In this document: piece after piece, positions 1 to 64,000 of the stretch
How positions within the stretch are numbered: the first letter of the stretch is position 1
How the letters are laid out: every line of letters begins with the position of its first letter
Source: Mesaphorura yosii
Lineage: Eukaryota > Arthropoda > Collembola > Poduromorpha > Tullbergiidae
Reading direction: 5' to 3'
Length of the DNA stretch: 64,000 bases
NCBI GenBank assembly: GCA_009869945.1
Contig: WIXG01000213.1
Location: forward strand, 62,001-126,000
Program-made: the position numbers and the translations under genes
Notes under the pieces: model-generated
Seen by the model: only the letters and a program-made list of their open reading frames with translations
The model's database searches: none
Told to the model about the DNA's origin: nothing

Positions 1-3000
1 CAGTTTCACGAATTCGTAATGCATTCGGGACGAGATGATGGAATATATCTGATTTTCACAAGATCTCTAGCAGTGTAATCGATATTGTTGCGTAAACGCA
101 TAATTGTTGTAAAGTTCGCTCGAAATACTTCAATTACAAATCGTACCATTCTGATTGACGACCAACTGCATTGCCTCCGAAGGGTGTAAAGTTATTTCGT
201 GTGCGCCTTTCGTATTGAGGTTTTTCATTACGGTTTTTGAAATTCTCGCCAGCCACCGAACCGTGAGCTGATTTGACTTGACTAGAGACCTTTTCTGGTG
301 ATTGTTGCCATTCGGTTTATCTCTGCGGAAAATCTGAGCCACACTGTGCTAGCCTTTCTGATCGCGGCCTTCTCGTCCGTGCCCGTCAAAAAGTGAGCAT
401 CGAAATCGCAACGAAGGAGAGCGAAGCCCGAACACTTCCAATTTCATTAAATCAACGAAGCGCTAAGCGCTTATGCGAGCGTTGTGTTTCTATTTGAATG
501 TAACTTGGAAGCAGCTTGAATTGATTGTGACAAGTGACAAGTAGCAACAAGAGGAATAATAAGATTTTCTCTTCTTAACCTATTTGTCCAATGCTTTGCC
601 TTGACTACCAAATTCTTTGAAGATAAGCATCTCTGGCCGAGCAGCGCAGATCCACTTGGGCATTCACATGTAATGCGAGACACGACTCTAGGCTCGGGCA
701 GAGGAATACCGACGAGAAAGCCACAAACTACAAACTGCCTTCAACCCGTCACTTCTTTTGTGCGCCTGAAGTTCACGCAGGCATAAATAAACAAACAAAC
801 GAATAAGAAGGAGAAGGGTTAATTTCAGGTATTTAAAATGCAAAGAGAGATGAAAGGATTATAAATAGGCTTTAACTGTTCTTCGCATTCTTTCCCTGAT
901 TCAGGAATCGCATTGTCCCGGCAATTATAACGAGACCGCGAGTGCGCATGCATGCGTGCATGCATTCCAACAGAAAAACCACCAAAAATGTTATTTATTT
1001 TGGACTATTGTTCACGCATTATGAAAGGTGTAATGTTTCTTTGAAATATACACGGACAATACAACAATCATCGCATTGCGGAGGAAGAGTGTCAAGTCAA
1101 GTGTTTTCTTGATCCCATTCGCCAGACAAAGGGGACCAAGGCAAGGCAAAGGAGCACACACTGGCTCACTTTCATGTATGTACGTGGTTCGACAGCAGAA
1201 GACTGGAGAAAGGGTTGCTATCATTAATCTCGATAACTGTTAACTCTCCGGTGGCCAGGAATTTGAGTAATTGAATCCAGGCATGTCATGCTCCCAGTAC
1301 AAATTGAGCTTGTAATGGCGTGCAATCAAAGCCAAGTTGGAAATTTCGAACTTTAATTAAATTTATTTTATGAATTTAACCCAATTTCCGGAACAGTTTG
1401 GCTTTAACCATCAAATTCCAAGTACGTTGGAATTTGAATTGACGGCTTTTCTTTACCAAGGTGTTTTGGTGCCGTCAAAACTCTTTGATTCATCTTAACG
1501 AGAAAATTAAACCCAAGTGACACTATGACACTAATCCGCGATGTTCTTTACAAGATATTTCCTAAAATGCCAGTTCGTTTTCTACCTCTTGTAATTGTGT
1601 GCCTGGATCCGTGGATCCACTTTCCGTCGGCTTTGTACCATAGATTGACATTTTGTTCGTTGTGTGTGAGCAAATGTGGTGCTTAACTTTTCGCTCAAAA
1701 TACTGACAATCTAGTACAATTTCGCTTGAGCTAAAGATAGCCAGTTAGTAGCGCCAAAATCGAGGTCATTATTTAATTCGAGCTTGTAATTCGAGATGCC
1801 CAATCCTTGCCTCATGAAACGTGTCCCAACATTTTACAACGGTTAGAAAATATCCAAGTCTCAAATGTTGATAAACGATTGATTGACGCTGTATTTATGT
1901 TAGAAACCATTCTTCCTGTTGATCGCACTCATCTCAACGATTTTCGTTAAATTGCTGCTCAATGTCGTTCGGAAATTTCTTATCTGCGAAACTATAAGAC
2001 AGCAAAGTACCCCAATCATTCGATTGTCCGGCTCCTCAGGATTTATAATTTCTTCATCTGATGGTTCTGAGAACGGGCCTCGTTTACTTATGAGTTTGTG
2101 AATCATAGCTCTGTACAAACAAACTTAACATCGTAAACCTTTGTGAGGTCACTCGTAATACTTCGAGGTCAATTGCTGGTATTTTGCTGCTAATTTGATT
2201 CTTCATGGGAACCAAAACCGTAAAATGCATTTCCCTTTTTGAGCAACCTGAAGAATGGGAAACCGATAACCAAATGACCGTAATAACACTACTAATCAAT
2301 TGTCATTACGGAGCCGATGACGACGATCGGAAATCCAAGCTTCCAAGGAGGAAACAATAGTAATAGGCCATAATTGTAATAATAAGGTTAACGGTTCACG
2401 AGACCAAAAACGTCAAAGTAGTTCGTGGTGTCCCAAAAGTCCATTTTAGTGCGCCGTGATTGATTGGCGATAATAAAACTCGTCACTGCAGTAACGCACA
2501 GGGTTGATGTATCGAAGAAAGGAAAATTGTGCCATAAATTCCTGAGCCACCTTACCCTGAAGATCTAAATAACCGATGATAATCACTGTCTTATTATTAT
2601 CATCGTTGTTGTGAGCTTCCGAGACCTCATCAATCAATCCACTCGAATTTCATTCAATACGGAGGCTTGACTGGATATATTCGGATGCTGTATTTAGAGC
2701 GTTTGACTACAAAATTGGAGGTGAGAAATTGCGAGTTCGTTGTGACTGTGGCCATGAGCCGGTGGCGTCCATGTCCTTGCCTGCGAGGTGCCCCGTCACG
2801 TCATGTCATCATCACACTTTGAGCAGCGCGTCGTAAAACGTAGAAAATGCTTGGCATCGCATGGCGAGGTCCAAAGAGGGAATTTCTACTTTGGTGGTGT
2901 CTCTTCAGGTATTATTACCACCTTTTAGGCCCAATATTCCTTATTAATATGAACAATAATAAGTGCTCCTTTTCACTCTGTTCATGTTCACCGAGTAAAA

Positions 3001-5924
3001 AGAGTCAAAACAACAGCAAACATTTTAAATCACTCTGAGGGGTCCTCCGTGAGCCTTTTTGTTTCCAGAATTCAGAACTCTTTGGTGCAGCACAAAAGAA
3101 TGTGTGAGCATTAAAAAGCAAAAGGCTTCATGCTCGGTTTTTTGTTGTGGTTTTCTCACTGGTCGCTTCTTGTTATGGTTGCACGCAACAATGAGCACCA
3201 AACACCATATCAATTGCATTTCACAGAGAAGGTTAAATAAATACGGTGTGACAAGCTACAGAGATTCTCTTTCAGGGCGAGCGAGATAATGACACGATGC
3301 GCTCTCTCATTATCGGCGCATCACCATCACCGTCGTAATAAATTATCGTAATGGCTTTCGACTCCTTGCCCGAACGAAGAACGAATGGAAGTCAATAACT
3401 CGACTCGTCATAAATTCAAGGCATTCGAAGAAATGAATGAATACTGAAATCGAAATTTTCGTGCGACATAGTTTCGGTGGTCCGGAGTTCAATGGAATGC
3501 AATGGCAGCTCATGTCGCATATTTGCAACTGCATTGGAGCTGTTTGTTGTGGGAGTGGTCAACGCCTGACAATTATTCATTTGGACTTTTCAGAGTTGAA
3601 ATTGTCCGAGTAAATGTTTTGACCGTCCCGAGAGGGAAAAGCAGAGGCAAAGGTACTCGAATACCGAGCCAAGGCGAGATTAGATAGTTGGATGCATGGA
3701 TTGTCAAACAAAACAAAAAAGTCGAATCAGATTATAAAGTACGCGCACCTCAAACACCAGCAGGAGCAGCAACTTCACTTCACTTGAGGTAAAATTTCGA
3801 CGGTCGGCCGTTCGTTCGTCGGCCGAACTTCTGTTTGCCTTTTTATTTCGATTTCCCCAAACAATACTTTTATTTTTCTCCTGCGCTCGTTTCCCACGCC
3901 TTGAACACTTTTCCATTCAGCGCCGAGTTATACGATTGTCATTATGCCTTTGCGCGCACTTTCTGCACCGTGCTATAAAACAAACTCAAAGCAACTTGAC
4001 TCGACTAATCTCCTCTCATTGCCTTTTCAATAATTCGAGTAAGTGACCCAACTTCATTTCACTGACAAATATTTCTGCAGTCATCCCATTCAACGAATCG
4101 CCGGCAATCGCCGCCCGTGTCCCGTTGCATTTCCGTGCAAATCACTCCCAACCTCCTGAAGCCATATTCCGCTATTCGAGTCTCATTCATTCGCATCGTC
4201 TTAGAACGAAGGCGAGTATCGGCCTCAGTATTTGTTTGGGCTTTGAATTAATGCGATATGAAATCAAACGCAGACTTGCGTGGAAGAGGACGAAGGGCGA
4301 GCAATGTGAGATGAGGTAAATTTAAAATGCATTATCTGAGTAAACAGAAATGACAAGCGGATTTTCTCAAGTTGCGCATTACCCAACGCCCGATGCAATG
4401 GGACAACTACACAGAGAGCGAGTATCAAGTTCCAATATAACTCTAGTGTAAACCCTCACCTTGTGTACACATGCTAGGCCAGTGAGGCCAGGTGAGTGGA
4501 TAATTGAATAATGTGTTGTGTTATTAATCAGTAAATCACTTACATAATACAAATTGCATTATAATTCATACAACAATGAATACTGCGGAGCTAATCATTG
4601 TCATTAGGGCTCATAAACGAACGGACGGCGAGGGCAATGCAACGGACGGATCTATACAGGCAAGCAGAAAGGAACCGCATACTTCTGCCTCACCGCTGCC
4701 TGTGTGAGAACCGCACTGGAATGAAGGTGCAATAAATCCATAAACGTTTAAAGGTTCTTGGCTAGTCAAAGTGATAATGTCATAAAACCCAAAGTGCAGA
4801 GCCAATGAAAAGGTTGCAGGTTTGCTTGTTTTATGATGACCAGTGTTGCATTACGGTGCAGACGGGATTTACGATTCTCAGCCGGGTGATTGCTGAATGG
4901 TTCCCATGATTCGCTAAATTGTCACAAATGCATTAACCTTCTGACCTAATCATTTACCGGCAAGCTGTCATTCACCGTAGAAAATGTTAGCGTAAAGATA
5001 CAAAAGATACAAGCTTCAGATTCCTCCAAGCCAATTCATTCCGAGTCGTGAGTGTGATCGTTGACAAAATGATTCATATTTGTAAATCTGTCTTCCGACT
5101 TGCCCTTCATTCTGACGCTGATAAGAATTTGTATTTACACACACGCAGTCAGCTCAGGAGCTATTACATGCGATTACAATTCAATAATAAATCCTCTTGA
5201 TCTCATGAAGATTCGAGTACAATTCCAACAACCATCGCCAGCCAGCTACTTAACCTTCACGCTAACATGGATTTAGACTTTGACATGATGCTCTCAATGA
5301 AATTCGTGCGACTCCACCATCGCTCACCGCGGAGAAGAAACGTCGAGTTAAATCTTTAGCCTTTCTGATGCATAAAAAATCGAGTCAACTCAAAAGTCTC
5401 TCGAGATTAGAATGGAGCGAGTGCGATGATGGTAACTTTGGTAACGCGAGTAAAGTAAAGTGGGATCACAGGTTGTCGACTTAAGTTAATGCGAGTCTCA
5501 AGTCGTGGTCGGTCCCCAGCCCGGAGTCCGTATCTCTTCCTTCGTACAAGATGCTCTCTGACTTTCGTACGGCTATTAGTTATGAGAAATCTTGAACAAA
5601 TTATGATAATGTGAACAAGAGTCCGGGCCAGACTATTAAAGGACTCGAAACAGGATTCCGTTGGCGCCTCCAACAAATCAAACATTCATGTTGTTGGAGT
5701 TTACGGCGAGCAGCTCCCTCGCCGTAAAATATTACGTGATTTGTAAATGGGTTTCATCCATCGCACCGCTCGCTGCGTGCGGTGAGCAATCAATTTGAAT
5801 CATGTCAGCCGCCCTAATTAACAATGTGCTAATTGGCAAGAATCGTTACCAGAATTTAATTAAATGAAATGGGCATAAACGCCATAGTGTGTGTTGCACC
5901 TGAAAGAAAGACTGCACTGCTTAC
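1..5924 (-). other. hedgehog intron 1 (partial), no coding exon seen
   Basis: No reading frame here resembles the remaining hedgehog exons or any other family I recognise. The stretch sits immediately 3' of the donor site of hedgehog exon 1 on the minus strand, so it is best read as part of that first intron, which then exceeds 5.9 kb. It includes a palindromic GCATGC run (943-966) and a GC-rich repeated TCGGCCG motif near 3804-3828. Introns of this size in a region of otherwise tiny introns often hold enhancers; that is inference. Confidence 0.5.
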
Positions 5925-6638
5925 CAGATTCATGAGGCGATCAGCACCAGTCCCTTCGTCGTCCCTGAATATAATATCCGTGTTGTAGTTTGGCACGAGT
6001 TCCTTGAAACGTTTGTGGTCGTCAGGTCGAATAGGCCCCTCCGAAATGCCAGACGCCTGAGAATGATGCTCTGGAATATTTGGAACGTGTTGTTTGTACA
6101 CTAATACCGTGAGTTTGCGTGGGGCGCGTCGACGACCCACGCCACGACCTGGTCCGCAGCCTTCGACAGAGTTTATCAGGAAACTATTTAGGAGAAGCAC
6201 GCCAACTAAAACAAGGCACAAATAGTATGTCGACGAGGACGCAATCGTTTTTGTCCGTTTTTTATCACTAAAACCGCGAGGATTCCAGGAGGACAGCGGT
6301 GACGTACACGAGTCTCGAGTCAACTCAAAATCGCACAGGTAAAATTGAGTGAAATTGTTCGTCATGGCACTGTTGGCGCAATAAGGTGCCAGCAGATCGT
6401 CGTCTCGTAAGACGCTGGGTGCAATTTGGGGCGCTTGAGATTGCAGGAGCTCGAAATCAACGCCACGCAAGTGTGCTTTGGTTCCGTCACTTTCCACTTT
6501 TCCCGTTTTCCACTTTTTTCCACGGTCACTTTCCGTTTCCATTGTCACTTGATATAATTTAGAACCGCAACTCGTGTAATATGATTCGCGATACCGCGAT
6601 GAATTATGCTGCTGACGCGATGATGTCCGCAGTCTCAA
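5925..6638 (-). CDS. hh: Hedgehog, first coding exon (partial gene)
   Basis: Secreted morphogen precursor, start of the signalling domain. From the first Met (6638) the exon encodes about 238 residues. A hydrophobic segment (residues ~138-156) is the signal/anchor and is followed by the diagnostic [11 protein letters not shown] motif; its Cys (residue 161) is the residue palmitoylated in the family. The conserved stretch then runs through [16 protein letters not shown] and GTGADRLMN, where other hedgehog genes also break exon 1. The donor is CTG|GTAAGC, with the exon ending at 5925. The start is uncertain: Met codons at 6638, 6542 and 6365 are in frame, and the last gives a pre-domain length close to Drosophila Hh. 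The rest of the signalling domain and the autoprocessing Hint domain are not in the window; they should lie beyond its left end. Confidence 0.93.
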
Positions 6639-7147
6639 GATTCAGTCGAAGAAATGCAGTCTGCTCGCGATACAGGGTGCATGCAGTCCAATTTCTTATT
6701 GACTGAGGCCGAGAGCAAAAGCATGAAGTGAGGTCTTTTACAAGCTTCAAAAATGAAATGAAGCAAAACGAAGTCGACTTATGATGGGCCTACAACAAAT
6801 GCAACCACGGTTTTCCGGGTTTGTATAACACCAAAGTGCTTCTTCTGAGTCTGTATCAAAACTAAAAATGACAGGCAGATCTTGAAGAGAATTAACGTGT
6901 TTTTCCTGCCGTGCACCGTTCTCCTTTCGGATTGGCTACTCAGAGATGAGTTCGTGTTTCGTATAATTTCTTTGCGTGTTCCTCCTTCTTTCTCATGTTC
7001 CTCTGAGCGTCGTTCATCTTGTGCCTGCTTTTGTGAATGGTACATCAGAAACCATACACAATCCGGAGAAGTGAAGTGCATTGTACAATTTAATGCGGAA
7101 TTGCAATTTTCCAAAAGTATCGATTCGTATTGATTACAAACATGATT
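6639..7147. other. intergenic, likely hedgehog 5' region
   Basis: This lies upstream of hedgehog on the minus strand. The frames here are short, overlapping and without family resemblance. It presumably holds the hedgehog promoter and 5' UTR, but I cannot point to a convincing TATA box or initiator. Confidence 0.4.
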
Positions 7148-7857
7148 TCAATTAAAACAAAGACTAAATCTGAACAAAATCGGGGCATCTCGTAATCGTT
7201 TGCTTGCGAAACGATTGTTAGCCACACAGTGTTCAAGTCTATGTTTAGGAACGCGGAGAAGGTCTCGGGTTTCAAAGTGTCGATATTGCGGAAATCTTTC
7301 GCAGTCGGGGCAGGTGCAATAGGCCGTGCGTTTCTTAGTATTATCGTCGTACAGTCCGCGTCCCAGAAACGTGTCTTGCATTTCCATGTCTTCCTTGGTG
7401 TAAGGGTCAAGGTCGTTGAAGTAGTCTTCGTGGAGCACATACGTGAAGTCATAGGGCAGTGGATGATTCGAGTTCCGTTCTCGGTCCTTTAAAGGGTCCG
7501 ACGGACGGATTTTTCCAATCGATTAGAGTCATTGGGTGGCACGGGCGTTAAAAGCTGAAATTAGAGATGCGACACATGACCAATTGTGAAAGAAAAAACG
7601 TTAGAAGTGTGTTAGAGTAGAATTTCCTTACTCACGAAAGCAAAGTTTCTCATCGAATTCAAGAAGGAGCGTTCATTTTGATCCGGAACCAGCGGAGTTG
7701 GCAAGCGTATGACTGTTGAGGCTCGGGATGAAGAACAAATCGATATTGACTGAGAAGTCAGGCTAAGTAGAGGAGGAGATTTCCATGCAGGCATGCCGAG
7801 ACCCGGCACATGAAAAGGGACGTCGATAGGAATTGGATTCCTGGGCAGCGCCGTCAT
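7148..7857 (-). pseudogene. uncharacterised gene with a frame break
   Basis: I do not recognise this family. Exon 1 (7857-7636) begins with ATG and encodes 74 residues rich in Pro and Ser, ending at a good GTGAGT donor. A matching acceptor at 7554 continues in phase as LLTPVPPNDSNRLEKSVRR, then hits TAA almost at once. In the +1 frame directly downstream, an open stretch from about 7520 to 7148 encodes an acidic segment (HEDYFNDLDPYTKEDMEMQD) and a small Cys cluster (TAYCTCPDCERF). The two halves look like one protein interrupted by a single-base frameshift. Alternatives are an unrecognised intron, or two unrelated frames. A sequencing error would also explain it. Confidence 0.35.
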
Positions 7858-8715
7858 TCCATGCCTAATAAGTCGGGGTCCTACGGACGGTTTGAAAATT
7901 AGTCGTAGCCCGCACCACTAATTAATTGGAAACATTGTACATAGTTCGAGTCTTACTGACCTCACGCCTTGTGTACTTCAGAAGAACTACGGCCGGTGTG
8001 CGGCGAGCAGCTGACGAAGCACCCATACAGTTTCCCATCTTGACCAACGCCAAAGGAACGTAGTAGTAAACAAAAACTGTGAATGTTATCTATGCAGTGA
8101 GCTCTTAAATATGCCCTTAGGGTAACCAAAAGGATTCCCCCAATGTTAATTTTTAAAATTGCAGATAAGAACCCAGAAGATTCGTCACTCGGGATAGAAT
8201 TTTGCACTGTTTCGACTGAGAACTTGTGTTAACTCGTTCCTTGCACAATGCCCTAGATAATCATTCACATATATTTCAGCATAGGGAGCGGCTTCCTTGC
8301 TCGAACATTAAGCCCAGACATTAATTTTTGTGTGCTGCACTTTTATCAAACAAAACTGCTTAGACAGCATTTTCATATGAAATTGAAGAAAGGCTTTACG
8401 AACTTGTGTGCGCGCGACGAGTACAGGCCAGTCAGTTATAATATTTATCATTTTTACGACACCAGCCTCTCAACAAGCCCAGGCACTTCATTTTGCAGAA
8501 TTCTAGCACTCGCTATTCCGTGCTATCCAAAAGCAAAGCATTGAGAAGGTTTGAGGTCCGCATGACTTTTGTTGTGGATGAGTCTTCGTTCACTTTGTCT
8601 ACGTGATGTCATTGATGTGAGAAAAGTGAGTCCAGTTTCCTCCTTCTTAATTCGAGAGATTCGTCTTGTACTGTGGAGAATCGTCGAGCTTAATTTTGGA
8701 GTGATTGGAAGAAAA
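7858..8715. other. intergenic
   Basis: I see no supported gene. Short frames exist on both strands but lack starts with context, splice partners or recognisable motifs. Confidence 0.4.
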
Positions 8716-10090
8716 ATGACTGCTAACCCAGACCAGGACCAAGCAGTCGAATCTGGTGGGCCTCTCGAGAGTGGCAGTCCGAGCGTCGCACTAAAGCACT
8801 GAACAACTTATGGAATTGCTGGAAAGGAGGGAATTAATAAGCTTCATTCCGGGGCGCGACAAAGTCCTGCAAGCAACTGAAGATGGTTCTGTATGGGAAA
8901 AGATGAGAGGAGCTACATCGCCTAAAAAAGAAGCACAAACTTTGGGTTCAAGGAACAATCAATTCGCAGGTCATCATTTCTGGATTCGGTGACCAGCTTA
9001 GTACAAATGGAGTTATTTGGTGCCACTAGGTGGCATTTTTTGGCCCCGACAAGTAAAAGTTTGCCGATTCCCGGACTGCTGGTCAACCGTGTAAATTGGA
9101 TTTGCTGGACAATGGCGACATTGTCGCTGGGTTGTACTTTGGAATGCAAACGATGCGTGCGGGGGAGCTGGCCCAGTTCTTTTTCCAATCACGATATGGT
9201 TACGTTGATGCTGGTATGCCTCCGAGTGTTCCAATGAGTAAGTCCGAAGAACTGATAAATCTTTAAAATCTTTAGTTCTTTAAAATTTTCATTGAAACCT
9301 GCACTTCCTGCACAGCATAACCTTAGACGTCGAGCTATATTATAACATCCTGCTAATGAATTGCGATTTGCGAGAAGACGTGAAATATTCATTTGATACC
9401 GTGCGTCCATTGGCTCAAAACTACTTTGCGGAAACCGAGAACTTTATGTCAAATTTTCATTATTCACTCGGAGCGAAGATGTGGGATTAAATTAAAATTA
9501 ATTAAATTCATCACTGTTCTCGTACCCCAATTTCTTGACATGTAAAATCACAGATTCACAAAGGCCATAGGCATCCTGAGCAAATGCAAGGCCAGCGAAG
9601 GGGCAGAATTGGCCGCAAAAACTGAGTTGGAGATGAACATCCGTTCGCGTATGGGATTTTACTATTTGAACCTTGGGAGACGGGACTGGTGCATCAATTA
9701 GTCCATCAAAGTCCTGAATAAGGGCAAGCACGTTCCCGATATGCTCTTCATGTACGTGAATGGGTATTTTAGCTTATTCATCAGAATCTTAAAACTCGTC
9801 TGTGCTTGCAGGTTGGCCGAAGCCCACTGCGAGTTGGACCATTTCGTGGTAACGTACGATAATCTGGAAGGAGCAGTTGGAGCCGGTTATACTGGAGACG
9901 TTGACACTTTGAAGCAGAAGGTAAATTAGTTCAATATGTGCACCTAGTTTGATTCTTCATTTTACTTACGAGGTCTATCTTTCAGATTAGAGATCGTGCC
10001 ATTAAAGTGCACGACCTGGACATTGACCACACACCCGATGGCTCTGCGCCAGAAGAGAGCGAACATGGGAGTCCTGAGCCTGAACAATGA
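8716..10090 (+). pseudogene. FKBP6/Shutdown-like FKBP-TPR co-chaperone, decayed
   Basis: FKBP6/Shutdown proteins are Hsp90 co-chaperones in piRNA loading, with an FKBP domain followed by TPR repeats. The FKBP part reads in one frame from about 8907 to 9238 (LWVQGTINSQVIISGFGDQL, FADSRTAGQP, LYFGMQTMRAGELAQFFFQS, GYVDAGMPP). After a GTAAGT intron it continues as LDVELYY. TPR-like exons follow (FTKAIGILSKCKASEG near 9563; LAEAHCELDHFVVTYDNLEG near 9812; final exon 9986-10090). The frame is broken repeatedly: TGA 8904, TAG 9027, TAA 9054, a TAA after KMWD near 9488, TAG 9699, plus frameshifts in the N-terminal part near 8800-8900. Several introns keep good splice sites, so decay may be recent. 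An AATAAA lies at 10364. Assembly error could explain one stop, not five. Confidence 0.6.
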
Positions 10091-11009
10091 AAACTGGGGC
10101 TTTGACTTACGAGAAAAGAATGTTGTATAACCTTTGTCTTTGCATGTATATTGTCAGCGAAATCAGCGAGTCTTGATTTTCCTTATTGCTGGGACGTGTA
10201 AAAATTAATTTTGGAATTGAGGATCTTTCAACTTTTCTGCGTGTCATTAGTCATTACTTGGCTGCTTTTGGTTTTAGTGGAACAGTGAAGAATAGTTGGC
10301 ATTGTAATTGGGCAGACTTTGTCGGACTTTATATACTGAATTTATTTCGTTTCTAATTTCATTAATAAATAGCTGAGCAATGTAATTAATAATACTACTA
10401 TTTGCTGCACTTAAACTATTTCACTTGAGAAAAGTTCTCGTTGAAACTAAATACTAAATATATTCTGGGCGAAAATTATTCGAATACACGTTAAAACGAA
10501 CACGTCCTGAGGTATTTGCCAGAACCTCGAGGTTGCATCTGGAACACGGAACAGAGTTGGAAGGTTTGAGGCTCGCCTCATTAATTCAAGCAACAGTCAT
10601 TCGACAATGCATTAGATATTAATACATGATCTACACGGTTCTTGCTTGCATTGAATGCTAAATCAATTCTGTTTGTAAAAGAATTGCATTACGCATTAGA
10701 ACATTACGAACGTACAAAAAGCGTAGTACACAGTAAAACTACGCTTTTATAACTCAAATGAGGCAAAAAAGAGAGTATGAAAAGGGAATACAATGTACAG
10801 GACCCGTAAAAAGGCAAATAACTAAAATGAGCAGAAATTAGGAATGCGCTTTCTGTAAACTCAAACATTATCAATCGTGATTATATTGGCTTAAAATAAA
10901 ATTGTCTGCCGATGACTTTACGCCGCTGCGCCCTACCCAGTATTTTCAATATCCGGTGTTGCACTCACGCTTTGTTCCGTTTCAGCTTCCACCTGTTCGG
11001 TTTGAGCAT
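10091..11009. other. intergenic with a perfect hairpin
   Basis: This separates the FKBP-like pseudogene from the 3' end of the minus-strand paralogue. No gene is visible. It contains a perfect 11-bp inverted repeat (10717-10748), listed separately. Confidence 0.45.
10717..10748. repeat. perfect 11-bp inverted repeat (hairpin)
   Basis: AAAAGCGTAGT (10717-10727) is matched exactly by ACTACGCTTTT (10738-10748) across a 10-base loop. In RNA from either strand this would fold into a stable stem. I see no flanking gene it belongs to and no longer homology of arms that would suggest a microRNA precursor. Confidence 0.6.
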
Positions 11010-12663
11010 TTACTTTTCCGCCAACTGAAGAATGTTGCTCGTCTCCTCCCTTTCCTCCTGAGTTTTACTGGAGCCAGAATAATCAGTCGGGATTTCTACA
11101 ACGTCGTCACTGCCACTGTCTGCTTTGGCAGCAGCCGCTTTTCGTTCAAGCTCCCTCTTTCGTTGTTGATCACGAAACTTTTGAAACTTCAATTGAAGAA
11201 GATCCTCCATACTTGGTTGATCATCCTTTTTATCAGGCGTAGAACTTGTTGCAAGCTTCCTCTTCTTTTCGAAATCTGTGTATTTGGTGGTGGCTCCACT
11301 GTTCTGCGAACTCGAACTGGGGCGTTTAGCCAGAGCTGACGTTGATGATGAGACCACGTTTGAAGAGGAGGCAAGGGCACCAGACGACTCGACTTTTGTT
11401 GTGGACCCTTGTGATGAACTTGCATTCCCAGATGGTACAAAGGTTGCAGGGCCCTTATCACGAGACAATGAAAACGAAGTTATTTTCAATGTATTTTCAG
11501 CATGGTAGGCGACTAATGTAGGTGGAGATTTAACGGAACACGTAGCAACTTCAGAAGTCTGTGTTTCTGGTCCGTTGGACAGAATCGTAACGTCATCACC
11601 TGAACTGGAACCTATATAAGAAAACATTCAATAAGGAACATGGCCCTGATTCGAATTCCCTACTTCACATCAGTGAATACCTACAATAATTACCTTCTCG
11701 GACCAACACCGGCAGATCTGTATCATGAGGTACTGTTTTCGACTTCGGCCCTGGGCGTTTCTGCGCTATGCTCGGTGAAATTCCAGTTGTTTGAAATCCT
11801 TTCTTGACAGTTTCAACCATCTTTCGACGGCTAGTGGACGCCACAGCCACTGTCGTGGTCGTAGACGACGGAGAAGACGCGGATGGTGTATTCGATGCTG
11901 TTGTACTTGGTGTACTTGCTTTCCTGGGCGGCGGCTTGCGCTTAGGTTTTGCTTTTTTCTTCGGTGGGCAAGTGGCGCCGCGTCTTGCAGGTGGTGCCGC
12001 CCCTGGTGTTGGATGAGCAGAAGAATGCGCGACCGGAGAAGATGAAGGCTCAGGCGTGGGAGTCGAGGCCGGGGTTGGATTGGCTCGTGATCTAGCAGCT
12101 GATTCCTGTAAATAATTATTGGGATTGTACAATTCCTGATTTAAATTAGCAACCAAACCTACCCTCCGTTCTTCCTCCACCCTAGTGACAGTAATATTCG
12201 GACGCTGAAACGTGTGTCCGCTAACCATCGGGAGTACCTTCAGCTTTGTCTTGTTTCCACTTGCTGGCATGCTGACACCATCAGCCTTTGATTTTTTATT
12301 TGCATTAATATCACACGCGGGACAATTTTCGTATAGTTCCTCCAAAGTCTTATCAACATTCAGCAAGACCCATTTTGCTTGAGCTAGCTGATTTACAATG
12401 GAATCGACTAAGGTCAAACCACGTTTAAGTTCATCCTAAAAATATGAGTATTGAAATTATAGGTTAGCTCCTACTTAAGTAATTGTAAACTTATGTTTAC
12501 CAATCCAGTCACGTAATAATAAAGGTCTCACCTTCAAACTGGCTGTTAAGGAATCCAAAATTATGACGTGGTCCGAGTGCAGATTCGTAGACGACAGGCT
12601 CAACTTCCTTGAGGTGCTAGCACCGCTTTTACTCTGGCTCTCTGAAGTAGTTAACATCTTCAT
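11010..12663 (-). CDS. uncharacterised Ser/Pro/Lys-rich protein, paralogue A
   Basis: I do not recognise the family. Three exons read well: 12663-12532, 12435-11694 and 11611-11010, joined in phases 0 and 1, giving 491 residues. The N-terminal module, right after the first intron, is an amphipathic-looking stretch (GLTLVDSIVNQLAQAKWVLL) followed by a CPAC pair. A long low-complexity centre follows, rich in Pro, Ser, Thr and Ala with basic patches (KKKAKPKRKPPPRK), which looks nuclear. Near the C-terminus is a charged helix (KFRDQQRKRELERKAAAAKA). The same N-terminal module and the same intron position (after LK, before DE) occur in the diverging gene at 14012, so the two are paralogues. A chromatin or transcription role is only a guess from composition. 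Confidence 0.75.
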
Positions 12664-14011
12664 GTTTTAATGACTGCCTCTGCACAGTCTGTCGTCTTTC
12701 CAAAAATCTAGAGAGGTAATTGCACCTTAGAAATACCTCCCAACAAAATCCCAATCCCACAAGTGAAAAATCCACTCTTACCAACCCCTACCACGGGTTC
12801 AAGTAGATCTCCAACTTGTTCAACGTGATCAAGATTAGTAGAACAAGAACCCAGACTCTACAAGGTCAGACCTGGAAATGACAAAAAAATTGGCATCAGA
12901 AGATCCAAAACACAGTGGTACTATGCTAAGCCAACGATTTACCAATACTGTTAAATGTGTAGACGTGAGGCAGTCGATATCGTAGTGTCGTTTCAAATTC
13001 TTGCTGCTCAATTTACCAATTTCCATGTGGTTTCAATTTCAGAAGTATGAATCAACATCTGCTGATCAACAGCAGTATTTCAGTTGTGGGAAAATAGTTC
13101 TGCCTCTTAAAAATTTCGGTAACGCACTTACAAAATTAAAAGCAAAATGATCACGTTGTTTCGTCAAGTTTGCGTTTAGTCGTCGAAGCTTGAGAGAAAG
13201 TAAACACATACCGTGTATACTCGATAATCACATGATTGCCTTCTCTTAATGCGATAACAAAGTCTCCAGCTTGGGGCCCCAAAATTGTGGATGCTTGGTA
13301 ATTATGCATATAAATTTAATGTGATTTAAATTCTGAGCTCTTAATCAGAAGTTTTCTACTATGCAGAACATTTAGGATGATAAATTGATAAGAATTTGTT
13401 TTCAGTTTGTACTTAGCTGATTGTCTCAAATCGCGTGCATTACGGTATTCTCTACTGCATGGTCTCTCTTGAAAGAGGAAAAAAACCTTTCGAAACTTGT
13501 GTTTATTCCTCAGCATTCGATTCAATTTAAAAGAGCACCAAAATTCAAGCCCTCGTAAGTCATAACTTGATATTTGGTGGTTGCGACTTGATGAGAGTTG
13601 ATAGGAAGCGGTTAATTGAAAGATTAGAGCTAAAACACCAAATATTTTGATTTCATAAATGTGGAACTGAAATTTGCTCATCATTAATTGAAGTTCAGAA
13701 TTTCATAGACGAATAAGAATCGACGAATAAGTCGATTGGTAAGAATTTCGTTTATTAATCACCACAATTGAATTTTCACTTTGACAGCAGTTAGAATTCT
13801 GGACACGTAATTACAGATCCTGCATCTTGTGATACTCAGCTGTTCTGCTTCTAGCAACTGGAATGTCTGAACGTGGCGTCTCGGCTAAAAGGTAAAGCCG
13901 GTCCTTTTAGCCTTCAACAAATTCGACGGAGGTAGTAATGCAGTGCTTTAATATTGAATTTAACAGTTTAGGTCTACTGACACCAAACCACCTGTGACTA
14001 CAATCGTTACA
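12664..14011. other. divergent intergenic region between paralogues A and B
   Basis: These 1.35 kb separate the two head-to-head start codons. Short minus-strand frames at 12835-13026 and 13316-13684 show no family resemblance. The region probably contains both promoters and non-coding 5' exons; possible acceptor-like sites lie before 14012. No TATA box stands out. Confidence 0.45.
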
Positions 14012-16859
14012 ATGAGTCACGAGAAATCGAAGAAGTCTGTAAAGAATCCTGAACCAGAAGCTCTGAATTCGTTAAAGGTATGAAGCATTTGTAGGTTTCC
14101 ACTCAATTAAGTTAACTCTTTCTAAGGGCCCAACTACCCAACTCTTACAGGACGAAGTTCGTCGAGGATTAAATCTATTGGATCAATGCGTAAATAACAT
14201 AGCACAAGCAAAATGGATACTCATTAGTGTCGAGGCTTCCATAGATCAGTTCCAGACAGGTTGCTCGTCTTGTAACGAAAAAGTTCGGGTTGTGAAGAAA
14301 GAACCAAGTCTACCAAATGTGGAGGGATCAAGCCTTATAAATGCGAAAGTGCACACCCTGCCTGTGAAGCCACAACCAACACCAAAGGACACTAATGCTT
14401 CCGATTCGGAGAAAAAGAAAATTGCGCAAGTAGAGCCTCGTCAGATCCCGCGAATTGCCATAAAAGATAAGACTGAAGATCTCAATGTAAGTTCAAGAGC
14501 TATTAGATTGAGTGACCTCAACAGACACGGTTATGTAGAAAGCATCGCATCAATTATAATTTTTCTCAGGAGCAGAAACCGACTAATACGGCTAAACGAA
14601 CCGGAGGAGCCCCGGGGAGGTCATTTCAAGCTACTTCGAAACCATTGCAAGCTGAGCGTTCCTTAAGCCAGCCAAAACTAAACAGTAAAAACCTGTCACA
14701 ACTTGAAAGCGTCCTTAAAAAAGGTATGTCATTTCGTAATTGGCTCACAAGCTCATATTTTTTTATTTTGTTTCTAATGCTGAATACTTATTTCAACAGC
14801 AAAGCTTACACAAGTAAGCCTTCAATGCGTGGCCGCTATTATGAGAGGAAGCAAGTCGATTAACATAAACGAGATACTAAAACGTGATCCAAAATTTAAA
14901 CTAAACTGCGAACTAAAAGAACGAAAGAAAAAACTATCCTCTGTTCAGTCTGAAGGGTCCTCATACAAACACACGTCTAACCCGCCTGCAAAAGAAAAGC
15001 CTCTAAAAACCTCCAGCCTTGGTCGTGAACGTGAAATTGAAATGATGAGAAAAGAGTCAGAGAAAGAGAGAAAAAAACATGAGCCCACCAAAATTCGAAA
15101 GGAGTCGCGCATTGAAATGAAAAAAAGCACAGAGAGCTATAACTCTAGGAAAGACTCGGTTCACTCTACCAGCAGTAGCTCTAAGCTTAAAAAGCGCCGA
15201 CACTCATCGTCTTCATCTTCGTCGTCACGGAGCTGTTCGACGTGTAGTTCTGCCACGATCGTAACAAACAAGTCGAAAGATCCTGCAGGTTCTGACACAC
15301 GGCAAGTCCCTAAGAAACCAAAAGCATTAATCAGCTCTGATGATGAGGGCAACCATAAGTCGCAACACAAAATTAAAGTTTCGAAAGATTCCTCTATAAA
15401 GTCAAAAGCCGCGTTGAAATATCACGATGACAGTAAAAAAACAGACAAAGCCAAATCAAAACGTAACCTTGATCACAACGGAAATGCTAGTGAGAAGTCG
15501 GAGTACAAATCGAAGGAGAAAACGTCGAGTATAGCATCGGATCGGATAGTTAAGTCGAATAAGCCTGAAGAGAATTATAATCAGAAACTGGAGGTCAAGA
15601 AGACTGAGCATATCGAAAAATCGAAGGGCAAATCTGATGATCAAACGACGAACGTGAGGACAGGTCACGACACTTCCTTCGACAAGCTCAAGTCAAATCT
15701 AGAGCCAAAAGAAAATTCCAAGAAGGAGTCGACCCCACAGCCTTCGAAGAATTCTAACATCAAGGAGTCAAACCCAGAACCTTCAGAATTCCCAAAGAAG
15801 AAGGACCTAAACTCAGAGCCTCCGGAAAGTCGTCAGAAAAATGAGATACAAGGGAATACTTCCCACACTCCCCAGACGATGGCCTCGAAACAGAGTGAAG
15901 CAATTTCCGAAAACTCCACTGCGGCAACAGCTGACACGCCTGAAACCCCGGAGATGGAGGACAAGTTTCAACGATTTCTGAGACAACTGAAGGCCAGGGC
16001 CGAAGGAAAGACGGAGTTGAAGGAGATAACAACACCACATGCGCTATTTACTGAAGCAAGACAGAAAGGAATAACGTCGTTGGACAGTCCTGCGTTCAAG
16101 CAATTAATTTTGGAAATGTTTAGACAGCATCAAGCACTAAAGGAGGCTGCGGCTAGGAAGGCAGCCGAGCAGGCAGGGAAGAAGAACACTGACCACGCAG
16201 GTTCGACTTCCCAGAAGATCAGTGAGAACTCCACTGAAAAGAAAGTCAATTCTACATTCACGAATCATGCAAAGCCAGGTGATACAGCGCAGGAATCGCC
16301 TAAAGTAGAAACTGTCCCTTTGCAATCAAAGAATGACGACGCAATTCCTGACGAAGATACGGAGTTGTACAACGAAGCCAGGCGTCTGGGAATCAAGTCA
16401 AAAAACAGTGACGAATACCGAAAAGTGGTTGATCATATAAACTATATGAAGTTCAAACAGAGTAAAGGGGAATTATTGATGTCCTTAAAAAGCAAGACGC
16501 AAAAAATGTTCCAAGGTGGAGCATCTCAGAAAGAGCAGAATTCTGATGATCCCGCTGCTAAATTGGTTGACGACGAGACTGGCCCCGCAGATGAGGAGTC
16601 CATGGAGTTAGAAGAGGACATAATAGGAAATTGCTTGGATGTGATAACTTCTACGTCTGGACTGCAATCAGAGACGGAGGAGCCATCATCGACAGTTGCT
16701 GTAGCGGAGGGAGATAACGCAGATCGCACTTCAATTGCCAGCGGAAAAGACTCTCGAAAATTGCCTGAATTAGTACCAACACCTATTCTAACTCTTCAGG
16801 ACACCGTCAGCCCTACCGCCATGAAGAAATTCTTTGGCAACGATGTGGTAGGAGAATAG
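14012..16859 (+). CDS. uncharacterised Lys/Ser-rich protein, paralogue B
   Basis: I do not recognise the family. Four exons (14012-14077, 14151-14486, 14570-14723, 14800-16859; phases 0, 0, 1) give 871 residues. The module GLNLLDQCVNNIAQAKWILI with a CSSC pair matches paralogue A (12663-11010) and follows an intron at the same place. Residues ~200-590 are a long disordered stretch rich in Lys, Ser and Glu, including a poly-Ser run near 15210. Two copies of a short motif follow: ALFTEARQKGITSLDSPAF (residues ~600) and ELYNEARRLGIKSKNSDEY (~706), each leading into a predicted helix. The C-terminus ends DTVSPTAMKKFFGNDVVGE. An AATAAA lies at 17148-17153. The composition suggests a nuclear scaffold or chromatin protein; this is inference. 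Confidence 0.8.
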
Positions 16860-17473
16860 TAGACATTTTCGCACCATCACCGCTTGCTCCAATAATCCTA
16901 CTGATTATTCGTACACTACCTTTAACATTTGTCACTGAAGTACCACAACCTTGAGCGCTTTCGTTATCGGAGTTAACTAACGCTATTTAGTAATATGGCT
17001 GTTATGAACTTGACTTTAGAATACTCTTTACAATTTGACTGACTGGTGTCATCAGGTAAATATAAAAGAGTAAGTCGTTTTTGTAAAATAGAGCATTCAT
17101 GCGACGCATTCTTGTAAGAAAGCGCGCAACCTGTATGATCAAAGTCAAATAAATTTCTCAGACGCTGAAGTTGAAATGAAATGCTTTACTGATTTACGAA
17201 GGTGATTTACTTATGCATTCAAAAATATACGGAATGAAGAATACAAAAGTGGGGAGCACTTTTTACCAAACGGACGAAAAATGCATTCACAAAAGCGAGG
17301 AAGAAACACGATCTGAACGAAACCGACGTAGTTTCAATTGTTTTGTTTATTATTATAAAATTCAGGTTGCGTAAGTTAATTGCGTATAAGTGTGAGCACT
17401 ACTGGCTTTATGCGGCTATTAGGAAGAGAATAATTTATGTCACTGGTAAGTTTTGTAAGGCGTTAAAGCAATT
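16860..17473. other. 3' UTRs of paralogue B and Tmem63
   Basis: This lies between two converging genes. It holds AATAAA on plus at 17148-17153 for paralogue B and its complement at 17346-17351 for Tmem63 on minus. Nothing else is evident. Confidence 0.6.
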
Positions 17474-20400
17474 TTACTTTGGGTTGTGTTTGGTATTAGT
17501 TGACTTCTTCGGTGGAGCAGGCTGGGTTTCGTCTTTGTCGGTGGCATGTTTTTGTTTTGGACCAGGCTTAGGTTTTTTGGGTTTGGGGGAGATAATCTGC
17601 GGATCCCTCAACAACTCCTTCAATTGGCGGTTGTATTCTTCATCTTGTTTCACCACGTCTACAACGACGCTCATCATCCCATGGCTACTGCAGGAACAGG
17701 AGTCGCTGCTCATGTCACTGTTGTCCTCGGGCTACAAATTGCCATTATTTTAGCCAATCAGCCAGAGAGCTTATGTATCATTCAATTTGAATGCAAAGTA
17801 TGACTTACAACAACTGCAACAGACGTAGATGAGCTCCACTTTCTATCGTTGTGAGTTTCTAAAACTGTTGAATTTCTTGCATAGGCTGCAGTGTACGTTT
17901 TGGGATCGTCCGGTGGTTCGTCAGGGATTTTAAAGTATAAGTTCTTAAATGTAGAGGCTGATTCCTCATCGTGGTCCAGTCTCAGAACAGTGGGGAAGTA
18001 GAGGCCGTAGGGCTTATCAATGCCAGGGCGGTACAGGTTTTCTGGCTCGAGTATTTCGGGCTCCAGCTGCTCGATGTGAACCAGTCGCCCGTCTAAGGAT
18101 TCCGTAGTTGAACTAATTGTTGGAGATCCATTTGGAATTAAAGCTTGAGGTTCTATTGAGGCTGGATTCGCGTGGGTACTTGAGTTTGATTTCAGTGGAG
18201 ATTCGCCATCAAAAAAGTCACTAGCAGACTTGGGTGCAATCACAATGGTTGAACTAGGCTCTGGGTTTTGGACTTCCTCGTCAGTAGTCTCCCCATCAGG
18301 TGGTGACTTCTGCAAGAAAATGGAACTCTCATCATTATCATCACCGTCTAACTTTTCGAACATTTAGAGTACTCACATTATATGAAATTGGACTGAAGTT
18401 TGTACACATGTTGAAGAAAACTTGTCCAATGAATAACGTTGCCGTTACACAGAATCCAAGGATCGTGAATGCTTGTAATGGCTTGTTAACCATTTGAGGA
18501 TTTGGCTCGTGAACCGGATCGAATTCGATTGGATGTGCGTCGCTGTTTGTATAGGCAACCAGTATCAATTGCTGCAGAAAAGTACAAACCACGACGAAAT
18601 TGATGGCAGTCCCATGCACTGATTTGTCAACTTTGCACGGAGCGTAGGCGAAATAAATATTGTAACGATCCACGTAATGCTTGAAGATCAGGTATATAAA
18701 TCCTGTACAAGGCAATTTGAATTGATTAGCTCGTACAATTAATATTGTGCGAGTGCGGTATTATTAAATTATCAACTCACCGAAAATCGTAATGATTGGA
18801 GTGATCAGACTAAAGAGGATGAATATAGCAAAGATCAACATCATCCAGGCGTACTGGGAGCCCAACTGAAAGTCCCACAACACTGATTTCCGAATTGCTC
18901 CAATATCTGCGGCTGATTTGGCGAAACAGATTTTGAAGCCGTAGACGAGCAGTTCGGGAATTCGCATCAATTCAGACATTGTGCCGAGAAAGCAGGAAGT
19001 AATCACGTAGTTGACAAAGAAGGACCCGTTCGATGGGGAAAAGATGCACTTCCATTGTGGCGGTTTGTCCCGTAGGAAAAAGCTGCTCGCACTACACATA
19101 AAAGGCTCGATAATGGAGATAAATCAAGAAATGTTTTGATGAACCTGAATTGCTCTCCGTCTTACCTGGTTAGACCCAATGATGGCAGGATGATTACCAT
19201 AAATAGTAGAAACGTAAATGTTTTAATCATTTTGGAGCGGTTCTCCGAAGTTTTTGTCCAAAACCCAATAAATCTGTCACTTAAAGAGACCAGGCTTGGC
19301 AACGTGACGGCTGCCAACCACAGCAGAAATGTTGGGACTGTGTCACGCATGACTCCTTCCTGCATACCAGAATTTATTACTGTTTAAATTTCAACGCTTA
19401 GAATTTTATAATACGAGTTCAAAAGAACTTACGATGGTGCTCGAAGCGGTTTCATGACTGGTCGAGTTAGCACTTTCCTCGGTGGCATTGCTTGGTTTGC
19501 CAGTAATTTTTTGAATTTCCAGATACACGTTTAGGGCATTGAGCAAGAAGACAGGAGTCGAGTAGAACAAAATAATGATTACCAACGTCAGATTGACCAC
19601 ACATGCTCTAAAATACCACGCCCTGTAGCCCAACGACAAGTGCTGCCTGAGTTCAGGAAACGTCGAAATGATTATTGAACCGAATATTATGCAAGAACGT
19701 ACATATATGCATGAATTAGTTTATCTTACCAGTACAGATCCTCGGGTAATGGTGCGAAGGATACAACCCAATTCCTAGTCTTCAACCGTCGGCTGAATCG
19801 TGTAACTGGAAGTTGCATCAGCGTGCGAGCACTTAACCGGTATTCATTTACAACCTCTTCTGCCACCTCTCTTGTGCGAAATGTGATAAATGCTACGCCA
19901 AGAGGTTTAGCATATGATCGTTTGCGCTCCAGTTCCGCTTGTTTGCGTAGTTTGTACTCCAAGTGGGTGTAGAAAGCTAAGGCATCAGTCTAAAACAAAA
20001 ATTATATTGTCGTAGTCGCAAAACATACAGCTGATAAACTCCGTCACGGTTTCTTTTTTCAACTTACTGTTTTCAAGACGCAACAACAACAGCAACAAAT
20101 ATTCCCACACGTGTAGGGCCGCATCAAGGGTCGTTCTCCTGACCCGGTAAGCAGAATGTACTCTTCCCAATATTTCCGAGATGTAACCACTCCGGCTCTA
20201 CGCAGGAAAATTGACGATATTAACAACTTGCCGGTACAAAAACTTGGCAAAAAACATCACTAGCTATGACAAGTTCTTACTTTTCATCCTCCAACTCGAC
20301 TAGTTTCGAGACATCATATGCAAGGCTGAACTCTTCAATTTCACAGTTTGGGTGTGACTCCCTGAAACAAAATTTAACAGCCATAATTAATTTAGCTACT

Positions 20401-21527
20401 TTGTAATGATTTGATTTGTTTGTTAAACTTACATAAAATGAGTCCGAATTCGACCTTCCGTGCAGTATCGCTTGGCGATTCCAGCAACTATTACAGTTCT
20501 ACGAGTGAGGGTATCATCTTGCACGAATTTCAAAGAGCGAGAAAAATGTCGCATGACAAAGATGCTGAGGAAGAGGAAACCCAAGGCCAACAACTCGTGG
20601 ATCCAAAGCAATTTCGAACTAGGACAGAGTAGGAGCGTACTTAAAACGAGCATATCGATTTTATCGAAGAATAGCAGAGTAATTGCTTACTCAGAGCCCA
20701 AGTTGAATATTGTTGACTGCTCGAAGACACTGATGTCTGGTTTAATGTTTGGGTCTCTCGATCCTTGAAGATTTAGTGGCAGCACAATGACTAAAGATGC
20801 CAATGTTATCACAGATGCCAAAAATATAAGATGTCTTTGGTAAGATAAATACTGAACAGCATCGGGACCACTTTTGGCTAAAAGCTGCTCGTCACTACAA
20901 AATTTCAATACAAAAATGTTAGAGTACAGTATTAACCTTAAGAAATCGTGGTTCATGGATTCATAGTCACTCACGTTAACACGTATGTAATTTTTATCCA
21001 ATCGAAGTAACCGCTGTCATCAAGAGCACGTCTTGACTTTGGACGAGCTTTTGGTTTGTTGTTGTTTCTCACTTTATCAGCAGAACGATAAAATAGCGTG
21101 GTCCAGCCCACATCGTTTAGAAGAGCAATTCGTCCATAGTTCCATGCTTTTTTCCGTAGATATGAAAATGCGAATACCAGAATCTTTAAAAAAAAAAGAG
21201 ACCGATTAAGATTATGTTGTTACTCCAAAACACTGTAAAGTGATGAATAATTGTTTGACACTCAGGACTTACAATTAAGCCGACACAGTTAAGTAGAAGA
21301 TTTTGTGGTATTCCCTCGTAGCCCCGAATTAAGAAACCCTTTGATCGTCTCCTCCATTCCCTGTAAATGTCACATGATGGATCATCGCTGTACGGGGATA
21401 CGGTCGTTCTTTGGATACGATCATCGGCAGTAGCATCTGTATCGGTGGGAGCTACAAAGATTTGATAAACATTGCATAATTTCAGATTAGAGCGGCATCA
21501 AACTTTAATTAAATACTTACAGTCCAT
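17474..21527 (-). CDS. Tmem63: TMEM63/OSCA-family mechanosensitive cation channel
   Basis: Multi-pass channel of the OSCA/TMEM63 family, which opens on membrane stretch or osmotic change. I assemble 14 exons totalling 957 residues (21527-21521, 21451-21273, 21183-20975, 20894-20691, 20618-20433, 20361-20281, 20197-20068, 19989-19730, 19646-19433, 19359-19166, 19091-18781, 18702-18377, 18309-17809, 17731-17474). All borders keep frame. Hallmarks: KAWNYGRIALLNDVGW near the N-terminus; SYQRHLIFLASVITL; a Cys-rich loop CGNICCCCCC; SYAKPLGVAFITF; the pore-region blocks NRSKMIKTFTFLLFMVIILP, FFVNYVITSCFLGTMSELMR, and HYVDRYNIYFAYAP. The cytosolic tail after the last helix is about 250 residues, longer than in vertebrate TMEM63 proteins, acidic and Pro-rich with a basic KPKKPKPGPKQK patch. 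The first coding exon is only 7 nt (ATGGACT). Confidence 0.95.
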
Positions 21528-22332
21528 CGTTTGCGATTCGAAACCCACGGATGGAAGGTGGCTAGCTGCAGGACACCGAAAAAAATATTAATCTCTGTCA
21601 AATGACCATCGCGAAAGTTCGATATTTCAAACTCACTTTGTTAAAGGTCGTAGGATTCCTACGTTCTAATACAGAATCAAGATCTCAGCATTTTATCACC
21701 TCTGGTCAATGGAAGCTTTCCTTAAACGAACACTGCAAACGAATGAAGGAAAATATTAGACTTTCCCTCAAGAGTTTTAAGTTTCCTAAAGTTGTCATAT
21801 GTCATTCAGGACTCAAGCAATCAACTTGAGTTAACCGTCGATACTGGGAGCTTAGGATAAACACAAAACAATTGATTTTGTACTCACGGAAGTATGGAAA
21901 ATATCACACCAGTTGAAACCAATTATCAAAACCGACGCTGCTTGCAGGTTACTGATTCCTGCGACTAAATTGAATAAGAAAGCGAGTACTGGATTTAGTA
22001 TGGCGTAAAGCGTAAGTACACACCTTAATGAGCCCCTAAACTTACCTAGAACGCCTAGAAGTCAGGTACTAGCAGATCTCAACTATAGTGTCAAGAGTGC
22101 TTCAAGTATTCAATGCCGTCGCAGGCTATTTCTCAGCAAACGTGAGTAAGTACTATGTTGATGTCGGAATTTTGATATTTTCAATCGTTGTCGCATGCAC
22201 ATGCCCAAATTATTATCGGAAACTAGTTAGAATCAGACCTACTTAGAAAATGAGGTAGCAATGATATGTGCACAATGATTATTAATTAAATGACTAAAAT
22301 CTCTCTTTGAGGTATATTAGTGATTCATGGCT
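21528..22332. other. Tmem63 upstream region
   Basis: No supported coding sequence. This lies directly upstream of the Tmem63 start on the minus strand and may include 5' UTR exons and its promoter; a plus-strand frame at 21602-21829 shows no resemblance to known proteins. Confidence 0.4.
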
Positions 22333-22629
22333 CTATCTTACTGGGTTCAAGCGTTCAAGATTGCCTCGGCTCTTTCGTCTCATCGCATCATCTGTAGCGC
22401 TTTCAAATTCCAATTGCCTTGCCGTTGCATGAGTCATCTTTCTGTACAGATCATTTCTTGCTACACTGTCAGGGTGATATGACCTCATCATAGGGAGCAT
22501 TACTTTGATCGTTTCTTTTGCCACGTCAAAGTTGCAAAGTGTCTTGATACTTCCATTTTCTACAAATCTGAACAACCATGACCTGGACTTTCTCTTGCGC
22601 GTGTCTTGATTTCCATTATTTCCTTCCAA
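22333..22629 (-). CDS. possible exon with an HPD-containing helical segment
   Basis: An open minus-strand frame of up to 98 residues, with no ATG at its beginning. It contains a basic N-terminus (TRKRKSRSW) and a helical segment with YHPD (MLPMMRSYHPDSVARNDLYR). HPD is the signature of J domains, and a helix precedes it as in J domains, but the rest does not align convincingly. Near its end AACCCA|GTAAGA makes a good donor, so this may be an internal exon rather than a whole gene. Function unknown; it could also be chance. Confidence 0.3.
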   Translation of the reverse strand: MEGNNGNQDTRKRKSRSWLFRFVENGSIKTLCNFDVAKETIKVMLPMMRSYHPDSVARNDLYRKMTHATARQLEFESATDDAMRRKSRGNLERLNPVR

Positions 22630-22836
22630 TTTGAGACAGAGCTTTAAGGATGGCTTAGTTTATTGAATCAACTCAAATTCTTTAGTTAACAATGTTACAG
22701 GTAATGAAGCGATTGCAAATAAGTGAGCCACCAGCCATACGATAAACCTTGATTCTTTTGGTCGTCTTTAGAATTCGGTTAAGGACGTACAAAATATCTG
22801 CAATTCATTGCATTCTCCACGATTTTGGCGTCAGCT

Positions 22837-23184
22837 TCACAAGGCTCGACCGTAAATATCTGCAAGCAGCGCAATTGCTGCAAAAAGTGCAATCGAAATA
22901 ATTAGCTTCTGTATGTTGCTTGAGAATGGCTTTTCGTCGTCGGCGATCATACCATTTCGCTTACCATTTGTCACGACAGAAGTCTCAAGTTCTCGACGAC
23001 GTCTGCCGACGGATGGATTTTGATGGTTTTGCTTCTCTTTGAACTGCAAGATCGCGTCACCCGTGCGTGCAAGGCCCCAAATTAAGCAGCTCCCGACGAT
23101 TCCAATTATTACAACGACGATTTGTGGGTAGAGAGTGGTCCATAAGTGAGAGTAGGAAACGTCCCGAAACGAACTGAAGTCCAT
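22837..23184 (-). CDS. small two-helix membrane protein
   Basis: A single-exon frame of 115 residues from ATG (23184). It has two hydrophobic segments, one near residues 18-42 (IVVVIIGIVGSCLIWGL) and one at the C-terminus (LIISIALFAAIALLADI). They are separated by a basic, polar loop (VGRRRRELETSVVTNGKRNG). This layout and the clean hydrophobic stretches argue for a real small integral membrane protein. I do not recognise the family. It is on the same strand as Tmem63, about 1.3 kb upstream of it. Confidence 0.5.
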   Translation of the reverse strand: MDFSSFRDVSYSHLWTTLYPQIVVVIIGIVGSCLIWGLARTGDAILQFKEKQNHQNPSVGRRRRELETSVVTNGKRNGMIADDEKPFSSNIQKLIISIALFAAIALLADIYGRAL

Positions 23185-24062
23185 TCTCTAAAAGTCACGA
23201 CTGCACTGCAGATCCTCGAGTTGAGGAAGAACGCTTGAGACAAACGCTGAAAGATCTTTTGCTCTCATTTTACGGATCTCATTACAATAATTGCAGAATT
23301 ATGCTGATTCCCGAAATTTATGAATGACCCGAATTACCGAGTTGCAATGATAATGATGCTAAGATTCTGAAGGTGTTTCACTACTCATTCAGCTTCATCG
23401 CTTTCGGATAAGGCAACACCATAGAATACGATAATATGGGGATTTATTTCCATACAGTTTTCATTACATGGAACTTACCATATGAGCTTTAACACAGAGC
23501 CTTGTGATTGAGAATCCAATCTACTAATTCAAGTTTCCTAGTTTGATAAAAGTCAAGCAAAGCACAAAATTGATTCGGGCTCGGAAATTGAAAAATTACA
23601 TTGTCTATATTCTAAAACTTTCCTTTACCCTTTCATGATCAACATAGAAACATATACTTTTCGACTTTTTCAAGCAGTATTCTAACATTTAAATAGGGAT
23701 CTAGTTCTTGTTCTGATGACAAACTACAAAATAATTTTGAAACATTCCAGCCATTCAAGTTCATAATATCTCGATCAGTTGAATGCCTTTACTTTTTGTC
23801 TTTCGCTCATTACATGAAATTACTCAAATCATAAGAGCTTACGCTGAAATATAATACAATATTCTACTCAGGTATCAAGAAACATTAAATCAGATCATTC
23901 GTGACGAGATCGTCATTATCGTGACATTGTTTACGGGTTGTGGGACAAATTCCACCTTACAATAATACATCGCTTACAACACAGATTAATTGATTTGGAA
24001 TAGCTTCATCTGTCTATTCGAGACTGGCCAGCGTTCCTGGTGTTTCCCCTGGAGCGAGCTGT
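23185..24062. other. intergenic, AT-rich
   Basis: I see no gene in this stretch. It is AT-rich with frequent stops in all frames. Confidence 0.5.
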
Positions 24063-24329
24063 CTATAACGTCGGTGACTGCTCAAAAGGCAGAGTATCGA
24101 TCTTGGTTATGTCACACGAAGTGTGCTGTGTGATCGTGCTCCGGTGGTTGTGACTCGATGACTTCGAGCGCCCAAAGTCTGGACAGCAGAGTCGGCGGAG
24201 GACACACGCGTAGCAGAGCAAGAGAACGACGACGAGTCCTGTGCCAAAGACGACGATGGCGATGAGTGCCGCCGTCACGGTGCGCTCTTGAGTTGGGGAC
24301 ATTTCAGTCCCGCGATTCAAAGCTCCCAT
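24063..24329 (-). CDS. small single-pass membrane protein
   Basis: A frame of 88 residues from ATG at 24329 (MGALNRGTEMSPTQERT). One strong hydrophobic segment (AALIAIVVFGTGLVVVLLLC) is followed by a Cys-rich basic juxtamembrane motif (YACVLRRLCCPDFGR), typical of palmitoylated tails, and a polar His/Ser/Thr-rich tail. The N-terminus lacks a signal peptide, so type III topology is likely. No family recognised. A short exon of a larger gene is possible. Confidence 0.45.
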   Translation of the reverse strand: MGALNRGTEMSPTQERTVTAALIAIVVFGTGLVVVLLLCYACVLRRLCCPDFGRSKSSSHNHRSTITQHTSCDITKIDTLPFEQSPTL

Positions 24330-25343
24330 TTTCAATTCGCAATGTCAGGGTCTCGAATTATCCAAGCGTTCACCGACAAAGTCTGCCGTTTATAATGAAA
24401 AATAAATAAATTCAATTCAGGACGTTGCGCTAGATGTTTACTCGAGAAACCGCGGAGTCAGTCCCACTAAGCATTTACCAAATACTTGAGACTTGCCTTG
24501 CAGATGCTTCCAATTCCAGTTGAGAACTTCCTCCCTGGAATGAGAACCTGAAAATTACAAACACGAGGTTTGTAATGACACGCATTTAATTGGACTGTGG
24601 TCCCTGTATTCTAAAAGGGGCGAAACACAAACCAAAGTTAAAGATCAAAGGGAAATCCGTCGCAGCAGGTTTCCCGGGGTGTGAGTTGATGACTGAAGTG
24701 GACTCAGATTAGATTACCAGAATCACGGCCAAATCTCGTAGACTCAAATTTTCAATCTAATTTTGGGACCTTCATTTCTGGTGCAAATTGTAATCGAGTT
24801 CATTCAAGCGTGTCTTCACCACTGCCTCGCCAGTTCAGCATGCACTCCAAATTTCAGCTATTTCTGGTAAACAGACGAGACGACAGTATTCACTTCACCA
24901 CGGAGCACCAAAAGAAAGCGCGGCGTGGCTTGTACTATATACATTTCTACAGGAGACTCGAGCACACGGGTTTAACAAAACCGTGTTCGAAGAGTTTTAT
25001 CAAGTTTTAATTAAAGCATACACATTCCATTATCAACGAAATGGAACGCTTTGATATCCCAGCCAGTAAAATGCATTGTGAAAACTTGATTACAGTCTGT
25101 CTGAAATATGAGAACATGACGTAATTTCATAGCTGGGCTCAAATTGGGTTTATTGCTGTCGTACCATGCATAAATACAAATTTTGTCCCAACCAATGGGA
25201 GCATGGCAGAAATGAAAGCCAACACATTTATGAAGAACCAAGCATCAGCTTCGGCACCTTGTAGGAAACATAGTCACAGTCGAATGATGAAAAATGCTGG
25301 AAGTGTCGTGCTAGACACTGTTAAGGCAGTAGGCACCTGGTAA
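24330..25343. other. intergenic
   Basis: No supported gene. A minus-strand frame at 25011-25241 lies in the same frame as the astacin-like relic to its right but shows no clear similarity. Confidence 0.4.
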
Positions 25344-25736
25344 TTAGATCTTTAGTACATGAACATGAGAATCGATCTGCACTTGATTGGGCTCGTGACA
25401 AAATCCTAGCGTGTGCACCATCCTCGAATATGTTGGTCCAGCACACTGCATTGCGAGTAGCTCCAAGCAACATGAAAAAAGACCAAGACAGATCTCTTCA
25501 TCCGTGCGCTTCTGCCAGAACCAATTAATTGTGATACGCGTGTAATTTTCCGAGAAAAACAAATTGAATTTCATTCCATGATGGCTCCTCGTTCGCTCGT
25601 GTAACTCAGACCAGACTGGCCTCACGCTCACTGGTTGGAAGAATTGCATGCTGTCTAGATTCAACCTGTTGTGAGCATGCTCGTCATTTGGGAAGAAATT
25701 GCTCGATGCTACGCGACTTGTGGTTAATGAAACCAC
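25344..25736 (-). pseudogene. possible astacin-like metalloprotease relic
   Basis: The minus-strand frame ends with TYSRMVHTLGFCHEPNQ. This resembles the zinc-binding motif of astacin (M12A) peptidases, HExxHxxGFxHE, but the first His-Glu pair is Ser-Arg here, so catalysis would be lost. Upstream residues do not align well, and part of the expected preceding sequence may be in another frame. I read it as a small degenerate fragment. The match is short and could be coincidental. Confidence 0.3.
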
Positions 25737-27047
25737 TGATTCAACATGGTATCAAACATTCGTTGCACACTTTCACTTGTCACATGTGGATACACGAGGT
25801 CTCGAGTGCGATGTTGCTATTTGAGTCGCCGTCATCAAACTTTTGGACTCATAAATAACCTTAAAGATTCTGGCCACGCAATGTTTAAAACGCTCTTCGC
25901 ATTGAGATTGAAATGCGTTGAAGTTACCACAAAAGAAACTTCATTTGCAAATTTCATGTGCAAAATAATTTTCTCACTTTGGAGCGAGTTGTTCTGTTAG
26001 CCTCGAGGTTCGCACTGACAACTTATGTGGTTGAAAATACAAAGAATTAAACAAGCATGTCGTGAATTATAAGTTAACTCATTACTTTGACTTGTCAAAC
26101 CATGTCGGAAAAGCGAACCTAAAGTTATTAGCACGGGAAAGCATAATTTTAATTAAACCACAAAATAAAGTATCTTCCTGCTCAGGGCTAAAACAAAACA
26201 ACAGGTGTGCTGCCACATACAGCCAACAATAGTGGGGAAAGCGAAAACAAAAAATCCTGTTTCAGCGTGCGATGCCGATTCTGACACGTGAAGACTGAGC
26301 TATTATTTTGGTGGGCACCTTGGATCAAAACATCATGAAGCTACATTTTTCAATTTAGGAGCGTGATTCGTTCTTGCGGGCTACTTCGTGCAAATTTAGT
26401 TTCTCAATTTCCCATTCCCGAAGTGGATTATCTTTCATAAAATGGGTCAGGTTCACAGAACTCGTAAATCCTGCCAAGCGATCATGGCCATCGTACATTT
26501 ATCGACATGCCAGGATTTTAAACTTTGAAAATGCAAGAGGCTTCAAGTTGCAAGGAATCGAAAGTTCCAGTTTCGTGGAGGAATTTACAATTTGAGCCAA
26601 GACTCGGCCAGTATTGCGCTTTCGAACGACTGGTATGGAAATATCAAAAGTTTAGAGACAACTTTCCAGTAGGCAGCACCAAATGTGAATAAGTCATAAA
26701 ATTAGCGACGTGTGCCAAAATATGAAGCGATCTAAGGTATTCGTAGCAGCGGCCCTACGCTGGAATCGTGCACATGCACACTCGCCCTTCTCTATCCAAT
26801 TGTTCCGGCACGAGTTTCCACATTTCTGGAATACAAAGAACAGCATACTCGCAAATTTCTACAGTATGGAACATAATGAGAACGCACTTTGAATTTTTGT
26901 AATAGTTTATTGATCATTTGTCTGATTTTGAAATGATGATAGTGCCAAGCAATATACATGTCGGATTAACACTTGAAATGACTTTCACCTTTTTACATCT
27001 CGAAGCAAAAAAGTTACGGAAGAAAGCATGAAAACAAGCTGTAACAA
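25737..27047. other. intergenic
   Basis: No gene or clear repeat seen; only short frames without recognisable motifs. Confidence 0.4.
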
Positions 27048-28313
27048 AATTATAACACGCCCAAATTTATGGTTAAAAATCAATGCTTCAGTATTTTGTA
27101 GCCTTCCCTCCACCGCGAATTACTTCATAAATTCGTTTCTTCATTGAATTTATGAGCTTTCTTAACGTATCAAACAGGATTTTGAGCCACTCCCGTCTTA
27201 CAGCAATCTCGAGTTCAGCCTTGTGACTGTTTTTGTTTGTTTCCAACAGCGTAAATATTGCGTGCTAAAATTTCCCACAAGTTCCACGTGGCAAGAGATA
27301 TTCTCTCAGGACGTTTTGCTCACCTTTGGCGTTTAGTTTTGTGTCAATTGTCGCTAGCCCACTTGTGCCGTTCCATCCAAAGGCTCTCCAAACAATTAAC
27401 GAACCGCCACCTTGAAGGATTTCAAACGGGTTTCATTTGTTGAAGGAGGCTGATGCCAGTGACCGATTAAATTTGCAATTATCTTGTCGCTTCAAAAAAA
27501 TCTCCGGCTCCTATTGCAGGTCGTGCCAGTAGTGTGACCACTCATTGGGTCCAAGCAAATTAAATTTTTTCTCGTCAAAGAACACGACCTTCTCCCATTC
27601 ACGATCCCATCCCATATGCTCCTTTGCAAAATTCAGCCTTTGTTCAAGGTGCATTGCAGTCAACGGGTGTTTCTTTGCCTTCGTCATGTGCTGCAGGTTC
27701 GGCGCAGTCATCAGCGTCCGTTGAGCGCTTATGTGGGAAACTGGAGTGTACAATTCTGTTGAGATTTGTTTGATTTGTAGAGAATGTTGTTTTTCTCCAG
27801 GCAATCTCACTGTAAGCCTTTGATTGCGCTAGGACAGAAGTCTTGGTGCTCGAGAGACCTTAATTGATTATACTCATACCTAGGGTGATGTAATTTTGGA
27901 CGACTGGCCGGGATTTGCCCAGCGATCGAGCGATTTGGCTTTGGTTTTTACCCATCTCGAGTCCGGCGTCGATCTTACCCTTCTCACGTTCACTGAGAAC
28001 TCTGGCGCGACCCATAGCTAAACGTAAACTGACACATTCTATTAGGAAAGGCTCATTTCTCCTTTAGAAGGCCCAATAACGGTATTCGAGTTTCCTGTCG
28101 AGATTATTTTAAGACAATCGTTCAATTTTCGAATGTGCGGTACCATTTTGTTACGGGAATCTTTTGCATTTCCTTTAGTCACTGTAAATTATTACAGCAA
28201 GGCCCCAAATTTATTGTGAGAATGTACAATTAGCTCGTGCATATAGTCCACATAAGCATTTGCTGATACATTAACTACTCGGAACCCAAAATTTTAGGGG
28301 TGCGTTATCATTA
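27048..28313 (-). mobile_element. inactive Tc1/mariner-family DNA transposon
   Basis: A cut-and-paste element of about 1.27 kb, the usual Tc1/mariner size. The ends carry imperfect inverted repeats: TATAACACGCCCAAATTTAT (27051-27070) on the left, and GGAACCCAAAATTTTAGGGG then TGCGTTATCA (28281-28310) on the right, complementary with small gaps. Between them lies the remnant of a transposase on the minus strand. The exact ends and TA target duplication are not certain. There is no second copy in the window. Confidence 0.75.
27088..28015 (-). pseudogene. Tc1/mariner transposase, frameshifted and internally deleted
   Basis: DDE/D transposase relic. From ATG at 28015, a helix-turn-helix part reads MGRARVLSEREKGKIDAGL, then QIARSLGKSRPVVQNYI, and stops at 27860. 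The second helix-turn-helix and first catalytic block are in another frame (27810-27511): [20 protein letters not shown], then [12 protein letters not shown] with the first Asp. The next block GGGSLIVWRAFGWNG continues to about 27300. The region holding the second catalytic Asp (normally a QDNA-type motif) is missing between EYLLP and NLWEILARNIYAV. The C-terminal end LINSMKKRIYEVIRGGG then GKATKY, stop at 27088, matches the family. Several stops and shifts make it non-functional. Confidence 0.85.
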
Positions 28314-30218
28314 TGTTTCATACTGTAGGATATTTTTCATTTCTCAAATGTAATAAGAATTCGATCAAGCGTCGTGCATATTTACTTTGGCATTTGCCGT
28401 GATTTATTTTACAGATGGTCCGGTGAACACAGTTTGAAGAAAGGTAAAAATGATGAGTGATCAATCTCCTGCCAGCAGAGAACATTAGAATCGTACAAGG
28501 TGGAGATGGACACGGACAGCATGCATTCCAATACGCATCGAATAAATTCGCTCTGCTACAATTCAATTTCATTTTACACGTCTAAGTCCATTGCCAATAC
28601 GTTTATTCTTATTTTGTCAGTTTTGCACCGAAAGCAAATATTCAGAAATGTTCTCCAAACTGTCGGAATGATTCCGAACCAGAAACGCCCAGTGGAAGTA
28701 TTTATATAACGCGTAGCGTTTCACGATTTGCACACCTCAAAGGAGCTTCAAGTGTCGTACATAAAGGAGAAATCTCAGATGTGTCATGATTTCGATGACA
28801 CTACTAATATTTCAGCTTGAGTTGACATTGACATTGAAGTTGAACTTTCACGCTCGGTTTCCAAATAGGGTAATGTTGTAAAGAAAGGAAAATACTGCTT
28901 GCAGTTCAGTGGGCATAGCTTTGACCTTAAAGCTGTTACGTCTGCTCCAGCGAACACATGCTGCGCTCCAGGGGCTGACAGCGCAATTTTTATTCTATCA
29001 CTAGTGTACACTTTAAAAATCATGTGGTGATCGAGTGCTGTCTGAAAATTAGTCGTTGCCCTCATGTCCTTGAACTGAAGCCATTTCATACGTGATTTAG
29101 ATTTGATCCGAACGCTTCCAGAAAAATTTCCAACCTTTGGTGCAGCCCATGGGTTGGAAATTGAAATTGTTTGTTGAAGTAGCATATAAGAATTAACGAA
29201 TTCGTTGTATTTGCATTTGACAACTGGATAAGGAAGAAAAATGTTGCAGAAATTGCAATTCTCACTTGCGCACAGCTCGGATAGATATTCATTTTAGAAG
29301 CTTTCAAACAAAATATTGTTGTCTGGGTAAAATTGTTGCAGACAAGAAAGCTTTGACTAACTTAGAAGCTTTAGATGCGAAAGCTCATCCACGTCTGTTA
29401 CTCAATACCTTTACACCTTTACGTTCATCGCCTCTCCGCTTTGATGTTCAGGAACATCTTTAATTATTATGACTATAACTAACGACTTTCTGAAGAAAAA
29501 GCAGCGTAAACAAGACGTGTACCTCAATACAACCTGCCAGTAGTGTTTTCGATGTGCAATCTTAAACGTGTAGACAGAATCGACAGATGTCCTACTACTA
29601 TGCACGTGTGTGTCTGTGAGATCATAAAAATAACAGATGGTCTGACCCAGAAACATCAAAAACTGCAACCGCAGTACGTTGCAAAATTGTAGGAAGAACT
29701 GCACGAGATAGATTACGGTGGTAGGAAATGAAGGATGTGTCATCAGCCTAATGCTTCTTCAAGCAAATTATCGGCATTGGGTCCACCAGGAAGTAAACCG
29801 GAAACTTCTCAAATTTCATGTTTGTTCAATTATAATATTTATAGTTCGTCTGGTTCAGAGGTGTGCTGCAAGAGTTGAGCAAAATTTCCTGTTCCATGAA
29901 ATCTGTCATTTCGTATTTACTTCAGCTTCTTAGGTTTACCTAACTAGAACTTCTGCTTGAGCAAACGAATCCCAAACTGCTGCTAGCTGCTGCTGCATCT
30001 GAGGAGTACGTCAATGGTAGGGCCCTTGGGTCTTCAGCTCAAAGTAGTTGTTAGCGACAAACTTCTCAACGTCTCAATTATGAGTAGTTCATGCTCATTT
30101 CTCGTTTGCGAATCTCTCAAAACGTTCTGCGTCTTTAAGCTTGTCGCGACCAATTTGTGCCGAAGTGCCCCTTATGTATGCGCAATAGATGGAAAACAGC
30201 TTACCGTATATAACAGTT
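28314..30218. other. intergenic, possible weak coding relic on minus
   Basis: No supported gene. The minus-strand frame at 28784-29185 includes NFQTALDHHMIFKVYTSDRI and KIALSAPG, faintly like the farnesoic-acid O-methyltransferase-type (Methyltransf_FA) domain of arthropods, and the open frame extends somewhat upstream of its Met. I could not find splice partners, so I do not annotate it as a gene. Confidence 0.3.
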
Positions 30219-30315
30219 TAATCCGGCAGGCCATCATAAACTGGTATGTCGACCTATTTCGTTGTGATCCCTCAGAAATTGGACCATTGAAACAATAAGC
30301 CGGCAGTCCGGATTA
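30219..30315. repeat. MITE-like repeat, copy 1
   Basis: A roughly 97-bp unit bounded by short inverted ends TAATCCGG (30219-30226) and CCGGATTA (30308-30315). The inner part, including CCCTCAGAAATTGGA and TTGAAACAATAA, recurs in direct orientation near 31002-31095. Size and terminal symmetry suggest a miniature non-autonomous DNA element. Confidence 0.5.
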
Positions 30316-31001
30316 CCCCGGCTGGAGTATACTAGTGTTTCAAAAGTCAAGAAAACGTAACAGAAAGTGGGTAAGACCGCAGGTAACAGATTCTCTCGAG
30401 TGAGAAACTATAGGGCTTTCTGAATTACTGATTAACGTGAGCGGATTTTTGACTACAATGGAATAAAGTGACCTCTTATGAGTACCGAGTCTCACGGTTT
30501 TATCTGCCCGAATTTGGCCAGATTCCTCTTCGACATTGGTCCCATGTATTTTAAACGGAGAACGTACTTTTTCAAGATCCCAATGTCGTACCTTTCTGAA
30601 GGGACACAATCTTGCCCTTCAGGGATTTGGTAGTAAAACTTCGATCTTAGCACGGTAAAAGTTCTAGCCCAATTGCTTCAGTCTAAGTCATTAAAAATTA
30701 AAGCCCAAATCAGCCTCGAAGTAGTAATCAACTTTTGTGATATCAATAACCAATAGGATGGCTAAGTAGATAATTGTAAATTCATAGAGCGCCAAAATTT
30801 CTCACTTAGAAGTAAGGCAACGGTTTGCCAGAAACCTCCTTCGTCTATCTGGAAGAAATGGTCAACTTTGACGATTTCAATATTTTTACAATATTACGAA
30901 ACGGTTGGCCAATAACTAAGAAATGAACTGGGAATTCGATGAAGAAATTAAATTTTGAAATTTCGGGGCCTCTTGTACTACTTTTTGTGTTCTAACCAAT
31001 A

Positions 31002-31095
31002 GAACGGCACTCCGAAATAAAACGGCATACCGTCTCATTTCGTTGTGGTCCCTCAGAAATTGGAGGTTTGAAACAATAAACCGGGTTCAGGATTA
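31002..31095. repeat. MITE-like repeat, copy 2
   Basis: Diverged direct copy of the unit at 30219-30315. The shared core is ATTTCGTTGTGGTCCCTCAG followed by AAATTGGA and TTGAAACAATAAACCGG, ending in GGATTA. Its left end is more degraded. Confidence 0.5.
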
Positions 31096-34000
31096 AATCG
31101 ATAAATACGGTATATACTTTAGACATGGGATCAAAAGCATGTGGCCTGAAGAGTAGCACATGATCATTACTCTGGCGTTATGAGAGGTATGCGGGAAAGT
31201 TATTTCAATTTGGCACTTAAATGGTTATTGATGCGCGACGTCACATAAACAGATTACTTATATCTTCCAGTTGAACTGCTTTCACTTCCCCTGCCTTCAC
31301 ATCACCGTCCGCAGCGATGGCGACGATGATGAAATACAGAATAATAAAATTGCGGAAACTTTCTCGCCGAATCGTATAAACCGTTTTTATACACTACAAT
31401 AAAAATGATTTGGGAAGTCGTGTCGTGATAATGGCACTGGGTGGTCGTCCTGAACTGCGCTGCGATTCAATTTTACTTTTAGATCAAAAGAACTTTCTTT
31501 CATTATACTGTGTAACATAAATGCGGAATACCGGTCTTGGCTTCTCGAGCCCATGAAGCATTCCTCGCACGGAAAGATGAGAAGAAATCTAGACGACTAC
31601 CGCACGCCACAATCATCGTCGTCATCTCAATAATAGATTGTATCATGACAGAGAACTGGCTGGCTCTTGTCGTGTGGCTTTCACAGAGACGCGACTGCAA
31701 AAAACCATTTCCTTCATTTCCTTTGAAGATAATTACGTGGCAGGCATAAGGCTTTCTTTTTGAACCATTAACAACACTTACCGCGAGCACTACTTGATTT
31801 ATACAATGCCAATAATAATGGCCCATGGTACACTGGCTCTGCCTCTGCGGACTTTTATTGTTTGAATAAATTATGGAACCCGAATACCGGTGATTAAAAA
31901 TTCACTTTATTGTTTGCTGTCGCTGTCCTTTCATTGATGATAACTACAGCCACTTATGCATGTGCATGTTTTCATCATTATAAGGCTAGCGAGCGAACTT
32001 TCTGTCCCAAGCTTCATAGTTTTATGGATGCCGCATCCTCATCAGGGGCTTGCCCATATCCTGTGCTGTGTAGATCCGGCTTACCTTTGCATTTATGCAC
32101 TTCTGAATTATTCAATGCCATCATCATTATTAGGCATTTCACCTTCCGCTGTGCTACTAAATCCTTCGTTGCAGATAGCGCAGCCAATTTGGAAAGTTGT
32201 CATCAAAGCAGAAGCAGCGCAATTTGCTCACGGATGCAAGCGTAAGCAATTTCTGCTAATAATTTCATATTGAGCCACGGCCCTACACAGTAATCAGCAC
32301 CGCCATATTCCCAAGCTTTACGCGTAAGTCTTCACTATTCTCAAAGACACTGGCGATAAATATTTCAGACGGGAATTGTACGAGATCAAAGACGCAGCTT
32401 GTCCCTTTACGGATTTAAGTATTAAGCCAGGATCACACGTTAGGGCACTGGGCCGACATTACTTTATTTCCCTTTATGAAGGCGCTCTTATCATTCACGT
32501 GTCCTTGCGGAATGAACATGTGGAAGGGTAAGGGTAATGGGAACGAAACGATGGTACCACAATAATTTATATCCTACCGCTGCAGATTTGATCAAATCAC
32601 CTCAGTTGCAGTTAAATAAATAATGACCTGCAAATTACTATCTTGCGGAAAACAAAAACCTCCGCTCGCGAATTGAGGCAGGTAGTGAAATGATGTGATT
32701 TTATGCTGTTCTCTTCTTATCCGCACGACATGTATGAGGCTGAGGCTGGCGGGGTTTGATGAATGTAGCTCAGGAACTGATGCAAAATTAAAGATTCGGA
32801 ACATGGAAACTGGTTAATTGTGACTGGACAATGCCTGAAAGGACTTTACTTAACTGAAAACTAATCACTGACAACTGAACGAACAACGAGACTCGGACTT
32901 AATCTCAACTGCACGTTTCTGCTGTTGCACCTCGAGTGACTCTCTCTCCGCTCGCTTCCTTGCTTGCTTCTCTCCTCTCTACCACCCTCTGCTTGGCTTG
33001 GCTTGGTTTGAACTGACGCAAACTCAAGCAAAGGGACACAAGTTAAACTCACTGCTTTGACTGGGCTGAGATTTAAATACTTGTAATCTAATTCTGGGAA
33101 TGCATATCTCTGACACCGCTACAGCAGGGGCTTGGACTCGTATGGTCTCTCAACAACCACGCGCACATAATACATAATTAACAGTGCAAATACATGCAAA
33201 TAAATCCAGGCAGTATATTTCATGCAAACACAGTTTTTCACTCCAACAAAGTCGGACCGTATTAATAGAAAAGCAAACAAGATTACGCATTTCAGTGGAA
33301 AGAGAGTGGAAAGTCAACACAATTTTGCATCAAACCGGCGAATAAGGTTTACTTTCTTTTCCGTCATTACTTCAAGCCGAACTTTGAAAACCACAAAACT
33401 CAAACTGCTTCCAGTTCCAGTGAATTTTGCATGTCCTATGCAAGGACTCGGCATTAGGGGCTCGCTCGTGCTGAGTGGCAGCAGGAATGTTTGCAGTTAA
33501 TCCAATTTCGTGAATAAAAATCGCAATCGTAAATAATAAGGGAGATTCATGTCTCGTACCATTGCGGTGGTCGAGAGCATGGCAGCAAAGCAGCAAAATA
33601 AATACATTCCAGAGTGAAATCGTGGCCTTGGCGTTCACGAGCTGTCAAGCGGAGCGGCGGCGTGCTTTGATGGGAGGCATGATTAAGCTTTAACTTAGTG
33701 CCTCGTCTCGCTCCTGGTTGTGGCCAAGTTGTGAACGTGTCGCGCTGCGCTTTCCTCCGAGATAAGAACGAAACGAGATTTATTGTTTTACGAGGGCGAC
33801 ATTCACACGCAAGCTCAACGTGTAAATTAGTTCTCATAAATATCGTGTGAATGGCAAGTGTGAAACTGTGAAAAGGTGAAATGCAACTCACAAAGCGGCG
33901 AAGACGGCTTAGCCTCATTTCCGGCACATTAACTGCCGGTGTCGGGATTCGCCAAAATGTTACTGGAGGGAAACGCGGATGATAGTTCCATTGTTACCGC

Positions 34001-37000
34001 GCTGTCTTTAGGACGAATGTCACAGCTGTAGTAACAGGCTGTAACAGTGATTTTACTGTTCATGTCTCATGTGCTTTTAGCTGAGAACCGTGATTATTCA
34101 TACCATGCCAAATTAGATCGATTCGGGAGTTCGACAGACGCAATCGAAATGGAAGGTATTTATAGACAGCATCCACGGAACCCGGGACGACGCCAATTAA
34201 ACTGAGATAGATGCAAAAGGGAAGCATTTATTGGCAGGTTCAAGGATTTGTATGTCAAGTGGGGCGTAGGAAGCGGACAGATTACATAAACTATGTATTG
34301 GTCCTAAGTAATAAGGGCATTCGTTTCCACGTGTCTTAATTGATAATTATTAGCTGAACTCCGACCACACTTACGAAAGCTGTCCACCTTATAGAAGTTT
34401 TGCGAAATAGGAAATACTAGGAAAGAAATATTGAACGATATACAATTTTATTTGTAGTTGAGTAGTTTCTTGTCTCAATCTGCCGCGAATCTTTCTTTAT
34501 TTCTTCCTCTTCTTCAGCCCAAACCATGAAAATTGCTTGCGTCAACTCTGACTTTTGAAGTTCGACCAGGCTCAGAAGCCAAGGAAGTTCTACTTGTAAA
34601 TGTGTATATTGTGTAAATTACGCCAGGCTCAATTGGTGCATGAAAGTTGACGTGTGCGAAGCCAACAGAAGTGAATGAGGCCGTTTGAACCGAAACAAAG
34701 CAGAAAAGTTGTAGTCATAACGTACGGACAATTGAATTTATTTAAAGAAGTTTGGTTTCGGCCGCACGCAACAGGGTAGCAAAGCTTTAGGACGTGTGAC
34801 TATGGTATTCGCCAGCGAATATAATGCAGTAATCTGTAAATGCGTCTGCTGTCGAGAATTATGCTGATGGTGTTCTCGGCAGGTTTTATTGTCTCTAGAG
34901 CAAATAAAACTGGATACGGATATTGTCATTCGGGCTTCACAATTCAGAAAGGCTTCCGAAAGCGCCACAGCCAGGCCAAAGTGCAAAGTCTGTAATGCGA
35001 TTTCTTTCCAGAATTCAGATCCAGATTCAGAATCCAGAATCCAAATTCGATTTTATTGAATCGACGACGCCGTGGCTCAGCGTTAGCGTGTTTACAAGCT
35101 GAGTGAAAGTGAACGAGCAGAATGACAACGAGACATGACTCAATAATGCCAAGGCGAAAGTAACGCAGGGTTCCACTTTTACGGAAGAGTCTGCATAAGC
35201 ATTTATATTTACATTCAAAATGGTTTTATGCAAATGGAATTAATCAATCCGGCGTTTTCGCTGAATTCGTTAGTCTCCAGCCCGCATTTCACTATAATCC
35301 TATCCACAGGCAAGAAAGAGATATACAAAACAACCGAATGCTTAAAAATGGTACGTACGGTTGCGTGTAATGCCTTAGTTTAATGCTTGCCTGCTACGTA
35401 TTGCGTATTGCGAGGCAGGATTATTTTTGCAATCTGCAGTGGCATTCAAGGTTCCAGCACCGAAACCAAAAACAGAATTAAAATCCAAAACTCTATACTC
35501 GCTGCTTCCGATTCTGGTTCCTGATAACACTGCCGGGAACCTTTGGCGCTTGAGCTTGAGTAATAAGAAAAACAATGCCACTCTCCACACGAATTCGAAA
35601 ACAGTTGCTGTTGTTGCACGTTGCTAATATATTGCGACTTTTTATCTGCAGAGAGTCGGATAATTAATAGGACTTAATGAAATGTATCACAGAGCAGAAG
35701 AGAGAAGAGATAGAAGACTTTACTGCGTCAGAGGGCAGTACAGCATGCAACTGAATGAAATTGTGATGTTGCGTTGCAAATGAGAAAATAATTACAATCA
35801 CAGGTCTAACTCCGTCCCGGAGAAAGTCATTCCAACGCAAGGCACGTTTTTCGCATTTCCATTCTTACCTCCGCCTCAAACAGCAAAATCTCATTTCGAC
35901 TTTTGCTTGCTGACACCATTTCAATTCAACGCGTAGAAGCTAATCATATGACGAGTCAACAGAAACCCTGTTCCGTTCGGGGATTCTGTTTCTCCGCTGA
36001 GCCACTGTTTGCTGCCGTTATGCTTTGACGAATTCATTTTTTTCCTTTACACTCAACAAGAATCCAATTCCATTGTAATTTGGTGATGAGTCTCTGAGAA
36101 ATGTAAAAAACAAACTGCCTTGCCACATTACGCAAATACAAGCAAAGTTCTCGAGACTTGATTACTCCTCTTGATGCTCGAAGAAGTGCTGCTGATTTGA
36201 CATGCATCACAGTCGTGCCTTTCCCAGAATAAATATCGTCTGACTGCAGGTGTCGACTGATAAAGCAATGCATCTGATCCTTGCACTCAAATGCCAGAGG
36301 TGAGTGAGCGCATGAAATTTGCAAACTTTGTTGATAATCCAATTTATACTTCAAATCCAAACTCGAGGCTTAATGATTTGGGTTTGACATTTGAAGTTTC
36401 AACTTTGAGCTATGCAAGTGGGTACCGTACACGCGTATAACACGGAGAGACATTCTTGCAGGGCGTGCAAATATCCGTAAAAATAGCATCTTAATTGACA
36501 CTTTAAAATTGGAAGCTGATAATGATCCGTAAAAGTTTCATGCACAACTTTTGTTCTAATGAATTGATAATTGAGTGGGTAGAGCAGAGCAGAGCCGGAG
36601 ATGATGCGAGTTGGTTAAGAGTTTAGATGAATGAGTAATGTCAGATTTGGTCCTATCATCATTGCAAATTAGTGCGCATTTGTGCTTGTTTGCATGATTA
36701 AATTTTGCTAATTAGCGCAAGCTTCGAAATGAAATCGTTCTGTCTTGCTCTGGGCGACTATGATTGACATTTCCGCTTATTAAAGCTGAATGTCTTTATG
36801 GTAGTACAAAGGGAATTAAAGTTTTCTCATCATGACTCACCTGAGAAATGACGAGCCGCTTGGGAATTAGGTTTGCTGTTGCCGTGCCGGAGGACAGCTT
36901 ACGTCTTGCGGTTTGAACTGCGCGAGGATGAGACGTCGTTATCGATTTGATGCGACTGGTTGGCTGGTGAAACCAAAAGTTTCCAATTTGACAGCAAATT

Positions 37001-37589
37001 CTAAATTTATCTACTGCCCGTACACTTGCGTCACTCAAGAAAGATCTGTATCCCGGTGGATTATAAGTGAGACAAAGATTATGTGCAAGCGAACGATGTT
37101 GCGGTGAAATGCTGCCAGAGACGGAACGCCGCGTTGTGGCAGATGCTTATTCAGCCAGTGTTAGATAGCAAGTAAGAAATTATTACGGGCACACGAACGG
37201 GAAAAGGATAAATAAGTTTCTTCTTTCCGACCGTCGCCGTGCTTTCTCGCTGCGTTCTGCAACCTGGTCTCGAGCCCTTTGTGCTGTGTATTTGCACAGG
37301 AGCAAGAGCAGCTTTCTCTTTCGAGCCACTCGACTGAGCCCACCCGTGTTTCACCTGTGCGACTTTCTCCTCTCGTTAAGAAATGTTTACTCAGAATCAC
37401 AGAATTCAATCTTTTAATTATGCTCAGGTATCCAAATTAGGCTCGCGGATTGAATTCCACCGTCCAATTAATTCAGGTGACCGTCCATGCTAAGCATAAT
37501 AAGCTTAATAAAAGCTGACACATGAATTATTGTTACATTACAATGCAATTAAATAAAACCATGGCCCCATATGGAGTACACCTGTTGCT
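31096..37589. other. long gene-poor region
   Basis: I see no supported gene in about 6.5 kb. The frames are short, overlapping on opposite strands and without family motifs. A CT-rich stretch (32930-33010; GAGA-type repeats on minus) with a TATTTAAA on minus near 33070-33080 could be a core promoter for an unseen minus-strand transcript; this is weak. Confidence 0.4.
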
Positions 37590-40470
37590 TTAAACTCGAG
37601 AATCGTTTTCACGACCGACTTCTTTTCCTCCGTCCATCCGCTGTTCAGGCCAGTGGTTCCTCTCTGAATTTTCGTGTGCTTTCTCAGCTGCCTGGTACAA
37701 AAAGAAATTGAGATTGCTGAGTCTAAATGCAATAAATCCAGATTTAATTAGGAAATTAACACGTGCTTACCCCGATTGCCCGCGTTAGCTGGAAATACAT
37801 GAAGTAAATTGGAATAGCGAGCATCGACGAGAGTGCCAGAACCCATCCGATCGCCTGAGCCCAGAACGGGTACAAATAAACCTGAAAGAGCATTGCAAAA
37901 ATCAGTATGAAAATTGTTTATCTTTTCAGATCCAGTCTTACCTCATTGTATGTCAGTGGCTCATATTTCACTAAATAGAACACCAAGATCGCCTATTAAT
38001 GGTATATTTCCTATTTACAGTGGTCACTGGGAGGATGATAAACAAGATGGATATGCCAGACTTACGCCAGTGAGCAGCGGAGTCAAATACGACCAGCACA
38101 GAGGCAGCCAGAAGCGCCAGAAGAGAGGCATTCTGTAGCCCAGCATTTGCCCCATGTTGACCATCCACTCTCCTATCCCGGGGCTCACCCACGCAATGGC
38201 AACACATTCGAAGAAGCAGACCCACAACAGAGACATGCCACTGGCCGAGTAGTAGTCAAACAGTTGAAAAACGTACATTCCACCCTAGGAAAAATTTTGT
38301 CCGTGGCCATGAGTGACCAAGAGCCAAGGCGCAGTGAAAATTCAGAGCTGTCACAGGTTGCTTACATTGGTGACCATCAGCAGTCCAACCAGATACGAGA
38401 TAAACGAAATAATGGCAACAAAAATCTGCCTGCGGTACCCTACGCGCAGAATGTGAGGGATCACGTCCACCACAGCAGTAACGAAACCTTCCACGCCAAC
38501 AAATTGCGATCCAACTCCAAGCATAAGAATCATCAGGAAGAAACAGATGGAAAACGCACATTGCGAAATTGGGTCTCCCATCTACGGTGCGCATGAACGA
38601 ACTTATTGACTCGATTTTCATTTTGATCTCACCCAGGCATTCAGCTTACTTGTGTGATTGCTTTTGGGTACGCGATGAACGCAAGACCCGGTCCCTTCTC
38701 GGCGACGGAATTAATTGGAATTCCCTGAACATGGGCCATGAAGCCCAACACAGAGAATATGACGAAGCCAGCGTATAAAGAAGTTCCACTGTTGAAGCAT
38801 GTGATGACCGTGCAATCCTTCAGGAAATTGTGATTGAATTCGTTGTACGACCCAAGCGCTATAAACAGCACAACAAACTCAGTAGGTGTATAAAATGTGG
38901 TTTCGCATTACAAAAAAGCAGTTGAGGCGTTAGATTACCTGTCATTGTTCCCAGTGCAATGGCGTAACTGCGCAAGCAAGATAAATAACTCAATTAGATT
39001 GAATAATGCCGAAGTATTGAAGCATGGCATAAAAAACTCTAGCTCGGTTTCAGTACCTGAAGAATATTTGCGTTCCGGCGTCAATCCAAACCTGAAATAT
39101 TGAACAAGGTCAAATTCCCATTCAAACTGCAGAAACTTCACGGCACGGACTCCTTTTGTTGCAACTGCACAGGTTCAGTTCAGATCTTACCTGGGTGTTC
39201 CAGATCATGGAGAAATTCGGTGAAAGGTAATATTTTATTCCGTCCTGAAAGCAGTAGCATCGAGGTAAGAATTTGGAGTGTGAGGCATTTGAAGTGTTTC
39301 GAGTGGTTAAATGAAGCGTGCATTTGTTTGTGTTTTACCCAGGCTCCAGGCAGCGTAAGTCCGCGTACGAGCAAAATCGTCATCATGAGGTAGGGGAAGG
39401 TAGCTGAAACGGACAAGATTTAGAAATGTATGACACGTGTACGTATAGTTACAGCTTCCGTTCGTAAATAGAATTCGGAGTACCCGTAAAGTACACAACT
39501 TTTCCACTCGTCTTGATTCCCTTGAAGATGCACAAGTAGCACACTATCCATGCCAACAAAAGTGTTCCGGCCAACTCCCACTGAATTGAGCCGAGATCGT
39601 CGATTCCAGAACTTATTCCAAGCACGCGGTTTCTAATTACCGTTTCGAGAGGCTGTTATTTCGAATGTTATCAAGTGGACTTTCGATCAACTTACTCCCA
39701 GTACTCCACGACGGCGTCTTTACCCTCAAATTTCACTTTTCCCATTGTTTCGTTCACCAGCTTCAGCTTCGACGGGTCAAAACATGTGTCCGAGTTCCAC
39801 CAGTTGCCGCATTCTGCCCAGGGTAGACGGCCTCCCGTCATGGATGCAAATAAGTAGTGAAGCTGGCAAATAATGCCGGTCAGATAGTTGAATTAATTCC
39901 AGAACAAATTTACTTACCGCCCAGGCAATAATCACAATGTAATACATATTCAGCAGAAACGTGATAATGCAAGAAGCATATCCAATTCCCTTGAAGATTT
40001 TGCACATTTTCCATACTGTAATGCCGCCTAAAACCGACAAATGGAATAGTATCAGAGTTCGCATTTATCGTACGTGGAAATTGGCCAGTATGAGCTAACC
40101 TTGACTTGTAAATTGGCCAAGGGCCACCTCCAAAAAGAAGACTGGAATACCACCACAGAACAGGCACACGAAATAAGGAATGAGGAACGCGCCGCCTCCA
40201 TTCTTATAACACAAATAAGGGAACCTCCAAACATTTCCTGGAAGCAAAAAATTGCAGTGTTAGAATTTCAAACTTGTACTTTTCCCCGAAGCTGCAAAAT
40301 TGCAATAATCCTAATAAAACATTCCGCGCACCAAGTCCAATGCAGAACGCCATCGACGAAAGTACAAACTCGATGCTGTTGTCCCATTTTTCACGTTCGT
40401 GTTCTCCTTCCCGAAGTTTCTCGCCTTTCTTTGGTGCAGCGACCGTGGTTTCTGCGCTGTCATCCGCCAT
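37590..40470 (-). CDS. SLC6 Na+/Cl- symporter, GABA/taurine/creatine type
   Basis: Plasma-membrane neurotransmitter:sodium symporter of 597 residues, normal family length, in 15 exons (40470-40332, 40237-40100, 40027-39918, 39862-39696, 39632-39484, 39403-39339, 39244-39191, 39091-39057, 38967-38939, 38858-38650, 38581-38366, 38284-38066, 37992-37942, 37881-37771, 37691-37590), all in phase. TM1 has [22 protein letters not shown]3 [10 protein letters not shown]; extracellular loop 2 has the disulfide pair in [11 protein letters not shown] and an NET glycosylation site; TM6 [11 protein letters not shown]7 FNSGTS; TM9-10 [16 protein letters not shown]. Overall closest to GABA/taurine/creatine carriers; the substrate cannot be fixed from sequence. 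Oddity: TM8 reads LGVGSQF where relatives have LGxDSQF (Gly codon 38510-38512). Start chosen at MADDSAET; an in-frame upstream Met at 40635 is less likely. Confidence 0.95.
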
Positions 40471-42265
40471 TGGTTGGTCTGATCTGTTACGCCGTCGGTT
40501 TGATAGGATACACAAAAATAAACACACCGAATTGTCACCGACTTTTTCGTTTCGTGCAAATTTTGACCAATCTTTTCTCAGGGTTGTAATGAAGAACCCA
40601 TCGCACGTCGCAGCACGAGGAAATGTCCACTTCAAGTGAGATCGTTCAAATCAGCAAATGTCTCGTCAACGTCAGAAACCACAGCAGACGGATTGCACGG
40701 ATGCTAGTCAAGCCAGGACAGTTAAGTATGTCGTAGTAATGGCTGAGAATGGTAATAACGACGATCATCTAGGCGTCAGGTTCAATTTAATGCAACGACC
40801 GACGCTTGTGAGGGCAATCGCAATGTGGTACCGCCAGCAGTAGGACAATTATAATTCACATGAACAAATCAAGGCTGGCACTTTGTCTCTCTGTCGCTAT
40901 CAAACTAGTTAATGGCTGGCTTCTCTATTTTTGTATATGTCATTCCTGTAATTGTATGTACATAGCAATACGAATGCGTTGACTTTGGGAGGCTGGGTCG
41001 GTAGTGTGGAGCAAGCCAGTGGTAACAATGTGACATCAATAATACGATTAATCACACCGTATAAAATGTACCAGCACAAGTAATTAATTAAAATAGGCCT
41101 CTGGAGCAGAAGATGCGTAATTCAATGGAATATGATATACAAAGCGTGTGCAGGGCTTAATTTACTTGTATGGCAGTCCGGTGTAAAATTACAGACTCCA
41201 GTTTGACTCCAGAGAGCACTTAGCCATTCAGTAAATGCTGGTGCAAAGTGCAGGCCTTTGAATAATAATTATTATTATCATTTTGCATGCACGTTTTTGG
41301 TTGTGCTCGCAGATGCGCAGATTTACTCGAGTCGAAAACCGGTGGACCAGTAAAAGCCTGACTGAGATGGACTAACCCGGAAATTTCCACTGGAAGGGAT
41401 TCTTAAACCTGAAATGTTATTTTGTATGGCTTCTCGCCTTCGGCATTAGAGTAATCAGTTCCAGTGAGATTCCACCATACATTCGTGGTGGAACGAATGA
41501 ACAAGCACGTCGAACGGGTGAGAAGCAAGGACAAGGCCGATCTAATTGAGCCTGATTTCTGGTCAACTTCAATGAGTTTAATTAAGCAGCTCAGCGAAGT
41601 GAGTGGGGAGCATAATGTAAATTTGGTGAAGAGCAGAAACTCATAATTCATGATTCCTGCGAGTCTGTGTCACATCACGTAAGCTGTCAACCCAACTAAC
41701 TGTATCATTACAGTTAAATAATGTTATTGTGAAAATAGTCTCTGTGTAACTATCTGAAATTGTTATTTCTTTGCGAAGGATCTTAATTCGAAGTGGATTC
41801 TTAGTTTACTGCTTCAAGCTACGAGCTCTTCAGTGACTCAATTAAATATGAACGAGATCAAAGGGAAACCTTTCTTGTGCATGCACAAGCATGCAAATTC
41901 TTTGTACTTTTCCCCATTGTTCATTTGAAACAACCACGGCAAAAGTTGGTTAGGACTTCAATGCGAGACGAGATGAGCTCACGATCTTTGCGCCGCTGAT
42001 GCAATGCGGAATGCGACAGAACCAAGTGAAGTAAAGCCGCCATAAAATACCATGCAAGAAATGCAAATTCGGCAATAAAATTTATATCTGCCTGTCGGCG
42101 GCAGTTACTCGGATTCATTGCTCATAATCTCTGTCTCTACCGCACCGCGCTAATCACACTGACTGCTAGCACAGCAAAGGCACAATAGTATTTTGATATC
42201 ATCTAAAATATAACTAAAATTAGGATATCATAAAACCATGTTAAATCAGGCTTATATTTCATCGA
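40471..42265. other. SLC6 upstream region
   Basis: This lies upstream of the SLC6 gene on the minus strand. No coding sequence is supported. A short ATT/AAT microsatellite-like run lies near 41263-41280. Confidence 0.45.
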
Positions 42266-42347
42266 GCGAACATGGCCGAGCGGTTAAGGCGTCTGACTAG
42301 AAATCAGATTCCATCTTGGAGCGGAGGTTCGAATCCTCCTGTTCGCG
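42266..42347 (+). tRNA. tRNA-Ser (anticodon AGA)
   Basis: A complete 82-nt class II tRNA. The acceptor stem GCGAACA pairs exactly with TGTTCGC, followed by a G discriminator. The D arm (GCCGAGCGGTTAAGGC), anticodon stem TCTGA/TCAGA with loop CTAGAAA (anticodon 42299-42301), a long serine-type variable arm (TTCCATCTTGGAG), and T arm with GGTTCGAATCC are all present. It has no intron. A and B box promoters are intact, so it is likely active. Confidence 0.97.
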
Positions 42348-43631
42348 TTAATTTTTTGCACTTTTTTGGAGATTTTGGACCTGTAATTGATTAATTTTAG
42401 ACGTAATGCTAAAGCGACAATTGTAAAGTAGAGAAATTAGTAGAAGAATACGAAAATGAGACCCGACGCGCGAGGAGGTTTCAAATGCGTTGGAGCCAGC
42501 CGGTGAGACAGTGAGACAACAGCTGATACTTTATTTTGACGTGCTCCCACTGAAAAAAATGGATGCAATTAATTATATAATACGACCAGTACAATTTCTT
42601 TCCATTGGCCGGAGTCGAGACGGCTGACGGCCTGACAGCGATTGCAACACTGCACCTGTCTTAATCACGTATAGATTACAAAAAGCTTTTTGTACACGAA
42701 AATGGAACTGTTCTTGAGATCATACCATGATCAAGGTCATACTAGCCTACGAATAGGAATCCAGCCACAGCGTGACCCACAGCACGGAGACTTGCAGACA
42801 GCATCGTGCAAGCAACGTGATTCAAACTGTGGTAATGATTTTGAAAGCTCTCAACACAACGTGTAAACACAGCCGCGATGATATGGAGCACGAAAGTGAG
42901 ACAAGCACTAAAACTAGGAGTCCATCGCAATTAGAATCTCCCAGTGGTTGATTTGAAATCAAGTGATGCTGCGTGGAGTTTGGAATCGACAAGTTACCCG
43001 TAAGTAATTCAGTTACGTGTATTGAATACGAAGAGGGAAGACAGACCATACCAAGCTCTTGGTCGTAATATATTCCAGGTTTTGAGGCGCGTCTGTCTTG
43101 GTCTTGCCCTGTCAATCGGCTGATTCGAGTTTTGGTCGCCCCGTATCCTGTCGAGCGCCATAGAAGTACACAGATTGTGGGCTGATCAGTGGCAACGTCA
43201 AGATGTCTGACTATAATCACCATCGCCATCATCACTACAGGCGTGACTCGCAAGGTATTGATCAGTGTTATTGTATCGCAGTACGTACGTATAAAATAGA
43301 CAGACCTAGACTTGTGTCAAGAGGGGCCCGGTAGTGGTTTCTACTTTTGTTCAAGCTGCAGAGGTCAACAAGATGATTGCCAACTTTTTTGTTATCGTCC
43401 CGACATAATAAAGTATGAAGCAAAAGCTCAGGTATTACCAAAGCCGAATCTCCAACGGAACGGCGGAACGGGTATACTCAATTGGGTAGAAAGGCACTCA
43501 GGAACTAACGAACACCGCCTTGTTATTTATCAACTGAATTAAAGATTTATGAACACAAGCAACATTTGTCAAGGCTTTTGCTTAAAAGTACTGGTATAAC
43601 AAGGATTGAAGGCAAATGCCTAATCCTAATC
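42348..43631. other. intergenic
   Basis: No supported gene. The longest frame (42822-43253, minus) shows no family resemblance. Confidence 0.45.
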
Positions 43632-44193
43632 CTAATCTGGAGCTGAAGCTCCTTCCTCCTTCTTTTGGTCTTGGCTTCCCTGGCTTGTGCTGGATTCACC
43701 TGTCTCGGCTTCACGGTGATGCATGACGTAAATCTTCTGCTTGACCCATAATCTATCCTTCGCGACGTAAGTGCATGACGACTTTTGGAATCTGCAAAAC
43801 GTCAAATGTTATCAAATTGAGTTCAAAAGCTGACCAAAAATGTCCTCAATGTCGACTAGTGAAGGCACTTAATTAATGATTGCTCAGCCACAGCATTACT
43901 TACATAAATAAACGAAAGTCAGGGAATGCGTCTATGTAAGCCAACAGGTCCGCCATTGCGTATGTGACGACATCCTTGCCAGGATTCATTTGAATAATTT
44001 GCTCTTCATACATTCTGCAAAGACGGTCCAGGCAATCATTGATCGATTCGAAGTCCTGGTAAGCTCTAATTCGCTGGCCAACGTTGCTTTCAAGTAGTAG
44101 AATCGTATGAGCCTTTAAAAGAATGGAAACATTAAGCCATTTCCGTGATGCTAAGTGCTGAGGTGAAGGTACGTGAAGGGACCATCTTACCAT
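43632..44193 (-). CDS. ERH: Enhancer of rudimentary homologue (ERH)
   Basis: Small nuclear protein that dimerises and acts in mRNA splicing, decay and RNA-silencing complexes. Three exons: the ATG alone (44193-44191), 44112-43904, and 43791-43632, joined to 123 residues. The core is clear: AHTILLLE at the N-terminus, DFESINDCLDRLCRMYEEQI, then VTYAMADLLAYIDAFPDF, SCTYVAKDRLWVKQKIYVMH. Divergence from human ERH is considerable, and the tail after the core has about 20 extra residues (GESSTSQGSQDQKKEEG), compared with the usual 104-residue length. The start relies on AAG ATG|GTAAGA spliced to an acceptor before GCTCATACG, placing the ATG directly before the HTILL motif as in relatives. Confidence 0.9.
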
Positions 44194-46755
44194 CTTGTTT
44201 ACCCTGAGGATTCTGGGTGAGATTTGTTGGTTCACGCATTAGTTTGAGTTGGTTTGGTCACTATGGCTGAAAAATATTAATTGAATTAAATGTTTCTCCC
44301 AAACGAATGATCAACCTCGCAATGATCGCATACTCTAAAACAAATAAAAGGCGAATGCAAGGCAATACATTGTAAAAAGGCACGCTAAAGTTGAATTTTC
44401 GCCACTGTTGCGGTTGCGACTTGCCGCGGTGCCTTATTCCCGTGATTTGGTTCACCCCTTTCACATTCGGGTTTATATTGATCGCGTGAATTCTCATAAT
44501 CTTAATCCTTGAAGCAGGCCAATCTAGCTTAAATATTCTTACAGCTATCAATATCAGTTGGTAGTTACCACGTAAGCCTTCAGATTCCAATAGTACTTGT
44601 TTCCAGTTTCTTGAACGGGTCTGGCAGCAGTTTTCTCATTATGATGCCGCAATGTGCGTCAGGTGTCCCGACGTCCACGAATTGAGAACACCGTTACAAC
44701 TTTTTAGCTTTTGAATCAACGAACTGTGATTTAGTTGGATTAGCAAAACTAGACTTTAATTTTCTATAAACGAGATTCCAAAGCGCCTACTCGTGGCTGT
44801 GCCCCAGTCGACTGCAACTGTGGGAAACGAAAACCTCAATACGATTCTTGGATTGTGGCACCATTTATACAGAATTTACCATTGTTTCTAATTCGAAGTG
44901 AGACATAAAGCCCATGCTTATGTGTTTGTTCTTGCCGCATGTATGTAACGTTTGACGTTGAATATGAGACGGGGAAGCTGTGATTATGACGTGAGTGATG
45001 AGTTTGCAAATTCTTAGTTTTATAGATTTAATTTTCTGGCCATAAAAATTCAAATTTCTTGAGACATTAACTTCTGGGCTCAGAGACATGCATTTTTATC
45101 GTTCATGCTAAATTCGATTTATTCTCAGTCACGTTTGGAACTGGAGTTCAATCTTTCCCAGGTACAAGTACGAGTTAGAAGTGCCATGGGCTCATTTAAA
45201 ATGGACCAGGCAATGTCAAAGTCGATGCTAATGTAAACAGCAAAGCAAATCCATGTCCGAGTCCAGTGGTTCGCATTTCAATGAATTGCATTCGAAAATA
45301 TCACACTTTCAGTTTCATCTCCAGTCAAAGTGCAGCAAAGCATAAGCAGGGCACAGATTAGAGAAGCTTTGAGCATTCAATGGTCTCAAAATAGGTTGCT
45401 TGACCTTGAAGTTATCGGTAGGGTAAAAAGACAAGCCTCGATATAAAACGTTAAATAAAACACCGACTTCCAAAGGCGAATTGCATTTTGAGACATGCAG
45501 CAGTGTTGGTGAAACGTGAAGATGTGGACTCAGCACATAAAAATATTTTTATCGTGTTTGTCACCTTGAGCGAACACATTAAACATCAGAGGAATTTTCA
45601 GTGGTAGCGACAGCGCCTGCAGAGTGCAGTGCACGGGTTCTTTTTTTTCGCTTCGAACAGGAATAAGAACAATGAAAATCTAGGACAGCGTATTTAATTA
45701 GGAGTAATTCCAAAGTGAGTTTGCAGTCTCCGAAGTTGTGGGCAAGTACAATATCTCAGTGAGATTTCCAGTGTGCAAATTCTCCAACAAGTTTCCGGCC
45801 ACCAGTTGATTGATTTTCGCCTGTTGAGTGTTGAGTCAAGTTTGAACTCTTCTGACATCAAATTCTGTCTCAGCATCGTGTGGGGTCTTCAGTTTTTATT
45901 ATCAAGCGCTTCAGCTTTAGAAAATAGATCTTAGGTATTCATATTTTCAACATTTCGACACCAAGCAAAGCACAACGTAAATAAACCTGTAGCAACACAA
46001 TGCAGACAGAGCTAGAAGAGAGACTTTGAGATTTTTGCAAAGTACAAAGGTCGCACTTCTAAGAAACAGGAATAAATAATCGGCTCACAATTATAAAAGT
46101 ACAGGCATGCATAAGTTGTGCTAGAGTTCATATGCGGAAAATTGTAAACTTCGTGGTTTGTATTTATTTGCATGCTAAACTAGTAAACTCCCTAGAACTT
46201 TGAGCACGTAAAGATAAAAGGAATCTTGTATTGTGTCTGTCCGTAAATGCAAGCAAGCACGACCGCAAAACATGATTTCAGTGTTGCTGCTCCATTTACT
46301 CCAAATGATCGTGCTAGACGTTGTATACAAATAGCAGGCATCAGTGTGCTCTGAAACCAACCAAGATCAAACGAGTTCACGGAGAGACCGAGAGTACCGA
46401 CAACAGACACAGCACAAAATCCGAGTGATGCACATTTATTGCCCGGATTTTGTGCAGCGTCTGACATTCACTGTTCGCACTAGTGCTTCTCACGGCACCG
46501 ACACCAGAGTCAGTACCAGTCGATGTCGCGACATCAGCACGGCTCCGACTCCGCATTTTTCGGAGTCAACTCGAGAAAGTTCCGGTGCCGCGTTCGTTCG
46601 ACTCCGATCAAAACCATGCCGTGGGAAGCACTAGTTCACACTCCTTCGAAGTAGCGACCCGAGTCAGGATCAGAGTGAGAGTGACACGCAATTCACCGTC
46701 CACATTTGTTAATTAACTGATTGTTTTTGTCAAATTATCTTCTGGATTCGTCACG
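44194..46755. other. intergenic, Mlx upstream
   Basis: No supported gene in 2.5 kb. The right part should contain the Mlx 5' UTR and promoter. Frames at 46344-46716 on plus overlap each other and show no resemblance to known proteins. Confidence 0.45.
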
Positions 46756-47905
46756 ATGCAAAACAATTTCGACAACGACTTGTCCATGTCCATGTTTGGT
46801 TGGTGGAACGACGTGCTGAGAGAAGACAGCGGCGGAGCTAGTGCAGGTCAGGGCAATAATGGAGCAAACTTCAAACTGGAACCGATCAGTCCTTCGGAGA
46901 AAGAAGTGGCTTCGATTTTTGGATTCTCAAGATGCAGCAGCGCCAATTCGGTCAACACGCTCTCGTCTTCAGCACAGAACTCAGGTAAGAAACTGCCGAG
47001 AACGAGAAGCCATGACACACAGGTACGCGCGAGCGTCCTTCTCTTTACTGGGGCAAGTTGATGCAACGGCTTTCACATTTCATTTACAGACGACGACGAT
47101 GACAGCGAAGGCAAAAACGGAAATATGAGCTATAAAGAACGTAGACGCGAGGCTCACACAATGGCTGAACAAAAGCGTCGGGACGCAATTAAGAAAGGCT
47201 ACGATTCGCTCCAGGATCTTGTTCCGATGTGTCAGCAGAATGACTCGTTGTCTGGATATAAATTGAGCAAGGCAACTGTGCTCCAGAAATCCATTGATTA
47301 TATTCAGGTATCCTGTCAACGTTTTCAGAGCCGACGGCGTACATCATCAGTCGAACCCTTCTGTACCTGTATTGTATTGTTTCAGTATCTTTTGCAACAA
47401 AAGAAGAAGCAAGAGGAGGATTTGGCTGCTCTGCGCAAAGAAGCTGTCGCTCTTCAAATCATGAAAGTCAATTATGAGCAAATTGTGAAAGCACAACACA
47501 ATCAGCCCAACAACGCTTCACTTCAAGTTTCCGATGAAGTCAAATTTCAAGTGGTAATTTCCAAGACTCAACCAAAACGAGAAGTTCAAGCATAAAGTTA
47601 AGCAGAATTTATAATTAACCTTCTACTTTAGTTTCAGGCTATCATGGACACGCTTTTTCATTCATTCAACTGCGGAATGAGCGTCATTAATTTCACGGAG
47701 CTGTCAGCGTGTGTCTTCAGTTGGCTCGAGGAGCATTGCAAGCCTCAGGTAACTCATATCTATTGCTAAAGCTGACTGGACATGTTGATAAGAACACAAA
47801 TAATATTTTTCGTCTCTTTTCGGAATCACGCAGATACTTCGTGACATGGTCCTGGGTATTCTGCACCAGCTGAAAAATCAAATCCAAATGAATGGAAACA
47901 TGTAA
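46756..47905 (+). CDS. Mlx: Mlx, bHLH-leucine zipper partner of Mondo/ChREBP
   Basis: Nuclear transcription factor that pairs with Mondo/ChREBP to bind carbohydrate-response E-boxes. Five exons (46756-46984, 47090-47307, 47386-47553, 47632-47748, 47834-47905; phases 1, 0, 0, 0) give 267 residues. The basic region RRREAHTMAEQKRRDAIKKG has the His, Glu and Arg contacts for CACGTG. The helix-loop-helix (SLQDLVPMCQQ, LSKATVLQKSIDYIQ) and zipper (QQKKKQEEDLAALRKEAVAL) follow. The C-terminal dimerisation/cytoplasmic localisation domain is complete (KVNYEQIVKAQH, VFQAIMDTLFHSFNCGMSV, ELSACVFSWLEEHCKPQ, LHQLKNQIQ). The N-terminal ~80 residues are less conserved, with an acidic run (DDDDDSEGK) before the basic region. 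Confidence 0.96.
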
Positions 47906-50900
47906 CCACAACCACAACCAACGGAGAGAACACGGAGCTAAGAAACTACGACTGGAAATTTTGTATCGTTATGGACATTTTGTCCGTGTGTGGAATATTT
48001 ACGTCTTATTTTAACTTTGTCGTTTCTAAGAGAAGGCATAACGGGGAAAGTTCCAAGAAATTTATTGTACAACTTATTTTAAGAAAAATAATATTTACAA
48101 TTCATATGTAAGTTTGTAAATGAAACTAAGATTCAAGTGAGGGACGATATTTACGCACCATTTTATGTGCTTAATACAATGAGGCAAATTTGGCATTGGC
48201 ATTGATTAAGAGCTATTTAATAATTTAACATGTTCAGAATGTTATGTAAATAATTTTTTTGTTAGATAATCTCATTATTTTTATTCTTTGGTCGACATTG
48301 AAGGATAATTTTGACTGCTCAAAAGCAAGTGAGTAGCAGCTCTATTGTCCGTCCATTTCCGTTATGAAGAATTTGTTGACATCACAGATTACACAATTCG
48401 GCCTGCATGTGATGAAAGAAGAGCCTTCAAGATGCTTAACGGTGGCCATACAATGAAAACCACTTGTAATCAACAATTACGTTAGTCGAAACGGTCAAGA
48501 AACACTTGTAGGCCTTCTGCCGTCCGACTGCACCAGGAAGTAAAAGGAAGTGGACGGGTACGTTGAAAGTTTCATAATAAATAGGCGTTAAATTGGCAAA
48601 GAAGATCGATCTTTTTTAAGGCGAATTGATTATCTGAAAGGCCACGTAATTATTCATATCTCAATCACCTCTCAAGCGTAACGATATTCAGTTACACTGA
48701 GCGCATAGATTTGGATCGGAGTTGCAAATGAATCAATTTTATTTTAAATGCAGTCACATTTTCTTCTAGATGAATTCAGTTGATCGTTTCAAGAATAACG
48801 AAAGAAAGAATCGTAAAGTAAAAGCGAGATTTGTTAATTAGCTCGTTTGTTCAAACCGTTGTTGAGACTAGAGCGATTGGACGATGAGAATCTCAACATA
48901 CTTCAAACGAGTACTCGAACAATAGAGTTGATTTACGCAAGTCATCAAGCAGAGAACTGTCACATTATCATAAAGATCAAGAGCAACTAGTTTCTTGCCG
49001 CTTAATCAAGCCAACCATAATAACATATCGGCAACAAGATTTTTATCTTGCGTATTGGTCAATTAGTGTGCAATAAAGAGAATCAATGTCAAATTACAGC
49101 AATTGCCAAAATCACACACTTTATTTACATAATATCAACGGAAATCAATGATCTTACGTAACAGCCGTTATGAAACAGGAATTTTTAAAGGTTAATGGTC
49201 AATGGAAACTTCCTGATTCGCGCAAAGCAACAAGAACAGTACCGGACCTGGAACTTGAGGCACAAGGAAAAGGGACTTGTCGCATCTGTACAGTTAATTG
49301 CTCTGCTGCTGTCGATTGTTGAAAATGAAAGTGAAACCCTAGTACAAAAAAACTTGATGATCTTGAGCAGCAGTACGCAACTGTGCAGATAATAATTGGT
49401 TTGATGGGTTGGCGATTGAAAGATGCATACCAAATACCAAGTTTGGTATGAATTTGAATGCTAATGAATCGTGAAGAAGTCAGAATAACCCAATGTCAAG
49501 TTCACTGCTCAATTTATGCGCTTGTCCTGTCTCTCTTCATTAATCCTCAACTCTAGATTCTACTGCTAGGTTTCAAGGGCGTGTCCAGTCCAGAAAAGGC
49601 AACCCCGTACAAGGTGAGGACTGAAGGAGACCAGGTTCAACACAAATACTGTGAATCATGGTCGAATGATTCAATCAATGTGAACACAAATTCCAAATTC
49701 AAGGTCCCGTTGTCCGGTAAGCGGCGACATATAAAATTTTTATATACCATTTAAGTTTGCATGGCAGGTGCTATTTAGACCATCAATTCCGTTTTCATTC
49801 AATTGTGCTTCCGTTGCCAGGTTGCACTCCGCTCCGCTGCAATTCATACAGCAGAGCCAAAGCCCCCTGAAGCCTTGAACTTTATTCCTTGCAATTCAAA
49901 CATAGAAGCTTGAATCGTGCAAAATGGAACAGGGGAACAGGTGAATAATTTATCAACCCAGTCCAGACAGTAAGCCACTGCTTGCATGTCATACAACCAT
50001 TTAAGTGGCACGTCATGCGCTGGTTGCTGGCACCGTCACATCGCTTGCTATAATTAAATTACGCTTTGACTGCTTTCAGCATACAAATTACGAGGCGAGA
50101 AGAAATGCAACGCTAAAATACATGTAAATCATGGAAGACGGAATGGAAAGCCACAGTCCAACGCGATGCGAATTGAGAATTTGCACACAATAGAGCGTGG
50201 ATATTTCCACCGTCGTCGCTTTATTTATCGGTTCAACTCGAGTCAAATATGCTGGAGGAGTACGAGAATAAGTGCTTGACTGAAATTGCGTGGTTAAAGC
50301 GATTAGCAATGACATCACAGCAACACAGATGGAGAAGCCCCACAAAGTTCCCCTGGCTGGTGTTTGACTTTGAGAACTTTGAGACTCGCGAATCTGTTAT
50401 TAGTACGTGTATGGCGTGAGTAATGAGTCATCAGCTCGTACGCCCATGCTCTCGTTCATGCACAGCGAAGAGCAACATGAAGCCTCATAGTGTAGCCTGT
50501 AAGATGATTAAGTCTGTAATGTTGCAAATGTAATAAAATGGCAATACCATTAAGCATTCATCACGTACGGCATGTTGGGCACGCTCTTATTTCGCATATA
50601 GCATTCGTATACAGGTTTTACGCTACGCCACTTATTCTTAACGTATGGCTGGCTTTCCGGTATCACCATCGCAGCGCAAAGGCGTTTGGCATGGGACGTG
50701 TGGCAGATAGACGCAGACCAAAAGTAGGATGAAATACAAAATCATGCATGAAAATGTGATAAATAGACGGTGACACATTCTACTGATGCAACTTAGCACT
50801 TGAGAAGCTAGACCAGTAGCAAAGGCAACGGCCACATGGACGGACAGCGCTTATAACCCCTGCAAACCTCCACTTATCAGTCAGTTCAATCACGGCCCGG

Positions 50901-52461
50901 AGAAGAGTCGTAGATTCTAGAGCGACGCAAACGCAACGGTAACCGATAAACAATTCTAGTAACAACCGCAGAGATTCAAAAAACCCAAGACCAAAATCCC
51001 ACAATACAAGTGTATATAGCAAAGTGTGCGTGTCCGACTCGACTAGACTAGCAATTTCAATTTCTTTTTTTACTTCTTCGCATTGGCGAAGCCTAAACCA
51101 GTGTGGAAAGGGAACCGACGGCTCGCAGTTGACGTGAAAAAAGTTCCATTGGACATTGCTCATCATTTATTAACAATTGAATATTTCACACACGTCAACG
51201 CAGCTCTCAAGACGGTAGTCAGCGTAATCGTTATCGTGGGGAATTCTTGAGCCTAAAGACAGCAAAAAGTAAAGTTCAAAATTCAAACCGTTCAAGAAAG
51301 CAAGCAGAGCACAGCATAACGTAGTGCAGAATTTAAAGTTAGTCATTCGACACACCGTCGTAGTTAAGTTGTAGTTAGGGTTAAGAATTAATAATTAATA
51401 GACCCACTTAGCACACAAGGTAACCTGTTCACTTTCCGTGCCTGCAAAGATATGCCAGTCTACTAAACCGAGTGCTAAAAAGCGGCGGCCTGATCGTACT
51501 ATCTAATTAGTTGTTGGGGATCAATTCGTCTGCGAGTCCGAGGAACAAGACCATGGCTTAATATTTATTTGGAACCGTGTACATCAGTGGAACAATTAAC
51601 CAAGAGCTTAATTAGCAGCAGAGACTAAGGTAAGAGTTAAGAAATTCGACATCAGTGGCAGCCTTTGTATCTTCTTCACCAATTCACTCATTGATTGGAC
51701 AGTAGTCGAAAAGTCCATCTCATTTTCTTTTAAAATTCTGGGCTGTTGAACCTGATCAGACCACCAAACTCTAAAGCTAAAATAGACGGGCGAGCACAGC
51801 ACAGTTTATCAATTACAATTAGTGTCGTCATTAGTTGAATAAGCTGCAGCTGGCTATCTTATCTTTGATATCGATTGAGCCAGTAACCTGCGCAGTGCGG
51901 TCTCTCCTCGTTGTCGTACCATTTCCAGTTAATTGTAAAGCGTTCCATCATTATCGGTTTCATTTATTTTATTACACCTGTGTAACTACACCACCATGTC
52001 AGTATTAATCAGCCCAAATCAGATCGCTAGCTGTGACTGTGAGTTAACTCTCATTTAGTCTATAGCGTATGATTCAGAAAGTCTAGCTGCTAGGTTAGGC
52101 ATTGTCGGAAATCGGCCGATGAAGGTTTAGGTTCGATTCAAGGAACAGGTGGGATTGATTGAAATCCCACAAGGAAACTCTTAAGTAAAACCCGAAGCCA
52201 CCCACCTCAACTAACTGAATATCTTTCTCTGTTTTTCTTGGATTGACTTTAGTCGACTTCCAGCCAAGATCCGCTCAGCACGATCACGATTTTAAACCAA
52301 AGTAACAAAATTTCAAGTTTCTACTTAAGACAGTCACAAACGCCAACCAGCAAGTGCTTTATTAAAAATTTTTGGGTGCTTAAACACTTCTACAACTGCA
52401 ACGCGAAGAACACTTAACTAAACTACTTGGAAATAGACTGCAAGAAGACAAAAATCTCAAG
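47906..52461. other. intergenic, NPC1 upstream
   Basis: No gene supported in 4.5 kb. Two hairpins stand out: CATACCAAA/TTTGGTATG (49426-49450) and GTGGGATT/AATCCCAC (52149-52170). The last few hundred bases probably form the NPC1 promoter and 5' UTR. Confidence 0.45.
52149..52170. repeat. perfect 8-bp inverted repeat upstream of NPC1
   Basis: GTGGGATT (52149-52156) and AATCCCAC (52163-52170) flank a 6-base loop, about 290 bp before the NPC1 start codon. It would lie in the 5' UTR or promoter and could fold in RNA. Such short hairpins also arise by chance. Confidence 0.4.
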
Positions 52462-55400
52462 ATGAAGTTCAATCTGTCAATATTCTGCGTCATCGCATTG
52501 TTCCTACTCTTTAGTCATCGCTCCAAATGTCTGGCTGTGGACCCAGCACCAACTTCAGAAGAAGATTACGATTATGAAGACGGAAGTGGAAGTGGCGACT
52601 ACGCGGACGACGACAGTCAGGTAAGCCTGCCAACATTTCATTCGATAATCTAATCAACGATCAACACTTGGCCACTGAATGCGATATCAGTCAGGATTGA
52701 TCTGGATTTAGCTGTCATAAAACTTGCAACGCCGTAGTAAGGCTACGATTTCATTACAAAATCACCAACTCTTCATCGAGTCTTAGTTCCACTGTCCCAC
52801 ATAACGTATTTGATTTGCTGATACCTTTTATAACACTTACGTTAGCTATTTAGCTTTTGGCTCCAGCTTATTTACGACTACGAAGTTTAATTACTGCTGG
52901 AACTTTGAATGAGCATAAAATCTACTGCACATGCCGATGATGGTTTGACAAGGGTCATGGGTCACCGTCATTTGGTCGTATCATCCCACATTGGCTGAGT
53001 GTCATGTCTATATGTCTGAAACTGTATCGCTCACAAAGGTTTTCCTTTTAAAATATGGTTTAATGTAAAGAAAAGGGTCAACTACAAAGTTGCACCTGAT
53101 AACCTTACTCTGCCTTCGTAACTTCATTTACCATATCAGTGATTTGACATCACGCAACCTAACCTGTAAGAAACTTGCAAATGTTGACGATTCGCCTAAA
53201 CTAATTATCATAATGACCAGTAAGCACAGCTGAGGGTCAACAACTATCTCATTTTCTTGCAAACGTTATGATCCCAAGTCCGCGCATGCAATTCACATGA
53301 TTCTACTGCTATTCATCCCATTCATTCAATCATCTCGACACTCTGCTCGATTGTCGGCAAGTTGCCTCTCGTGGGCACCCATAACCAAAGATAGGTTAAC
53401 TCTTCTCTTACACTTCAATTAAATTCAATGTTGATTACATTTAGGACCGTAACAAACAGTAGAGTTGAAGGTCCATCATGTCAAATGTTACACAACCTTT
53501 CGACCATTTTCGCTAAAATGCATTTCGCGTGTCACCTTTTCAAAAGCTTGGCATGTTTAATTGAGTAGACCGTAGACCATAAATGATAAACTTAAAAACA
53601 AAGGGTAAATTGGCAGGAGACATGCTGTATTTTCGCCATACAGAAAAATTGGCGTGTGCATGACTGATGAAAAGGTGCAGGAGACGTTTTTTATGTCGAT
53701 ATCAAGGCCACGGTCATTATTGACCATCGGTCCGCTTTATTTCCTTTTCATGATTTAAATAAAAGGGAAACCGTTCCGCGACGGCGGCCACAACCGTCTG
53801 TGATGACGATGACTGATTTTTATTGCGCACAACATGGCACACGTGCGATTAACTAGTGGATTGCTTAATTCGCTGATCATGCCTCTTTATGGCAATCACA
53901 CCATACCACAAAGATGTTGAGTGATTCATGTCTTCCACCTTGAAAGACCCTCTGCCACTTTTTGCCCACTTTTCGCATTAATTATTCATGCGCTGTATAT
54001 ATACATTGTATCACTTTTACGACTTCCATCCAAGGCGGATTAGTACGTCTACACCACTTAAGTAGGAAAGGAAGTCAGAAGTCATGCACGTTCATACATA
54101 CAAGTTATGTTAACCATCTCTGCTTAAATGCGTCTTGACTCTTGAAGTCGAGGAAGGAATGCCAAATAGTTAACCCATCCATTTTCTGTCGCCCAGTCTC
54201 CCAGGGAGTTGAGTTAAGCTTACTGAAAGGAATCCTACACCAGAACGCCAATCCATCCAGATTCATTTAAAATTTGCATGCATTAGAAAGAAAAGCGCAT
54301 TATCGCGAGAGTTGTGATCGGAGGGTTTGAGACAATGCTCGGAGTAGGTTCAAATGGTGATGAAACCCTAGCGTCATCAGTCACGCTGGGCTGCAATCCT
54401 TGGAAACAAGCTATTAAGCAACTTCCTATGCGAACATAGAGTCCTGTGGTCAATAATGCAGAAGGCACAAAAACTTGTTCTTTTTCATGAGAATCGAAGG
54501 CAATTGACAAAAATTGACGTTGTCATCGACTTTTTAAAGCAATAAGTTACATTGACATTGATCTTGCCTCTTGCTCAAGAAGGTCGAAAAATATTGTCGA
54601 AAAGCCATGGAAAAGGTACATGAGTAGAGCGGCGAAGTAAATTTAAATAATTTGCCATGAAGGCTAAGCCGGCGTTGATCACCAAACCATTTGCGGCAGT
54701 TAAACTCTCAGAGAGTCCTCCTGCATCACGTAAACACACGAATCTCGAACTGAGAGGGTCGACCTGCGTTCAGAAGAGCAGATTGCGAAAGCAAAAACTT
54801 GAATTTGATTAAGCATAATTGGTAAATAGATGAAATTAAAGATGAATCGAGAAACCGAGTGGCCACAATAAACCAGAAGTTGGCTTCATGTGACAGTTTT
54901 ATCGATTCAATTTAATTTAACTAGACGTCAATGCAAATAGTCAAAATTAAATCAAGGCTGTTTTGCTTCGCTGTTCGGCCGTCCACCGCACCGACATGCC
55001 TCCAAGTCCCACAATCTGAAAAGCCTGAAAAGAGTCAGGAAAGTGAAATTGTCTCTAATGAAGATAATAACAGTGCAGGCACGCAGTAATAGCACAGGAC
55101 AGCCGGAAGAAAAGAGGCAAAGTCCACCGAGCAGCCAGGCAGCATATGAATTATCGTGAATATTGCGAACTGCTATGCAGAATATGGCATTCAGTATTCA
55201 AATAATGCAGGGTATAGAAAATTCTGGAAATGTACTGCCTTGAAATTTTCGCTCTATTTCCAGAACGAAAAAACAACCCTGTCTTGTATTTGTGATTGTA
55301 CCGTATTAATTCTGCTATTTTTCTATGCAATTAGTCTTGACAGTGGTTTGCATCGCGAATCGCAATTTCCTTGAGGTTGATTATAATTGCATCTTATGAG

Positions 55401-58400
55401 TCACAAGAATAGATTTGCATTTGTCATTGCGGAATAATAGCTGGCTGGGTGTATTTCCAGCTACAAGGTTCTTGTGGTAGATTTGTAATCTCTGAAATGC
55501 TGATGTGGAGTGATGCAACGCAATGTCTGGAGCTAGAGCGCATACATCCGTGTCATCGTGAATTGTCATAATATTTTGACATACACATCACACATCATGA
55601 CACATATGTCTCGTCTCGTCTCTGCTGCGACGGAGTTTACGTAATCTTTACGTTTATGCCCAGGCCAGAATGTGGTGTCAGCATTCAACAAGCTGAATCT
55701 CTCCTTTGTCTTGACGTTGTTGTTATCTTGTTTATAACTTGGGAAGACATTAGTTGGAGCCGTGTTTCGGTCCCGCCAAAGATTAGTAATTTATTAATGT
55801 TTATGATTCATTGAGCACACGTGACGACAGTACGTCATCGCCATCACGTAGTCATTCATTCGATTCCTTTGTATTTTTGATTGTGATCCACTTCTTGCCG
55901 ATAGCAGATACTGATGGCAAGGAAACAAGGGCATGGCCCTTTTTGATTTTGACCACGAGTTGTACAAATATGTGACGTGAGTCATGTGCTGTGATAATAG
56001 CATGGCCCTCTTTTTCTTTGCTTAGTATTTTGACATTTCCGATTATGTTTTTTGGTGGCTCATGTGGTATTAGATATTGGAGGTATTCATCCCGTGCGCA
56101 GAGGAAAAACAAATAGAAAGAGGAAGCTATTCATTCCCGTTCGTGCCTCGCGCTGTTGTTCACAATCGAGCATGGCCTACAAACAATTATGAACTGTGGA
56201 ACTTGATGACACTTATGCTCTTGCTCATATTGAACTCACTCAAAACCCATTTCGCAATTTCACAGTAAGCTACTAAACTATTCATTAAGTCATTCACTGC
56301 ATTGGAATTGTGAAAGGAATTTGAGTGTCATCCAATGGCATGGTCATGATCGCGATCGTAGTATGAATTCCTGAGAACAGCTTAAATTGAGAAATTCCTT
56401 TGAATCTGAATCTGCCTTGCCTTTGTCCATTCAGGGCTCACGGAAAGAACGTGAACCCAAGAATTCCATGTTAACTCTGTCCCAAATGCATTATTAACTT
56501 CTGACGTAAAGTGATATCCCAATCGCGATTTGATTTGAATTGCTTTAGCCTCGGCATAAATTGTGTTGATGTGATCTGTCTTCGTATCACATCTTTGAGT
56601 TATGACGATGACGCGCAGTGAGCAGAGGGTGTGCTTTTTCGTTTTCCTACGTGACAAATCGATCTACTGAGCTCGCTGACGGAATTCATTTTGATCTTAT
56701 TTATCTATTTCTCAAGGAAAGTATAGGTTAAGGCACACAAAATATGACACGATCTCATATGCTAAATGTTTAACAGGAAAAGATTAAAACATGTATTTCT
56801 AAACCGTTCAACGCTGGCATGTCTCAGTGTAAACATTGTACATTTACATGGCAAACTATTCAACGTTTACGTGACTGATAATAAAGGTAGCGACAGGAAG
56901 TTGCTGCAGTAAACGACAGATTAAATGACGAAGGGATCATTCTGCCAGTAACTATATGCCATTGGCTGTAGAATGTACTTTAGCCTAGAATTAAATAGGA
57001 AGACCGGATGTGAAATGCATTATTATTAAGTAATCCTATTAACCATTTTCGCCAGTTTGCGAAGTCTTTTGTATAGTTTGATACCATGTGCCACATGAAT
57101 GCACAATTTTGCGCTGAATGCCAAGCTGACCTTTGTTCTTTGATTTCAGGAGCAGCAAGACGACACGATCAAACAAACCGGATTAACAGATGGCAGCTTG
57201 CATCACAATGAAACTGAAAAACCATCCAAGGAGCCTCATTCCGATACGGTGTCGGGGTCAGCCAACGAGCCAGAATCCTCAAAGTTGGAAGATCTGCATC
57301 TTCAGTGGATAGCGCCACCGCGGCCTTCACAGCCCCAATGCGTCATGTTTGGTAAATGCGGACCAAATCCCGACCGAACTTGGCAAGAGCTTAACTGTGT
57401 GTACAACGGCCCACCAAAAAAGCTCGATGAAGACTCTCTGCATTCGCTGGAATTTTACTGTCCAGAAATGCTTGCTGAATTTGGGAAAGACTTGTGCTGC
57501 GACCACTATCAGGTTTTGGATTTGATTGAAAATTTGGCCTTGCCTGCCAGTTTGATTGGAAGCTGCCCGGGCTGCTACTACAACTTTCGACAAAGTTTTT
57601 GCAACCTCGCCTGCAGTCCTAGACAGAGTGATTTCCTGAACGTGACCGAGGTCCGATACAACCCCGAAGACAGTAAGTCCATCAAGAAATTCGACAATGG
57701 AATGACAAATGGCATTAGCAAAAAACTAATATGACTTCCTTTAATTTTTAGAAAAACCAATGGTCTACAAATTGTCGGCCTACATTGATGAGACGTACGT
57801 CCAGTCCGTGTACGATTCTTGCAAGAACGTGATCATGTCCAGCACCAATGGTCCTGCCATGGATTTCCTTTGTGGTCCGTGGGGCTCGTACGCTTGCACA
57901 CCGCACAGATGGTACGAGTACATGGGCAGCACTGACAACGGCTTCTCACCTTTCGATATCATTTACACCTTTGTCAACAAAAATGAAACCGTCGAAGGCT
58001 ATACTCCGTACAATACAACGACTATTCCATGCAATGAGATGGTTGGGGTAAGTTTCCTTTGTTAGAATTCTGTCTGACTCAATTGGATGTACTTATGGCG
58101 TATGCATTTTTGTTATAGAATAAATCCTGCTCTTGCGTCGACTGTGAGGCCGCGTGCCCAGCAGCTCCGCCGGAGCCACCAACACCACAGCCCTGGCTAG
58201 TCTACGGCTACAAAGCGAGTTACGCTCTTGCCACGATCGGATTCGTGTTTGGCTGCATAGTGATAGTATTCTCCGTATTCTATCAAAGATACAGAGGTAA
58301 GAATGAAATTTTGAAATTCAGTTGGTCATTTCACGAGCGCTGTGAAGGTGCTACTTGGTTAAATTTGCATGACGGGTATGCATGAAGTGATTTTGAAATG

Positions 58401-61400
58401 TTTTGGGTTATTGTTTGGTGTGCAGCGGCAAGGAGACGCAGAAAGAAGCATGTTGCATCTGCATCGACTGAATACTCTATTGTGGCTGACGAAGAGGTGC
58501 CTCAGGTTCCAACAGAAAACAAAGGTGTCTACTTTTGTACAAACCCTTTTTAGTTCGGATAAGTTTTCCAAAGCTTAAGCTTTAGCTTCTGTTTGTGTAC
58601 TGATTCAATGTGCAACAAATTACGCTGAAAGTCGCCAAGGGTCGAAACTTCTTACTAACATAATTTTGAACATGCTAGGAGGCGAAGAGGAAGCCATCAA
58701 TACGGAGGAATCAGAGGAAACAAGTGTTGCGGAAACTACACAAACCAGTGCAGCAAGCGAATCCAATAGAGCGACTCCTGTTGTGCGAATTCGTCGTATG
58801 GGACGCGTCGCCAGAGCTGGACACTGTTTTGAAACAGCAATCAAGAATTTTTTCACTTGTACGGGGATCTGTAAGTACAAGCTTGGTGAAATACAACTTT
58901 TCAATTAATTTTAACTCGTTTAAATTATTGCTATTTGCAGACTGTGCCAGACATCCATTTAAGATTCTGATCCCTGGATTTTCTCTCATTATCATTTTCT
59001 CACTGGGCATCAACTTTCTCAAAATCACAACCAACCCAGTCGATCTTTGGGCCAGTCCGGGCTCACGTTCTCGAGTTGAGAAGAAGTACTTCGATTCTCA
59101 CTTTGAACCGTTCTACCGTACAACTCAAGTCATTGTAACGGCGAAAAATCTTAACACAACTCAAAAACATATGCCCGACGGAAACAACTACACGTTTGGG
59201 CCTATATTCAATAAAGAATTCATGTACAATCTTCTGGAACTGCAAAGCCGAATTATCAATGAGGTATGCTTAAATGAGTGCATAAATATTGTCTTGGCAG
59301 TCTATTCAAACGTTTGACTCTCTTATTAATAGGTTGTTGGTGAAAATAATGAAACTCTATCTGACGTCTGCTTCAAGCCCCTCTCTCCTCAGAACAGCAA
59401 TTGCACCGTCTTTAGCTATTTGGGTTGGTGGCAGAACAACAAAGATCTGATTGACATGGTTAGTGAAGACCAAGACCAAGACTATCTGGATCACTTTTTA
59501 TTCTGCTCCCGGAATCCTGGCAGTCCGAAAGATTCAACCAAACTTCACTTACCCTGCCTTGGCGAATACGGCGGACCAATTGATCCAAATGTAGTTTTAG
59601 GTAAGTAACTCAGAATCGACTTTTAAATCTAGAACCTTATTACAATCAAGCTATTCCTTGCAGGTGGATTCATACAACCACACGCGAATCCCGACGAACC
59701 ACCAACATACAGTGTTGCTAATACTGCAATCATCACCATTGTCATCAATAACTACTACGACGAGAAGCGTCTGGAACCTGCCAAAAACTGGGAGAAGGCC
59801 TTTTTGGAGTTCATGAAAACTTATCTTAAGAACGTATCGTATGGACACTTTGACATCGCGTACAATGCTGAGCGAGGCATTGAGGACGAGCTTCAACGAG
59901 AGAGCGAGGGCGAAGTTACAACAATTATCATCAGCTATCTGATCATGTTCTTTTACATTTCGGTCAGTTTGGGGCAAGCTCAAAATATGCGTCGTATGCT
60001 GGTAAGCAGGGTTCAAAGCGTTCACGTAAGGGAGGCATTCCCAATTGTGAGATAAAATCCTTCTGTGTGCCACAGATTGACAGTAAGATCACACTTGGTC
60101 TCGCTGGGGTCACCATTGTGCTAAGTTCTGTGGCAGCGTCGGTTGGGATATTCGGATACTTGGGAGTGCCAGCAACTCTGATCATCATTGAAGTTATTCC
60201 GTTCTTGGTCCTCGCAGTTGGTGTTGATAACATCTTTATTATGGTCCAAACATATCAGCGCACTCCAAGACTACAGAAGGAAACTCGACCCGAGCACATT
60301 GGTCGTGTCATTGGACAAGTTGCGCCTTCGATGTTAATGAGCTCAATTTCAGAGTCGACATGCTTCTTTTTGGGCGGCTTGAGTGGCATGCCCGCCGTGC
60401 AAGCCTTTGCATTCTATGCCGGAATGGCTCTACTTCTAGATTTCCTTCTCCAAATGACCTGCTTCGTTGCTCTGCTAAGTTTGGACTCTATGAGACAAGA
60501 AGCCCGTCGTTACGATGTTTTATGTTGGTAAGGGACCTTGCAAACGAAATTAGAAACTCAAATGCTAATCTCGGTCAATTAAAATAGTGTACGCGCAAAG
60601 AAGACGGACGAAGAGGACAAAGAAAATCCTGGCATCCTGTACTCAGCTTTCAAGAACATCTATGCACCTGTGCTACTTAAGCTTCCTATTCGAATTGGAG
60701 TTCTCCTGGTCTTCTGGGGGTGGCTTTGTTCATCCCTTGCGGTAATTCCGTTCATCGATGTCGGATTGGACCAACAGCTGTCAATGCCGGAAGATTCCTT
60801 TGTTCTTAAATATTTTAAGTAAGTGCAGAGACTTGAATTTTCTTAGACTCAAAAATTATACTATAATTCTTGATTTTTTATTTCAATAGACACTTGAATG
60901 AGTATTTGTCTGTCGGCCCACCCGTCTATTTTGTTATGAAAGACTCGAAATACGACTTCGTGAATGCAGAAACTCAGAACCTGATTCGTGGTGGATCAAA
61001 CCCGTCATCATTAGTCTCACAAATCTTCTCAGCCTCCAAGGCGAAGAATAGAACATTCATTGCGAAACCCGCATCGAGCTGGCTGGACGACTACCGCAGT
61101 TGGATTGAGAACACAAAGTGCTGCCAGTATAACAAAACGGATCCTGACAAAGGATTCTGTCCTAGCACCGTTCAGTCTACGGCAATTTGTGATACATGTC
61201 ATATTGATGACCGGCAAGATCTTTCCGAGCAAGATTTTCACAAGTACATTACATGGTTTCTGAAGGACAACCCGAGCGAGAGTTGTGCGAAGGGTGGACA
61301 TGCTGCCTATGCAAACGGGCTGAACGTCAATTCACGTGGTGATATTGGTGCCAACTATTTTATGACCTACCATACAATTCTCAAGACGAGTCAAGACTAC

Positions 61401-62253
61401 ACTCAAGCCATGAAAGAAGCTAGAAGTATTAGCAAGAATATTACTGCAACATTACGAAGTAAGACACAATATATTTGGAACTTGTTTACTTGTTTATGCT
61501 ATCGTCTAAACATTCTTGACATATTTTATTTCCAGAGGTCGACCCCGACGCTGAAGTATTTCCATATTCAATTTTCTACGTCTTCTACGAACAATACCTC
61601 ACCATGTGGATTGACACTGTTCAGTCCCTGTCAATTTCAATATCAGCAATCTTCGTCGTCACCTTCTTACTCTCTGGTTTCGACATCATGGCAGCTTTTG
61701 TGGTTTTGATTACCATTCTCATGATTCTCACCAACTTACTCGGGCTAATGTATCACTGGGATATTTCTCTGAATGCTGTCAGTCTGGTTAATCTGGTTAT
61801 GGTAAGAACCTCTATTCCCTTCATTTGAATGTTCAACTTTATTCATAGCAACTTGTTGATTCAAATTAAGCTTAAACAAAAAGCAGTAATTACTATACGG
61901 GAAGTTAATTTGCAATACTAGCAAATGTATTTCTAATCTAATAGGCGGTGGGGATTGCTGTTGAATTCTGTACACACATCGTTCATGCCTACATCACTTC
62001 AGATAAGGAGTCAAGACTGGAGCGCTCTCGTGAAGCCTTGGTGAACATGGGTAGCTCCGTGCTTTCTGGAATCACTCTCACGAAGTTTGGTGGCATCGTT
62101 GTACTCGGTTTTGCAAAATCACAAATCTTTCGTGTCTTCTATTTCCGCATGTATTTGGGCATTGTACTTTTTGGAGCAGCCCATGGTCTCATCTTCTTGC
62201 CTGTGTTCTTATCGTTTGTTGGTCCTAGAAACGCATATCGAAAAACAACTTAA
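52462..62253 (+). CDS. NPC1: NPC1 intracellular cholesterol transporter
   Basis: Late-endosomal/lysosomal membrane protein that takes sterol from NPC2 and moves it to the membrane. I join 14 exons to 1400 residues (52462-52620, 57150-57672, 57752-58047, 58119-58296, 58426-58524, 58679-58870, 58941-59263, 59333-59600, 59664-60001, 60076-60527, 60588-60818, 60890-61458, 61536-61801, 61945-62253), all in frame. Signal peptide at residues 1-25. The sterol-binding N-terminal domain starts only at ~116 ([51 protein letters not shown]). The sterol-sensing domain is around residue 800 ([40 protein letters not shown]). The last domain ends at [12 protein letters not shown]. Oddities: about 90 acidic, Ser/Glu-rich residues before the N-terminal domain; a 4.5-kb first intron; no LLNF-type dileucine tail as in mammals. 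Confidence 0.95.
52621..57149 (+). other. NPC1 intron 1 (4.5 kb)
   Basis: Starts GTAAGC after CAG and ends TTTCAG before GAG, in phase 0. I see no nested gene; open frames inside are short and unrelated. All other NPC1 introns are below about 150 bp, so this one probably carries regulatory sequence. Confidence 0.75.
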
Positions 62254-62388
62254 CAAAATTACAAGTATAAAATAAGTATAAAATATATTTTATTATTTAT
62301 AAACACTCAACGAAACGCAAAAACCAAAATTAAATACAAAATTGTTACGTACGTAATGAGATGATGCTGCAGTTCTGATGTCATTTAT

Positions 62389-63212
62389 TTACATTTGCTG
62401 GTCCACCGACGGCCACGTTCTCACACCATAAGGCTCCATAAAGTTGATATTGACAGTTTGCCATTCAGACTCTATCACAAAATTTAATACAATTCAAGAA
62501 TTACGATCGAGTAGAAGTAGATCCGTCAGAGTTTCGGTTTGTCTTCAAGTTACTTACCTGGAGCCTCCTGCCAAGGAAGTCGAGGCAGCGGAGTTGATGT
62601 TGGCACGGACAGTCTTGTTGACGGTCTCGGGTGGTACGGGTGCGTGCGATTCGTCGGTTGTGTAGGATAAGGTGGAGGTGGGCATCGGGGTGGAGGTGGA
62701 TATCCGGGCGGAGTTGGGTATCGGGAATACATTCTGGCTCCTCTCCTGCCTGTGTATGTGTTGCGGATGGCGTACATTCTTCTTAGATAATTCTGGAGGT
62801 ACTCGGCTCGAATTAGTGATGACTCTGCGGTCGGACGTGGGGAAGAAATTCGAGGCCGCCAGGGGCTGCCAGCACCCAAGTACGAGGGTGTGTGTTGATA
62901 AGGGCACACATTTCCAAGTCTTGCTGCTCGGTCGTCATGGTCGTCGGAGCTCTTTTCACTAGCACCAGAGTTGGATTCCTCTGCCTTATATGGAGGAGAT
63001 GTGGGTGGGGCAAATTGAATGACACTAACCCCAGCACCGCTGGATGCGGGTGGCGGATCGCTTTCAATTGCAGTTACAACTGCAGCTAAAGATGCGGTCG
63101 CAACTTCATCGGGTGGTAGTGGCGATCCCGAGCCAGAAGTTAATGATGATGTTGATGTCGGTTCAGTGATTTTGACCCCAGTTTGCGCTGCTTCAACACT
63201 ATCAACACTCAT
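62389..63212 (-). CDS. uncharacterised proline-rich protein
   Basis: Two exons (63212-62558 and 62471-62389, phase 1) give 245 residues. I do not recognise the family. The N-terminal half is Ser/Thr/Ala-rich and disordered. The centre has a helix-like RAEYLQNYLRRMYAIRN. It is followed by a proline and tyrosine-rich block with PPGYPPPP, then CPPPPYPTQP (a PPPY-type WW-domain ligand), and a basic Pro/Arg stretch. Exon 2 encodes a conserved-looking tail (SEWQTVNINFMEPYGVRTWP). The stop codon TAA overlaps a possible polyadenylation signal AATAAA on minus. The stops of this gene and NPC1 are about 135 bp apart, tail to tail. An adaptor role via WW or SH3 domains is a guess from motifs. Confidence 0.7.
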
Positions 63213-64000
63213 CTTAAGAAATGCTTTAAATTGACCGTAACACTGAACTTCAATGGACTCCTTTGTACTACTTCCAAACTTATTCGTCCGAACTCGATCA
63301 GCAAACTGGGACTTGGCTTAGTTAGTCCTGATATATGTCGCTTGCTTACATACATTTAAATAGGAACCATTTAATTTAATCAATCTGATCAGATTCATTT
63401 GTATGGCGAATTGCAGGCCAGAGCATTTTCTTGCAAGTGGCATGCTAAGTGAAATTCAAATCATTTTGATTTCGAGTTCTGAACCGAAGAAATAAGTCTT
63501 GGCGCAAACTCGGTTAAAATTGCATGTCTGACTCTCTCGTCTAAACTCCGCTTCATGCTAATAAATTGTAATTACCCAATAAAGTGATGAAGATGAAGTG
63601 GCAGCATTCACTCAATCCTCGGAAGGAGTTACTTAGCAATTATGTAGACGATGAGGACAAGATACTCAAATGAAATTATGATGACATTACGCAAAAATCA
63701 TTGCCATTACCACACTCGCTCCTTTCCCTTCTCAATATGCTACGACCTAAGACCAATTTGAATTACTTCATCTGGAGACTGGAGACTCGAAGCAAATGGG
63801 CGACGAAAAGTCAAGGTCGAGACCGTCGACACTTATGGTGTTGGAAAACTCTCAGGTGGATGTGGATATCAATATACAAGGTCAACAACGGTAACCAAAT
63901 AAAAATGTTGTTGACATTAGTTGAAGTCATATCCAAGCCCATATTTTCAAAAAAAAATCAGTCTTTATTTTATTCAACCCGTACCGAAATTAGGTTTAAA
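63213..64000. other. upstream region of the proline-rich gene
   Basis: No coding sequence supported to the right end of the window. It presumably contains the promoter of the minus-strand gene ending at 63212. Confidence 0.45.

Follow-up and report, generated by a model that had tools for sequence, protein, structure and literature searches.

The two genes that diverge from each other between positions 11010 and 16859 of the window (the whole stretch of 64,000 nucleotides analysed here) share a homologous module of 45 residues. This module exhibits a heptad periodicity in a common register, and searches of the assembly find just two copies of it. With moderate confidence we interpret the two genes, termed A and B in the following, as old paralogues from an inverted duplication, which would encode mostly disordered and probably nuclear proteins that have kept a coiled-coil interaction module in exon 2.

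The gene pair and its shared module

The exon borders and intron phases of both genes were predicted from sequence. GT..AG borders are found at all six predicted introns (three per gene), joining the exons yields open frames, and the predicted products comprise 472 aa for gene A and 871 aa for gene B. Gene A is located on the minus strand. Its exon 1 (12532-12663) encodes 44 aa, with a TAA two codons upstream of its ATG. Exon 2 (12163-12435, 91 aa) carries the shared module DELKRGLTLVDSIVNQLAQAKWVLLNVDKTLEELYENCPACD, followed by a variable linker and the sequence PNITV near its end. The predicted intron 2 (12106-12162, 57 nt, GT..AG, phase 0) separates it from exon 3 (11694-12105), which is rich in Pro, Thr, Ser and Ala and contains the basic stretch KKKAKPKRK. 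The Ser-rich exon 4 (11010-11611) holds a charged, Ala-rich helix candidate and two acidic-flanked V/I stretches, DDVTIL and DDVVEI, which we take to resemble SUMO-interacting motifs.

Gene B is located on the plus strand. Exon 1 (14012-14077) encodes 22 aa counted from the ATG at 14012. In exon 2 (14151-14486, 112 aa) the shared module DEVRRGLNLLDQCVNNIAQAKWILISVEASIDQFQTGCSSCN is again followed by a variable linker and, near the end, by PRIAI. The predicted exon 3 (14570-14723) leads to a long exon 4 (14800-16859) that is rich in Lys, Ser and Glu. A putative extra 5' coding exon (13863-13891, plus strand, starting with MSERGVSAKR) would join in frame to 13972. The coding starts of A (12663) and B (14012) are spaced by about 1.35 kb, or by 1.2 kb if gene B begins at 13863.

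Residues 42-86 of A align without gaps to residues 20-64 of B, with 21 of 45 positions identical (BLAST E 4e-14). The alignment score of 132 was reached in none of 1000 shuffles that preserved local composition (mean 24, maximum 50). Within this alignment the CxxC pairs of the two proteins coincide, being CPAC in A and CSSC in B. For 41 aligned codons of exon 2 we found 21, 8 and 26 differences at codon positions 1, 2 and 3, respectively; such a sparing of the second positions is what selection acting on the protein would produce. Half of the identical residues among these codons (9 of 18) are encoded by different codons, and judging by the codon differences in exon 2 the duplication looks old. 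Both the diverging pair and the common N-terminal module with its CxxC, as described in an earlier note on this DNA, are thus borne out, the former by two four-exon models with stop codons exactly at 11010 and 16859.

The assembly searched comprises 93.0 Mb in 1127 contigs. A third copy of the module was found neither with the B module (E up to 10) nor with the A module (default limit), and the only two matches lie adjacent to each other. With a homologous module, a divergent orientation and a common intergenic region, A and B form a head-to-head pair of paralogues. Homology is demonstrated for the 45-residue module only and likely extends to the end of exon 2.

Extent of the proposed duplication

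Intron 1 lies at the codon boundary LK/DE in both predicted models, with GT..AG borders, at the identical position that had been claimed before. The predicted phases of the three introns are 0, 0 and 1 in A as in B. Intron 2 is probably also placed at an equivalent codon boundary, beside the match to PxIx[VI]. When the 16 residues that end exon 2 were aligned without gaps at the exon 2/3 border, 273 of 20000 shuffles reached the score, compared to 1849, 160 and 200 of 20000 for the three other window sizes tried. Moving the border-anchored 16 residues to other offsets gave an equal score in 3 of 855 cases in B and in 3 of 456 in A. In gene A the 57-nt intron 2 is itself open and in frame, and an open reading frame (11665-12435) spans it, such that one of the three equal phases hangs on a putative splice; this intron may be retained rather than spliced. 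The exon 3/4 border is without sequence support (668 to 3321 of 20000 shuffles across four window sizes), and only its phase is equal.

Outside the module A and B are mostly of low complexity, and both proteins are probably nuclear. Protein A contains 16% Ser and 10% Thr, protein B 14% Lys and 13% Ser, and both contain basic clusters, which would make a nuclear location likely. Aligning the whole remaining parts after the module gave a score that was reached by 56 of 1000 shuffles and is not significant. The earlier note had furthermore claimed a charged Ala-rich helix towards the C-terminus as a second shared element. This claim found no support: a 45-residue Ala-rich stretch of A scored 40 against the entire exon 4 of B, a score that 124 of 1000 shuffles also attained, and the note's own 20-mer fared similarly (184 of 1000). 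Within exon 4 of B a helix-turn-helix unit is repeated (15930-16556, plus strand; 1 of 1000 shuffles), the two copies, LFTEARQKGITSLDS and LYNEARRLGIKSKNS, lying about 100 residues apart. A single-sequence model of this region yields two helices per copy, at residues 36-45 and 54-84 and at residues 142-152 and 161-195. Fold searches with the repeat region provided no usable match, and a PDB search with it gave one chain at E 2.8.

The main rival to a full inverted duplication is a duplication of only the 5' part, i.e. the promoter side with exons 1 and 2, which was inverted and joined to unrelated downstream exons. The module would then be common to both genes while full-length paralogy would be absent. 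The insignificant likeness beyond exon 2, seen for the post-module parts as well as for the C-terminal helix, and the unsupported exon 3/4 border are in agreement with this scenario, but disordered tails diverge fast, such that dissimilarity is expected after a full duplication too. In addition, the equal predicted intron number and the equal phase of the third intron count against it, as weak evidence. We consider a duplication of the 5' part possible, though rather unlikely. The inverted duplication with fast divergence in an unnamed family, as originally proposed, still agrees with the shared module, with the equal intron phases and with the lack of a third copy. The equal phases and the likeness at the exon 2/3 border come as additional, weaker supports, while the C-terminal helix falls away as a second shared element.

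Predicted structure of the module and search for relatives

AlphaFold2, for which the input alignment consisted of two rows only (A and B), modelled the module as one long single helix comprising residues 2-36, with a mean pLDDT of 92 across the first 20 residues. Modelling the module alone had been suggested in the earlier note. From residue 44 on the confidence was low, and pLDDT was below 50 in 48 of the 91 residues. The heptad score was reached by 0 of 20000 shuffles for A and by 2 of 20000 for B, and a hydrophobic heptad core runs over several heptads. The best heptad register is identical in A and B and places the CxxC cysteines on consecutive a and d core positions; a shared register would arise between homologous helices in any case. 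Since Gly or Ala occupy some of the d positions and hydrophobic residues some of the e and g positions, a bundle of several helices or the groove of a partner is as good a fit as a two-stranded coil. Beyond the shared CxxC there are two further cysteines in A and six in B; of the latter, one lies within the helix and two form another CxxC at 331. Zinc binding is thus only a guess. We infer that the module may offer a surface for oligomerisation or for binding a partner, and that zinc or a disulphide would hold the end of this surface.

In the simplest account, a four-exon ancestral gene would have been duplicated in inverted orientation, after which the disordered tails would have drifted fast while selection on exon 2 continued. 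Conservation would be clearest in this exon, for a heptad helix some 36 residues long whose C-terminal end bears the CxxC on the a and d positions that come next; a variable linker and perhaps the short motif PxIx[VI] would follow. This helix would most likely provide a coiled-coil surface for pairing, be it of each product with itself, of A with B or of both with a shared partner, and zinc or disulphides would hold together the two CxxC of such a pair. Separate functions may reside on the tails of A and B, such that the proteins would have diverged outside the module.

No Pfam model reached its cut-off on the pieces of A and B that were scanned. In gene A the first scan covered exon 4 and a continuous reading of exon 2 through intron 2 into exon 3, in gene B it covered exons 2 and 4; a second scan took six shorter pieces, one of which also included a minor part of exon 3 of B. 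Matches below the cut-off were treated as noise, namely NID on exon 4 of A (E 0.14 and 0.052) as well as Phostensin_N (0.029) and Nif11 (0.098) on pieces of B exon 4. PDB searches with module queries returned no chain better than E 0.11. This value belongs to ribosomal protein S6, matched by the two-row profile of A and B, and marks the noise level of the profile search. Neither module was thus placed in a known family by Pfam or PDB, so that the outcome that would have spoken against the earlier note, i.e. two modules from different known families, did not occur. A literature search on four peptide strings of the module gave no match, and searches on CxxC coiled coils and on head-to-head paralogues found nothing, which does not imply absence from print.

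One could suspect that the module derives from a mobile element and represents a degraded zinc-binding domain of the integrase HHCC type. The Pfam model zf-H3C2 matches around the CxxC of A (E 0.26 and 0.14), and two retroviral integrase chains match A weakly (E 0.2 and 0.27). The zf-H3C2 matches amount to 12.1 and 12.9 bits against a curated cut-off of 26.7, B is without a match, and much of the likeness between A and B falls outside the matched part. Moreover, in the zf-H3C2/HHCC domain a histidine pair precedes the CxxC. The module of neither A nor B contains a histidine. Exon 1 of A contains HSDH, located 49 residues ahead of C82 (the first cysteine of the CxxC) and without a counterpart in B, whose exon 1 contains a single His. 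We therefore judge an integrase origin highly improbable. A chance likeness of two unrelated coiled-coil proteins, whose scores could be inflated by coiled coils and low complexity, can practically be dismissed given the local-composition shuffles and the predicted intron at the same codon.

None of the libraries searched gives the module family a name, and diverged head-to-head pairs that share a coiled-coil module are of an ordinary kind. Short N-terminal coiled-coil dimerisation modules are found on disordered nuclear scaffolds. A and B resemble them in having a helix of about five heptads that is followed by a long low-complexity tail, but differ in that no Pfam or PDB relative was found for them and in that the helix ends with a CxxC which continues the heptad phase. 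In the zinc hook of Rad50 a CxxC terminates a coiled-coil stretch, and two CxxC could share one zinc. The CxxC of A and B similarly closes a predicted coiled-coil stretch, whereas the model shows no sign of a hairpin and positions the CxxC just past a single 36-residue helix. An ATPase match, as in Rad50, was not obtained in the exons scanned against Pfam.

Candidate motifs, neighbourhood and meaning

Each protein contains exactly one match to P.[IV].[IVL], namely PNITV in A and PRIAI in B, which precedes the exon 2/3 border by 12 residues. This pattern was chosen only once the alignment of A and B had been inspected, and its chance expectation is 0.43 to 0.57 per protein. Both matches fit the degenerate form xx[IV]x[IV] of a chromoshadow-domain ligand that is described for Mit1 in PMC6499331. 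Compared to the PxVxL ligands of HP1 they have a central Ile rather than a Val. Chromoshadow domains are present in the assembly (7 matching pieces), and a link to HP1 through the candidate PxIx[VI] motif is possible. A more far-reaching reading is that A and B form an obligate pair driven from the shared intergenic promoter region, with their CxxC ends locked by one zinc and with PxIx[VI] bridging HP1-type proteins to different chromatin partners via the unlike tails. They would then constitute a new arthropod family of chromatin adaptors, which we consider very doubtful. At the C-terminal end of B we noted FFGND, which we assumed to be a candidate for a motif that binds TFIIS N-domains. This candidate was set aside, since PMC12278311, as far as its accessible part goes, spells out the MYC motif only and gives no consensus to compare.

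Gene B is adjoined by a probable multi-exon membrane protein (window positions 17474-21016, minus strand). Its frame at 20687-21016 (minus strand) matches RSN1_TM and the frame at 18341-18760 matches nothing; presumably it is a TMEM63/CSC1-like channel. On the other side, an exon at 5856-6641 (minus strand) encodes a Hedgehog N-terminal signalling domain (E 5.9e-25). Farther along the window we found a fragment of a Tc-type transposase (27511-27828, minus strand; HTH_Tnp_Tc3_2 with 23.8 of 31.5 bits, below the Pfam cut-off), a tRNA gene (42266-42347, plus strand; 64.2 bits), an Enhancer of rudimentary homologue (43900-44238, minus strand; E 3.1e-18) and a bHLH protein (47062-47595, plus strand; E 5e-15) that we take to resemble MLX. 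They are followed by an NPC1-like gene (57144-60531, plus strand), in which the N-terminal, middle luminal and sterol-sensing domains are located in separate open frames. The assembly contains 66 matches to the cuticle domain Chitin_bind_4, as one would expect of an arthropod, and four low-scoring PBP_GOBP matches above cut-off. For 7tm_6 there was no match, but the controls likewise gave none, such that an absence does not follow. Searching the assembly for COX1 yielded no match, nor did three units of GATGGGTTTT, a tardigrade telomere repeat.

A and B provide a clear small case in which a 45-residue interaction module and probably the introns were kept while most else drifted, and the module points to a protein family that is absent from the Pfam copy searched. 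Otherwise they are an ordinary gene pair. If the modules pair, the two genes would offer a compact model of the change from homodimer to heterodimer that follows when an inverted duplication leaves both copies with a common promoter.
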